IMG/VR virus record: IMGVR_UViG_3300027720_000009
Span: 1-50,558 of that record
Length of the DNA: 50,558 nucleotides
From: a virus
Direction: 5' to 3' (one strand)
The notes beneath the pieces were generated by a model, which did not search any database, was not told the origin of the DNA, and saw only the letters and a list, made by a program, of their open reading frames with translations. Below are positions 1-50,558 of the stretch, piece by piece (the stretch's first letter is position 1; each line of letters opens with the position of its first letter). The translations under genes and the position numbers were made by a program.

Positions 1-863
1 ATCATCTGAATCCAACCTGAAGCTTTATAAACATATACTCCGTCGCTTCCGTCAGTTTGATAAACCATATACCCAATGGTCGGAGTTAATCCTGTTCTTG
101 TTGCCTCAGTCATTTGTGTTAGTCCATTAAAAACGGAGCTAGATGTTATACCCGTTACTGATATCGTTCCTCCTGTTGAGTTAAATAAATTAAGTGTGGA
201 TGTTCCTGATGTATAAGTTCCCGCAGATATATAAAGACCTGTAACATTACCGATTGATATTGTTGAGCCAGTTGATTCTAAATCTAAAGTTAATGTGTTC
301 GGATAATATGTTCCACCTGTAATTCCTGAACCTCCTCCTCCACCTGTCGCAAGTTTTTTCCAAACTGATGTTGACCTTGTTGCCCCACTTATTCCCTCAA
401 CTGTCTTTCCTGTCCAAGATGAAATGAAAGCAATGCCCTCAGGTGTATTACCTCTAACAATTGTTCCAAAAGTACTGATTGTTACACAATTTGTAGATGC
501 CGTAGCAGAGGACCAAAGAGTGCTGTAGTTATTAATTGAAAATTGATAAATTTGGTCTGTCTCATATACATAAACCAACATACCCAATCTTCTTCTACCT
601 GAAGATATATTATCAGAATTAAGAATTAAAGAATCAAATGAACTACCTCCACTTGATTTGGTGTAATTTACAGGTATCGTATTACCCGAATAATTAATCG
701 GCCCATATTGGCCTGAAGGTATAGAATAATATAAGTCAGATACTTTATATACTTCCATATAACCACCAACACCATATACACTAAAATGAGTCCCAAAAGT
801 AGAATAATTTGGAACATATGGTGTACCTATAGATGATATGGCAGTTATTGGATTCTTATACAT
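1..863 (-). CDS. Tail fibre-like protein, 3' end cut by window edge
   Basis: An open frame starts at an ATG (861-863) and runs 287 codons to the left edge without a stop, so the C-terminus is missing. The N-terminus reads MYKNPITAISSIG. The protein is rich in Gly, Ser, Thr and Tyr, with a GGGGGSG hinge followed by repetitive TG/ST beta-type sequence (such as LDLESTGSTISIGNVTG and LNLFNSTGGTISVTGIT). Near the edge is GYMVYQTDGSDGVYVYKASG, a pattern common in phage tail fibre and tip proteins, where a short beta unit precedes the trimeric tip. It begins 9 bp after the stop of the Thr/Pro-linker gene and belongs to the fibre block at the end of the tail cluster. A role in host attachment is inferred from composition and position. 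The exact fibre type cannot be named. Confidence 0.75.
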   Translation of the reverse strand, partial: MYKNPITAISSIGTPYVPNYSTFGTHFSVYGVGGYMEVYKVSDLYYSIPSGQYGPINYSGNTIPVNYTKSSGGSSFDSLILNSDNISSGRRRLGMLVYVYETDQIYQFSINNYSTLWSSATASTNCVTISTFGTIVRGNTPEGIAFISSWTGKTVEGISGATRSTSVWKKLATGGGGGSGITGGTYYPNTLTLDLESTGSTISIGNVTGLYISAGTYTSGTSTLNLFNSTGGTISVTGITSSSVFNGLTQMTEATRTGLTPTIGYMVYQTDGSDGVYVYKASGWIQM

Positions 864-872
864 ACTCTATAT

Positions 873-1928
873 TTAAATACTTAAAAAAGAACCTTTAAAA
901 TATATGTTTGTTAATGAATTATCTATTAAAAATTCGTTTGATGGGAAACATGTGTAAACCCTATATCCAGTATTTTCAAAATGAATTCCTGTGTAGTTAA
1001 AGGGTAACGAATATATATTTGGTTCCATAGTTACGTCAGTAAACCTATTAGGGTCTCCGTAACTAACTCCTATATTTTTTTGTATATAGTTTTCAGTATG
1101 GGCCGTAGGGACAAATAAAGTATACCATGCTTTGTTACTTATAGTACCTGAACTAACTATTAGTGTTTGTAAATTATTATCGTGAATTTTATTACCGATA
1201 TCATCAAACCATTCTAAGTCAGAATTAACTATGTTACCATTAAATCCAGTTTTCAAAACAGTAAAATATCTGTCTAACCAAACAATTGGATTTAATCCAG
1301 GTGTTCTGTTTTTAGGATTCTTTACTACTACTGTTCCAATATTTAAATTATTAAAAAAGAAATCCATATACTTATTCATCTCAGTTTCAAAATTAACTTG
1401 GGTGGTTGACGGAAAAGTTCCGTTTGTAAATCCTGAAAAAGATAATCCAAATCCACCCATATAAGATGCTATGGAAGATGCTCCTGAATATGGTTCAATG
1501 AATAAAAATATACCCTTGATTCTAAAAGCTGTTGATGGTGTTGGTGTAATGGTTGGGGTTAGAGATGGCGTTATCGATGGTGTTGGACTAAATGATGGAG
1601 TTGGTGTTGGTGTTCGTGAAGAAGGTGTAATCGAAGGTGTAGGAGAAGGACTAGTTGTAATACTTGGTGTAACTGTCGGGGTCTGTGTTAAAGTTGGAGT
1701 TGGTGAAGGGGTTACGCAAGAAAAAGTATTTGTAATTTCGCAAGAAGTAGCATCAATAATTTTTATTATTATTAATGGACTATTATTAAAAATACTAGGT
1801 ATAGGTACGCTTACTGGAGTCGTTGTAACTGCAGATAATGAAAGGACACAAGTTATTTGATTTATGTCACAAACATATATGTCATAAGGTGGTACACCAG
1901 TTAAAGTATTTATAGTAATTTGAGACAT
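873..1928 (-). CDS. Adhesin-like fibre protein with Thr/Pro/Ser linker
   Basis: This 351-aa protein has three parts. Residues 1-70 form a small Cys-containing beta module ([12 protein letters not shown], then IIDATSCE) that resembles a degenerate SprB-type repeat like those in the gene just upstream. Residues about 72-132 are a linker of TPTPS-type repeats containing almost only Thr, Pro and Ser. Residues 135-351 form an unrecognised aromatic-rich C-terminal domain. Such Thr/Pro linkers usually act as stiff, extended spacers between surface domains. The gene starts 8 bp after the upstream SprB-repeat gene and ends 9 bp before the next fibre gene. I infer a virion surface or receptor-binding role. 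No enzymatic motif is visible. Confidence 0.7.
1530..1710 (-). repeat. Low-complexity TPTPS-coding repeat
   Basis: On the plus strand this stretch is an imperfect array of short GGTGTT/GGAGTT/GATGG-type units. On the coding strand it encodes the Thr-Pro-Ser linker of the 351-aa fibre protein. The units are degenerate rather than identical, so this is an old or selectively maintained low-complexity linker, not a recent microsatellite expansion. Confidence 0.7.
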
Positions 1929-1936
1929 ATTTTAAA

Positions 1937-4108
1937 TTAACAAACAACATTATTTAATGATGCACATTTTATTATGTAATCTATAATAACTGTAAATTGT
2001 ATAGTTTCACCTTTATAGTACTCAGTACCACTTTCTGATTTTGCAACAATGTCTATTGAATTTGTGTTTGGGTTGACTCTACAACTAACGATATTTGGTA
2101 TGGTTAAAATAGAATTTTCAACTATTTGAGCAAAATATTCATTTGATGGTAAATCATCAAAACTCATAGTATAATAGAAAGGAAAGTTATAGTCTATTCC
2201 ACCAATTGTGACTTCAAAAGATAAAGTTGCCGAACTCAATATACAATTATCTGAGTTTGTAACAAGTGAAGCATATCCCGTATAAAACATTTTTTGTAAT
2301 GAGAATTGAGTTGCTAATTTGGAATTTTTGTTACCGTCACTGTATTTGAAACTATAATTTTTAGTCGGAAGGGGATTACACGAAACCTCGGTAACTCTTG
2401 ATGATACGCATCCGTTTTGTCCTGAAACAACTAACGTATATGTACCAGCGGTCAATCCTGAGACAAAAATACCATCCTGACCATTAACATTACTTGACCA
2501 AGTCAGGGAAAATGGTCCCTCATCATTTTGAATCATTGCAGTTATTGTTCCCCCACTACCAGTACCACATCCTGTGGTGTAAAGATATATATTTAAATTT
2601 GGTGAGCTCTCAACATACGCAGGTTTTGTCACAACACAACCTAAATTATCTTGGACGTTTAAAGTGTATAGACTACCATTCAAAGTGTTAAATGTGTAAG
2701 TGGTTGCGGTTGTAAAAATTGAACTTGCCCCATTACTTAAAGAATAACTGTAAGTTTTACCTGTTGTAATATCATTTACTGTAACCTCAATACTACCATT
2801 AGGACTACCGCAGGTTGTTCCAACACTTGTATAAGTAAAATCAAATGATTCTCTTTCTATCTCAACATCTGTACTATAAACACACCCATTTAATGAATCA
2901 GTAATAATTATCGTATAAATTCCTTCGGATAACTGAGAGAATTGAGTAGCATTTAATGTGGTTGTTCTATTAATTGTAGTCACATTATTACCACTTAAAG
3001 TGTAAGTGTATGGACTAACTCCCCCCTGAAGACTAATACTAATACTTCCTGAGAACCCACAGGTTGCATTAACTTTAGATACAGACATGACTGAAAACCC
3101 ACCGGGTGCAGTTAATTGACCATTAGTAGTGTATGAACATAAAGCGGAGTCTAAAACATTAAGAGTATAAAATCCGCTAGATAATCCAGTGAATGTGACC
3201 TGATTTGATAGTATTGTCTGAGTATCACCATTACTTAATGAATAAAAATAAGGTGATGACCCGCCACTCAAATAAAATGTCATTGACCCATCACTACTAA
3301 AACAAGAAGGCTGTACTGTTGTATATGAAATCAGAGACATTTGACCCGCATTTGCAACTGTTGCAGATTTTGTAGCATAACAACCAATGGAATCATATAT
3401 TGTTACACCATAATTATCAGGAGTTAATCCTGTAACCATTGTTGTTGCACTAGTTTGTGGTACATTGGATGTCCAATAATAAGTATAGGGTCCGGTTCCA
3501 GTCTGTCCCGTCACAAATATTTTACCACTATTAAGAACACAATTTGAGCTAGGTGAGGCATAAAGTCCGAAATCTAACTGTGATGACTCCCCAACAAATA
3601 CACTATTACTTATTCCGACACATCCTCCTAAATCAATACCAGTAGCGTAATAAAAACCTGGTTGTAGACTAGTAAAAGTGTAGGTAAATGTACTTGTAAA
3701 AGCACTTTGTATTAGTAGTTCCCCATTTCTATATAAATTAATGTACGTACCTAATCTGTTACTTGGTAAATTAACACCAATTACCCCATTATTATTTCCA
3801 CATTTAGTGTTTGATAGGGTTGACATTGTAAGTGTACAAGAAGATGTTATTATTACGGAAGCGACTGTTGGAGTGGTTGGAAAATCGGGTTCATATATCA
3901 AAAATGAGTACGTTCCGGCAGTTAGTCCTGTAACTGTATAAGGTTGTGTTGTAACTGTTTGTGAGCTGAATGAAATTCCTGAGATTGGTGAAACCCATTC
4001 TATATATCCGACTTGGCTAGTTGCTCCTGTCCAGTAATAACTAAATGAACCTGACCCTGTATTATTACAATCCCCTATTGTATTATATCTTGCACTAATA
4101 ATTCCCAT
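1937..4108 (-). CDS. SprB-repeat adhesin/fibre protein
   Basis: This 723-aa protein consists of about seven tandem modules of roughly 75-85 residues, followed by a distinct C-terminal domain (about 590-723). The best modules follow the pattern C..SDGSMTFYLSGG.SPYFYSLSNG, then FTGLSSGFYTLNVLD..LC, for example near residues 270-340, 345-425 and 428-505. This matches the SprB repeat family known from gliding-motility and surface adhesins of Flavobacterium and relatives. Each module has a conserved Cys near its start and another near its end, which suggests disulfides outside the cell. The start is an ATG preceded by AT-rich sequence (TTTATAAAAATATG) with no Shine-Dalgarno motif. It lies between the 988-aa baseplate gene and the Thr/Pro-linker fibre gene. 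A host-attachment role is inferred from this context. A captured host domain is likely, but direction of transfer is not shown. Confidence 0.8.
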   Translation of the reverse strand: MGIISARYNTIGDCNNTGSGSFSYYWTGATSQVGYIEWVSPISGISFSSQTVTTQPYTVTGLTAGTYSFLIYEPDFPTTPTVASVIITSSCTLTMSTLSNTKCGNNNGVIGVNLPSNRLGTYINLYRNGELLIQSAFTSTFTYTFTSLQPGFYYATGIDLGGCVGISNSVFVGESSQLDFGLYASPSSNCVLNSGKIFVTGQTGTGPYTYYWTSNVPQTSATTMVTGLTPDNYGVTIYDSIGCYATKSATVANAGQMSLISYTTVQPSCFSSDGSMTFYLSGGSSPYFYSLSNGDTQTILSNQVTFTGLSSGFYTLNVLDSALCSYTTNGQLTAPGGFSVMSVSKVNATCGFSGSISISLQGGVSPYTYTLSGNNVTTINRTTTLNATQFSQLSEGIYTIIITDSLNGCVYSTDVEIERESFDFTYTSVGTTCGSPNGSIEVTVNDITTGKTYSYSLSNGASSIFTTATTYTFNTLNGSLYTLNVQDNLGCVVTKPAYVESSPNLNIYLYTTGCGTGSGGTITAMIQNDEGPFSLTWSSNVNGQDGIFVSGLTAGTYTLVVSGQNGCVSSRVTEVSCNPLPTKNYSFKYSDGNKNSKLATQFSLQKMFYTGYASLVTNSDNCILSSATLSFEVTIGGIDYNFPFYYTMSFDDLPSNEYFAQIVENSILTIPNIVSCRVNPNTNSIDIVAKSESGTEYYKGETIQFTVIIDYIIKCASLNNVVC

Positions 4109-4112
4109 ATTT

Positions 4113-7079
4113 TTATAAACATCCCGGTATTACGTTTATGTAATCTAAATCAAACTGAACACTGTCTATTTGTTCACAGTCCTGAGACTCTAACAACATT
4201 ACTCCAGTGGTCGAATCATAACTTATGAGTATTCCAATTGCCGATATCTCAGCACTTAAATAATTAATTCCCTGTGTAATAAAATCAGCCCATTGAGTTG
4301 AATTAATAACATTATTTGGGTACACATATACCTCAGGATTTTCATAAATGTAGTCATAAGTGACTCCTCCTTTTTGAACTTGTAAATTAAACCCATATTG
4401 TTGGCTCTGTATGAATACTTGTGCCCCTTGGCAATCAACCGAATTAATAATATCGCTTAACGCTATTTGAATTAAGTTTAAGCTATATTCAGCATCTATT
4501 GAAACGTCAGTTGTGTTACATTGGTTAGGTATTAGTCCTCCTCCAGCCTGTGGTCCAATTATTTCAGATACCACTGGTAAACATCCTCTCTGAGGTCTAT
4601 AAATAAATTTTTGTCTATGAAATATAGAATTTTCAAATCTAGTACCAGTATTCCATATTGTGGTGGCCGGCACAAATTGTTCAACTAATCTAATCCAATA
4701 ATCTCCAATACTATTAATATATTGCGTCATACCCGAATATGAGAAATTATTATTTTCAATTCCAGTATCTTGATACATTGTTAGATATTTCCAAAAGAGT
4801 GATTGTAGTGTTGGGTATCCACTTGTTTTACCATCTGTTGACTGTTGTCTATTTCTAACATTTATCATGTTAGACCAAAAGGTTGATTTAAACTCAAAAA
4901 AATCTTTGTATTGTGGTTTTGGGTTGATTACAGTCCAATCAGTACCTCCAGTGATTGGGTAGGGACTTGTTAGTCCAGTTAAAGGTATCGGATAATCAAA
5001 TTGATTAGAGAGATACCAAACATCATATGAGAGAGCTTGACCAGGGTTTAAGAATAAATCAACGTTCTTGACATTCATCACTAATCTATCGTCACTAGTT
5101 TCATAGTAGGCATCAAAATTACCGTCAGCATTCTTTCTCAGTCCATCATTATCTTCAGTCCATGACTTTTTATTATCAACTGTTTTTAACAATTCATAAC
5201 CAATACCCAAATAAGGAAAATTTCTAAACCTATCAAGATATTTTTCACCATAAGTAAATGGTTCAAGTGAAGTCTGAATATTTACACTATTACCTGTAAA
5301 CACACTTGCACTTGTATTTATAATTTCAGGACTTCTGTGTTGAGTTGTAGATTCAAACCAACCTGCACCTTTTTGAAAATAAAAATCTCCGGTATCTTCT
5401 GGTGATTGCGGATACCCAAACTCATCTATTGGATAGTCATCCAAGGTAATAGAAACGTCAAGTGTTTGAGTTGAGGGGGTAAATGCGGTGTAAGGAGCAC
5501 CATTAAATCTATATACATTTGTTGGGTCATATATTGGTAATTGGGGTGTAAAGGTTCCACCAGTTACTGTAAAATATAATTCATCAAATCTTGTGATTGA
5601 TATTTTATTATCAACCAAGTATATATTTTCATTGAATTCTATAAGGGCTTCGGGAGCACCTATATTGTTTAAAAGAAACTCAATAGCTCTTCTAGTTCCT
5701 TTAGACTTAAAAAGATATGCAGAATTTAAAATTAAATTTCTATAGTATTGGAATTCTAACTCGTCAAGTGAGGGACTATTGGCTAGACCAGGGAAGTCAC
5801 TATCATATGATTGATATAGGGTAGACAAAAACCCGTTAGATTGTATAGGCGAAATCGCCGTATTCCATCCTAAAGTTTCAGCAAAGTTAGTTAAGAGTAC
5901 CGATGGTACATCATCTTTTACCGTATAATTTACGGATACCATATGTGATATGGAATCTATATATTTTTTACTTTCATCAAAACTCCTACCATATATCTTT
6001 AAAGTTTTAGCAACTTTACCATCTAAAGTATCAAACTCCTTGAAAGCGTCTGTTGTATAAAATCTTGAAATTAAATCAGTACTATACTCATCTAAATTTT
6101 GAGCAATTCCATCTAAGTCTTGAATATATTTGGTAAAAGAATTAGTTACGATGTCAATATTCCAACTACCATCTAACGGCCAAGTTAATGTCTTATTTAC
6201 GTTTATTTGATTACCATCATTAGTCTCTATTTGAACTTTAAATGAAGCTGTGTAATTTGGGTAAGTAAAACGATTTAGTAGTAGTTCATCAACTTCATCT
6301 AATTCCAAGTTAAAAACTTGATTAACTATCGAATCATTTGGTCTTATAATTAGTGCATCTGACGACGAAATATTAAAACCGAAAATATTACCTTTTGCAA
6401 CTATAGAAAGGGTTCCTGCACTAATACTTGTTGTTGGGACAATATCAATTATATTATAAGTGCCAGGATTTGAAGTAGTCCCTCCACTTTTTACAAATAC
6501 AATATAATCCGAAAAATTTTCCGTCATATTACGGTATTTTGAAACCTCATAATCTAAAGAGCCCAAAAACTGAGTGGCCGTTGTAGTGAAATTAATACCA
6601 AATGGATTTCTTATTGTGCTAACATCAATATCAAAATACGTTAAATTCTCAAGAGAATCGTACACTATATTAGTGGCAGTTGTGCCTACAGTAGAATTTG
6701 GCTTTATATAGTTTACTTCTATAGCCGCGGGAAAGTGATTAATGATGTTTACAACTGATGACTGAAACCTTTTAGTTAAGGGTCCATAAGCTACAAAATT
6801 TAATATATTTGTTTGGTCAAAATTTGGATAAATCTTAAAATTAGTATTATTGATTTGTTGTGCTTGAGCAACATCCGAAATATTTAAATCATTTAATGTA
6901 ATTAAAGATGAGAATGACCCTGTATCAAAATTTTTATTTAATTTTTCACCTATACCATTTGTAAATGTAAAATTGGAAAATGTAAGTCCTCCGCCCTGCA
7001 CGTTTTGTAAACCTACAAGATTGTCTGCAAAAGTTCCCGTACCTGTCGGGGTTTGTGGGGGACATGCATATTTAGCCAT
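4113..7079 (-). CDS. Baseplate wedge protein, P2 gpI / T4 gp7-like
   Basis: A 988-aa structural protein. The central region (about residues 425-480) has the pattern YYRNLILNSAYLFKSKGT, then RRAIEFLLNNIGAP, typical of the tail protein I (Tail_P2_I) group. Those proteins partner the J/gp6 wedge protein and connect the baseplate to fibres. Further on is FVPATTIWNTGTRFENSIFH followed by RQKFIYRPQRGC, a block I associate with large baseplate proteins of Bacteroidota phages. The C-terminal roughly 130 residues are a separate beta-rich segment with Cys pairs. It overlaps the upstream 305-aa gene by 8 bp and is followed after 4 bp by the SprB-repeat gene. T4 gp7 occupies the equivalent functional place, but the 2175-aa protein sits where gp7 would be expected by order, so the equivalence is unresolved. 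Confidence 0.6.
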   Translation of the reverse strand: MAKYACPPQTPTGTGTFADNLVGLQNVQGGGLTFSNFTFTNGIGEKLNKNFDTGSFSSLITLNDLNISDVAQAQQINNTNFKIYPNFDQTNILNFVAYGPLTKRFQSSVVNIINHFPAAIEVNYIKPNSTVGTTATNIVYDSLENLTYFDIDVSTIRNPFGINFTTTATQFLGSLDYEVSKYRNMTENFSDYIVFVKSGGTTSNPGTYNIIDIVPTTSISAGTLSIVAKGNIFGFNISSSDALIIRPNDSIVNQVFNLELDEVDELLLNRFTYPNYTASFKVQIETNDGNQINVNKTLTWPLDGSWNIDIVTNSFTKYIQDLDGIAQNLDEYSTDLISRFYTTDAFKEFDTLDGKVAKTLKIYGRSFDESKKYIDSISHMVSVNYTVKDDVPSVLLTNFAETLGWNTAISPIQSNGFLSTLYQSYDSDFPGLANSPSLDELEFQYYRNLILNSAYLFKSKGTRRAIEFLLNNIGAPEALIEFNENIYLVDNKISITRFDELYFTVTGGTFTPQLPIYDPTNVYRFNGAPYTAFTPSTQTLDVSITLDDYPIDEFGYPQSPEDTGDFYFQKGAGWFESTTQHRSPEIINTSASVFTGNSVNIQTSLEPFTYGEKYLDRFRNFPYLGIGYELLKTVDNKKSWTEDNDGLRKNADGNFDAYYETSDDRLVMNVKNVDLFLNPGQALSYDVWYLSNQFDYPIPLTGLTSPYPITGGTDWTVINPKPQYKDFFEFKSTFWSNMINVRNRQQSTDGKTSGYPTLQSLFWKYLTMYQDTGIENNNFSYSGMTQYINSIGDYWIRLVEQFVPATTIWNTGTRFENSIFHRQKFIYRPQRGCLPVVSEIIGPQAGGGLIPNQCNTTDVSIDAEYSLNLIQIALSDIINSVDCQGAQVFIQSQQYGFNLQVQKGGVTYDYIYENPEVYVYPNNVINSTQWADFITQGINYLSAEISAIGILISYDSTTGVMLLESQDCEQIDSVQFDLDYINVIPGCL

Positions 7080-7989
7080 TATTTGCTATAATGTTTTGAA
7101 AGTTTTTACCAAAATCAATATTAGAACCTCTATCTTGTCTAACCTCATAAAGAAGTTCATTGAAATTGTCTCTAATTTCGTAAAGGTTATATTGCTTGTA
7201 GATGTTATTATCTTTGTCGTATATAGTATATACTCCATCTTCAATAGACTTTGTTTGATTTCCGTAGAGAGCAATTGCTAGTGTTGAAGCATCATGCTCA
7301 ACTATCTCAACTTCTAATACTGTGGGATTAAAAAAAGTATTTGTTATGACTATTCTTTGAGCGGGTGCCCCAATATATGGGGTCGCGTTTGGCTTATTTG
7401 AGGGTGAAGCCGATGGTGTAAGAGTACAAAAAACTAAATTAGTTACTCCATCAGAGTAACGATATCTAACAGATTTTTGTATAGTATTAGTTAAGTTTTG
7501 TGTAACTGGTTCACAATAAAATGATGATGTTATAATCCTAAAGAAATTTGGAATTTTAGTTCCGTCATCATTCAAATACTCAACTCTAAATCCAACTAAT
7601 CCCTGATTAACAAATTTATTTGTAAACTCACTAGGAACATCCTGTAAGTTTATTATAATCCCTTTTGTATTAGGAGATGAAGATAATACCCCACAATCAT
7701 TAATAACTGTCCTAATCTGAGCAGGTCTCAAATATAATGTATATATACCTAAAGCATTGAACTGGTCTGCGGGTAATCTCAAATTATATAATCCACCCAA
7801 TAACTCATTTGTAGAACCATTACTTATAGTTGAGTTATTAAAATATGGTCTCAAAAATTGTAATGAGTCCAATTTTGTTAAGGTAAAATTTGTGGTTTCG
7901 TCTCTTGATGGAGTATAGTGAAGAATTATTTCAACATCTTCGGGGCTTACATCCGACGGTCTTATAGTTCCATAATTTCCTGTTGCCAA
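7072..7989 (-). CDS. Structural protein of the baseplate block, TTG start
   Basis: A 305-aa protein beginning (M)ATGNYGTIRPSDVSPEDVEI, with the C-terminal half rich in Asp, Asn and Tyr. No enzyme motif is seen. A short Ser/Pro stretch (TPSASPSNKPNATP, about residues 190-205) looks like a linker between two beta-rich halves. The start codon appears to be TTG (7987-7989): an in-frame stop lies five codons upstream (8002-8004) with no ATG or GTG between, and the MATGNYG-type beginning is natural for a phage structural protein. It overlaps the 988-aa gene by 8 bp, implying translational coupling. I do not recognise its family with certainty. Its position suggests a peripheral baseplate component. 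Confidence 0.6.
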   Translation of the reverse strand: MATGNYGTIRPSDVSPEDVEIILHYTPSRDETTNFTLTKLDSLQFLRPYFNNSTISNGSTNELLGGLYNLRLPADQFNALGIYTLYLRPAQIRTVINDCGVLSSSPNTKGIIINLQDVPSEFTNKFVNQGLVGFRVEYLNDDGTKIPNFFRIITSSFYCEPVTQNLTNTIQKSVRYRYSDGVTNLVFCTLTPSASPSNKPNATPYIGAPAQRIVITNTFFNPTVLEVEIVEHDASTLAIALYGNQTKSIEDGVYTIYDKDNNIYKQYNLYEIRDNFNELLYEVRQDRGSNIDFGKNFQNIIANNG

Positions 7990-8014
7990 TTTTTTATTAT
8001 TTTAAAAATTTATA

Positions 8015-9463
8015 TTATAATTCATTATAATTTCTCACATCAAAAAACCCATAACCATATTGTTCTAAAGAACCAGTGTTATTTACCTCACCAATTCTTC
8101 TAAAATTTTCAAGTGCCGAGTTCTTACCTCTTTCAATAAATACATATGATTGTATTTGTGGCTGGTCAATTACGTTCATTAAATATTCTTCTTTTGTTAT
8201 AGTTGTTGCAGTTAAGTCATTTGATGTAAATCCTTTAGATTCTAAAATGAAAACAGTTCTACCATCAGGAAAATCTACATAATACATATCATTTACTGTA
8301 TATGAAGTATAAATTGGGGATACTGAGAGTGTTGTACCAGTTGTTCCATCTTCTAAGTTTACAATATATGGGAATAACTTGTAAGGATTTGGCCCATAAG
8401 TTTTTAGGTCACTAAGTCTAGATTGTGTGTTACCTGTAATTAAAAATGGAACTGATACAAAATTTGAGCTAACTTGAGCCGACACAGTATTTCTTGAATC
8501 GAATGGGTAGATATAATCTTGCGATGTCGGTGTTCCTGACCATACTCCATTATTAGATATGAAATTAATAGAACCATATGGATTTGTTATTGGTACATTA
8601 GTAAAGGGTACTGTAATTTTTTTAGTAACCACAAATAATCCAAAATTACTAGACCCTGTTAATGATACTTCATATTCTGTATCAACAACCACATTATAGT
8701 CATGACAAATAGATTCGGGAGCAAAAACTGTAATTTCTTCAGAAGTCCCATCACCCCAAGAAATGATATAGGTAGAGTCTTTTAAATAATTTAATCTATT
8801 GTTAGATGTATTATAGATACAAAGTACACCATTATCGATTGGGTCTCCGCTAAATAAAAAATTAATTTCTTCATTAAGTTGCGATATGTATCCATCAAAA
8901 GGTGAATAATATCCCACATCTAAAAACGTATTTTTTAGTAGGATTGGTATGGATAAATCAATTAATTGTGATGTGTTTGGTTGTATAATTGTTAAGTTAA
9001 CTCTCGTCCCATAAGGTATTGTTGAAGTTACATTGGACGGAGTTATGCTTAGAAGTACCGACTCTTTTGCCCCGAGTAATATGTCATTCTCTGAAGGTTC
9101 TATTAAACTAGGGGGTGTGTTATTTTTTACAAATTCTAAAGACTCACCTGAACTAGTTGTTAGTTTTATTATTGTCCCTGGAATTAAATATAAAAGAAAA
9201 GGTTTCCAATTATACCCCTCTAAATCAAAAGTGTTAATAAAAATTTGATTTAAATTTGGTCCTATCAAAGATAAAAAGTTACCTCCCAAAAATCCAGGAA
9301 ATGAAGTTGCTGGATTTGTATTCCAATTTCCCAAGTTTGTAGTTCCTGCCGATAATATATAAGACATACCACTATAATACCCAAAACTAAAACCACTGTA
9401 ATTTTCAGTTGTAATTTCTTTTTTTAGAACCTCGGGGGATATTTTTATTTTTCTTATTTCCAT
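8015..9463 (-). CDS. Structural protein with PKD-like domain
   Basis: A 482-aa beta-rich protein. Around residues 228-270 it carries YIISWGDGTSEEI and, after a gap, ICHDYNVVVDTEYEVSLTG. This is the WGDGT...H.Y...Y.V pattern of PKD (immunoglobulin-like) domains found in surface and virion adhesins. The rest has no recognisable enzyme signature. The final part (ITKEEYLMNVIDQPQIQSYV, then FIERGKNSALENFRRIGEV) resembles a conserved C-terminal tail of a structural subunit and is probably an assembly interface. Its start codon overlaps the end of the 330-aa gene by one base, so the two are probably co-translated. Function beyond a baseplate or fibre-attachment structural role is unknown. Confidence 0.65.
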   Translation of the reverse strand: MEIRKIKISPEVLKKEITTENYSGFSFGYYSGMSYILSAGTTNLGNWNTNPATSFPGFLGGNFLSLIGPNLNQIFINTFDLEGYNWKPFLLYLIPGTIIKLTTSSGESLEFVKNNTPPSLIEPSENDILLGAKESVLLSITPSNVTSTIPYGTRVNLTIIQPNTSQLIDLSIPILLKNTFLDVGYYSPFDGYISQLNEEINFLFSGDPIDNGVLCIYNTSNNRLNYLKDSTYIISWGDGTSEEITVFAPESICHDYNVVVDTEYEVSLTGSSNFGLFVVTKKITVPFTNVPITNPYGSINFISNNGVWSGTPTSQDYIYPFDSRNTVSAQVSSNFVSVPFLITGNTQSRLSDLKTYGPNPYKLFPYIVNLEDGTTGTTLSVSPIYTSYTVNDMYYVDFPDGRTVFILESKGFTSNDLTATTITKEEYLMNVIDQPQIQSYVFIERGKNSALENFRRIGEVNNTGSLEQYGYGFFDVRNYNEL

Positions 9464-10455
9464 TATTCAGGATTTATAAATTCATACCATCTTATAGTTC
9501 TAGCTTCAATAAAGGTTGTTAGATTTAAGAATCTATAAGTATTATCTGTATAATTAAATGAAGTTTGATAATAAAATTTATTATTCGAAGGATTAAATGG
9601 ACTTACAAGACCGGATTGTGGTTCAGTTATAAATTGGGTATATTTTCCATTACTACCATCGAAGAATTTTGCAGACATATACATCGTTGACAAGTTAAGT
9701 AAATCTTCATTTTCATACCAATAAATAAAATATCCTTCTTTAATTCCAGTGTGGTCCAAGATAAATCTAGGTATTAAAAGATTACTTTGAATTGTTTGTG
9801 GTGAGGTAAATTCACATTCACAGTCGGTATTTAATGGGATTAAAGAGTAGTCAGCATTTGAAAATGGGTCATTACCAAAAGTAACATCACTCAACACACT
9901 AATAGAATTTTCCCACGTACCAGATGTTCCGGGTAAAACACAGATTTCTTCCCCATCAAATATTGGTTCACCAACGGTGTCACCACAACAATTAGTATAA
10001 TTAATAATACCAGGTTGTCCTGAAGACCCAACTCCAATAGCATAACTATTACAAAAATTAACTACCCTATAACTATTTTTTGTTGGTAGGATTATCGTTA
10101 AATAAATTTTTTGCGAATTACTGTCAGGTGAATCATATAAATCAAGTTTAAAAAATGATTTTGCAAACCTTTTAGAATAAAACCTAACGTCTCCGTCTGT
10201 AAACCTTTCCAAGTATGATAAATTATCATTAAAATAAAATTCATAATTTAATTCAGTGTCTCCGTTTGGGTCAGGTCCTAAAGAAAATCTTTGTAATTCA
10301 TAATCAGGTGGTGTCCCTATAACTTTTTCAACTATTTTATCTATCTCTGTTGTTATAGTATCTCCACGGTCATAGATGTCCGTATTCATATCTAAAGGAA
10401 AAGTTATTTCCTTATCAGATGGTCTATTAAATATTTTAATTTTATTCACATTCAT
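9463..10455 (-). CDS. Structural protein of unknown function
   Basis: A 330-aa protein beginning MNVNKIKIFNRPSDKEITFP. It is beta-rich, with aromatic residues clustered at the C-terminus, and has several Cys (FCNS, NCCGD, EICV, DCEC) that may form disulfides or bind metal in the virion. No known motif is visible. The start overlaps the end of the 594-aa gene by 14 bp and the stop overlaps the 482-aa gene by one base, giving a tightly coupled three-gene cassette downstream of the 2175-aa gene. By position it is a candidate for one of the proteins equivalent to T4 gp8-gp11, but I cannot show homology. Confidence 0.55.
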   Translation of the reverse strand: MNVNKIKIFNRPSDKEITFPLDMNTDIYDRGDTITTEIDKIVEKVIGTPPDYELQRFSLGPDPNGDTELNYEFYFNDNLSYLERFTDGDVRFYSKRFAKSFFKLDLYDSPDSNSQKIYLTIILPTKNSYRVVNFCNSYAIGVGSSGQPGIINYTNCCGDTVGEPIFDGEEICVLPGTSGTWENSISVLSDVTFGNDPFSNADYSLIPLNTDCECEFTSPQTIQSNLLIPRFILDHTGIKEGYFIYWYENEDLLNLSTMYMSAKFFDGSNGKYTQFITEPQSGLVSPFNPSNNKFYYQTSFNYTDNTYRFLNLTTFIEARTIRWYEFINPE

Positions 10456-12226
10456 CTATCTCAGGTAAGCTAACATCTGAACCTGCACTAAACTGTACAT
10501 TAGTTCCTTCGGGTATTAATCTAAAAACAAAATTTTCATATGGATAATGCCTTCCATTAAAAAATGGATAATCAACACCATTTCCGTCTGTATCCAAAAA
10601 CCCATACGAATAAATATCTCTCCAATAAAGTGTGTTATCATTTTCTGAATAATATGAATACGATGGATATCCATCTGATGATTGAGGTGTACCTTCTTCA
10701 ATATAATCAGAATAGTCTCTTATTTTCATTTTAAAGTGAGGAGTGTAATAATACCCTAGTGGATTATCTAAAGAAGTTGATATGTTAAAAACTTGTGGAT
10801 TAAAAACTAGTTTATGATAGTAGTTTGAAATTTCATACTCTTTCTGTTCAAAATCATTCCATTCACATATAGGTCCATTAATTGTATCCCCCTCTGAATA
10901 TGAGTTATTATAGTAAAAGTCTAATCCTGATTTGTTATAATAAGATGTTCCCAAATTCAAATTAGAATTAGTAAAATTCCTATTCCACCAAAAATTAGGT
11001 GTTGATGTTACATTTATTGACCATCCTTCTTTTAGTCCATTTCCTTGTGAGGTAGGGGGGTTGAAAAAACCAAAAAATCCTCGATTTATGACCGTAAAAT
11101 AAATTTCAGAAATTGGTCTGTTTTGATTATCAGTTAAACCTGCTAAATTAATAGTCCTATTGAAAGAAAGATTATATGACTGAGAGTCTTCTTTAATTGA
11201 AATTCTTGATTCTTGATTAGGCGTAAGGTCTTTGGTTTGGAAGATTTTCGTAGTCCTGAATGCATTTTGGTCAAATCCTGAATTGGTTAATACTGTATCT
11301 CCCGAATTAGTTAAAAACCTATGTCTCCTAATGTAATATTTTGACATAGTTTCAGTTGGATTGTCAACATCCAAAATTCTTTTAAAGAGTCCTGTTGCCC
11401 CGGCGTAAAAAGACAAAGGGAATTCATAATACCCAATATCTAAAATGTTAAATACCTTTTTTTCAGAATCAAAAAAACCATTTCCTAAACTATAAACTTT
11501 ATAAATTTGGTTAGTAATAACCTCATTACCAAGAGAATCGAATATTTTTACATAAGGTAAATAAACATATTCGCTAGCATTAAGGTTATGATTCATAGGA
11601 CAAGTAAATTGCCATAGAATTCTATCACCTGTTGTTACTTTACTCATTTGATAGGGTAACCCATCTTTGATTTGCCAATTTATCACACCAGAAGAAAAAT
11701 CATAAGATAAAAGTTTTTCACCATCATTTTCAAAAGGATAAGTTAGATGTATATACCAATTATAAAAAGTCACATCTTTCGCTTTCATTTCAACGTGAGC
11801 GCTACTACCCTCAGTATATCCTTGTGTATCATAATCAGTCCTTATAAAACAAAATTCTGTGTACTGAGGAAAACCTGGCCATTGTATGATTTGAGTATCA
11901 TTTTGTAATTGTAATAATTTAGTTTCTAATACATTATAATATACTAAATTATTATTTATAGGGTCATAAGGTGTTGCGGGTGTTTGAGCCACACCATAAT
12001 ACGCATTTGAAAATAAAAACTGAAACTTACAAGATGGAACAAATAATGTTGATTTTTGTCTTTCTTTATCATAAACATCAGCCAAACTTATGGTTACCTG
12101 TCTTTGATATTCCTCCAGTTCTTTTTGTGTATTAGATAAGGGAACAGTAGTAGAGATACCTACTTCGGGTGAACCCTGGTATCTCTTACTACCCTTTATA
12201 AATGTAATACCGTCAAGATTAATCAT
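10442..12226 (-). CDS. Structural protein of unknown function (gp8 position)
   Basis: A 594-aa protein, very rich in Tyr, Asn, Phe and Trp and predicted mainly beta. It begins MINLDGITFIKGSKRYQGSP and ends in an acidic PEIDECE tail. It has no enzymatic motif. The region FWWNRNFTNSNLNLGTSYYN and the strings of Tyr/Asn are typical of trimeric tail or baseplate appendages. It starts inside the last codons of the 2175-aa gene (8-bp overlap) and overlaps the 330-aa gene by 14 bp. In T4 the gene after gp6 and gp7 is gp8, so this is positionally a gp8 candidate, although it is much longer than T4 gp8 (334 aa) and I see no sequence match. Confidence 0.55.
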   Translation of the reverse strand: MINLDGITFIKGSKRYQGSPEVGISTTVPLSNTQKELEEYQRQVTISLADVYDKERQKSTLFVPSCKFQFLFSNAYYGVAQTPATPYDPINNNLVYYNVLETKLLQLQNDTQIIQWPGFPQYTEFCFIRTDYDTQGYTEGSSAHVEMKAKDVTFYNWYIHLTYPFENDGEKLLSYDFSSGVINWQIKDGLPYQMSKVTTGDRILWQFTCPMNHNLNASEYVYLPYVKIFDSLGNEVITNQIYKVYSLGNGFFDSEKKVFNILDIGYYEFPLSFYAGATGLFKRILDVDNPTETMSKYYIRRHRFLTNSGDTVLTNSGFDQNAFRTTKIFQTKDLTPNQESRISIKEDSQSYNLSFNRTINLAGLTDNQNRPISEIYFTVINRGFFGFFNPPTSQGNGLKEGWSINVTSTPNFWWNRNFTNSNLNLGTSYYNKSGLDFYYNNSYSEGDTINGPICEWNDFEQKEYEISNYYHKLVFNPQVFNISTSLDNPLGYYYTPHFKMKIRDYSDYIEEGTPQSSDGYPSYSYYSENDNTLYWRDIYSYGFLDTDGNGVDYPFFNGRHYPYENFVFRLIPEGTNVQFSAGSDVSLPEIDECE

Positions 12227-15200
12227 ATATCAAATTTGTGTCAACATATTTAGTTATAAATCTATCCATGGCACTTGCACCTTTTTTCAATCCAAAGTAG
12301 AACTGAAACGGAGCTCCGAAAGTATATCTACCAGTTGGGTTGGCAGGTTGGTCCTCTATTGGGGTATATGTAATTTCTCCAGTTGGTAGTGTGGAAGAAC
12401 TATAGTTTATAATGAACCCTTTATATGTAAAAGTATAATTACCGTCAGGTTTGAAGTATTCGGATGAATCATTAAATCTATCAAGTTTTTGATATTCGTG
12501 AGCAAAATATCCATTTGGGAAGTTTGGGTTTGTCCCATTATCTGAATAAAAATCATTAGACTGATATCCAAAGATAGTGTTACCAAAGTCTGCCCCATGA
12601 TATACATGCCACTGATAGAAAGGAACTACTTGAGTCTTAACGTTAGTTATTTCGTTAAATTCACTATCATTCACAGGAGTTTGAGCATTAGGATTCCAAA
12701 TGGTTCTTCTTGGTGATATATAATCTCTATTTTGATTGTCACCACTAAAAAGTATACCAAAGAATGGTGAACATTTAACAACTGAGGAACTTTGTGGTGT
12801 GAATCTGAAAAATACTGCGTCGTTAGAATAAGTCGCCCCATTATATTCTCTAACACCAAACTCAGAATTTATTGATAGCATTTGACTATAATCACCATCA
12901 ACAAGTCCAGGTAAAAACCCGTTAAAAAAGTCATCACCATTAGCCCATCTTTTATTTGAGAAGAATGCTGTAACTGAGGGGTCATTTGTACCCTCATTCC
13001 CGTTGTCATCGGGGAATGGGAAAAGTTGGGATATAAATGTTGTACTAACTAGTCTACTTAAAATAAACATATTCAACATTTCATCTATTTTACCAAATGA
13101 AGTTGATGGTACCTTCTGAACAATATACCCATCATAATCATCGGAATATGCTAGTTCTTGTATAAACTCAGCTTTAGGTCCCATGTCCAAAATTGTAGTT
13201 GGATATAATAAATTCCTAAGATTACCGTACTTATCATCTCCACCAGTATATCTTGGTCTTCCAATAAATTGTCCTCCTCCCCATGGGCTACTTCTATAAT
13301 AGAAAGTATTTTGCGGATTATGTAAATAAACTACGTGATTACAATATCTTCTTACGGGTCTGTTTTGACTATCAAAAGTTGTAAAGTTTTGAAATGGAAA
13401 AGCGTATAGTGTACCATTTATCCAATTGTTTGAGAAAGTATGTGAGAACACTTCAAAACAAGCCGCAAACGTTACTTTAAGTCTTTGTATCCATTCTACT
13501 AATGAAAATATATCTGAATAATATTTTTTTGGTATACACTCTACACTTCCTCCTGGGTCACCAGGTATGTCTATTTTTGCTAAACTCTTTAAAGGATATG
13601 AAACAAAATTGTAACACCCTGTACCCCTATCAAACCACACATACTCTTTATTATTTTGTTCACTATAATTTTGTGGGTTGGCTAATCCCTGATTATATAT
13701 AAAGGGATTACCGTCATCATCAACTCCATAACTATTTAAATCAACCGCATCAGAACAACTATTTAAAGAAGTTGCAACTGTGGCAATGGCACCTCCTGAA
13801 CCGCCAGGTACTGTATCATAATCAACATCAGTACTTTGAGGTGTGGATATAAAGGACTCTCCAGTTGTTTCGAATTGATTACATCCAGTAATCTTAAAAA
13901 TTGCAAATCCTTGAGCCTGATGTAATAAATATCCATTTCCGTTTCCGTCAGTTTGGAGTCCAGTTGAGCTTGGTAGTCTATCGGTTCTGAAAACCATATT
14001 TGTAGGGTTGGACATTTGTGTCGTCCTCATACTTTGCACATACCAAGTTTTCTTGAGATATTCTTCCTGATTTGGGTCATTACTTGGATTATATGTTGAT
14101 AGGACATTAGGGTTTATCTCGGTGGTTGTAAATGCTGCGTAAACTGGTGACCAATATCCTGTAGCACCTGCATTCCACTTTCTATGGGTTTGTGACGCTC
14201 CATTACAACTTGGAGAACATTGACTACTTTCATCTTCTCCGTCTTGGAACTCATTTGCCCATCTTGATTCTTGATTATCAATTAACCCAGGGTCAGGATT
14301 TGAGTATACACAATTTGCCCGTCCATTCGATTCATATTTATCGGTTTCATTACCTAGCTCTCCCGCAAATGCCGAGCCTCCCTCAACATATTCTTCAGCC
14401 CAATATCCCGAAAGATTGTTTAGTTCCCAATTGTACTTATTACTATGGTAAACCTTATTAGTACGGAATAAAGTACGTCTAAATTTACAACATCCAGGGC
14501 ATTCTCCAAAATCATCATTTTCATCACCATTCATTAGAGTACAATTGCATTCTCCCGCCCCCCAACATCCCGATTCGGTACCCATCTCAGAATTTACATC
14601 ATTACCACAATTATAACTCAAAGTATTACCAGCAGGAGATGATAAATAAGATTTAGAACACGGATATCTAAATGAAGTGCCTAGAGAGTTATACCCGACT
14701 GACCCATCGACAATCTGTGGGGCCAATACTTGGGAAAACATATTCGAGTCAGTTGTGGTCACAAACCCGTCCCTACTTGCGTTTACCACACCGATAGCCG
14801 CTAAACTAGTTGCACCTATACCAACAGGGAAAAAGTCGGGTATTGTAAGTGTCCACGCATTAAAAGTCTGAGTAAGTTGCCACTTATAACCCGTATCAAA
14901 TAGGTTGTATACCGCATTAGAATCTAAAGCTGAATAAAAAGTTGGCATTATGGTTTCATATGAGATATATTCATCTGGGTCGTACTCATAATAAAATCCA
15001 GGAAAAAATATATCTCCAAATGTATCACTATTTAGAGTTTCATTACTCAATACCTCATTATGTCTTGTTAACATTAAACCTCCTACGTTTTTGTCTGGGT
15101 CTGTTCCACCAGCTTGTATAGGTACATTTAATTTAAAGGAACCTGTTACAATCACATCAGTTGTTAGGTCTTCTCCCATACCGTTTGTTGGGGTTGTGTT

Positions 15201-18200
15201 ATAGTCCGCAACTCCATATAGTCTTCTTAAATCATATCTTATTTGTACTCTGTCTGAATTAGGGTCAACTCCTCTAACTAAAAACATAACCTTATGATTT
15301 GTCCAACCTGACAAACTTCTAACAGGGTCTAAATTAGCCTTTTGATAGGTTGTGTGGCTTCTACAAGCAACACCACAGGCATTACATCCATTAGGATTTA
15401 CCGCCAAAGTTTCATACATTTGGGTTGAATTTGTAAAAACCCTTCTGTGGTCATAACAACCGTCAGGGGAAATGAAGCCGCTACATGCCCTACCGTCGTT
15501 ACTAGCTCCGGAACCTATTGAAGTTTTTCTGGCCCCGAAATTTCCCCTCAAAAATCTAAAAGGAAGTGAATATCTTTTATCCGCCTCCGCCCCCAATGGA
15601 GAACCATTGGAATTAAATCCATTATTAGGTTGTGATGGTGATTGAGGGGGGTGAAATGGATGAGTATTAGGTAATGCATTTGCTTCATTTGAAGAGATAC
15701 GTGTTTTGTGCATAAAGTCTTCAAGTCTTTCAACTTTAATTACTTGAAAATATTCAATATCCGTTTTAAAACAAGGTTTGACCCTTCTTCTATCTTGGGT
15801 AGCCGCCACAGGATTTCCAAATGAATCCAAAACAATGTTAGGATTTGGTACTGTGTATATTGTTTCAATATAATCACCTAAACCATTTGTTCGACGATAA
15901 TCAGGATTTGCACACCTAATGGTTATTTGATTTAAGTTAATATCCCTAACCATTGCCGTTTCATTATCTATGTTTGGGTCAAATGACCGTCCAGGGTCTT
16001 GAAATGTTAGTATATCTCCTTGACTATAATCAGCTAAAGGGTCCATTAGTAAAACTATAACATTATCATAGTGGTATTGGTCAGGTGCGGTATTAAGTGT
16101 AGGAGCAATTTGTACTTTAATTTGGTTCCAACCTACGTTACCAGGACTGACTCTTTGGTTGGTTCCGGCACCGCCAGTGCTAATAGAATCTGAAGTTATA
16201 TTTATATTATCAAAAAACTTAGCTTTTGTATTAAAAAGATTAAGTTTTTCAGCCAGTGTTAGACTTGTTGAGAAAACATCAACGTTTGCATTTCCAATAC
16301 TACCAATCGATATTGGTAGTTTCTTGTATTTTGGTTCTTCTGAGTTGTCTCCAGCAAGCATTATTTGTGTTCTTGGTAGGTAATCTGAGTTAGAAAGTTC
16401 CGCACCCCCGTAGGCACCAACTGCATAGTACAATTCACCCCATCTATATGTAGGAACTATTCCAAATTGTCCGGTTGGTGTTCCGTAGGCTTCCCAATAA
16501 AAACCACCTGGTCCAGGGATACCCACACCATAGTTCTCAGGGTCTCCCAAACTAGCTACGTTTGAGGCCTCAACAAAATCAATTTGAGTAATATTTGCCT
16601 GAAGAATAAATGCAGTTTCATTACCTGATAAATCCAAAGTATCAATTTTACAGTCACATCTTTCACATCCATCTTCAGTATAAAGAAACAATGGTACTTT
16701 CAAGTTTTTGAAAGGATTTGGGCAATCTTGACCTGGGTCAACTGGTTCACCACCACAACTAACCAAACCTGAAAAAGCTTTTTCAATACCTCTACAAATT
16801 TTATAAACTGCTAGTTGGATTTTATATATAATATAAACAATTAAACAGTACACAGGCCAAATGAAGGCAAGTACGTGTACCACAACTAATACAGGAATTA
16901 ACACAAATTTTAATATCGTTAAAAGGAAACTAAACAATATGTAAAAAATGTCATATCTATAGTAAGTGTCATTAACGGGAAAAGGATTGTAATCTCCCTC
17001 ACATTTAGACTCAGTAATATGTTTTACCTGAATACTTTTTTGTGGGAATATTCTATTGGAATATCTATCAAGTAATTGTGAAATCGTATAAACTTTATTG
17101 TATGTAAATTCATAGAATCTATCTTCACAGTTTATAGCCTCTTGAACCATTGTAGGGGTTCCGTAATCTTTCCAGTTTAAACTAAAAGCATAAGACGATT
17201 GAAGGGCATACTGTAATTCTGTATAGAATGTGAATCTAAAATTTCCGTCGACAGTTGGGTCCTCTAATGTATATTTTATTTCAACTACTGTACCGACAGG
17301 TAATTCAATGAAAGGTATTACCGTGAGATAATCAATATTTGGTACTCCATCAATTAAAACCTCATAAGAATCAATATTATAAAATCCATTAATTGTCATA
17401 TAATACAATTCCCAATCATTTGGTGGTGTGGCGTAGTTTATTGTTTCTACAAATGGTCCTGACGACGGTGGTGTTGATGGTGGTGATTCCTTAGGTAAAG
17501 TATAGGTTCCTGTCGCTGTCACACCATTAAGTACAGGGTCTTGACCTGGTTCGTCTTCGTCACCTATCCATCCATATTCTTTAATGTTCGGTACCAAGAA
17601 ATAACCTCTCTTACTTTGTTCAGTTAAAGAAGGTGATTGTTGCCATTTAATTTTAAAACGATATTTTCCTCTTGTAGGTACTCCAACTTTTCCATCGGGA
17701 GATATTCTTCTATCACCATTTTCATCCGTATACACATAGTCCAAATTCATTGGTAATTCAACAAGCCATGTTCCGTCAGCATCAATCAATCTACCGTCAT
17801 TTTGCAATTTAAAATCTTCAAGTATTGGTCTACCAAAAGTATCTGTAAAAATTGTTTGTCTTAAAGTTTCTATTTGTCCTGGCCCTGTTACCATATCACA
17901 AAGCCATCCTTGTTTTGCAGGCACTCTACAAGTTCTTGGTAATTTCTTTCTTTCGTTTGTGGAAATCATCGAACCCATAAAAACTGATGTGGGTTGTAGT
18001 TCTATTTGGGACTCACTTGTTAGGTCAAAATCCACTCTTGTGATAAAGTGGTCACACACTCCCCTCTCACCATAAAATGGTGCGACTTGTACAATCTTTT
18101 TAAGTGTAACTATCTGAGGTAATTCACTATAGTTCTCAGAAAATTTAAATGTAGTTCCATTAACTTGTGACTCTGTCGCCCTACCCATTCGAATCAAATC

Positions 18201-18746
18201 TTGTGGTGTTAAAGAAAATTCACCAATATCCGATAAGTCAATTTGCATAAACAAATTATGCTGACCAATTGGTAAACCGAAAAGCATAAAGTCACCAGCG
18301 TCGTTTGTTTTTGCGGTAAACTTATAATACTTGTCGTATACTTGTACTACTGTAGGATTAGTTAATGCATCAATTCTATCAGGGAATGTTCCAACTGGTA
18401 CGTGACCACTATGAGATTGTGTATAAGGTAATAAATTAAACTTGTACCCGTCTTCATTAAAGTCTTCAAAACTTTTATATGGGTATAATGTAGAAATTAA
18501 AGGATTTAACTCATCAACTTCATCTATTGGTATAAAAATTGCAACTCTAGCATTAACCAATCCAAAACCTCTGTTACAGAACACTCTACCACAAACAACT
18601 CCAAAATCAGCACAGTTTCTTGTGTAGATATCATTTGGATAAATTGATAACGACAATATATCCAAAGAGTCGAATTCTTGTTCTAAATTTACTTGTAATA
18701 CTTGTTCGGCGCCTAACTGCGTTCTTATCCTATATGAATTTGGCAT
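12219..18746 (-). CDS. Giant baseplate protein with hydrophobic segment and Cys clusters
   Basis: A 2175-aa protein immediately downstream of the gp6-like gene, the place where T4 encodes wedge gp7. Residues about 48-180 resemble a carboxypeptidase-regulatory/transthyretin-like fold (VCGRVFCNRGFGLVNARVAI, then TNDAGDFMLFGLPIG). Residues about 597-648 form a long, strongly hydrophobic stretch that could make two membrane helices (FVLIPVLVVVHVLAFIW, then CLIVYII), directly followed by a basic amphipathic part. Cys clusters follow: CERCDC (about 694), CNACGVAC (about 1120) and a group around 1377-1423 including CWGAGECNC and CPGCC, suggesting metal binding or disulfides. The remainder is beta-rich. 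The ATG (18744-18746) lies in the 3' arm of an inverted repeat. A baseplate role is inferred from position. A membrane-contact function is speculative. Confidence 0.65.
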   Translation of the reverse strand: MPNSYRIRTQLGAEQVLQVNLEQEFDSLDILSLSIYPNDIYTRNCADFGVVCGRVFCNRGFGLVNARVAIFIPIDEVDELNPLISTLYPYKSFEDFNEDGYKFNLLPYTQSHSGHVPVGTFPDRIDALTNPTVVQVYDKYYKFTAKTNDAGDFMLFGLPIGQHNLFMQIDLSDIGEFSLTPQDLIRMGRATESQVNGTTFKFSENYSELPQIVTLKKIVQVAPFYGERGVCDHFITRVDFDLTSESQIELQPTSVFMGSMISTNERKKLPRTCRVPAKQGWLCDMVTGPGQIETLRQTIFTDTFGRPILEDFKLQNDGRLIDADGTWLVELPMNLDYVYTDENGDRRISPDGKVGVPTRGKYRFKIKWQQSPSLTEQSKRGYFLVPNIKEYGWIGDEDEPGQDPVLNGVTATGTYTLPKESPPSTPPSSGPFVETINYATPPNDWELYYMTINGFYNIDSYEVLIDGVPNIDYLTVIPFIELPVGTVVEIKYTLEDPTVDGNFRFTFYTELQYALQSSYAFSLNWKDYGTPTMVQEAINCEDRFYEFTYNKVYTISQLLDRYSNRIFPQKSIQVKHITESKCEGDYNPFPVNDTYYRYDIFYILFSFLLTILKFVLIPVLVVVHVLAFIWPVYCLIVYIIYKIQLAVYKICRGIEKAFSGLVSCGGEPVDPGQDCPNPFKNLKVPLFLYTEDGCERCDCKIDTLDLSGNETAFILQANITQIDFVEASNVASLGDPENYGVGIPGPGGFYWEAYGTPTGQFGIVPTYRWGELYYAVGAYGGAELSNSDYLPRTQIMLAGDNSEEPKYKKLPISIGSIGNANVDVFSTSLTLAEKLNLFNTKAKFFDNINITSDSISTGGAGTNQRVSPGNVGWNQIKVQIAPTLNTAPDQYHYDNVIVLLMDPLADYSQGDILTFQDPGRSFDPNIDNETAMVRDINLNQITIRCANPDYRRTNGLGDYIETIYTVPNPNIVLDSFGNPVAATQDRRRVKPCFKTDIEYFQVIKVERLEDFMHKTRISSNEANALPNTHPFHPPQSPSQPNNGFNSNGSPLGAEADKRYSLPFRFLRGNFGARKTSIGSGASNDGRACSGFISPDGCYDHRRVFTNSTQMYETLAVNPNGCNACGVACRSHTTYQKANLDPVRSLSGWTNHKVMFLVRGVDPNSDRVQIRYDLRRLYGVADYNTTPTNGMGEDLTTDVIVTGSFKLNVPIQAGGTDPDKNVGGLMLTRHNEVLSNETLNSDTFGDIFFPGFYYEYDPDEYISYETIMPTFYSALDSNAVYNLFDTGYKWQLTQTFNAWTLTIPDFFPVGIGATSLAAIGVVNASRDGFVTTTDSNMFSQVLAPQIVDGSVGYNSLGTSFRYPCSKSYLSSPAGNTLSYNCGNDVNSEMGTESGCWGAGECNCTLMNGDENDDFGECPGCCKFRRTLFRTNKVYHSNKYNWELNNLSGYWAEEYVEGGSAFAGELGNETDKYESNGRANCVYSNPDPGLIDNQESRWANEFQDGEDESSQCSPSCNGASQTHRKWNAGATGYWSPVYAAFTTTEINPNVLSTYNPSNDPNQEEYLKKTWYVQSMRTTQMSNPTNMVFRTDRLPSSTGLQTDGNGNGYLLHQAQGFAIFKITGCNQFETTGESFISTPQSTDVDYDTVPGGSGGAIATVATSLNSCSDAVDLNSYGVDDDGNPFIYNQGLANPQNYSEQNNKEYVWFDRGTGCYNFVSYPLKSLAKIDIPGDPGGSVECIPKKYYSDIFSLVEWIQRLKVTFAACFEVFSHTFSNNWINGTLYAFPFQNFTTFDSQNRPVRRYCNHVVYLHNPQNTFYYRSSPWGGGQFIGRPRYTGGDDKYGNLRNLLYPTTILDMGPKAEFIQELAYSDDYDGYIVQKVPSTSFGKIDEMLNMFILSRLVSTTFISQLFPFPDDNGNEGTNDPSVTAFFSNKRWANGDDFFNGFLPGLVDGDYSQMLSINSEFGVREYNGATYSNDAVFFRFTPQSSSVVKCSPFFGILFSGDNQNRDYISPRRTIWNPNAQTPVNDSEFNEITNVKTQVVPFYQWHVYHGADFGNTIFGYQSNDFYSDNGTNPNFPNGYFAHEYQKLDRFNDSSEYFKPDGNYTFTYKGFIINYSSSTLPTGEITYTPIEDQPANPTGRYTFGAPFQFYFGLKKGASAMDRFITKYVDTNLIYD

Positions 18747-18779
18747 AACTATTTTTTGATAAATAGTTTATGCCAAATT
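18737..18779 (-). promoter_or_regulatory. 18-bp inverted repeat enclosing the 2175-aa gene start
   Basis: On the plus strand, the arm AATTTGGCATAACTATTT (18737-18754) is separated by TTTGAT from its complement at 18761-18779, which carries one extra T. In the mRNA this is an 18-bp stem with a single-base bulge and a 6-nt loop. The ATG of the 2175-aa gene (18744-18746) sits in the 3' arm and its complement lies in the 49-bp gap after the gp6-like stop. No U-tract follows, so it does not look like a terminator. It could limit translation of the giant protein. Confidence 0.65.
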
Positions 18780-18795
18780 TTATAAAAATAAATGA

Positions 18796-20631
18796 TTAAG
18801 AGAAATTAACTGTAGATAAATTCTTAACTCTTATCTTAATATCCTTTTCAGGGTATCTAATTTGATAAATTTGACTTGGTTGAGCAAATATAGTATCGTC
18901 AATTAGTTCAATTTGTTTGGTTGCGGGGTCTAAGTATCTTTGTGAAGTTTCAGATGATGAGTACAATCCACCAACATTATTAATCACGGCAATATCGGAT
19001 ATTGAAATAACTCCGTTTTCAGATTGGATAATACTTCTTATTTCGGAAACATTCACGTTTTGTCCCATTTCTCTTCCGATTGGGTCCATATATTCAGATA
19101 TCTTTGTAATTACATTTGATATGACGACGCCTTGGTTTTGTGAAGGATTTAATACTAATGAAATCTCAAACGTTAAGTCGATAACATCGGCAGTTTTTAC
19201 AAAAACATAATCATTCATCATTCTATAATTTGACAAATAGTTGGCCAAATTATTTTTTAAAGTAGATGAAACATTATTTGTTAATTTACCTAAAGAATTA
19301 TATGATAAAATATTAATAACAATTTTATTATCATCTTCAGTTATTGCAACTTTTGCAGGTGACCCAAATTGTGCTGGCATTTTTCTAATGATTGCTTCAT
19401 AGTCATTGATAGTAACCGCTCTGTTTTGAGCTGAGAAGTTAAATGCCACATAATTCCTAACTTCTTCAGTTGTTGGGAAATTTGCTCCTCCGATTGCGGC
19501 GGTTGTGTTTAAACATGTGAGTGAATTAATAACACTTGTATTGGTTGTTGTTGATGGTCCGTTAACGTTAAAATTAACCGTACCAATAGTGTTAATCGCA
19601 CCTACCCCTATATTTGATGCAAGTCCTCCTCCAATTCTATATTGAACAAATAAAGTTGTGTTTGGTTTTAGGACCGAACCTAAAGAAAAGTTATTTTGGA
19701 ATTTTGCTAGGTTAAGTGGACTACCATTTCTTGCAAATTCTCTAAGAAGTTCATCTGTTGACGTATTTCCCCCGCCAAAAGTCATTTTAAAAAACCCTTG
19801 AGGTGTGAACTCGGTAATAAAACGTTCATTAGTTTGTAAATACCTTCCAACCTTTACCCCTGCAGTGTCTGAAGCCTTTGTTGGGTCCTCAATAAATATT
19901 CTGTCTTCAGCAAGTGCTTGAACTTCATACCATCTATTTGCTAATCCCAAAAATTCTTGGGCTGTTGGTATATTTGTATAAGAAGTTCCGTCTTTTAATA
20001 AAACACTAGTAACACCCAAAACATTTCTTTCAGGTAGAAATAACTCATAAAAAGGTCTAGATTCTGCATTAGTTATAGTTTTTCTATAAACTTTAGTTAC
20101 ACCATTAACAACAGGTTCTCTCTTTACAATTGTATAATTTATTAATTGTCCATTACCATTGTAATTAGGAATTACAAGTCTATTAACAAATCCATCATTA
20201 CCAAAATCAGATGCAAAATCAATATCATAGGCAGTTTCAAATATTTGACCAGCCCCCAAAACTTGACTACCTCTTCTTATTATACCACAATATCTTAAAT
20301 CTTCTTTATCTCCAAAAGCTGGTACATTTATAGAAAATTCAACCTCAGCCACCGATGGTCTTTGTCCAGGTATTTTTAATCCATAGGTTCTCGCAATATT
20401 AAAAACTGAAGACCTTTCTTGTGCATATTGTAAAACTGTTTCTTGTAAACTTCTATCTATGTGATAATGTAAGTTATCTGTAACCGCAGCATTCAAATCC
20501 ATAAAGACACTAAAAATCGCAGCATCATTAAAATTTGCAATTAATTCAGGGTAATACGCTTTTGTAAAATTAACGAGTTCTTGTCTTATATTAACAAAAT
20601 CTCTTGTTGTATATGAAATCTGTTTTGCCAT
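18796..20631 (-). CDS. Baseplate wedge protein, T4 gp6 / P2 gpJ-like
   Basis: A 611-aa protein (T4 gp6 is 660 aa). The N-terminal half, MAKQISYTTRDFVNIRQELV and DAAIFSVFMDLNAAVTDNL, matches the start of baseplate J/gp6 proteins. IIRRGSQVLGAGQIFETAYD is the typical beta-domain sequence. The central part (about 395-440: NYVAFNFSAQNRAVTINDYE) and the C-terminal part (LTFEISLVLNPSQNQGVVIS, then VNVSEIRSIIQSENGVISIS) are characteristic of the family. Gp6 forms the iris-like ring joining wedges around the hub. It lies 4 bp downstream of the gp25-like gene, the conserved gp25-gp6 order, and is followed by the start-codon hairpin of the 2175-aa gene. Confidence 0.88.
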   Translation of the reverse strand: MAKQISYTTRDFVNIRQELVNFTKAYYPELIANFNDAAIFSVFMDLNAAVTDNLHYHIDRSLQETVLQYAQERSSVFNIARTYGLKIPGQRPSVAEVEFSINVPAFGDKEDLRYCGIIRRGSQVLGAGQIFETAYDIDFASDFGNDGFVNRLVIPNYNGNGQLINYTIVKREPVVNGVTKVYRKTITNAESRPFYELFLPERNVLGVTSVLLKDGTSYTNIPTAQEFLGLANRWYEVQALAEDRIFIEDPTKASDTAGVKVGRYLQTNERFITEFTPQGFFKMTFGGGNTSTDELLREFARNGSPLNLAKFQNNFSLGSVLKPNTTLFVQYRIGGGLASNIGVGAINTIGTVNFNVNGPSTTTNTSVINSLTCLNTTAAIGGANFPTTEEVRNYVAFNFSAQNRAVTINDYEAIIRKMPAQFGSPAKVAITEDDNKIVINILSYNSLGKLTNNVSSTLKNNLANYLSNYRMMNDYVFVKTADVIDLTFEISLVLNPSQNQGVVISNVITKISEYMDPIGREMGQNVNVSEIRSIIQSENGVISISDIAVINNVGGLYSSSETSQRYLDPATKQIELIDDTIFAQPSQIYQIRYPEKDIKIRVKNLSTVNFS

Positions 20632-20635
20632 TCTT

Positions 20636-21085
20636 TTATAAATTAATAATTATGAAATCAGATGAATTGAATACATTACTAGTTATAGTATAAGTAATTT
20701 TTACTTTAGCGGTGTATTCTAAATAATCCCTACCCGGTATTGAGAAGGTGTTAATTTCAGCGTTTCCCGAGTTAGTAACCTCGTCATCTGTGGCGGCGTA
20801 CACTGCTATGTTATTTATTTGTAGATTTGGTATATATTTTTCCACAGAATCTCTAATTTCAGCCTCTATTTGATTAAATGTGGGACCATCAAGTGGTTCA
20901 AAAATATATTCATATAGACGAGTACCAAAGTCAGGTAAAAAATATCTTGCACCTTTTCTAGTTAATAATAAATGTATTAAACTACTTCTTATCTCTTGGT
21001 CCTCATAATCGGTAGTATCTAAGTACTTACCATCAAATGAATCTCTGAAAGGAAAAGTTACACCATATGTTTTACCATTTGCCAT
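20636..21085 (-). CDS. Baseplate wedge protein, T4 gp25-like
   Basis: A 149-aa protein of the gp25/GPW family. It shows the family pattern: MANGKTYGVTFPFRDS, then DYEDQEIRSSLIHLLLTRKG, then YFLPDFGTRLYEYIFEPLDG. In contractile tails this subunit stabilises the sheath-wedge contact and helps start sheath assembly. I chose the ATG at 21085. An in-frame TTG at 21106 would add seven residues, but it is a weaker start, and the AT-rich TATTTATA element would then fall inside the coding region. It is the first gene of the second baseplate block and is followed 4 bp later by the gp6-like gene. Confidence is high for the family and moderate for the exact start. Confidence 0.88.
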   Translation of the reverse strand: MANGKTYGVTFPFRDSFDGKYLDTTDYEDQEIRSSLIHLLLTRKGARYFLPDFGTRLYEYIFEPLDGPTFNQIEAEIRDSVEKYIPNLQINNIAVYAATDDEVTNSGNAEINTFSIPGRDYLEYTAKVKITYTITSNVFNSSDFIIINL

Positions 21086-21089
21086 ATCA

Positions 21090-21097
21090 TATAAATA
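21090..21097 (-). promoter_or_regulatory. TATTTATA element upstream of gp25-like gene
   Basis: The coding-strand octamer TATTTATA lies 4 bp before the chosen ATG of the gp25-like gene. The same octamer occurs just upstream of several other tail genes in this window. It may be a promoter or an initiation-region element. The spacing is too short for an ordinary leader if it is a -10 box. Confidence 0.3.
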
Positions 21098-21159
21098 CAA
21101 AGACAAGAAAAAATAAAATTATTTAATTTTTTTGATACCTATTAGAACAAGTTAAAAAT

Positions 21160-21186
21160 AAAACTTTCTTAAATTTTTTAAGAATT
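21160..21186 (-). terminator. Weak AT-only hairpin after the ATE/GNAT-like gene
   Basis: The arms TTCTTAAA (21166-21173) and TTTAAGAA (21177-21184) make an 8-bp stem with a 3-nt loop. On the minus strand they are followed by AGTTTTATTTTTAAC. The stem has no GC clamp apart from two pairs, so it is a weak candidate terminator in the 128-bp gap before the gp25-like gene. Confidence 0.35.
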
Positions 21187-21213
21187 TTTATTGTTTTTTC
21201 TATGTTTTCAAAA

Positions 21214-21846
21214 TCAGCTTTTTCCATAATTACTTATCCATTCTTCTCCTTCCCAATATTCAACACCAGTTATTTCTAACTTATAGGGAAAATAGTCTTT
21301 ATAGGATTCATATATATATAAATAATTTTTTCCTTGTGTTTTTCCATAATTACTTAATGATAATATTGAATCTTTCCCAAGTGAAAATTTAAGCATGTTT
21401 TGTATAAATGAGGTTTCCAATCCTAATAATGCGTTTTCAAATTCCCTAAATCTAGTATATGCAACAACCTCATTTTCAAATTTAACTTCCATTATTTTTA
21501 AATCATCAAAACTTGAGTTCTTATTGTAACTATCAAATAAATCAAAATTTTTTTCTTTAAAATAATTTGTAAAAAACAAATCTGCCTCAGTTTTTTTATC
21601 AATGTAATTAAAAATACTAATTTTTAATTGTGATAATATTTTTTTTCTTTTGTATGATAAAACTATTTTATCATTGTTTATTCGACAACTTTTAGATTGA
21701 TACCAATAAAGTGGTGGTTGAAGGTTTGGTAAAAAACCAAGCTCTAAGAGTTCATATTCTTTTTCCCCTTCAGGAATTGCAAACGCCTCACAAAAAACTC
21801 TACCATTTTGAACATGACCGTGTAAGTGGTCAAATATTATTTTCAT
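21214..21846 (-). CDS. Arginyl-tRNA-protein transferase/GNAT-like protein
   Basis: A 210-aa protein. Its C-terminal half (about residues 135-205) follows the order seen in the C-terminal domain of Ate1-type aminoacyl-tRNA-protein transferases: GLETSFIQNMLKFSLGKDSI, then GKTQGKNYLYIYESYKDYFP, then YKLEITGVEYWEGEEW. In that family the equivalents are SSVYYDP, SLG..AI...I.A...G..YLYLGYYI and YK...P.EL. The N-terminus has GFLPNLQPPLYWYQSKSCR, which could correspond to the RR..Y.P.C region but lacks the Cys-Cys pair. The fold assignment is by eye and tentative, and activity on protein N-termini is inference. It overlaps the upstream 237-aa gene by 17 bp, so it belongs to the reductase operon, and a weak terminator follows. 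Confidence 0.45.
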   Translation of the reverse strand: MKIIFDHLHGHVQNGRVFCEAFAIPEGEKEYELLELGFLPNLQPPLYWYQSKSCRINNDKIVLSYKRKKILSQLKISIFNYIDKKTEADLFFTNYFKEKNFDLFDSYNKNSSFDDLKIMEVKFENEVVAYTRFREFENALLGLETSFIQNMLKFSLGKDSILSLSNYGKTQGKNYLYIYESYKDYFPYKLEITGVEYWEGEEWISNYGKS

Positions 21847-22543
21847 TTTTGTATTTTAAATCTAAGTTATCGTATTCTTCAGAACGTTCCTTATTCGATT
21901 CTCCAGCTTCTAAGTTAGTATGGTCATAGTTAAAAACATCAGTATCAGGAGTTACCCACCTTCCATTTCTTTCCGCAGTCCAAAGTGTGGTATTATATTT
22001 TCTATTTATAACAATATCTTGTTTAACAGTAAAAGATGGGTCGTGCATTATAAAACGATTGTTTGGTTGAATTGCAAAATTGCCATTATCCATTTGAATA
22101 AAATGACCACATTTATGCTGTGATGGGAATTCACTTAAACCAAAATCAGTATCACTCATATCGTTTGAACTTCCCCAATCTAATGTAAATAAATAACGTC
22201 CCGAATATTGAACCCTTCTTCTTGATGTAAACTTACAAGTTTTATTTTTTAAAATAGGAAATGCAGTTACTCCAACATGGTAAGTAAACGAATCCCATAA
22301 TACTAATTCGTCTAATTCTTGTTCAGGAGCATCTTCTTTCCAACAAAAAGCATGTATTGGCATTCTCCACCACAATCCGCCATCTTCCATCATAAAATGG
22401 AATAATGGTGCTTGAGCAGGTATTGATGACATTCCAAAAATATAACAGGGGAATTTTTTATCAAAAGAATCTTCTTGATTTCTTAGAAAATTACCTCTTA
22501 TATATGCTTCGACAATAGGTATTGGTGTGTTTAAATATGACAT
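21830..22543 (-). CDS. Conserved hypothetical protein next to reductase genes
   Basis: A 237-aa protein beginning MSYLNTPIPIVEAYIRGNFL. It contains FGMSSIPAQAPLFHFMMEDG and LWWRMPIHAFCWKEDAP, a pattern I associate with an uncharacterised protein encoded by many T4-like phages. The SIP...FH..L...G...DRLPI-type motif is known to me only as a family without assigned function. A run of acidic and polar residues ends the protein. It starts 12 bp after the NrdA stop and overlaps the next gene, so it is co-transcribed with the nucleotide-metabolism genes. There is no catalytic motif I can defend. Confidence 0.6.
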   Translation of the reverse strand: MSYLNTPIPIVEAYIRGNFLRNQEDSFDKKFPCYIFGMSSIPAQAPLFHFMMEDGGLWWRMPIHAFCWKEDAPEQELDELVLWDSFTYHVGVTAFPILKNKTCKFTSRRRVQYSGRYLFTLDWGSSNDMSDTDFGLSEFPSQHKCGHFIQMDNGNFAIQPNNRFIMHDPSFTVKQDIVINRKYNTTLWTAERNGRWVTPDTDVFNYDHTNLEAGESNKERSEEYDNLDLKYKNENNI

Positions 22544-22555
22544 ATAAAATAATAA

Positions 22556-24988
22556 TTATGATGAACAACCAAAACAATCAAATTCACTATTCTCAGGTTT
22601 TGGGGGTAGGTTCATTGATGAATAATCAACCTTTGGTGGCTCTGGCGTTACATTTGGTTTTTTAACCTTTGATATGTCAACCGCCAAGTGTTTTGCCCCC
22701 GTTGAAATTGCCTTTGTTCTAACATAGTAACAAAGTGTCTTCAGTCCTCTTTCCCAACCATAGAAGTGTGATGATGAAATCTTTGACAGGCTTGGATTAC
22801 CCATATAGATATTCATTGATTGAGATTGGTCAATGAAGGGAGCTCTGTCAGCAGCCATTTCAATCAACTCCTTCTGTGAGATTTCCCAAATTGTTTTGTA
22901 TTTTGGGATAAGGTGTTCAATTCTTTTAACTTTCTTATTGTATTGTTTGTCCTCGGGGTCAAGGTAATTGTTAAAGTTAATACCTTGAACTGAACCTTCA
23001 TTAAGAATGATTTCATTCTTTAGGTCTTCACCCCAAATACCAAGCTTCTCAAAGTCATTAATCAAATACTTGTTAACAATCATAATCTCACCACCAACAA
23101 CTCTTCTATTAAAAATTGCTGAGTGAGCGGGTTCTGTCATTTCATATGAACCTGTAATCTTGGCTGATGACGCTACAGGCATTTGAGCGGTGAATAATGA
23201 GTTACAAACACCATAATCTTTAACTTCTTCTTTTAATGAGTTCCAATCCCATCTTCCTGATAACTCATCTTCCTTCAGACCCCACATATCAAATTGGAAT
23301 ACTCCTTCTGACATTGGTGAGCCGTTAAAGAAATCATATGGTTTATATTCTTCTGACTTACATAAACGACAACTTTCAGTGATTGCCGCAAAATAAATTG
23401 TTTCAAAAATATCTTTATTGAGTTTCTTTGCCTCTTCTGATGTGAAGATGTAGTCCATCAAATAGAATACATCGGCAAGACCTTGAGTTCCAATGGCAAT
23501 TGCTCTTTGTTCACGACCACCCTTGTTTCCTTTCTCTGTTGAGTAGTTGTTAATGTCTACAACTTTGTTAAGGGCTCTTACAACTTTACGAGTTTCTTCA
23601 TACAATAACTGGTGATTAAAGACTCCATCTTTAATAAAGTTCTTTAACACCATTGATGATAGTGTGCAAATCGCAGTTGTGTTTTCATCAGTATATTGGT
23701 AAATCTCATTACAAAGATTTGATTGTTTGATTACCCCAATGTTTTGATGATTTGTCTTTTTGTTTGCATTATCCTTCGAACAAAGATATGGAACACCAGT
23801 TTCAATCTGTGACTCGATTATCTTTGACCAAATTTCTTGAGCCTTGGTCTTTTTACCAATTCCAAGAGCAACTGCTTTGTTATAGTTCTCTTCATATTCT
23901 TCACCATAACATTCTTGGAGGGCTTTAATACCCGCTTTCTTAATATCATTTGGACAGAACAAATACCAATCTCCATTAGTCCTAACCGCATTCATAAAGT
24001 TATCAGGAATCCAAAGTGCAGTGAATAAGTCACGTGCTCTTAACTCTTCAGCCCCTGTATTCTTTTTAATTTCCAAAAGGTCAAAAATATCTTTATGCCA
24101 AGGTTCCAAGTAAATTGCTGCCGAACCTGGTCTGCGTCCTTGTTGGTTAAAAAATCTAAGTGATTCATTAACAATTTTCAAATACTTCAAAAGTCCTCCA
24201 GCGAATCCGCCTGATGATGTAATACGACTTTCTTTACTTCTGATATTTGACATAGAAAGACCAATACCCGCAGCGTCCGATGAATATGTTGAAATATCTC
24301 TCATAGTATTCAAAAGTCCTTCTCTTGAATCTGAATCATTAAAGTGAAGAACACAAGACGCAAGTTGTGGAACTTTTGTACCGGAATTAATCATAATTGG
24401 TGTTGCCGGTGAAATAAGTTGACTTGAGAGTGACTTATAGTATTCAACCGCTTGTTCAAATGATTTGGTTACCCATATTGCAACACGCATATACATATGT
24501 TGTGGTCTTTCAATTGTCTTACCACTTGGTAGTTTCAAAAGATACATCTCTTGTAACGACCTCCAAGCAAAGTAGTCAAAGTTATAATCATTATCGTGAT
24601 TAATCACCTCATCAATGTTTGATGGACCGTAATTGTTAATCATATTGATAAACTCCTCACTAACAATTCTTTCTTTGTAAAGTTCCATCATAGTGTTTGA
24701 GAAACTTGGGTTTGTTTCTTTGTGGTATGCTGAAATTGCAACTGAGGATGCAAGTCTTGAATAGTCGTGATGACTACCAGTAAAAGCCGCGGCAATCTCG
24801 TAAATTAACTTATCAAGTTCCTTTGTAGTAATCTCACCTTCAGTTGGGACTGAGGTAATTACTTTAATAAAAATTTCATCAGAATTAATGTTTAAACCTT
24901 TGGCTGCTTTTTTAATTCTATTATATATTTTCTGTGGGTTGAAAGACGCATCTTCCCCACTACGTTTTTTAATTTTTAGTGACATCAT
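22556..24988 (-). CDS. nrdA: Ribonucleoside-diphosphate reductase, alpha subunit (class I)
   Basis: An 810-aa large subunit that reduces ribonucleoside diphosphates to deoxyribonucleotides for phage DNA synthesis. Residues about 2-90 form an ATP-cone (KIKKRSGEDASFNPQKIYNR), indicating allosteric control by ATP/dATP. Active-site features are present: the redox Cys in ASCVLHF (about 211), the N-C-E radical set in NLCNEIY (about 424), the second redox Cys in ICTLSS (about 438), the YY pair in LCYYVRT (about 752) and a C-terminal CFGC thiol pair. No intein or split is seen. It is 19 bp downstream of nrdB; the nrdB-nrdA order and single strand imply one operon. The sequence style is the eukaryote/Bacteroidota-like group. 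Confidence 0.95.
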   Translation of the reverse strand: MMSLKIKKRSGEDASFNPQKIYNRIKKAAKGLNINSDEIFIKVITSVPTEGEITTKELDKLIYEIAAAFTGSHHDYSRLASSVAISAYHKETNPSFSNTMMELYKERIVSEEFINMINNYGPSNIDEVINHDNDYNFDYFAWRSLQEMYLLKLPSGKTIERPQHMYMRVAIWVTKSFEQAVEYYKSLSSQLISPATPIMINSGTKVPQLASCVLHFNDSDSREGLLNTMRDISTYSSDAAGIGLSMSNIRSKESRITSSGGFAGGLLKYLKIVNESLRFFNQQGRRPGSAAIYLEPWHKDIFDLLEIKKNTGAEELRARDLFTALWIPDNFMNAVRTNGDWYLFCPNDIKKAGIKALQECYGEEYEENYNKAVALGIGKKTKAQEIWSKIIESQIETGVPYLCSKDNANKKTNHQNIGVIKQSNLCNEIYQYTDENTTAICTLSSMVLKNFIKDGVFNHQLLYEETRKVVRALNKVVDINNYSTEKGNKGGREQRAIAIGTQGLADVFYLMDYIFTSEEAKKLNKDIFETIYFAAITESCRLCKSEEYKPYDFFNGSPMSEGVFQFDMWGLKEDELSGRWDWNSLKEEVKDYGVCNSLFTAQMPVASSAKITGSYEMTEPAHSAIFNRRVVGGEIMIVNKYLINDFEKLGIWGEDLKNEIILNEGSVQGINFNNYLDPEDKQYNKKVKRIEHLIPKYKTIWEISQKELIEMAADRAPFIDQSQSMNIYMGNPSLSKISSSHFYGWERGLKTLCYYVRTKAISTGAKHLAVDISKVKKPNVTPEPPKVDYSSMNLPPKPENSEFDCFGCSS

Positions 24989-25007
24989 AGTATTATAAAA
25001 TAATCAA

Positions 25008-25955
25008 TTAAAAGTCATCCGTAAAGGACAATGTTTCGTTCAACTTTGCCTTTTGATACTCAACAGTCCTTGACTCAAAGAAATTACCTTTTGTTTCAAC
25101 TGCGATTTGTTCCATAAATTTAAATGGTTGCTCAACATTAAAATGTTTTTTACATCCAAATTTAACAAGAAGTCCGTCAACAACAAACTCAAGATATTGT
25201 TTCATAAGATTTGAGTTCATACCAATAAGTGATACTGGAAGTGATTCTGTAATAAACTCTTTTTCAATCTCAAGAGCCGACAACAAAATCTCTTTGATTC
25301 TCTTTTCACTTGGTTTGTTTTCGCAGTGATTGTTTACAAGATGAATTGCAAAGTCACAGTGAAGATTTTCATCTTTAAAGATAAGTGAATTTGCGTTACA
25401 CAAACCTTGCATGATACCTCTTGACTTCATCCAAAAGATTGAACAGAATGAACCTGAGAAGAAAATTCCCTCCACAGCGGCAAATGCCACAAGTCTTTCT
25501 TGAAAGGATGCGTTTGTAATCCAATCAAGAGCCCACTTGGCTTTCTTTTGAACTGCCGGAAGTCTATCAATTGCGTGGAAACATTCATCTTTCTCATTTG
25601 GATTTGACACATATGTATCAATCAAAAGTGAATACATTAGACTATGGATATTCTCCATCGCTAGTTGCATTCCGTAAAAGAATTTTGCTTCGGGATATTG
25701 TACTTCTCGGTAGAAATTTTCAGCCAAGTTTTCGTTAACAATTCCATCTGATGCCGCAAAAAACGACAATACATTTTTAATAAAGTATTGTTCATTCTCT
25801 GATAGGTTCTCCCAATCACGAATGTCACCCGATAAATCCACCTCTTCTGCCGTCCAAAATGCGGCTTGGTGCATTTTATAATATTCCCATATGTCGTTGT
25901 GTTCAATTGGGAATATAACGAAACGATTTGGATTTTCTACCAATATTTTTTCCAT
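25008..25955 (-). CDS. nrdB: Ribonucleoside-diphosphate reductase, beta subunit (class I)
   Basis: A 315-aa radical-generating subunit partnering NrdA. By alignment from memory with mammalian R2, all metal ligands are present with correct spacing: Asp70 in AASDG, Glu101 and His104 in AMENIH, Glu162 in [11 protein letters not shown], and Glu196 and His199 in DENLHCDF. The radical Tyr is at 108 (MYSLLIDTY). The C-terminus LSFTDDF fits the R2 tail that docks on the large subunit. The closeness to eukaryotic-type R2 ([25 protein letters not shown]) contrasts with the Escherichia coli type and fits a Bacteroidota source. The start is an ATG with an AT-rich leader and no Shine-Dalgarno motif. Confidence 0.95.
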
Positions 25956-25980
25956 AATAAATGCTATTGTTTTATAATAA

Positions 25981-27351
25981 TTATACTGATTGTTGTTTCT
26001 TTCTGTCTAAAATTTCACGAATTCTATCTCTATTTTTTTGTTCTTTGTTTTCTTCAAAACCTAACATCGTCATAGAACTTTCTGTATCAATTACAAGTAG
26101 TTCATTATCAAATTTGCAGTTTTCAAAGATTACCCCGTCTTTACCGATACGTGATTTTGTGATGGCAATTGTTGCAAGTTTGAGTTCTTTCTGTTGTAAT
26201 GTTTTAGCCACTGATATAATAACGTGACCTACTTGAGCTTTCTTGATAGAACCACCCATTTGGTCTGTAGTTACAACTTCAGATGAAATTGAACTTCTAT
26301 TACCTTGTGTTGCCGTCCAACCTGCAATGTTTAATTCGTGACACATAGCCTCAAATGCTCTCATTACTGAACCCTCACTTTTCCATTCATCATCCATCAT
26401 CTTCTCAGGTGTAACACAATCAATGTAGTCCAAGATAATAACATCAAGTTTAATTCCATCGGCAATCATCTTTCTTAGTTGATTCTTAATTTGACTCATA
26501 GTCAAAGTATCTGATGGAAGTTTTTTAAGAATAAGTCTGTTTTTCATCTTATCTTGAACTTCGGTTACTTTCTTCATAACCTCTTCTTTGTGGTCACCAA
26601 GAAGGTCAGGTGCTATTCCAGTCCAAAGGGTGAAGTGTTTTCTTTGGATAATCTTTGGGTTGTCCTCAAAGAATATCTGTAACACATTGAATCCCATATT
26701 GAAGGCGTGGTTTGCAATCTTTGTGGTCAAACTTGTCTTACCTACTCCTGTCGGTGCAAGTATTACTCCGATTTCGCCTTTTGCAAGACCGCCTTTCAAT
26801 AGGTTATCAATACCTGGAATTCCCATTGGAATTGGATGTCGGTAATCTTCTTGGAGAACTTGGTCCAAGTTTTCAAAAACATCACCTGTATCTTTCTCTA
26901 TGACACCCACTTGAAGAGCCTCTCTTACCATCTCTTCAAGGGTGTCATAGTTCTCAAACTCACCTCCGTCAATAATCTTTTGAGCCTTTCCCATCACCTT
27001 CTGAAGCTCTTGTTGCTTACAGAATTTGAGAGCCTTTTCTTGAACAAAAAGTGACCCTTCTTCGGATACATTTTTAATTTCATTAATTGTATCCAAAGTG
27101 ATTTTTAACATCAGCTCTTGGGTAATCTCTGACTTGATAATTTGATGTAATGTGTCATAGGTGGGGGCACAATCAAACTTTTTGTAGTATTCTTTAATCA
27201 TCTGTATGATGATTTTGTAATACTTGTTTTCAAAGTAATTTGCCTCAAGCACATCCAATATAGAGTGAGAAAAGTTCTTATCAATTATTATCTGATTGAT
27301 AAGTTGTTGTTGGAAGGTACCTCCTAAGTAGTCAAAATTTTTGTCAGCCAT
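25981..27351 (-). CDS. Replicative DNA helicase, T4 gp41/DnaB-like
   Basis: A 456-aa hexameric-type helicase. The N-terminal domain (about 1-150) resembles DnaB/gp41 ([20 protein letters not shown], then [18 protein letters not shown]). The RecA-like motor has a Walker A motif in [10 protein letters not shown] (about 199-208), a Walker B-like stretch [10 protein letters not shown] and the later sensor region TATQGNR. It unwinds the replication fork. It lies in a run of replication genes (SSB, UvsX, RNase H/FEN, helicase) followed by the reductase genes. No primase domain is fused, so a separate primase is expected elsewhere. A 7-bp inverted repeat (27353-27359/27378-27384) spans the short gap before the start. 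Confidence 0.92.
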
Positions 27352-27375
27352 TCTAGTCTTTTTTATTAAATATTA

Positions 27376-27831
27376 TTAGACTAGTGAGTATCCCATCAAA
27401 TCGTAAGTTAAATTTTTAGAAGAAAATACTTCGGTCAAATTAGACAAGACCCCTTTAAGATATGGGCGAATATCCACAGTATATCTCACTTTTGGGGGGT
27501 AAGGTTTAGCATCAAAAGTGTAGTGGTACATAATATTACCATTGTATTTTAGATACAAATTAAACACCTCAGGTCCATCTGTGAAAGACGTTTCAAGAAC
27601 CTCGGGGTTTTCCATAATTTCATATTGGTTGTCAGACATATATGAAACACTCTTCATCTTTAGATGTTGTTTCATATTACCAACGAATCCGTCCAACAAT
27701 TCCAAAAGCTCCACTGAATTTTTGGCTCTTGGGTTGTAGTCCTTCACGTTAAAATAACGTTGTACAATAAAGTTGTCATTCACAGTCATCAAAAACTCCA
27801 ACTTTGTTAAATCTGCATTTTGCTCTTTCAT
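27376..27831 (-). CDS. Hypothetical protein between nuclease and helicase genes
   Basis: A 151-aa soluble protein beginning MKEQNADLTKLEFLMTVNDN. It is mixed alpha/beta with no signal peptide, no membrane segment and no known motif. Near the C-terminus is KPYPPKVRYTVDIRPYLKGV. The gene sits 8 bp after the FEN nuclease gene and 24 bp before the helicase gene, so a replication accessory role is possible but only inferred from context. I do not recognise the family. Confidence 0.6.
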   Translation of the reverse strand: MKEQNADLTKLEFLMTVNDNFIVQRYFNVKDYNPRAKNSVELLELLDGFVGNMKQHLKMKSVSYMSDNQYEIMENPEVLETSFTDGPEVFNLYLKYNGNIMYHYTFDAKPYPPKVRYTVDIRPYLKGVLSNLTEVFSSKNLTYDLMGYSLV

Positions 27832-27839
27832 AAAGAATT

Positions 27840-28841
27840 TTACTTTGTTTTTTTACTTTTTTCTTTTCTTGTTAACTTTAAAAATGGTGTGATAAAATAT
27901 GTCCATGCGTCTTCCGTTTTTGGTAGAAACTTAAAAATCCCATCATCCACCATAAACTTGATTAGATTTTTATAACTCCTACCGTCTGTATCCAAGTTCT
28001 CTGAAAATATAAGTTTTACTTGTTCAATTGATTCTTCATTCAAAAGAGGGTTAGACAAGTCCACAATCTTCTCATTAATCTCATAATACTCTTTTTCAAA
28101 TATACCTGATTTTGTCTTACCAGTCAAAATATTTTTTAAAGTTTGGTTATCTTTTTGTTCTTTCAACAATAGTTCAGCCTTTTCAAGAATTTCTTGGTAG
28201 GTAACTTTTCTTTCCAAAACTTCAGGAAAAAATTTAACGAGTGTCTTTTCTCCAAGAGATTGAATCCCTTGTATATTATCTGACTTATCACCCATCATAA
28301 TCTTCAATGTTAGGACATTTTCGTGTGGAAATTCAAAATCATTAAACTTGATTTTGTCTCCATTTTCATATGTTGTTCTAAGTGAAGGTGAATAAAGTGA
28401 AACTTTTTCAGAGATGAGCTGAGTCAAATCTTTGTCAGAAGAGAATATTAGTTTCTTTTCATTCTCAGATATTCTGCAATACTCAGCCATAAGGTCATCA
28501 GCTTCAATTCCTTGGACTTCAATTTGTCGGACATACATTTCCTCCAAGTATTGTTTAACTCTGTTTTTTTGGTATAGATATGACAAATAAATCGGTTCTT
28601 CAAAAGATAGTTTTCTATTCTGTTTGTAACTTGGATATAAAATTTCTCTTTTTGACCTTGAGTCTTCTCCGTCCCAAAACACAATTACCTTATCAAAATT
28701 GTGCTCGTCAATAAATTTTCTAAGAGTATTAATAAAGTGAAAAAGACCCCCAATATGGTTTCCATTGTGGAAATAATCTTTCACGCCATGGAAACCAATT
28801 TTAAATAGGTTATTACCGTCAATAAGGAGAGTCTTTTTCAC
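27840..28841 (-). CDS. RNase H / 5'-3' flap exonuclease (T4 Rnh-like)
   Basis: A 333-aa FEN/PIN-type nuclease that removes RNA primers and trims flaps on lagging-strand fragments. Metal-binding acidic motifs are in order: LLIDGNNLF (Asp8), VIVFWDGEDSRSKRE, GIEADDLMAEY, FSSDKDLTQL, and MGDKSDNIQGIQSLGEKT, the last resembling the helix-hairpin-helix that grips DNA. Its length is close to T4 RNase H (305 aa). The start codon is GTG (28839-28841) and no ATG gives a better beginning. The lysine-rich C-terminus (KEKSKKTK) may contact DNA or SSB. It is 18 bp downstream of the UvsX gene. Confidence 0.92.
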   Translation of the reverse strand: MKKTLLIDGNNLFKIGFHGVKDYFHNGNHIGGLFHFINTLRKFIDEHNFDKVIVFWDGEDSRSKREILYPSYKQNRKLSFEEPIYLSYLYQKNRVKQYLEEMYVRQIEVQGIEADDLMAEYCRISENEKKLIFSSDKDLTQLISEKVSLYSPSLRTTYENGDKIKFNDFEFPHENVLTLKIMMGDKSDNIQGIQSLGEKTLVKFFPEVLERKVTYQEILEKAELLLKEQKDNQTLKNILTGKTKSGIFEKEYYEINEKIVDLSNPLLNEESIEQVKLIFSENLDTDGRSYKNLIKFMVDDGIFKFLPKTEDAWTYFITPFLKLTRKEKSKKTK

Positions 28842-28859
28842 AGATACAAAGATAATTGA

Positions 28860-29849
28860 TTACTCTTCGTTTTCAACTACTTCTTCAGATTCATCAAGAA
28901 TAATTTCACCAGTTCCTGAAAGTATCGCATTCCAGTACTGAGAATATTCTTTTTTGTAATTTTCAAGTGCGTCTTTATCATCTGCAATGTATCCCTGTGG
29001 AGTTGCGATGATTTTTCCGTCTTTGTATCCAAGACCATTAATGTGGTTCTTTAGTACAGAGATTTTAGTACGGATAGCGTAAGATACAGTTCGTCCATTT
29101 TTGGTTGCTGTAATATGATTAATACCAGCATTTTTCTGATTACCAAATAGAAATACAAGTGCCGATGCCAGCCATAGTGCTTCTCCACCCTTTGCTTTGA
29201 TAGTTGGTTGTCCAAATGGATTATCTGGAAGTTCCACCCAAGGTTGATTAACAACTATAAGTGTGTTAATGTATGGATAGTCTTCTTTACGCGACTTTGT
29301 AATACGAGCCTGAATTCCCATACCAATTTTATCAGCAAGTACCGAAGCATTGTGTTGTTTACCACCTTTACCATCAAATGTCATTTTGCAAGGAACTGAG
29401 CCAACTGAATCCCAAAGGAAACAAAGTGAATAAGGAATATTACCTTTTTCTTGTTCATCAAGTAATTCATTAATATAATCAGTTACTTGTTCAATGTAAT
29501 CAAAGTTATCATTGAAGATGAACTGTCCGTCCCACTCTCCATCTGACATTTGTGCTTGTAATCCAAGTTCTACAGCGTGGTCCCAACTCCATTTTTTCTC
29601 CGTAATAATGAAAACGGGTAAATGTCCTTTCTTTTGAGCCGAAACCGCCGCTTTAATAAGCGCTGTGGTTTTGGAAGAATTTGAGTGCCCCAAGAACATA
29701 TTGATGTTGCCCAAAGCAGGACCAGGTAAACCGCAACTGTTATGGAAAGCGTCACCGACTTCATAAAACTCAGTTTCCTTATATTTGGTTTTTGTGGAGT
29801 ACTTGTCCTTAATTGCATCTAACGAAAATTCTTTTTTCTTTAATGCCAT
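28860..29849 (-). CDS. uvsX: Recombinase UvsX (RecA-like)
   Basis: A 329-aa RecA/UvsX-family strand-exchange protein used in recombination-dependent replication and repair. The Walker A motif is GHSNSSKT (residues 54-61), preceded by LPGPALGNINMFLG and followed by IITEKKWSWDHAVELGL. The Walker B region is in SLCFLWDSVGSVP. NTLIVVNQPWVELP and KAKGGEALWLASALVFLFG are typical of UvsX. The tail (DESEEVVENEE) is acidic. It lies next to the SSB and nuclease genes, as in other T4-like replication clusters. It is clearly a phage UvsX rather than cellular RecA. Confidence 0.93.
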   Translation of the reverse strand: MALKKKEFSLDAIKDKYSTKTKYKETEFYEVGDAFHNSCGLPGPALGNINMFLGHSNSSKTTALIKAAVSAQKKGHLPVFIITEKKWSWDHAVELGLQAQMSDGEWDGQFIFNDNFDYIEQVTDYINELLDEQEKGNIPYSLCFLWDSVGSVPCKMTFDGKGGKQHNASVLADKIGMGIQARITKSRKEDYPYINTLIVVNQPWVELPDNPFGQPTIKAKGGEALWLASALVFLFGNQKNAGINHITATKNGRTVSYAIRTKISVLKNHINGLGYKDGKIIATPQGYIADDKDALENYKKEYSQYWNAILSGTGEIILDESEEVVENEE

Positions 29850-29851
29850 AA

Positions 29852-30076
29852 TTAGTTGTATTTTACAATTTGTTGTAACGCTTCGCTTTTATCTTTCGCG
29901 TTTGCATATTTTTCAACCATTTTATCCATTTCTTCCAAGTGTTGTGGGTGTTCACCAATTCCAACTGGATTATTAAAATAGACCAAAAGAGTTGCTTCTG
30001 CCTCACTCATTTCGGAAGCATATTTGCTCATAAGAGCATCATAAAGTTTTTTTGAGATTTTTTCTTGAGTTGTCAT
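29852..30076 (-). CDS. Small conserved protein between SSB and UvsX
   Basis: A 74-aa, mainly helical protein. It contains VYFNNPVGIGEHPQHLEEMD, a motif I recall in small uncharacterised proteins of many T4-like phages and pelagic phages. It probably forms two or three helices with a conserved GIGEHP turn. It stops 2 bp before the UvsX start and begins 12 bp downstream of the SSB terminator region, so a link to replication or recombination is plausible by context only. No function is known to me. Confidence 0.6.
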   Translation of the reverse strand: MTTQEKISKKLYDALMSKYASEMSEAEATLLVYFNNPVGIGEHPQHLEEMDKMVEKYANAKDKSEALQQIVKYN

Positions 30077-30087
30077 TTTTTAAAGGT

Positions 30088-30122
30088 ATTAAAAACCACC
30101 CCATATTTCAGGGGTAGTTTGA
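30088..30122 (-). terminator. Rho-independent terminator after SSB gene
   Basis: On the plus strand, AAACCACCCC (30093-30102) and GGGGTAGTTT (30111-30120) make a 10-bp stem with one mismatch and an 8-nt loop. On the minus strand it is followed by a T-run (GGTTTTTAATACC). It lies directly after the SSB stop, so it could raise SSB output relative to the UvsX-helicase genes downstream. Confidence 0.7.
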
Positions 30123-30140
30123 TTAATATTTTTTTTTAAA

Positions 30141-30974
30141 TTAGAAGGGTAGGTCACCGTCAGGTTCGTCTCCGGCTTGTGGGTCAGAAATTGTTCCACC
30201 CATAGTCATTTCGCCAGATTCGTCACCGTAAACATACTTACCAAGTTCAGAAGACCAACGTGGAGTTTCACCACGAGCAATTGCTTCCAAGTATTCTACA
30301 GGCTTTTTAGAATAAACATCTTTCCAAGTGAGTTCATCTTTAACCCAAGAATCCATAGTTTCTTTGTCTTCGTGAAGTGGAGCCGGGTCATCATACATAA
30401 CAGTTTGGATAACTGTATACTCAATACCTTTTGGAGTCTTTGCCTTTGTAAGTTCCAAAATCAAGTCACGTCCTTTTTCAGGGTCAGTAATATCTCCTTT
30501 GGCTCTCCAAATCGGAATGATTTTGTCAAGAATACCTTCGTTCTTGTAGTTGTGCTTAAAACGCCAGAACTTTACTCCGTCCTCGGGTGCGTCTTTGTCA
30601 ATAACTTTAACGATGTAGAATTTACGAGCTTTGTACTGTTTTGCAAGTTCTTTATCAGAAGCTTTGCCAGTCATCATAAGTTCGTCATGAATTTCGTTCA
30701 AAGGTGAACGCTCATTATCATTTTTACCTGGGTCATAGATTTTATTCCACTTTCCCGCAACTTGGACTTCGTGAAACCATACTTCCTTAAATGGTGATGA
30801 ACCATCTGTTGTCGGAAGGACTCGGAGTCTCTTCTGTCCTGTTGATTTTCCTTGTGGGAGAATTGCCGCGAAGTACTTCTTCATTCGGTCTTCTTGTGAA
30901 ATTTTACTTCCACCTGTGTTTGATTTCGCTTTTTCATACTGAGCGAGAACAGCATCTAAAGAATTTGTCGCCAT
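30141..30974 (-). CDS. Single-stranded DNA-binding protein, T4 gp32-like
   Basis: A 277-aa protein that coats single-stranded DNA and organises replication and recombination partners. The N-terminus is helical and basic (YEKAKSNTGG...QEDRMKKYFA). The OB-fold core includes KRLRVLPTTDGSSPFKEVWF and KFWRFKHNYKNEG. The C-terminus ends in the classic acidic tip DEPDGDLPF that recruits partner proteins. The protein contains no Cys, so the zinc knuckle of T4 gp32 is absent. It is followed by a good terminator and precedes the small conserved gene and UvsX. A 70-bp AT-rich leader before the ATG probably holds its promoter, which I cannot define. Confidence 0.85.
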   Translation of the reverse strand: MATNSLDAVLAQYEKAKSNTGGSKISQEDRMKKYFAAILPQGKSTGQKRLRVLPTTDGSSPFKEVWFHEVQVAGKWNKIYDPGKNDNERSPLNEIHDELMMTGKASDKELAKQYKARKFYIVKVIDKDAPEDGVKFWRFKHNYKNEGILDKIIPIWRAKGDITDPEKGRDLILELTKAKTPKGIEYTVIQTVMYDDPAPLHEDKETMDSWVKDELTWKDVYSKKPVEYLEAIARGETPRWSSELGKYVYGDESGEMTMGGTISDPQAGDEPDGDLPF

Positions 30975-31044
30975 AATATATAATTTAAGAGTTAATAAAC
31001 AAAAGTAAGTGTGTCAGCCGTAAAAGTCAAATAAGGTCTACCAA

Positions 31045-31707
31045 TTAATTTCTAATCGGTTTAAAATCATCTTCACCCGCATAGTTGTTAAAGGTCCCTT
31101 TAATTTCGTCAACAGAAAAATCTTCAACATCGTCGGTTGTTAGAACATACTCGTTTTTACCTGTTTTTTGCATATCTTGTTGTTTGTCAGAAAAAAAATC
31201 AGTAAGTTTTTGATTATATGGTCCCGAGTCCAAACTTCTAAGTTCGAGTTTTTCTTGATTTGTTTTTGGTCTATATTTTTCTATCTTAGATTCTAAATCA
31301 TTTAATTTACTCATAACTTGGTCCATGTCAGATAATTTCTGTTCTAGGTTTGAGAGTTGTGAAAACAAATTGTTAAAATATTCTTCTTGTTTTGTTTCAA
31401 TATTTTTTTGAGATTTTACTAAATCGGTAATTTCTAATTCTTCGGAGCCAGTTTCTTGTTCTCCTTCTTCCCCAACTTTTTCAACATCTGGGTCTGTGGA
31501 AACATCAATTGGTTCCGATGTGGGTGTTTCGGTTTCCGCACCAGGTTCAGGAGGAGTTGTCTCACCCGCAGGTGGTGGGGGAGGTACTACCTCTCCTTCA
31601 GGTGGTACCACTTCTTCGGGAGCTTGCTCAAATAAATAATTATTAATTTGATTATACCTGTTTAATTCTTCCAATATAGTTTTTGAAATTTCCATTTTCT
31701 TATCCAT
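31045..31707 (-). CDS. Hypothetical protein with Pro/Glu linker and coiled coil
   Basis: A 220-aa acidic protein. After a short N-terminal helix (residues 1-28) comes a Pro/Glu/Thr-rich linker (about 29-90, with PPPPPAGE). A long coiled coil follows (about 95-145: NNLFSQLSNLEQKLSDMDQV, then MSKLNDLESKIEKY), and a small C-terminal domain ends in DDFKPIRN. It overlaps the stop of the 74-aa gene by 8 bp and is the last gene before SSB. The architecture suggests a structural or scaffolding adaptor, but I do not recognise a family and would not name a function. Confidence 0.55.
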   Translation of the reverse strand: MDKKMEISKTILEELNRYNQINNYLFEQAPEEVVPPEGEVVPPPPPAGETTPPEPGAETETPTSEPIDVSTDPDVEKVGEEGEQETGSEELEITDLVKSQKNIETKQEEYFNNLFSQLSNLEQKLSDMDQVMSKLNDLESKIEKYRPKTNQEKLELRSLDSGPYNQKLTDFFSDKQQDMQKTGKNEYVLTTDDVEDFSVDEIKGTFNNYAGEDDFKPIRN

Positions 31708-31924
31708 TTAAGAGTTGTTTAATACCTGTTTTGGTTTCAACATTAATTTTTTTATTTGACATATAAGTATTGTCCACTCTTTCAATTAGACCATCTTTCA
31801 TTCTAACTGTGTAGCAATCTCCCGTATCCAAATCACAAACTTCTTTAAATCCGTTGCCGGCATCTTTTTCTGTAATTCTTGTTTTTTTACCAAGGTAGGT
31901 ATCTAATAATTGTTTAACGTCCAT
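31700..31924 (-). CDS. Small hypothetical protein downstream of hub gene
   Basis: A 74-aa protein beginning MDVKQLLDTYLGKKTRITEK. It probably has a helix at each end around a small beta core with two Cys (VCDLDTGDCYTV) that may form a disulfide. It overlaps the next gene by 8 bp and follows the 2090-aa hub-like gene after 31 bp, in which the TATTTATA octamer occurs 14 bp before the ATG. The function is unknown. Confidence 0.5.
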   Translation of the reverse strand: MDVKQLLDTYLGKKTRITEKDAGNGFKEVCDLDTGDCYTVRMKDGLIERVDNTYMSNKKINVETKTGIKQLLNG

Positions 31925-31938
31925 AATGTTAGTTTATA

Positions 31939-31946
31939 TATAAATA
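31939..31946 (-). promoter_or_regulatory. TATTTATA element before the small 74-aa gene
   Basis: The coding-strand octamer TATTTATA ends 14 bp upstream of the ATG at 31924, in the short gap after the hub-like gene. It is one of several identical copies near tail gene starts. Its function is unproven. Confidence 0.3.
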
Positions 31947-31955
31947 TGTTGTTAA

Positions 31956-34900
31956 TTAATTAAGTGCTAAGAAAGCAGTAATTGTTTTATAAGACTCAGC
32001 AACTTTAGTTTGTATTTTTTGTAATTCTGTTGGATTTGAATTTACAAAATTATCATAAAAATTATCAGTATTTTGAGTAATATCTAAAGGCACTTTTTCA
32101 ATCCATGTTCTAGTAAATTCGGTAACGTAATCAGATTCGGTCATACCTGTTAACAGTTTGTCTGTAATTTTTTTGAAGGATGGGGAATATTTGTCGAAGC
32201 TGAAATTTATTGCGTTTTCTAAATTAGGGAAAGACGCTATTGACTCACTTGTACCAGGAGTTATATCCATACAAATATAAGTTTTATCAAAATAATTGTT
32301 TAGGTTACCTCCCCAAGTACTTGAATTATTTCCAATCGAAATTAATTGAGGGTTATTATTAAATACTTTGAAGGATTTCCCATCGTATGATTTAAGATAA
32401 TACATTGAGTAAATCCAATAAGTTGCAAACACTGAATTTTTTTGTTCCACAATGGTTCTTATCTGTCTTCTCATTTGGTCAACAGAAACAGCAGCCTGTG
32501 TTGTAGTTACAGCACTATAACTTCTATAATATGGGATTGGGGTACAGGTTCTATTTGAGCTTGGTTCCGGAGAACTATTCAAACTATTAATAATTGTATT
32601 CTTCTTAGTAACATTATTTTCATCTTTTTGTTTTTCAGATTGTCTCTTACCATATAAATCACTTACAAGTGATGTCACAAAATTTTCTTTGATGACACTC
32701 AAAAGAGCGTTTCTTAGTGGTGGGGTATAAAGTTTTTGTCTTGTACCAACCATTTTAGTTGTAAAGTTACCTACGGTAATAATGTGTTCAACTTCAGTAA
32801 TCAAATATGGTCCAGCAAAAAGTGGCACATTTCTTAAAACAAAATACATTGTGGGTTGAATCATCGCATTACCTAATGATGTAATTGTAGAACTATAACT
32901 TCTTGTTTTATAAATGTTATATAAACTTACACTTTGGGTGTATCCTTTAGTTCCCGAATTGAGATTTGCTATGTCGAATTCCATCTGTAAAGATTCGGCC
33001 GTTGGCTTACCTATATCTTGGGATACTTGGATGTCTTTAAATATATTTTGATTCTGAAGTCCGAAATCAACTTGGAATCCAACTACTTTATTAGAAAGAG
33101 CCCAATCATCTTTAATTTCTTTCAGTTTTGTATCCTCGATTAGTGGATTAGGATTTGGTTCTCCAAAATTCCAACTATCATCTTTAAAACCATTAAATTG
33201 GTTTGGATTGTTTAATTGCTCTGATGGGGTTTCAACATATTGACAAACTAATTTAGATTTGGAATCTTGGTAGTCGACTTCGCTAAATGTTCCAAACATT
33301 TTATCAGCAAAAGAAGATGGCGTATCCTGTTTAATTCTGGCCTCTCCAACTGTTTGTACATTATAAAAATTAATGTAGGCAGGCATTGAAAACATAATAA
33401 AATTATTAGTTTGAATGATTGACGAAACTATATTATACACACTCGCTTTAGGATTTGATTTTAAAAAGCTAGTCACTTTAAAAACATCAACTATTACTTT
33501 ACTTCCAATGTCTCTATTTGCCCTATCTAAAAATAAAATGTCCTCAAATAATGTCTCACTTTCGTAATTATTTGCCGCAACCCATTTATCATTAACCGCC
33601 TTAAACATTTGATAATATTCAAGTTTACTTTGTACCCCCGTTGTTGAACTCTGATTTGTTGAGTTTGTGTTTTGTTGGGCATCAGGTAAACTTTTTTGTA
33701 CCTTGGATATTACTCCTGTAAAAATCTCGTCTCTAAATACTAAAGTTCTATTTAAATATTCCTCGATATCTTGTGTAAAGTTATAACTTGGATTACCTAT
33801 ATTTTGAATTCTTTTGGAGGCGTAAATTTTAATTAAATCCGCAAAAACTATTATATTATCAACCGTAAAACCAATATTTAATTCAGTGAAAAATTCAAAT
33901 ATAAAATTAGGTTCAGTGTCAAGATTATAATCCAAATTTGTATACTGAAAATCTCCTACATTTAAATATAATGCAACCATTTCATTTGGATAATTAATTA
34001 ACACGTCATTAAAAGTGGTAGAGTTACTAATTTGTGGAAGAGCATTTGGCGTATCTCCGTCATAATTATCAAAAATTAGATTACCACTATCTAACACAAA
34101 TCTTTCAGATTCACTAGTTAAAGCTGCAAAAGTTTTAAAATTAAATTTAGTTGGATTGCCTCTTTCGAATATTGTGTTTAAATTAATATAATTGTTTACA
34201 ATATTGTTAAAATTCAATTGTTGCTTTATTGAATATTTTTCTATTATTAGATTTGGTCCTGACTCAGTGAAATCAGCTTCGTTTATTTGTAATCCTTCTC
34301 TTAGTATTGTTTGAATATTAAAACCTTCAGTTGTTTGAGCCTGTGATTTACTAAAATCTAAAAACACTTGTTCAAACAAGTCAAGCTCATCTTTAGAGAA
34401 AGTAAACATACATTCTTCTGTAAAGGGCACACCGAAGTTGTTTACATATTGACCCACGTCATTGAAATTAAATTTAAATGGGGCACTATAATTTACATCT
34501 GTAAAATATTCTAATATTGAGTTAACACTATCTTGATTTGGGTAATATCCAAAATGGGTTCCTCCCCAAAATACTCTAGTTGACCCATTAAATACCTCAT
34601 CGTTTCCATATATAGGTGTTACTAAATTACCATTTTCAAAACATTCATTAGTTACTTGAGTATATCGAGACCCAAATGATGGTGCGGAAAAGTAAAAATT
34701 ACCACTTTGATTACCAGAATTAGGGACAAAACTTTTAAATAACAAACTTACGGTTCCATAATTTAAAGAAGTATTAGGATTACCAGAGTCATATCCAAGA
34801 GGTTTATTAATTTTAGAATCACTATTACTTAGCAATATCACAGAACCATCGTCTATTTTTTGTTGTATTTCTTCTTGTATTGTGCTAACACTTGTGTATA

Positions 34901-37900
34901 GTTCAAAATCATTGTAGAAATAAAAAAAATCGTTTAAAATTCTTGGATAAAACCCAACCATCATTGACTCAAGGGTTTCTCCTTGAGTATTAGTAAACGA
35001 ATCGGTAAGTTTTATACTTATAGTACTTGAAGTTGAACTTGGGTCGGTTGAGCCTGAGAAGGTATATAATTTATTAGGGTTAAAGGTGAGTGGGTCATAT
35101 TCAGCATTTCTATTAAGACTAAATGGCGTTAAACAAGAGGCGAGCATATCTGAACCATCTATTCTAACACTCTTATATCTATTCCATAAAGAACCAATTT
35201 TCGCAATCCATAATTTAGGTAAAGCATGTATACCACCATACTTAGACAACGTAGGCCCAATGTAATCATTCTTTGACCCGTCTGAATTTCTATAAGGTTC
35301 ACTTAATGTTGATAAAGGTAAACTATTAAGGAAAAGAAATGAGGCTTGTGTATATGGGTACTCAGAACCTGACTTATAATTTATTACTCCATTTTGTATT
35401 GCCTTTACAAACATTGGGGTGTTTAGCATTGAGGAGGTATAGTTTAGGTCTTTAAGTCTGTCTTGTGATGTGATAATTCCTTCAGTGTATGAAAATTCTT
35501 TGTCATAATTATAAATTCTTTGGCTGTAAAAATCAGCCATGTTTGTTTTTACTGATTCATAATTAATTGGATTGTTTGTATTAACAAAAAACTGAAAGGG
35601 TCTATTTTGTGTAATATCTCCTTTATTTTCAAGAGCATATAGTCCTCGATAATTTATTATTTTTTTAGTGCTTGGGTCAAAGATTAATGATTTATCAGTA
35701 CTTAAAACAACCGAAGGTAAATTATTTTGATTACCTTCAAACAAATACTGTAAATTGTAGTTCTTATCGATAAATGGAAAACAATCTGTAAACTCAATTT
35801 CATTTTTATCGGGTTTATTTAAATATTTTTCCATACTTTCTTCAATATCCGACCCATTTGGGTCCGTTACAATTTGAGCCTCCGCTATCGGCAATTCTAC
35901 ATCTTTAAGTCTACTAGGGTTTAACAATTCAGATGAAAGGTAGTCGGTATTGTAGTTTGCTCTTATTAGATTTTGCCAAAAAGTACCCTGTCCCCCAATT
36001 GAGGCATTTTTCAAAACTTGATTTAGGTAATTTTCAGGAGTGAGAGTTTCTCCTTCAGGTAATCCGAAATTACTCTTAAATTGATTTATTAGCTCCGGGT
36101 CGTCAAATCCTATTCCATTTATAATATTTGTTGCTTCGTAAGCTTGTAATAAATTTAGAATAGTTGAATACCTATTGTTCCTAACAAACCCTTGATATTG
36201 AGCAATTGCTTGTATTCTTTCCCAAACTTCATATATAAATTTTATGTCTTGTAGAACTGAGTACGATTGATTACTAAGAATGTCAAAACCTGAAATAAGT
36301 AATCTATTAATTGATGTTTCATCATTGTTAGAGTCGAATGTTTGTATGGGTGTTTGGGTTCTTTGATTGTACCCTTTAACAAATTCCTCAACAAACTCGA
36401 CCTCAGGCCAAGCAATATAATCATCACCTTTAGTACGGTCTACGGATTCAGGGTCTCCAGGATATTTTAATTCATATTTAATTTCACCATCTTCTGTTGT
36501 AATTTCCTCAGCATATTGAGGCCATGGGAAAACAAAACCTTCAGAGTAGTCAGATTGATTAACAGCCGCAATCTTACTTGGGTTTTTACCATTTTTGAAA
36601 GCATCCGTATGAGTTTTTTCCATTAACCTTAAAAAAGCATCAGTAGATGCCATAATAACTCCGATTATGTTTCTTATAGTTGGTTCAAACCCTATACCTT
36701 TTTTTGAACTTAAAAGTAGATTAATTTCTGAAGTTAGTTTTTTTTCTAGCTTTGTTTTTTTATCGTTTAATATTTTTTCAATATCACTTATTTCTGTATC
36801 AAAATACCCATCTCCGTCAAATCTGAAAAAAAATGGAACAGATATAGGTATTACATTATTTAAACTTCTTCTCTGAAGGTCATTGGCAATGGCGGTTCTT
36901 AACTCATTTAATTCACCTGTAATTGTTGACTCAGAAGTATTTCTTTGTTTGGCACTTTCTCCAATATCTATTTGATATGAAATGTTGTCGGGATAGATTT
37001 TAACGTTCTCACTATCAATATTTACGGAAATTCTATTTTCGCCTTCACCAACATTTTTACCAAAGGTTGGAACTTTTGCAAGTTCGTCATTGAAGGTGTC
37101 GATAATTGTTTGTAACTCAATTATTGCGTTATCGTATTGGGAATCTTTAATAATTTGTTGTGAGTATGTATATACATTGTACGTTTTCCCGTTTTCTTTA
37201 ACAACATAATAATTTAAATTATTCAGATATTTGTTTTTCCAAGAATTTTTTGTTTCAGTTATAATTTTTTTTCTATATTCACTTAATAACTCTTGAAATT
37301 GTTTAGCGTCGGATAATGAGCTTAGGGAAACACTTCCAAAATTAGATAAGACATTCTTTTCAAAATTTTCTAATTTAACTATTAATTGTTGTACAGTTAG
37401 TTCTGGAAATTTCTCATCAATCAATTTTTTTTTCTTGTATATTTCGTATACTTTTTTTATCTCCTCATATCCCTTGTGGATTATTGTTGAATTAATCCTT
37501 GTTTCGGAGCCATTAATTTGGTCGGCAGTATTTTGTGTTGTTGATGTCGGTTCAGTTTGTACATTTTCATTAACCTGTTGTGTATACATTGTAGGTAAAG
37601 CCAACAAATATGCTTGTTGTACATCAGTTAACACATTGTATTTGTATCCTAAGAAATCTAATGTTACTTGGAAATTTCCGCTGCTTTGTTGGAATGAGGC
37701 TTGGAATTTTTGTAGAATTATTGGGTACCTTACCGCTTTACCATAATATCCTTTTAAAGTAAGATAAAATGTGGGATATGGTAAATTAAAAAAAACAGAG
37801 TATACAGAATTATTACCCTTTTCAAACAAAGCTCGACCTCTAACGTCTTCTAATGTGACAGAAATTGTTGGTATAAAACTTGCCCCACATTTATAAGTTA

Positions 37901-38228
37901 TATTTGTAATACCTAATAATTCATTATTAATAATAGAATCATTATTAGTTTGGCTTGATAAAAGGGTCCAATCTGTAGATAAGTAATCTTTGTTTCCAGG
38001 TTTTAAAAAATTTACCGATGCAATTGGTATTGTTTCTAAAGTTTGTTTGTCTTTACCTACTAACAATCGACTTCTTTCTTGTAAATCACATTCAAGATTC
38101 GCATACATCACTAATTCATCGTGATTTACAAATCTTTCCTCTGTGCCTCCATCGTCATTTTGAAGCCAATTTGGGTCAATTAATGCAATATTAGCAAACT
38201 CATTTATTTTAATTTTTTTATCTGCCAT
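31956..38228 (-). CDS. Giant baseplate hub-like protein
   Basis: A 2090-aa structural protein. Residues about 100-205 contain CGASFIPTISVTLEDVRGRA, NLPYPTFYLTLKGYYGKAV and NFQVTLDFLGYKYNVLTDV, a block typical of large baseplate proteins of marine and Bacteroidota myoviruses. Near residues 1740-1830, AMIQPTMYFVLRNVPLFAGP, then YLITEVEHIITVGNFTTKMV, resembles the hub (gp27/gpD-like) domain in which a tube-like barrel ends with a T.F.T...G.R motif. The last roughly 200 residues, beginning AAVSVDQMRRQIRTIVEQKN, form a separate domain that I cannot identify; a cell-wall enzyme is possible but unsupported. It overlaps the gp53-like gene by 11 bp. T4 gp27 has 391 residues, so this would be a very enlarged hub. 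Confidence 0.6.
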   Translation of the reverse strand: MADKKIKINEFANIALIDPNWLQNDDGGTEERFVNHDELVMYANLECDLQERSRLLVGKDKQTLETIPIASVNFLKPGNKDYLSTDWTLLSSQTNNDSIINNELLGITNITYKCGASFIPTISVTLEDVRGRALFEKGNNSVYSVFFNLPYPTFYLTLKGYYGKAVRYPIILQKFQASFQQSSGNFQVTLDFLGYKYNVLTDVQQAYLLALPTMYTQQVNENVQTEPTSTTQNTADQINGSETRINSTIIHKGYEEIKKVYEIYKKKKLIDEKFPELTVQQLIVKLENFEKNVLSNFGSVSLSSLSDAKQFQELLSEYRKKIITETKNSWKNKYLNNLNYYVVKENGKTYNVYTYSQQIIKDSQYDNAIIELQTIIDTFNDELAKVPTFGKNVGEGENRISVNIDSENVKIYPDNISYQIDIGESAKQRNTSESTITGELNELRTAIANDLQRRSLNNVIPISVPFFFRFDGDGYFDTEISDIEKILNDKKTKLEKKLTSEINLLLSSKKGIGFEPTIRNIIGVIMASTDAFLRLMEKTHTDAFKNGKNPSKIAAVNQSDYSEGFVFPWPQYAEEITTEDGEIKYELKYPGDPESVDRTKGDDYIAWPEVEFVEEFVKGYNQRTQTPIQTFDSNNDETSINRLLISGFDILSNQSYSVLQDIKFIYEVWERIQAIAQYQGFVRNNRYSTILNLLQAYEATNIINGIGFDDPELINQFKSNFGLPEGETLTPENYLNQVLKNASIGGQGTFWQNLIRANYNTDYLSSELLNPSRLKDVELPIAEAQIVTDPNGSDIEESMEKYLNKPDKNEIEFTDCFPFIDKNYNLQYLFEGNQNNLPSVVLSTDKSLIFDPSTKKIINYRGLYALENKGDITQNRPFQFFVNTNNPINYESVKTNMADFYSQRIYNYDKEFSYTEGIITSQDRLKDLNYTSSMLNTPMFVKAIQNGVINYKSGSEYPYTQASFLFLNSLPLSTLSEPYRNSDGSKNDYIGPTLSKYGGIHALPKLWIAKIGSLWNRYKSVRIDGSDMLASCLTPFSLNRNAEYDPLTFNPNKLYTFSGSTDPSSTSSTISIKLTDSFTNTQGETLESMMVGFYPRILNDFFYFYNDFELYTSVSTIQEEIQQKIDDGSVILLSNSDSKINKPLGYDSGNPNTSLNYGTVSLLFKSFVPNSGNQSGNFYFSAPSFGSRYTQVTNECFENGNLVTPIYGNDEVFNGSTRVFWGGTHFGYYPNQDSVNSILEYFTDVNYSAPFKFNFNDVGQYVNNFGVPFTEECMFTFSKDELDLFEQVFLDFSKSQAQTTEGFNIQTILREGLQINEADFTESGPNLIIEKYSIKQQLNFNNIVNNYINLNTIFERGNPTKFNFKTFAALTSESERFVLDSGNLIFDNYDGDTPNALPQISNSTTFNDVLINYPNEMVALYLNVGDFQYTNLDYNLDTEPNFIFEFFTELNIGFTVDNIIVFADLIKIYASKRIQNIGNPSYNFTQDIEEYLNRTLVFRDEIFTGVISKVQKSLPDAQQNTNSTNQSSTTGVQSKLEYYQMFKAVNDKWVAANNYESETLFEDILFLDRANRDIGSKVIVDVFKVTSFLKSNPKASVYNIVSSIIQTNNFIMFSMPAYINFYNVQTVGEARIKQDTPSSFADKMFGTFSEVDYQDSKSKLVCQYVETPSEQLNNPNQFNGFKDDSWNFGEPNPNPLIEDTKLKEIKDDWALSNKVVGFQVDFGLQNQNIFKDIQVSQDIGKPTAESLQMEFDIANLNSGTKGYTQSVSLYNIYKTRSYSSTITSLGNAMIQPTMYFVLRNVPLFAGPYLITEVEHIITVGNFTTKMVGTRQKLYTPPLRNALLSVIKENFVTSLVSDLYGKRQSEKQKDENNVTKKNTIINSLNSSPEPSSNRTCTPIPYYRSYSAVTTTQAAVSVDQMRRQIRTIVEQKNSVFATYWIYSMYYLKSYDGKSFKVFNNNPQLISIGNNSSTWGGNLNNYFDKTYICMDITPGTSESIASFPNLENAINFSFDKYSPSFKKITDKLLTGMTESDYVTEFTRTWIEKVPLDITQNTDNFYDNFVNSNPTELQKIQTKVAESYKTITAFLALN

Positions 38229-38541
38229 AATAATAGAAATAGGTATCTAACCCAGCCTTATAATCTAAAATAGATGATAATAAAGGAAATGGTATTTTTA
38301 AAGTGGCATTATCAGGTATGTTTACTTCAGACCCACTATACTCAGGATTTGCTTGTAAAATTAACCAACCAAAATAAGGTGAACCATAATAAGTTTGTGA
38401 AACTTTATCTAATCTAGATAAACCAACACGATATATATAAATTTTATCTGTACTTTTTGCAGGTATTCTTACATACGGTACTATTGTTTGTACCCCATTA
38501 ACAATTAAATTGTCATATCTATTAAAATATTGATTTGCCAT
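38218..38541 (-). CDS. LysM-type baseplate wedge protein, T4 gp53-like
   Basis: A 107-aa protein with a single LysM-like domain: YRVGLSRLDKVSQTYYGSPY, then FGWLILQANPEYSG, then VNIPDNATLKIPFP. This matches the T4 gp53 style (RxGDrld.iA..yYG.p.yWW.I..aN...I..G..L.IP). Gp53 staples neighbouring wedges to the hub in the baseplate. It is shorter than T4 gp53 (196 aa), retaining mainly the LysM core. It starts 2 bp after the 1606-aa gene and overlaps the hub-like gene by 11 bp, which fits a central baseplate operon. Confidence 0.78.
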   Translation of the reverse strand: MANQYFNRYDNLIVNGVQTIVPYVRIPAKSTDKIYIYRVGLSRLDKVSQTYYGSPYFGWLILQANPEYSGSEVNIPDNATLKIPFPLLSSILDYKAGLDTYFYYYGR

Positions 38542-38543
38542 TT

Positions 38544-41500
38544 TTATCCGTCAAATTGTTTTTTACCGTTAAATGTTGCAGGGTCATCATCATAATTTAC
38601 ATTTGATGTCACATCCTTAAATTGTGATGTTAAATCTATGGGCCCTGGTGCGGTTGAAAAATTCATGTTTCTAGTTTTTTGAGTTACACTAACTCCGTTT
38701 GATTGGGGGTTAAAGTTTTGGAACTCTGCAAACGTCGGGTTATTTTTAAACTCCTGTAAAAACTCATCTTCAGCTGACTTTTCATTTGTAAAAAACGGAA
38801 CCCAAAAATTAGAAATAACCCTATCAACTTCAGATAAAGCAACCTCTGTTTCATCAGGTATTACATTTTTAACTAAGTCCTGTCTGAAAGTTTCTTTTTT
38901 TGTTTCATCCAAGATTATTGTTGAGAATATTGTATACACATATGCGTCCCCGAATTCATTAGAGAATGTCATCGGGGTATACGTTGTAGTCATTCCCGAG
39001 GTATATTGAATATTAAAAATAATTTTATTTAAAGAATATGTGTGGAAGTTACTAACCGCTGACATTACTGTATAGTAATCAGTTTTAAACGTATCTAAAG
39101 TATTTTCACCACCTTCTGTTTGTCCAGTTAAATTATAAATTTTTGGGTTACCGTCATTTAATATTTTACCGTCACCACTAAATGAAACAAAATCCATCTT
39201 TTGCATGTATTTGGTCATATTAAGTTGGGTGTTAGATAAGTTATTAACAGCAGTTGTAACAGAATTAAAATTATTTAAAAGTGTCTTATTAATAGTGTCA
39301 ATATAATTTGATTTTATTTTATTTCTACTAAAGTTTGATAGGGTTTGTGAATTAACCTGTTCAATGCCATACATAAGTCTATCACTATCCGAATCAATTA
39401 AATCAACCAGTAACTCTCCGACTCTATCTAGTGGTCCTTGCCATGTAACTTGTTTACCTAAAATTGTTACTTGTTGTCCAGGACTTGAGCTTTCAAAATT
39501 GTTAAAATATCCTATTTTATATGACGTAGTATTGTTAATTTGTGCCCATACTCCTAAATTATATTCTTTAACAAAACTTTCATAACCGTTTGTAACACCA
39601 TTAAAATATTCTTTAACTATATCAACAAAAGAATTGAAGAATTTTTGATACTGTAAAACACCAGTTTGGACTCCATTTTCAGATGGTGTTGAGTTTATAA
39701 TTTCCCCAAATGTTGTTCCAGCATTATTTTCAGCACTATTTACATTATTTATTTTTGGTAAAGGTTCTTCGTTTCTTATCGACTCAATTAATGCGTTATC
39801 AACTACTGTAGTATCTTCTGTAGCAACAGCCCTTTCATCGTACATTTCAGTATTTGCATAGTAATTAAAAGATAGTGCGTTTTGTAATCTCGCAACTGGT
39901 TCCGTTAATCCATGTCCTCCTATCATTTCAAATGACAATGATATATTTGCAATCATCGGTTGAAATCCTATACCTTCTGGATTCATGTCCCAAATTGGTT
40001 CGTACCCGATTGATAAATCTTTAGGAACTATCTTTGTGTGATAAAAATCGCCTATTCTCAAAACCAAAATAGGAGGTGTTCCAAAATTTGTGTTAAATGA
40101 ACTACTTTCAAATGAGTTAGACCCATCTTCTCTTTTAACAGGAATTGTCCTACCTGGTCTTACACACTGATTTAAGAAAACTAATCTTGAATTTAGACCT
40201 TCGGGTGTCATGGAATGAAATGCCGGATTAAAGTGTTTAAACTTACTTTTAATTCCATCATATATAAAAGGGTCAGAACTTTTTATCGCTTCAAAATAAT
40301 CTTGTTCCGTTAATAATTTTCTTAAAATTCTCTTACTCACTCCTTGTCTTTTAGTCTGAATATCACCTGGAGTATTGACTTTATTACCAAACAAAGTATC
40401 CTGATTTGGGGTACTATTTGTGTTGTCAGTACTATCTGGTGGTGTTTCGTTAACGGGTGTTAACAAAACACTTTTAATGTTTATTGCTCTGCAAGCTGCG
40501 GCATTAAAAGTATAATCAAGTTTAGCCAGTTCTTCTGAGGATAATGGGATTGATGTACAATTGTAGGGTTCACTAGTCCCATCAAGAAGTTTTAAGGCAT
40601 TTGAAGTTAGTACGGTTCCATCGGTCTTAATTAAAAATCTCTTCTCTCCATTTTGAGTTTTAACGTCTGATATTTTTTTTCCGTTAACAAGGATATAATC
40701 ATAGAAAAATTTTTCAATTGATGGTATCCATGTATCTTGATTTTCTGGTGAGCCCAAAATTTGGACCTCCGACAGTGTCAATTCAACTATTTCGGTACCG
40801 TCTTCAAGTACCTTACTAATTGATGCCCTCAACCTTTCCATTGCTGAAAATGATTCAGAAATATAACTATTAAAAAATATGTCTAATGGGGGTTGGGTAG
40901 GAAAACTAGCATCTATATATTCATCTTGATTAAAAATATATTCATCATATATTGTTTCATAATCCGGGTCAACTGGAGAAGGTGTTGTTAGTTTAATCGG
41001 GAATAAAAAAGACCAATTTGTGAAATCTTCTTCAAGTTGTGTTTGTGAATTACTTATAGCATTATAATCCGACTGTTGTGGTGTCGCTTGTTTTTTCTCT
41101 TCCTCTGTTGTTTGGTTACTACCCAATATTTCTTGATACAATTGGTCTATTGTACCCATATCTAAAGTATTAAATTTTCTTGCAAGTTCGTAAATATCAT
41201 ACTTTTTAAGACCGGCATGGAAAGAAGCCATAACTTGATTAACTAAATTACTATCTGCCCTCTCAAGTTCTCTTTTAACTAAAATATCAGACACTGATGA
41301 GTGGTCGACTATAATTTGGAATTTTAAAGTTGCCCCTCTTGTTGTATTTTCATATGTGTATATTGGTTCAGGTCTTCCTAAAAAACTAGTAGGATTAAAC
41401 CTAGCGGTACTACTTTCACCATCTACAGATAAATTATATGGTGGAAACCACATAATTCTACCTCCGTTTGGTCCTTTTTCGCATGGTGCCAAATCATTGT

Positions 41501-43364
41501 ATTCATCACTTCCAACCCAAGCCAAGTTCTCAAGTGACAACATATATTTTTTTACTTTACCATCTTTTATAGACGTTGAGTCTGTACCAACAGTTGGATT
41601 TATATTTAAATTATAGGTTGAGTCTAAAATTGAGTTGGTGAACTTTCTTATATTTCCGTTTGTTTCAAGTCCGCTGTCATTGGCGACTGTTTGTTGTAAA
41701 TTATTATAACTAAAGTAAGGAACATCTTTTGTAAAAACTCTCCCGTATTCTTCACCAACCTCTACACCGTTTTTGTTAACATACTTTCTAACTCTCGAAC
41801 CTTTGGTCATTTCTTTATATCCATCACTGAATACTTTAGAAACTTGATTTATTGCGTTACCTGCCGAGGTTAATCTATTTTTTGCATCTTTAGGTGTGTT
41901 TTCTACAATTTCTTGAGTTCTTTGTAATAAAGAACCTTGTTTAAGTCTATCTTTAAAATTACTTGAAGCCGACTTTGCAAATTTGTCTTGTATACTTGTA
42001 AAGTTTGGGTTAGCACCAAATTGATTACCGTCAGGACCTGCATATTTGCCAGCCTTGCTATATGTTGAAGATTGGGTCCACGTAAACCCTCCTGTTGGGT
42101 CATTGTCGTCGGTATAAGCTAAACTTTTTAAACCAAAATTTAAATTATCTATTTCAGTTCCTTCATATGTTTTACCAATAACATCAACATTCAAAGGAGA
42201 TGATAGAAGTGAAATATCGTCGGTAGTACTAGGAATGTAAAAATTACCTAAAGAATTACTCTTATCAAAAATTTGGTCAATTACAAGACCTACTTGAGTT
42301 GTATTTTGTTCATAATTAGGTCTGTACTTGTTATAATTGATATTGGAGAATAAAACACTTTTTTGACCTGAACCAGTGTTATTTAAGAATTTGATAGATG
42401 GATTGGTTGGGGTTGCGGGTTTTACTACCTTATTATAAAGATTTCTAAAAAATCCCGGATTTGTTGTTAACGCCACCTCATTTGCTGGGTCCGAGAAGTA
42501 ATCACCCTCAATAGGTGATGTTGGTATATAAGTCCCTGAAAATTTTTGTAATAAAAAAGAAGCTTGGTCAACAACTCCGTCAGGTACAGTAATTGCATAA
42601 TTCTTAGCAACAAAAGATTCTTTACCTGAAACAAGTAATGACAGACTAAACGGGTCACTAAATGCTTGTAAGTTAAGTCTCCCTATTGAATTTTTTTCTA
42701 CTTCCCTTTCTATTCTTTCTCTAAAGGATTGGGCTAAGAACCCTGCGGATAATTGCTTTAAATAAGAGTCTTCGGACAATCCCGCACCTCCAGTAGAAAC
42801 GTCTAATAAACTTATTACTGACCCTTGTAACGGATTAAAAGGCCCCGGGTCAGATATTGTGAAATTTGGATACCCTCCTGATTTAGGTTGATTTTTTGGT
42901 AAAATATTATCAGTAGCAATGTATGAATCAATATACCCACCTTCAGGTGTAAATTTATTAATTACCGCATTTGCATCAATAAAAAATTCACTAAGTAGTT
43001 CAAGTTCTGCAAAAGAAGGTCCGTATTCACCTTTAAGTTCAGATTTTCCAAATAAAACACTACCAAGTCCTGCTTGCTGCATGGAAACAGCTCCGTTATT
43101 TTGTCCAACAACTTCAGCGGCATCAATTACTTGAGCGGCCCCGTAAGTGTTTGGAATCATCTCTTCAATTGCCTCATCAAATACCCCTTGAGATAGATTT
43201 GGTAAATCTGTTGGGGTTAGGTCGATTAAAGTTGTCACATAAGGTTTAGTGTCCCCTTGATAAGAAAATCCCCCATCTATTTTATATGGCGTTAAATTTT
43301 TAGCAATAAGTGAGTCCCTAAATTGTGCAGAACCCTGAAAACTTAAAATATTCTGACTCGCCAT
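38544..43364 (-). CDS. Giant baseplate/tube-junction protein (gp48/gp54-like domains)
   Basis: A 1606-aa structural protein. Two regions resemble tail-tube or tube-cap domains. At about residues 605-690, RIMWFPPYNLSVDGESSTAR, then SFLGRPEPIYTYENTTRGAT and LKFQIIVDHSS. At about 1095-1175, PPILVLRIGDFYHTKIVPKD, then GFQPMIANISLSFEMIGGHG and PVARLQNALSFNYYAN. Such modules are found in T4 gp48 and gp54, which link hub and tube. The long N-terminal 550 residues and the linkers, rich in Asn, Ser and Thr, have no match I can name. It follows the tape measure gene and precedes the gp53-like gene, as expected for a junction protein. It is several times longer than either T4 protein, perhaps a fusion with new domains. 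Confidence 0.62.
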   Translation of the reverse strand: MASQNILSFQGSAQFRDSLIAKNLTPYKIDGGFSYQGDTKPYVTTLIDLTPTDLPNLSQGVFDEAIEEMIPNTYGAAQVIDAAEVVGQNNGAVSMQQAGLGSVLFGKSELKGEYGPSFAELELLSEFFIDANAVINKFTPEGGYIDSYIATDNILPKNQPKSGGYPNFTISDPGPFNPLQGSVISLLDVSTGGAGLSEDSYLKQLSAGFLAQSFRERIEREVEKNSIGRLNLQAFSDPFSLSLLVSGKESFVAKNYAITVPDGVVDQASFLLQKFSGTYIPTSPIEGDYFSDPANEVALTTNPGFFRNLYNKVVKPATPTNPSIKFLNNTGSGQKSVLFSNINYNKYRPNYEQNTTQVGLVIDQIFDKSNSLGNFYIPSTTDDISLLSSPLNVDVIGKTYEGTEIDNLNFGLKSLAYTDDNDPTGGFTWTQSSTYSKAGKYAGPDGNQFGANPNFTSIQDKFAKSASSNFKDRLKQGSLLQRTQEIVENTPKDAKNRLTSAGNAINQVSKVFSDGYKEMTKGSRVRKYVNKNGVEVGEEYGRVFTKDVPYFSYNNLQQTVANDSGLETNGNIRKFTNSILDSTYNLNINPTVGTDSTSIKDGKVKKYMLSLENLAWVGSDEYNDLAPCEKGPNGGRIMWFPPYNLSVDGESSTARFNPTSFLGRPEPIYTYENTTRGATLKFQIIVDHSSVSDILVKRELERADSNLVNQVMASFHAGLKKYDIYELARKFNTLDMGTIDQLYQEILGSNQTTEEEKKQATPQQSDYNAISNSQTQLEEDFTNWSFLFPIKLTTPSPVDPDYETIYDEYIFNQDEYIDASFPTQPPLDIFFNSYISESFSAMERLRASISKVLEDGTEIVELTLSEVQILGSPENQDTWIPSIEKFFYDYILVNGKKISDVKTQNGEKRFLIKTDGTVLTSNALKLLDGTSEPYNCTSIPLSSEELAKLDYTFNAAACRAINIKSVLLTPVNETPPDSTDNTNSTPNQDTLFGNKVNTPGDIQTKRQGVSKRILRKLLTEQDYFEAIKSSDPFIYDGIKSKFKHFNPAFHSMTPEGLNSRLVFLNQCVRPGRTIPVKREDGSNSFESSSFNTNFGTPPILVLRIGDFYHTKIVPKDLSIGYEPIWDMNPEGIGFQPMIANISLSFEMIGGHGLTEPVARLQNALSFNYYANTEMYDERAVATEDTTVVDNALIESIRNEEPLPKINNVNSAENNAGTTFGEIINSTPSENGVQTGVLQYQKFFNSFVDIVKEYFNGVTNGYESFVKEYNLGVWAQINNTTSYKIGYFNNFESSSPGQQVTILGKQVTWQGPLDRVGELLVDLIDSDSDRLMYGIEQVNSQTLSNFSRNKIKSNYIDTINKTLLNNFNSVTTAVNNLSNTQLNMTKYMQKMDFVSFSGDGKILNDGNPKIYNLTGQTEGGENTLDTFKTDYYTVMSAVSNFHTYSLNKIIFNIQYTSGMTTTYTPMTFSNEFGDAYVYTIFSTIILDETKKETFRQDLVKNVIPDETEVALSEVDRVISNFWVPFFTNEKSAEDEFLQEFKNNPTFAEFQNFNPQSNGVSVTQKTRNMNFSTAPGPIDLTSQFKDVTSNVNYDDDPATFNGKKQFDG

Positions 43365-43411
43365 CTATACTGTTTTAATAATAAATAGATAGATAACTAT
43401 TTTATGAAAGA

Positions 43412-46384
43412 TTAGACGTTAACACCAACCCCAGTGTTTACGTTGGATTGTACTCCTGAGGGTCTGGCTGGTGAAGTGTTATTTATACCGTAGCTAGCCA
43501 TTCCACCAAAAAGTTTATTTCCAAAATCTTGAATATATGGAGTGCTTTTGAATTTATTTTCGAATTCTGAAAGTGCGTCTTTTGACAACCTGTCAGCACC
43601 CTCAAATTTTATTACGGTTTCAAATCTTAATGGTTTTCCACCATCCACAGTTAATGATGAATTAAAGTTTGTATTAAAATTACCTGAAGAAAACAACTCG
43701 GATTTATTATTTTCCATAACTCTATTAAGTAAATCATTTTCTTTTTTTGGTTGGTATACAGCTGTAAGTGGTTGATTTTGGGGTGTTTGATATTCTTTAG
43801 AAGAAAAAAGTTCCGTGTATTTTTCTCTATCTCTTAGTAATTCATTTTTTTCTGATAGAAATCTTAATTCGTTGTTTTTTTCAAATGAATTTATTGTGTT
43901 ATTTCCTACTTCCCCTTTAAATGAATCAATATTTTTATATTGTATTTGAGAGTTTGGAAATAATGTATTACTTTCAAATTTTGTACCTCCATAATTATTA
44001 ATCGCATAATCTTTAAAATTTTGGTCAAATTTTAAAAAATTATCACTTGCGTTTGACACAGCATCCCCAAATTTTGTAAATTGCGATTCTACTTTAGTTG
44101 GGCTATACATACGATTATCACTTGCGTTTAACACAGCATCCCCAAATTTTGTAAATTGCGATTCTACTTTAGTTGGGCTATACATACGATTATCAAAAGC
44201 GGTTGTGCTGTTTTCCACACCTCCTATAACATCACCAACCTGTCCAACAGTAGGTCCTTGGTTAAATGTATTAGTAGTTGTATTCGTATTTTGATTCATG
44301 TTCGTCACATAACTTGTTAAATTTTCTGATGTTTCATAGAAATTTTGTATTGCAGTTGTTAAACTCTGAGCATAATCATTCATGACTGTAGAATTTGTAA
44401 CCATCGCAACCGTCTCGGTCATGAAGCCATCTGTGGCGGTTTTAAGAGTTTCTGAACTCATTAAAAGATTATTTGTTGCTGTTGTTAAATTATCAATATC
44501 GGTATTTAAATTTGATATTCCAACGCCTAAATCGGCGGTTTGTTGGTTTAGGTTTTGTATACTTGTATTGGTTTGTGTATTCAAATTTTGACTAAACAAA
44601 TTTTGAGACTGATTTAAATTTTGAATATTTGTATTACTTTGTGTATTTTGATTTGTTGAGTTCTGACTGAATAAATTTTGAACTTGATTCATTAAACCAG
44701 GTGCTAAGTTTTGTAAATTTTGTAAATCTATACCTTGATTTTTTAAGAAATCTTGAAAGTCATTAAGAGGTTCAAAATCAGTAGGTATTTGTTTTCCTAC
44801 CTCTTTAATTGTATCTTTAAACGCGCTCCCTCCTGCTTGAAGTACATTTAAAAGGGCTTCACGTATAGCGGGCCCTATTTTTAAGTAATCCCCTTCTTTA
44901 AAGGCATCTGCGGCTTCTTTTAAATTTTTTGATGATTCATCGATATTTTTGTCAAACTCGCTACCTGGCCCTAAACTATTAACAATAACCTCACTTGCTT
45001 TACTTGCCCCAATTTGGTTAACTCTCATGAGTTCTTGACCAAGTCCACTTGCCATTGAAAATGCGGGTGATTTCATGGCAGCTTCATTGGCCTTGTACAT
45101 ATCGGTCAACATGTCTAATTGTTGTTGAGCGATTGATAACATTTTTTCTTCCGCAGTTTTACCCTCTTCTCCTTGAGCTTCCATCAAAGCTTCCTTAAGT
45201 TGAGTGGGATTGTCTTTGTAAGCATCTAATAATTCAGTAACAGACTGCTCTACAAGTTGTCCACTAGCATCTTTTGTAGTTATTTTATACTCTCCTCCTT
45301 CTCCAAGTTCAGACAAATTTGCAACAAGTTCTTTTGTTTCGTCATCAAGACCATAACCTGCAAAAGAAATTTCAGACATTTTTTTGTCTAAATCTGCCGC
45401 CCCTAAAGCAAATTTTTCAAGTTGGTCCAACGGAATACCCATTGCCTCTTCTAAAGCTTTAAGGTCTTTTCTTGCCGATGGCATTATTCTAAAACTTTGT
45501 GATTGTTTGTCAAAGTAGGTATAAGTTTTTAACATTTTACCCAATTCTTCATTTAACTCAGGAACATTGTTTTGAGCCAAATCCATAAGTCTTAAAGGGT
45601 CAACTAATGATGAAGAAGTAACACCAAGTCTTTGTAAGGCAGCCGCGGTTTCAATAGCTGACTCAGGAGATAATACTTTATCGGCAAATTTAAATACATC
45701 GGCCATATTAGTTCTTAAAGCCGAAGATTTAGCCGCCATTTCAGCCAGTCCCTCAATACCATTTTCAAACCCTAATCTATTAAGTTGTTGTAAATTTTCA
45801 ACAACCGCTTTTGACACTATTTTGCTACTAACACCTAACCTATTTGCGGTGTCAATAACTTTAATCATCTCATTATCAATTTGATATATAGATGTTCCAA
45901 TGTCTTTAAATCCTTTTTGTAGTACCGGTAATTCTATTCCTGTTGCTCTAGTTGTGGCATAAAATTCTGTCATCCTTTCACTTGTCAACAACACATTACG
46001 ACCCATTGAATCTAAAGTGTTAAGTTGAGTGTTTAAGGCGTCTGTTTCTGTACCTCCCAAACGAATAATGTCAATTGCCGCTTCCGAAAATTCTTGCTTA
46101 ATCTCAGTGGCGAGATTAGCCCCCATTCCCATTTTATTGACCATTTTCTGAAACGATTGGTCCAAAATTACAGAAGCGGACTCAACGTTTCTCATAAGTT
46201 GGTCTAAACCACCAGTAGTAAAAGGATTTTGTTGTTGCAGAGCATTAATACCTTCTCTTGCAATTTTAAAATTGAAGAAATTTGTTTGTCCGGATTGATT
46301 AAACGAAGCCTTACTTAGTGATTGTGCAAACTGCACTCCTGCGTCTTCTACCGCATCATCTTTATCATTGAAATACATACTCAT
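43412..46384 (-). CDS. Tape measure protein
   Basis: A 990-aa protein placed directly after the chaperone. Residues 1-430 are mostly helical (for example AIDIIRLGGTETDALNTQLN and MTEFYATTRATGIELPVLQK), typical of tape measure proteins, which set tail length and pass through the tube. Residues about 560-720 are rich in Asn, Gln and Thr, with short repeats such as NLFSQN and IQNLNQ. Residues about 731-781 are a near-perfect duplication of a 25-residue unit. The C-terminus (NINNTSPARPSG..) is Gly/Asn-rich. At about 0.15 nm per residue, a length of 990 aa would give a tail near 150 nm, longer than T4; this is an estimate. A second in-frame ATG is the third codon. Confidence 0.82.
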   Translation of the reverse strand: MSMYFNDKDDAVEDAGVQFAQSLSKASFNQSGQTNFFNFKIAREGINALQQQNPFTTGGLDQLMRNVESASVILDQSFQKMVNKMGMGANLATEIKQEFSEAAIDIIRLGGTETDALNTQLNTLDSMGRNVLLTSERMTEFYATTRATGIELPVLQKGFKDIGTSIYQIDNEMIKVIDTANRLGVSSKIVSKAVVENLQQLNRLGFENGIEGLAEMAAKSSALRTNMADVFKFADKVLSPESAIETAAALQRLGVTSSSLVDPLRLMDLAQNNVPELNEELGKMLKTYTYFDKQSQSFRIMPSARKDLKALEEAMGIPLDQLEKFALGAADLDKKMSEISFAGYGLDDETKELVANLSELGEGGEYKITTKDASGQLVEQSVTELLDAYKDNPTQLKEALMEAQGEEGKTAEEKMLSIAQQQLDMLTDMYKANEAAMKSPAFSMASGLGQELMRVNQIGASKASEVIVNSLGPGSEFDKNIDESSKNLKEAADAFKEGDYLKIGPAIREALLNVLQAGGSAFKDTIKEVGKQIPTDFEPLNDFQDFLKNQGIDLQNLQNLAPGLMNQVQNLFSQNSTNQNTQSNTNIQNLNQSQNLFSQNLNTQTNTSIQNLNQQTADLGVGISNLNTDIDNLTTATNNLLMSSETLKTATDGFMTETVAMVTNSTVMNDYAQSLTTAIQNFYETSENLTSYVTNMNQNTNTTTNTFNQGPTVGQVGDVIGGVENSTTAFDNRMYSPTKVESQFTKFGDAVLNASDNRMYSPTKVESQFTKFGDAVSNASDNFLKFDQNFKDYAINNYGGTKFESNTLFPNSQIQYKNIDSFKGEVGNNTINSFEKNNELRFLSEKNELLRDREKYTELFSSKEYQTPQNQPLTAVYQPKKENDLLNRVMENNKSELFSSGNFNTNFNSSLTVDGGKPLRFETVIKFEGADRLSKDALSEFENKFKSTPYIQDFGNKLFGGMASYGINNTSPARPSGVQSNVNTGVGVNV
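44041..44190. repeat. 75-bp tandem duplication in tape measure gene
   Basis: Two adjacent 75-bp units (44041-44115 and 44116-44190) differ at only one base (G at 44055, A at 44130). The duplication is 25 codons long, so the frame is preserved, and it encodes the repeated block containing DNRMYSPTKVESQFTKFGDA. The single change swaps Leu for Ser. Near-identity at the DNA level points to a recent event or ongoing homogenisation. Confidence 0.9.
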
Positions 46385-46391
46385 ATAAATA
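46384..46391 (-). promoter_or_regulatory. TATTTATA element at tape measure start
   Basis: The coding-strand octamer TATTTATA runs directly into the ATG of the tape measure gene, its last A being the A of the start codon. No Shine-Dalgarno motif is present. At this position it would more naturally act as an initiation-region element than as a -10 promoter box. Confidence 0.3.
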
Positions 46392-46404
46392 AATAATCAT
46401 TACA

Positions 46405-46560
46405 TCAATTTTTAGGAGTATTATATTCAATAATTTTCTCTACCAAATATCTTCTTTGGAAGATTGGCATTTTTAAAAAATCTGAATAGGAAGTGTGTAT
46501 AAATTTTCCTAAAAGATAATATTGATTTAAAAGACCTTCGATGTAATTAGAAGAAAGGAC
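46405..46560 (-). CDS. Frameshifted C-terminal extension of tail assembly chaperone
   Basis: In the 162-bp gap between the chaperone stop and the tape measure start there is an open frame in the +1 (equally -2) register. It encodes a plausible 51-residue folded segment: NYIEGLLNQYYLLGKF, then SYSDFLKMPIFQRRYLVEKI, ending EYNTPKN before TGA at 46405-46407. An in-frame stop lies upstream at about 46594-46596 and there is no usable ATG except an internal Met, so independent initiation is unlikely. A shift at the UUU-UUU-C run (46561-46567) would fuse it after Phe246 of the 250-aa protein, giving about 297 residues. Tail chaperones between tube and tape measure genes are commonly made in short and frameshifted forms (lambda gpG/gpGT; +1 or -2 in other phages). 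No experiment supports it here. Confidence 0.6.
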   Translation of the reverse strand, partial: VLSSNYIEGLLNQYYLLGKFIHTSYSDFLKMPIFQRRYLVEKIIEYNTPKN

Positions 46561-47299
46561 GAAAAAACTCAACCCCAAAGGTAATCTTCGCGTTTACCTT
46601 TTTTCCTGACGGGGCTGTAATTTCTCTATCTAAGTTTAGTCTTGGTTCGTTTTTCCTCAAGAAATTTGCAATATATTTTGAATCCATTATTGGCATAGTA
46701 TTAATAAACTTCATAATTTCTTCTTTAGAAGGATTGTTGTTTACTTCAACCAATTGTTTTTGTAATCTCCATGTTACTTTGGGGGCGACTAATCCCTGTG
46801 GATAATCTTCAGCACTTCTTTCGATTTCCAAAACATCTCCGTAAGATAAGGGTCTTAATTTAACCTCAACTCCTGATTTTGGTAGTTGTGTTGTAAAGTA
46901 TCCATTGTCGTCCGGTTCAACTTCTGGTTTTCTAAAATTAAGTTCGTCTAAATATACAGTCTTTTCAAAGGTATTACCTGTTTCAGGGTCAACTAACTTA
47001 AATGTGTAGTCGTGTCCAAAACTAGTGTTTCTTAAAAACAACAATACTGCTTCAACATCACCTTCTAATAATTCAGAAGGATTTAAATCAGGTTCATATA
47101 ATTTTTCTCTGATTAATCTTAAAATTAAAGTTTCGGCTGGTATTTTACCAATATTAGCCAATAAATTTTCGTCATTAGCTGTCAGATATCCAACCTTAAC
47201 ACTTTTTTTCTTACTTTTATAATATTTTCCCTGACTAGGTAATAAAACCACATCATGTGGTAGTGAAAAATTTTCTTGACCCGCAATTTGTTCGTTCAT
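46547..47299 (-). CDS. Tail assembly chaperone / gp26-like baseplate protein
   Basis: A 250-aa protein with the pattern DVVLLPSQGKYY, then VKVGYLTANDENLLAN. This LPS.G..Y...V.V...TA.eE..L style is seen in T4 gp26-like and tail assembly chaperone families. Two short beta segments follow (YTFKLVDPETGNTFEKTVYL and VEVKLRPLSYGDVLEIERSA), and the C-terminal half is helical. Its place between tube and tape measure genes is the classic chaperone position. The last codons are GAG TTT TTT CGT CCT TTC TTC TAA, and a downstream frame appears to extend the protein (see the extension entry). The T4 name gp26 is by resemblance only; a chaperone role is the better contextual reading. Confidence 0.6.
   Translation of the reverse strand: MNEQIAGQENFSLPHDVVLLPSQGKYYKSKKKSVKVGYLTANDENLLANIGKIPAETLILRLIREKLYEPDLNPSELLEGDVEAVLLFLRNTSFGHDYTFKLVDPETGNTFEKTVYLDELNFRKPEVEPDDNGYFTTQLPKSGVEVKLRPLSYGDVLEIERSAEDYPQGLVAPKVTWRLQKQLVEVNNNPSKEEIMKFINTMPIMDSKYIANFLRKNEPRLNLDREITAPSGKKVNAKITFGVEFFRPFF
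46561..46570 (-). promoter_or_regulatory. Candidate +1/-2 ribosomal frameshift site
   Basis: The coding strand reads GAG TTT TTT CGT four codons before the chaperone stop. A Phe-tRNA paired with UUU can re-pair perfectly with UUC after a +1 slip, entering the open downstream frame; a -2 slip on the U-run reaches the same frame. The site overlaps no other functional motif I can see. Confidence 0.5.
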
Positions 47300-47313
47300 A
47301 TATTTGTTTTTTT

Positions 47314-47345
47314 ACAAAAAAAATCCGCACAAAGTACGGATTTGT
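47314..47345 (-). terminator. Rho-independent terminator after tail tube gene
   Basis: The arms AAATCCG (47321-47327) and CGGATTT (47337-47343) form a 7-bp stem with a 9-nt loop, followed on the minus strand by an eight-T run. It lies just after the tube stop and before the chaperone start. Partial termination here would make abundant tube protein and less chaperone and tape measure protein, matching the stoichiometry needed. Confidence 0.8.
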
Positions 47346-47370
47346 AAATAGTATAATAAAAAAATAAATT

Positions 47371-47859
47371 TTAGTAAACAAGTACGCAATAATCAGGACG
47401 TAATCCACAAGTAATATTAGCAAGTCCATCTTCACCGTATCCTAATGAACCAAAGTCAGCCTTTGTTAGGAATGCTCCAACCATAATCCATTTTTCCACA
47501 ACAACACCAGTTGGGTCTAAAAGTTGTAAAGTTACGTCTTTTTTGTATCCCGCAGCGTAACCCATACGACCTGTAACAGATTCTGCGTGTAAACGAACCC
47601 ATTCCATAAGAGCCTGAGCCGCTGAAGGTCCAATAGGGTCACGGAATGTAACACTAATTTCACCCCATTCATAAGTGGCGGCAACATATTTCTTAGTGTT
47701 TAAGAAAGGTATTTCAGTAGTTTTAATTGTGATTGCTGGTCTTGCAGTCGATTCTACATACCATTCATTAATTCCAAGTTCGCTTGGGAAACTAAGTATA
47801 AACCTATTTTTCTTTTTGGGTTCGTACGGTACGGGCATTTTCATCAGTAAATCAGCCAT
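47371..47859 (-). CDS. Tail tube protein, T4 gp19-like
   Basis: A 162-aa protein (T4 gp19 is 163 aa), the subunit of the inner tail tube through which DNA passes. The beginning MADLLMKMPVPYEPKKKNRF and the core FILSFPSELGINEWYVEST, then EWGEISVTFRDPIGPSAAQA, fit the gp19-like family, with MEWVRLHAESVTGRMGYAAG and DPTGVVVEKWIMVGAF further on. It lies near the sheath gene with terminators before and after, as expected for a highly expressed gene. The 124-bp leader contains two copies of TATTTATA on the coding strand (47902-47909 and 47976-47983) and no Shine-Dalgarno motif. Confidence 0.9.
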   Translation of the reverse strand: MADLLMKMPVPYEPKKKNRFILSFPSELGINEWYVESTARPAITIKTTEIPFLNTKKYVAATYEWGEISVTFRDPIGPSAAQALMEWVRLHAESVTGRMGYAAGYKKDVTLQLLDPTGVVVEKWIMVGAFLTKADFGSLGYGEDGLANITCGLRPDYCVLVY

Positions 47860-47901
47860 AATATTTTTTGTTTTTTAATTTTTTATTTCTTTCTGTTTTT
47901 A

Positions 47902-47983
47902 TATAAATAGTTTTGTTTTAAAATTTTTCTATTTACTTTGAACTTTTTTTTATGAAACTTACAATAAGTCCAGTTTATAAATA
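47902..47983 (-). promoter_or_regulatory. Leader of tube gene with two TATTTATA copies
   Basis: Within the 124-bp gap between the HAD gene and the tube gene, TATTTATA occurs on the coding strand at 47976-47983 and 47902-47909, about 116 and 42 bp before the ATG. A separate promoter for the strongly expressed tube gene is expected here. The two octamers are the best candidates for its core, but the motif is not the known T4 late box in the same orientation. Confidence 0.35.
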
Positions 47984-48805
47984 TTACCCATTATATTTTT
48001 TTCTTTCTCCTCCATGTGTAGATATAAATTGAATTATATTTTCTGGTCTATTTGATAATTTTTTATGTGTAAATTCTAGATTCTTTTTATCATCATCTGA
48101 AAAGAATATTTTTGGTACAAATCTGTTAGATATTTTATTTTTAAGAAATCCCTGTTTGTGTAGGTGTCCCGAAATATATTTAACATAATTTTCAAACTCC
48201 TTTAAAGCCTCTAACTTTCCCTTTTCGGGACTATTCGCACTTCCTGAGCCAAATGTTACCGGATAATATCTATTCATATCCATATAAGTTTCGATAAGTT
48301 GTTCGTCTGACATATCTTCTTCACCTGCAATATCTCTAAACTTTCTGAGGTTCCTAACTAAATCTCTTTTTGAGATACCTTTAAAATCAAGTTCAATCAT
48401 GTTTTCGATAGATTGTCTAATAACAAGTGGGGAATGTCCTCTTGCGGTTACTATTGAGAAAATAGACCCGTTATTTATGGCGTCCTTAAACGTGTCCCAC
48501 TCAGGACCAGGTTTACCCAAAAGAGAGTCAATAATAAATCTCTTATCTCCTTTAGTAGAAAAGTGTCTGTACGGGTCTGGAGCATATCCAGTAATAGTCT
48601 TACCTTTATAATCAAATTCTTCTTTACCTACTTGATGTCTGTGTTCGGCAAAATCCTCGGTAGACATTCCAATTTCCTCACCATTACTATCTAACAGTAT
48701 AATTTGTGTTGGCATAGTCATTATATTATCGTCCCAATCAAATGCATAATACTGAATATCGGGAGTCATTTCCTCTTTAAATTCTTCAACTAAGATAACT
48801 TTCAT
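47984..48805 (-). CDS. HAD-family hydrolase inside tail cluster
   Basis: A 273-aa predicted phosphatase or nucleotidase of the haloacid dehalogenase superfamily. Motif I is AFDWDDNIM (Asp23 and Asp25 as nucleophile and acid), motif II is SIVTARG (about 117-123), a Lys-containing helix EKGKLEALKEF (about 193-203) supplies motif III, and motif IV is KIFFSDDDKKN (about 230-240). All catalytic elements are present, so it should be active. The substrate is unknown. The region after motif I (LLDSNGEEIGMSTEDFAEHR) is a cap-like insert. It is flanked by the sheath terminator upstream and by the tube gene downstream, a strange place for a metabolic enzyme. Related proteins occur in other large phages, but I know of no defined role in tail assembly. 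Confidence 0.75.
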   Translation of the reverse strand: MKVILVEEFKEEMTPDIQYYAFDWDDNIMTMPTQIILLDSNGEEIGMSTEDFAEHRHQVGKEEFDYKGKTITGYAPDPYRHFSTKGDKRFIIDSLLGKPGPEWDTFKDAINNGSIFSIVTARGHSPLVIRQSIENMIELDFKGISKRDLVRNLRKFRDIAGEEDMSDEQLIETYMDMNRYYPVTFGSGSANSPEKGKLEALKEFENYVKYISGHLHKQGFLKNKISNRFVPKIFFSDDDKKNLEFTHKKLSNRPENIIQFISTHGGERKKYNG

Positions 48806-48809
48806 ACTT

Positions 48810-48817
48810 TATAAATA
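48810..48817 (-). promoter_or_regulatory. TATTTATA element before HAD gene
   Basis: The coding-strand octamer TATTTATA lies 4 bp before the HAD start codon, between that start and the sheath terminator. It is identical to copies near other tail genes and could drive or help initiate this single gene. Confidence 0.3.
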
Positions 48818-48821
48818 TACT

Positions 48822-48855
48822 AAAAATAAAAAACCCCCGTTTCCGAGGGTTTTTA
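48822..48855 (-). terminator. Rho-independent terminator after tail sheath gene
   Basis: The minus strand reads CCCTCG-GAAA-CGGGGG followed by TTTTTTATTTTTAG. The 6-bp GC-rich stem has one G-U pair and is capped by a GAAA (GNRA) tetraloop. The arms are at 48844-48849 and 48834-48839. It is the clearest terminator in the window and ends sheath transcripts just before the HAD gene. Confidence 0.88.
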
Positions 48856-48873
48856 AATTTATGATAGTTTCTA

Positions 48874-50558
48874 TTAAATATTTTCGAAACTTGCACCTTG
48901 TGGAGTAATTACAAACTCGATGTCGATGAATTCAAGAGCCTTAGTTGGTTTCAAGAATACTCTACCTGACATTTGGTTTGAATCAAGTTCTTCAGGTGAA
49001 CTGTTAACTGTTACACGGAAGTCGTAGATACCTCTGTCTCTTCTGATTGCGTCTAAGATTGGGTTTACCGAATCCAAGAACTGTTGTCTTACAACCGCAT
49101 CATTTTGTTCAAATAACAATCTGATAGCAACTGCAGAGATAAGTTTACGAGCTTGTAACAACAATCTCCTAACGTTAACCCTATCCAAAGGACTCTCCTT
49201 AATCTGTAGAGTTTTATTACCCCAAATTACAGTACCAACGTCATTGAAAGTTGCAATTGGGTTAATTCTACCTTGATAAAGAGTATCTCTATCTAACTGA
49301 GTGAGTCTACGTCTTGCTCTTACAGAATTAACAAGACCTCTTGTGTAACCCGCAGTTGCAAACCATGGGAAAGAGATATTATCTGTAAGTGCCAAGTTAC
49401 GACAAACTTCAGCAGTTGGTGGGATATAGATTTGTGTGTTGGTTACACTATCTCTAGTTAGAACCCATGGATAGTACGTTGCAGTGTAGTTAGAATCAAT
49501 ATCCTGACCAGATAAATCATCAACCGCATCTTGGGGGTAAATGAAGTTATCCATAGAAGTTGATGGTTGATACAAATCAAAGTCTGGAGTTGTCATAATG
49601 TAGATAGAATCCGCTCTGTCAATCTCAACCATATCAATTGCTGCTCTAACAAGTTGGTAGTTGTTTGTTGCATCAATACCAGGAGTTGCTAAAACGTTAA
49701 TGTTAATAATTGCCGGGTTATTAAATGTGTTAATACCTAACTTATATGCGTAGAAGTCTGTGTTTGCCCAGTTTGCGGTATCATCCTCAATTGTAATTTG
49801 TTTAAATGCTCCCCATCCTGTAGCATTTGTGTAAGGTTGGCAATCTTCTAATGCCCCATAAAGGAAACCAGACCTACCTAAGATATAGTCATCACTATAA
49901 GTTCTGAATTCACGGTAAATATCCCATCCATCAAAACCACCATAAGCCAATAAAGTAAACTTACGAGAATAAGTTCTATAATAAGCATTATTTGAGTCAG
50001 TCGGGTCTGATGTAAATGAAGTAATACCACATTCAAACATAGGTGTACCAGAGTTTGAGTAAGCTGAAGGAATTGTTACAGTTGTTGCTCCGCTATCCAT
50101 GTGGAAACCTTTAGTTAGATAACTCCAATTTTCATAAGTTGTTTCAGTACAAGTCCATCCAGTTGGAGTTTGTTTACCTTTATACTCAAAGAAGTTAGGG
50201 TCCCAACCAATAGTTGACCCAAACCCTAAGTAAGCTCTACGAATATTTTCACCTGAACTGATTGTTGAATTGTCAGCCCCAGAGCTTCTTCCAAATGGAG
50301 GATTATACAATTCTTCACCAGGGTAATCATACTTTGTTTTGTAGATTGGGAATGGAGATTTAGAACTACCATATGTTCTAATTAAGTAACCCTCGAATCC
50401 GCAAGGTAATGCGTCAACAGGAGCATCAGGATTTAATTCAAGCATTATGTACTTAGAATTAATTTGATACTCACCATCCGAAGTACCTACTTTAGTACCT
50501 ACGAAATTATTTTGAGAGGGGTCCATCGAACAATTTGTATATTTCTCAATCACAACAG
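48874..50558 (-). CDS. Tail sheath protein, T4 gp18-like (5' end outside window)
   Basis: The contractile sheath subunit. At least 561 codons are present and the frame is still open at the right edge. The first possible start inside the window is a GTG at 50553, preceded by further sense codons, so the true N-terminus lies outside. The C-terminal 200 residues show the conserved sheath domain: YPWVLTRDSVTNTQIYIPPT, then EVCRNLALTDNISFPWFATA, then KTLQIKESPLDRVNVRRLLL and QARKLISAVAIRLLFEQND, ending with SGRVFLKPTKALEFIDIEFV. That C-terminal region makes the subunit-exchange strands in other sheaths. A strong terminator follows 24 bp after the stop. Sheath, tube, chaperone and tape measure follow in the usual order, with a HAD gene inserted. 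Confidence 0.92.
   Translation of the reverse strand, partial: VVIEKYTNCSMDPSQNNFVGTKVGTSDGEYQINSKYIMLELNPDAPVDALPCGFEGYLIRTYGSSKSPFPIYKTKYDYPGEELYNPPFGRSSGADNSTISSGENIRRAYLGFGSTIGWDPNFFEYKGKQTPTGWTCTETTYENWSYLTKGFHMDSGATTVTIPSAYSNSGTPMFECGITSFTSDPTDSNNAYYRTYSRKFTLLAYGGFDGWDIYREFRTYSDDYILGRSGFLYGALEDCQPYTNATGWGAFKQITIEDDTANWANTDFYAYKLGINTFNNPAIININVLATPGIDATNNYQLVRAAIDMVEIDRADSIYIMTTPDFDLYQPSTSMDNFIYPQDAVDDLSGQDIDSNYTATYYPWVLTRDSVTNTQIYIPPTAEVCRNLALTDNISFPWFATAGYTRGLVNSVRARRRLTQLDRDTLYQGRINPIATFNDVGTVIWGNKTLQIKESPLDRVNVRRLLLQARKLISAVAIRLLFEQNDAVVRQQFLDSVNPILDAIRRDRGIYDFRVTVNSSPEELDSNQMSGRVFLKPTKALEFIDIEFVITPQGASFENI

Follow-up and report, generated by a model that had tools for sequence, protein, structure and literature searches.

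Gene order and the gp26-type chaperone

The window, by which we mean the whole 50,558-nt stretch of viral DNA that was analyzed, carries on its minus strand a run of genes in the order tail sheath, a 273-aa protein, tail tube, a 250-aa protein, a 162-bp gap and a tape measure candidate. The sheath protein (48874..50556, minus strand; 560 aa, open at the window end) matches phrog_23 with an E-value of 1.1e-46, and the tube protein (47371..47859, minus strand; 162 aa), encoded directly upstream of the 250-aa gene, matches phrog_4542 with an E-value of 1.2e-24. The 273-aa protein between sheath and tube (47984..48805, minus strand) is without a family match, and its start, YAFDWDDNIM, is reminiscent of HAD-type DxD motifs. 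The 990-aa tape measure candidate (43412..46384, minus strand), directly downstream of the 250-aa gene, had no match of its own in family and phrog profile searches and is assigned by position, size and synteny: annotated tape measure genes of immuto, SP-15 and LIS04 are syntenic with it, and the order of tube, gp26-type gene and tape measure recurs in the same three phages. It also contains a near-perfect tandem repeat, DNRMYSPTKVESQFTKFGDAV(L/S)NAS. Between the blocks of structural genes, at 22556-30974, lie genes for a ribonucleotide reductase large subunit, a DnaB-like helicase, a 5'-3' exonuclease, a RecA-like protein and a gp32-like protein. No tRNA genes were found in the window, and scanning genome contigs for a host yielded a single distant relative, in a bacterial bin.

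The 250-aa protein (46547..47299, minus strand, with its TAA stop at 46549-46547) matches PF12322 (T4_baseplate) with 43.8 bits against a cut-off of 24.5, which places it in the T4 gp26 family, and also matches the baseplate hub family phrog_150. A profile of the gp26-like proteins matches gp26 of KVP40, cyanophages and Atu_ph07 with a probability of 99, and the profile of the latter matches T4 gp26 in turn. A search of the PDB by sequence gave no match. We modeled the gp26-type part and the extension described below as two separate parts with AF2; for the gp26-type part (pLDDT 88), the two best PDB fold matches are chains A and B of the HK97 tail assembly chaperone 2ob9, both weak (probabilities 0.90 and 0.84, E-values 0.17 and 0.25), while matches in BFVD include annotated T4-like hub proteins and chaperones. 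We take this zero-frame product to be the putative short form of a tail assembly chaperone, TAC-N.

A second frame encodes a gp51-type domain

The gp26-like coding sequence ends with GAG TTT TTT CGT CCT TTC TTC TAA, and the +1/-2 frame is open across this stop as far as 46405. The sequence-only reading had proposed a 51-codon open frame in this register in the gap, a UUU-UUU-C run four codons (CGT CCT TTC TTC) before the zero-frame stop, and an extended form of about 297 residues. All three hold: the extension (46405..46560, minus strand) comprises 51 codons (46560-46408) and a stop, and a +1 slip at the second TTT is computed to add these to 246 residues, which gives a predicted 297-aa fusion as the long form, TAC-NC.

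The AF2 model of the extension is a confident three-helix domain (pLDDT 91), with which a fold search gave no useful match. In profile comparison with hhalign, gp51 of KVP40 and cyanophages emerges as a homologue of the extension (E-value 5e-6, probability 86), and 5 of 40 extension members matched phrog_634, the best with an E-value of 0.007. Its link to T4 gp51 appears weak and indirect: the extension has no direct match to that protein, and the profile built from KVP40 and cyanophage gp51 reaches T4 gp51 weakly, at its residues 211-244 (E-value 4e-4, probability 35). In public annotations, the extension is blank in GXN1 and LIS04 and holds a truncated hypothetical gene in immuto and SP-15.

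The second frame is conserved across three clades

Scans of viral contigs and annotated phages yielded 252 gp26-like loci including that of the window (226 distinct genes), which fall into three divergent clades: window-like (92 loci, 83 distinct genes), Mel-JY01-like (71 loci, 64 genes) and immuto-like (89 loci, 79 genes). The +1 frame stays open beyond the gp26 stop in 252 of 252 loci, so that no relative with a closed frame, which the sequence-only reading had named as evidence against its proposal, was found among them. An open frame that recurs at one and the same position throughout three clades is not due to chance; in 4 of the 252 loci the other frame is open at least as far. Two loci end at a contig edge, where the +1 frame is open for at least 28 codons past the stop, and the frame is likewise open past the stop in SP-15, LIS04, GXN1 and LR756508. 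For the three clades, divergence past the stop at codon positions 1, 2 and 3 is 0.19/0.12/0.42, 0.19/0.14/0.42 and 0.20/0.12/0.40, as is typical of translated sequence, and the median dN/dS there is about 0.5, with pairs partly saturated. Comparison thus indicates that the fused frame is conserved.

The same loci delimit where the two frames join. In four window-like loci (L055, L079, L080 and L085), in many Mel-like loci and in L194, 2 nt separate the end of a +1-frame stop from the first Phe codon, while the zero-frame stop follows as little as 15-18 nt after the first Phe codon in some loci, which leaves about 20 nt in which the fusion has to arise. The putative shift site of the window, UUU UUU CGU (46559..46567, minus strand), lies here. 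In the window's clade the codons are TTY TTT CGN in 92 of 92 loci, followed by CCT (or GTT), whereas most Mel-like loci have TTT TTT TGG CCT and most immuto-like loci TTT (TTT/CTT/CTA) TGG CCT.

The earlier reading had suggested comparing synonymous conservation of the slippery site in relatives. Measured against codon usage, no conserved column anywhere in the gene varies less than one of the shift-site Phe codons in any of the three clades, the invariant codon being TTT in 83/83, 64/64 and 79/79 distinct genes. The Arg codon at the site is CGN in 83/83 distinct genes of the window's clade, and the same genes elsewhere use mostly AGR; CGN makes up 73 of the 507 Arg codons in the window. In-frame TTT CGN occurs once among 16,405 window codons (3.3 expected), at the shift site. 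Constraint on CCT and on TTC TTC can be explained in part by dual coding. A downstream stimulatory structure was found in none of the three clades.

An independent start fails as a general explanation

The +1 frame could instead be a small gp51-like gene of its own, with a separate start or coupled to the gp26 stop. Such a model would fit KVP40 and cyanophages, in which gp51 is annotated as an independent gene, and all cyanophage-type loci carry an ATG. It would also fit the jumbo phage LR756511, which shows a third arrangement: its gp51-like domain is in the -1 register, and an ATG overlaps the stop codon of gp26 (TAATGG). For the window, the sequence-only reading had found no ATG at a sensible place; the gap indeed contains no ATG, but that reading had not weighed a +1-frame TTG that precedes the shift site (46576..46578, minus strand), which is the only candidate independent start in the window, could begin a 57-aa ORF, and is present in most members of the clade.

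We rejected this TTG as a general start, because several relatives lack it or have a stop after it: within the window's clade it is replaced by TTC in 8 and by TTA in 1 of 83 genes, and in other loci it is followed by an in-frame stop. Moreover, 24 loci across all three clades have no ATG, GTG or TTG between the last +1 stop and the 20th codon after the site (3 window-like, namely L055, L071 and L085, 12 Mel-like and 9 immuto-like), and an independent start therefore fails as a general explanation. In no case is a start position conserved across loci, and the strongest constraint sits on the shift codons. Other branches, that of LR756511 among them, do seem to use coupled or independent starts, but as an account of the +1 frame a separate gene is very unlikely. 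Fusion by frameshifting, in whichever direction, we regard as highly probable.

The shift is almost certainly in the +1 direction

The register of the extension is +1/-2 in all three clades and is not that of the -1 slippery heptamer class (X XXY YYZ). Re-pairing one base forward is possible at every locus, either by tRNA-Phe from UUU to UUY or by tRNA-Leu on CUU, the latter as in prfB. The six-U run of the window would also permit the ribosome to slip -2, which would give a fusion one residue longer, and the tail chaperone of phage Mu uses a -2 shift (PMC5009743). However, 44 loci carry TTC TTT or TTT CTT/CTA, where -2 re-pairing is impossible and the register is unchanged, and the conserved C of CGN together with the rare A-site codon fits +1 rather than -2. 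We accordingly give slippage by -2 little chance, and the proposal of a programmed +1/-2 shift stands as regards fusion, which the open frame in 252 of 252 loci supports, but is refined to +1. From these comparisons, we infer that the direction is almost certainly +1.

The 6-7 T runs present at most sites could alternatively cause transcriptional slippage, producing mRNAs with altered numbers of U. Runs of this length are regarded as short for polymerase slippage, and the 44 loci with interrupted runs (TTCTTT, TTTCTT, TTTCTA) keep the register, which together make slippage of the polymerase barely credible as the source of the fusion.

In the window's clade, the preferred +1 shift would have a close precedent in the influenza A PA-X site, UCC_UUU_CGU, which shares UUU_CGN, a rare A-site Arg codon and the +1 direction with it (PMC3498833). 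There the +1 product of UUU_CGU is proven by peptides, no -2 peptide was found, and the favored mechanism is slippage in the P site on UUU_C with a rare codon in the A site (PMC3498833). PA-X differs in belonging to a eukaryotic virus and an unrelated gene, in showing no evident upstream hairpin, and in its UCC E-site codon, which is not present here.

A conserved hairpin precedes the site in the window's clade

In the window's clade, the 63 nt preceding the site fold into a stem. In the window this predicted RNA stem-loop (46572..46615, minus strand) pairs 46615-46610 with 46577-46572 and, in an inner stem, 46600-46596 with 46582-46578, and it ends, with its 3' arm, 5 nt upstream of the shift site (46567). 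Across an alignment of 41 sequences, 94.7% of cells are paired, two-sided changes occur in 18 cells compared with 5.0 in shuffles, and the covariation score is 0.271 compared with 0.182 for shuffled and at most 0.105 for slid controls. Codon choice follows the stem. In the 5' arm, GCC encodes Ala in 67 of 68 cases (21% usage) and ACC encodes Thr in 15 of 15 (14% usage), while in the 3' arm GGG encodes Gly in 82 of 83 compared with about 15% usage; the lone exception, L040, changes both sides to GCA/GGT and is thus compensatory. Permuting synonymous codons weakens folding, to a mean of -13.8 +/- 0.3 from -15.8 kcal/mol. All numbers of this kind are inflated by how closely the sequences are related.

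In the loop TCAGGA, the GGA codon for Gly (46604-46606) is nearly invariant (82/83, the exception being L040), for a reason we did not find. Pairing of the hairpin loop (TCAGGAGA) with the region of the stop (TCTTCTGA) as a pseudoknot was rejected by inspection of the alignment, in which TCT/TCA and TGA/TAA variants break the pairing without compensation. A Shine-Dalgarno role for GGGG was also set aside, as 8 nt separate it from the P-site codon and its pairing with CCCC is the better explanation. An Rfam search returned no match.

It is quite possible that the hairpin has nothing to do with frameshifting and instead arises from codon choice or serves as an RNA element of another kind. It lies behind the ribosome and not ahead of it, the stem was not found in the Mel-JY01-like and immuto-like clades, and folding of the window sequence by itself is not significant (z -1.67). 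Such a reading has to contend with the synonymous constraint on GCC and GGG, which includes a compensatory exception, and with covariation that is specific to the register. On this evidence, the upstream hairpin and the A-site CGN codon appear to be part of the signal in the window's clade. A PA-X-type UUU_CGN site combined with a hairpin whose refolding at the mRNA exit, behind the ribosome, pushes the latter one base forward is a tentative model that we put forward with less than moderate confidence. If it is true, the hairpin would be a 5' structural stimulator of +1 frameshifting, undescribed for phage tail chaperones as far as we could check.

A model for the synthesis of two chaperone forms

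Very probably, this one gene gives rise to two forms of a tail assembly chaperone, one short and one long, through programmed +1 frameshifting. The majority of ribosomes would read the gp26-type frame to its stop and release the predicted 250-aa short form. In a minority, the rare CGU codon would cause a pause while tRNA-Phe occupies UUU in the P site, and this tRNA would re-pair one base forward, from UUU (46564-46562) to UUC (46563-46561), with refolding of the hairpin behind the ribosome possibly favoring the forward movement. A shifted ribosome would then read 51 more codons, yielding the 297-aa long form that ends in the gp51-type three-helix domain. By analogy with lambda, we infer that the gp26 part could act on the tape measure protein and the gp51 domain could recruit the tube protein.

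Relation to other tail assembly chaperones

Lambda makes its short and long chaperones, gpG and gpGT, from a single mRNA whose frameshift lies close to the 3' end and ahead of the tape measure gene (PMC5009743), and the arrangement proposed here is similar. The lambda shift is -1, whereas that in the window's lineage is very probably +1, and the likeness between the two systems is one of arrangement. Shifts of -1, -2 and +1 are all on record for tail chaperones, and a +1 shift is predicted for that of HSTV-2, a haloarchaeal myovirus unrelated to this phage (PMC5009743). A 2016 review describes G-T frameshifting as a conserved feature of long-tailed phages, the exception being T4 (PMC5009743), in which gp26 and gp51 are classed as hub assembly chaperones (PMC3004832).

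The loci analyzed here share with the T4-like gp26/gp51 pairs the PF12322 family, the gp51-type C-terminal domain and the position before the tape measure gene. Vladimirov, Gautam and Davidson (2022, Virology 566:9-15) reportedly identified the tail assembly chaperones of T4-like phages, with gp26 as TAC-N, together with gp51. Since the extension is a gp51 domain, the pair is one already recognized in T4-like phages, and the sequence-only suggestion that the gp26-type protein works like lambda gpG/gpGT, though supported by comparison, does not give gp26 a new role. The signals described for T4-like phages in the sources consulted are poly-T -1 sites (PMC12846349) or two separate genes, as in T4, and some of these phages have a short gene and a fused long gene (PMC10885494); here the signal is a predicted +1 site at UUU-CGN.

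KVP40 and the cyanophages have a homologous gp26-gp51 pair in the same order, with gp26 ending in FF and the gp51 frame open across the stop as in the window, but they carry a T TTT TTC heptamer, the -1 register and an available ATG. All 80 cyanophage-type loci carry T TTT TTC, and in 78 of the 80 the -1 frame is open. In all of KVP40, the cyanophages and Atu_ph07 (L023-L026, L267-L346), gp26 ends in T TTT TTC N just before the stop, and the gp51 frame is open at -1 in nearly all; these are sister lineages of the +1 group with a canonical -1 heptamer. T4 itself seems to encode the two forms as two genes, a reading for which the profile support on gp51 is weak, and at T4 positions 5803-7229 gp51 resembles a paralogue of gp26 that carries the C-terminal domain as an in-frame fusion.

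Frameshifted tail chaperones are known, and what is new here, as far as we could check, is the putative +1 UUU_CGN variant in this lineage and its hairpin. It provides a candidate bacterial example of the influenza-type UUU_CGN +1 signal, with a candidate upstream stimulator. It also allows the annotation of large phages to be corrected where the gp51-type domain is missing or called as a separate hypothetical gene. More broadly, these comparisons indicate that the gp26/gp51 family reaches two forms in at least three ways, by a -1 shift in cyanophages and KVP40, by a +1 shift here and by two genes in T4, and such natural variants would allow asking why the ratio of the two forms, and their fusion, matter.
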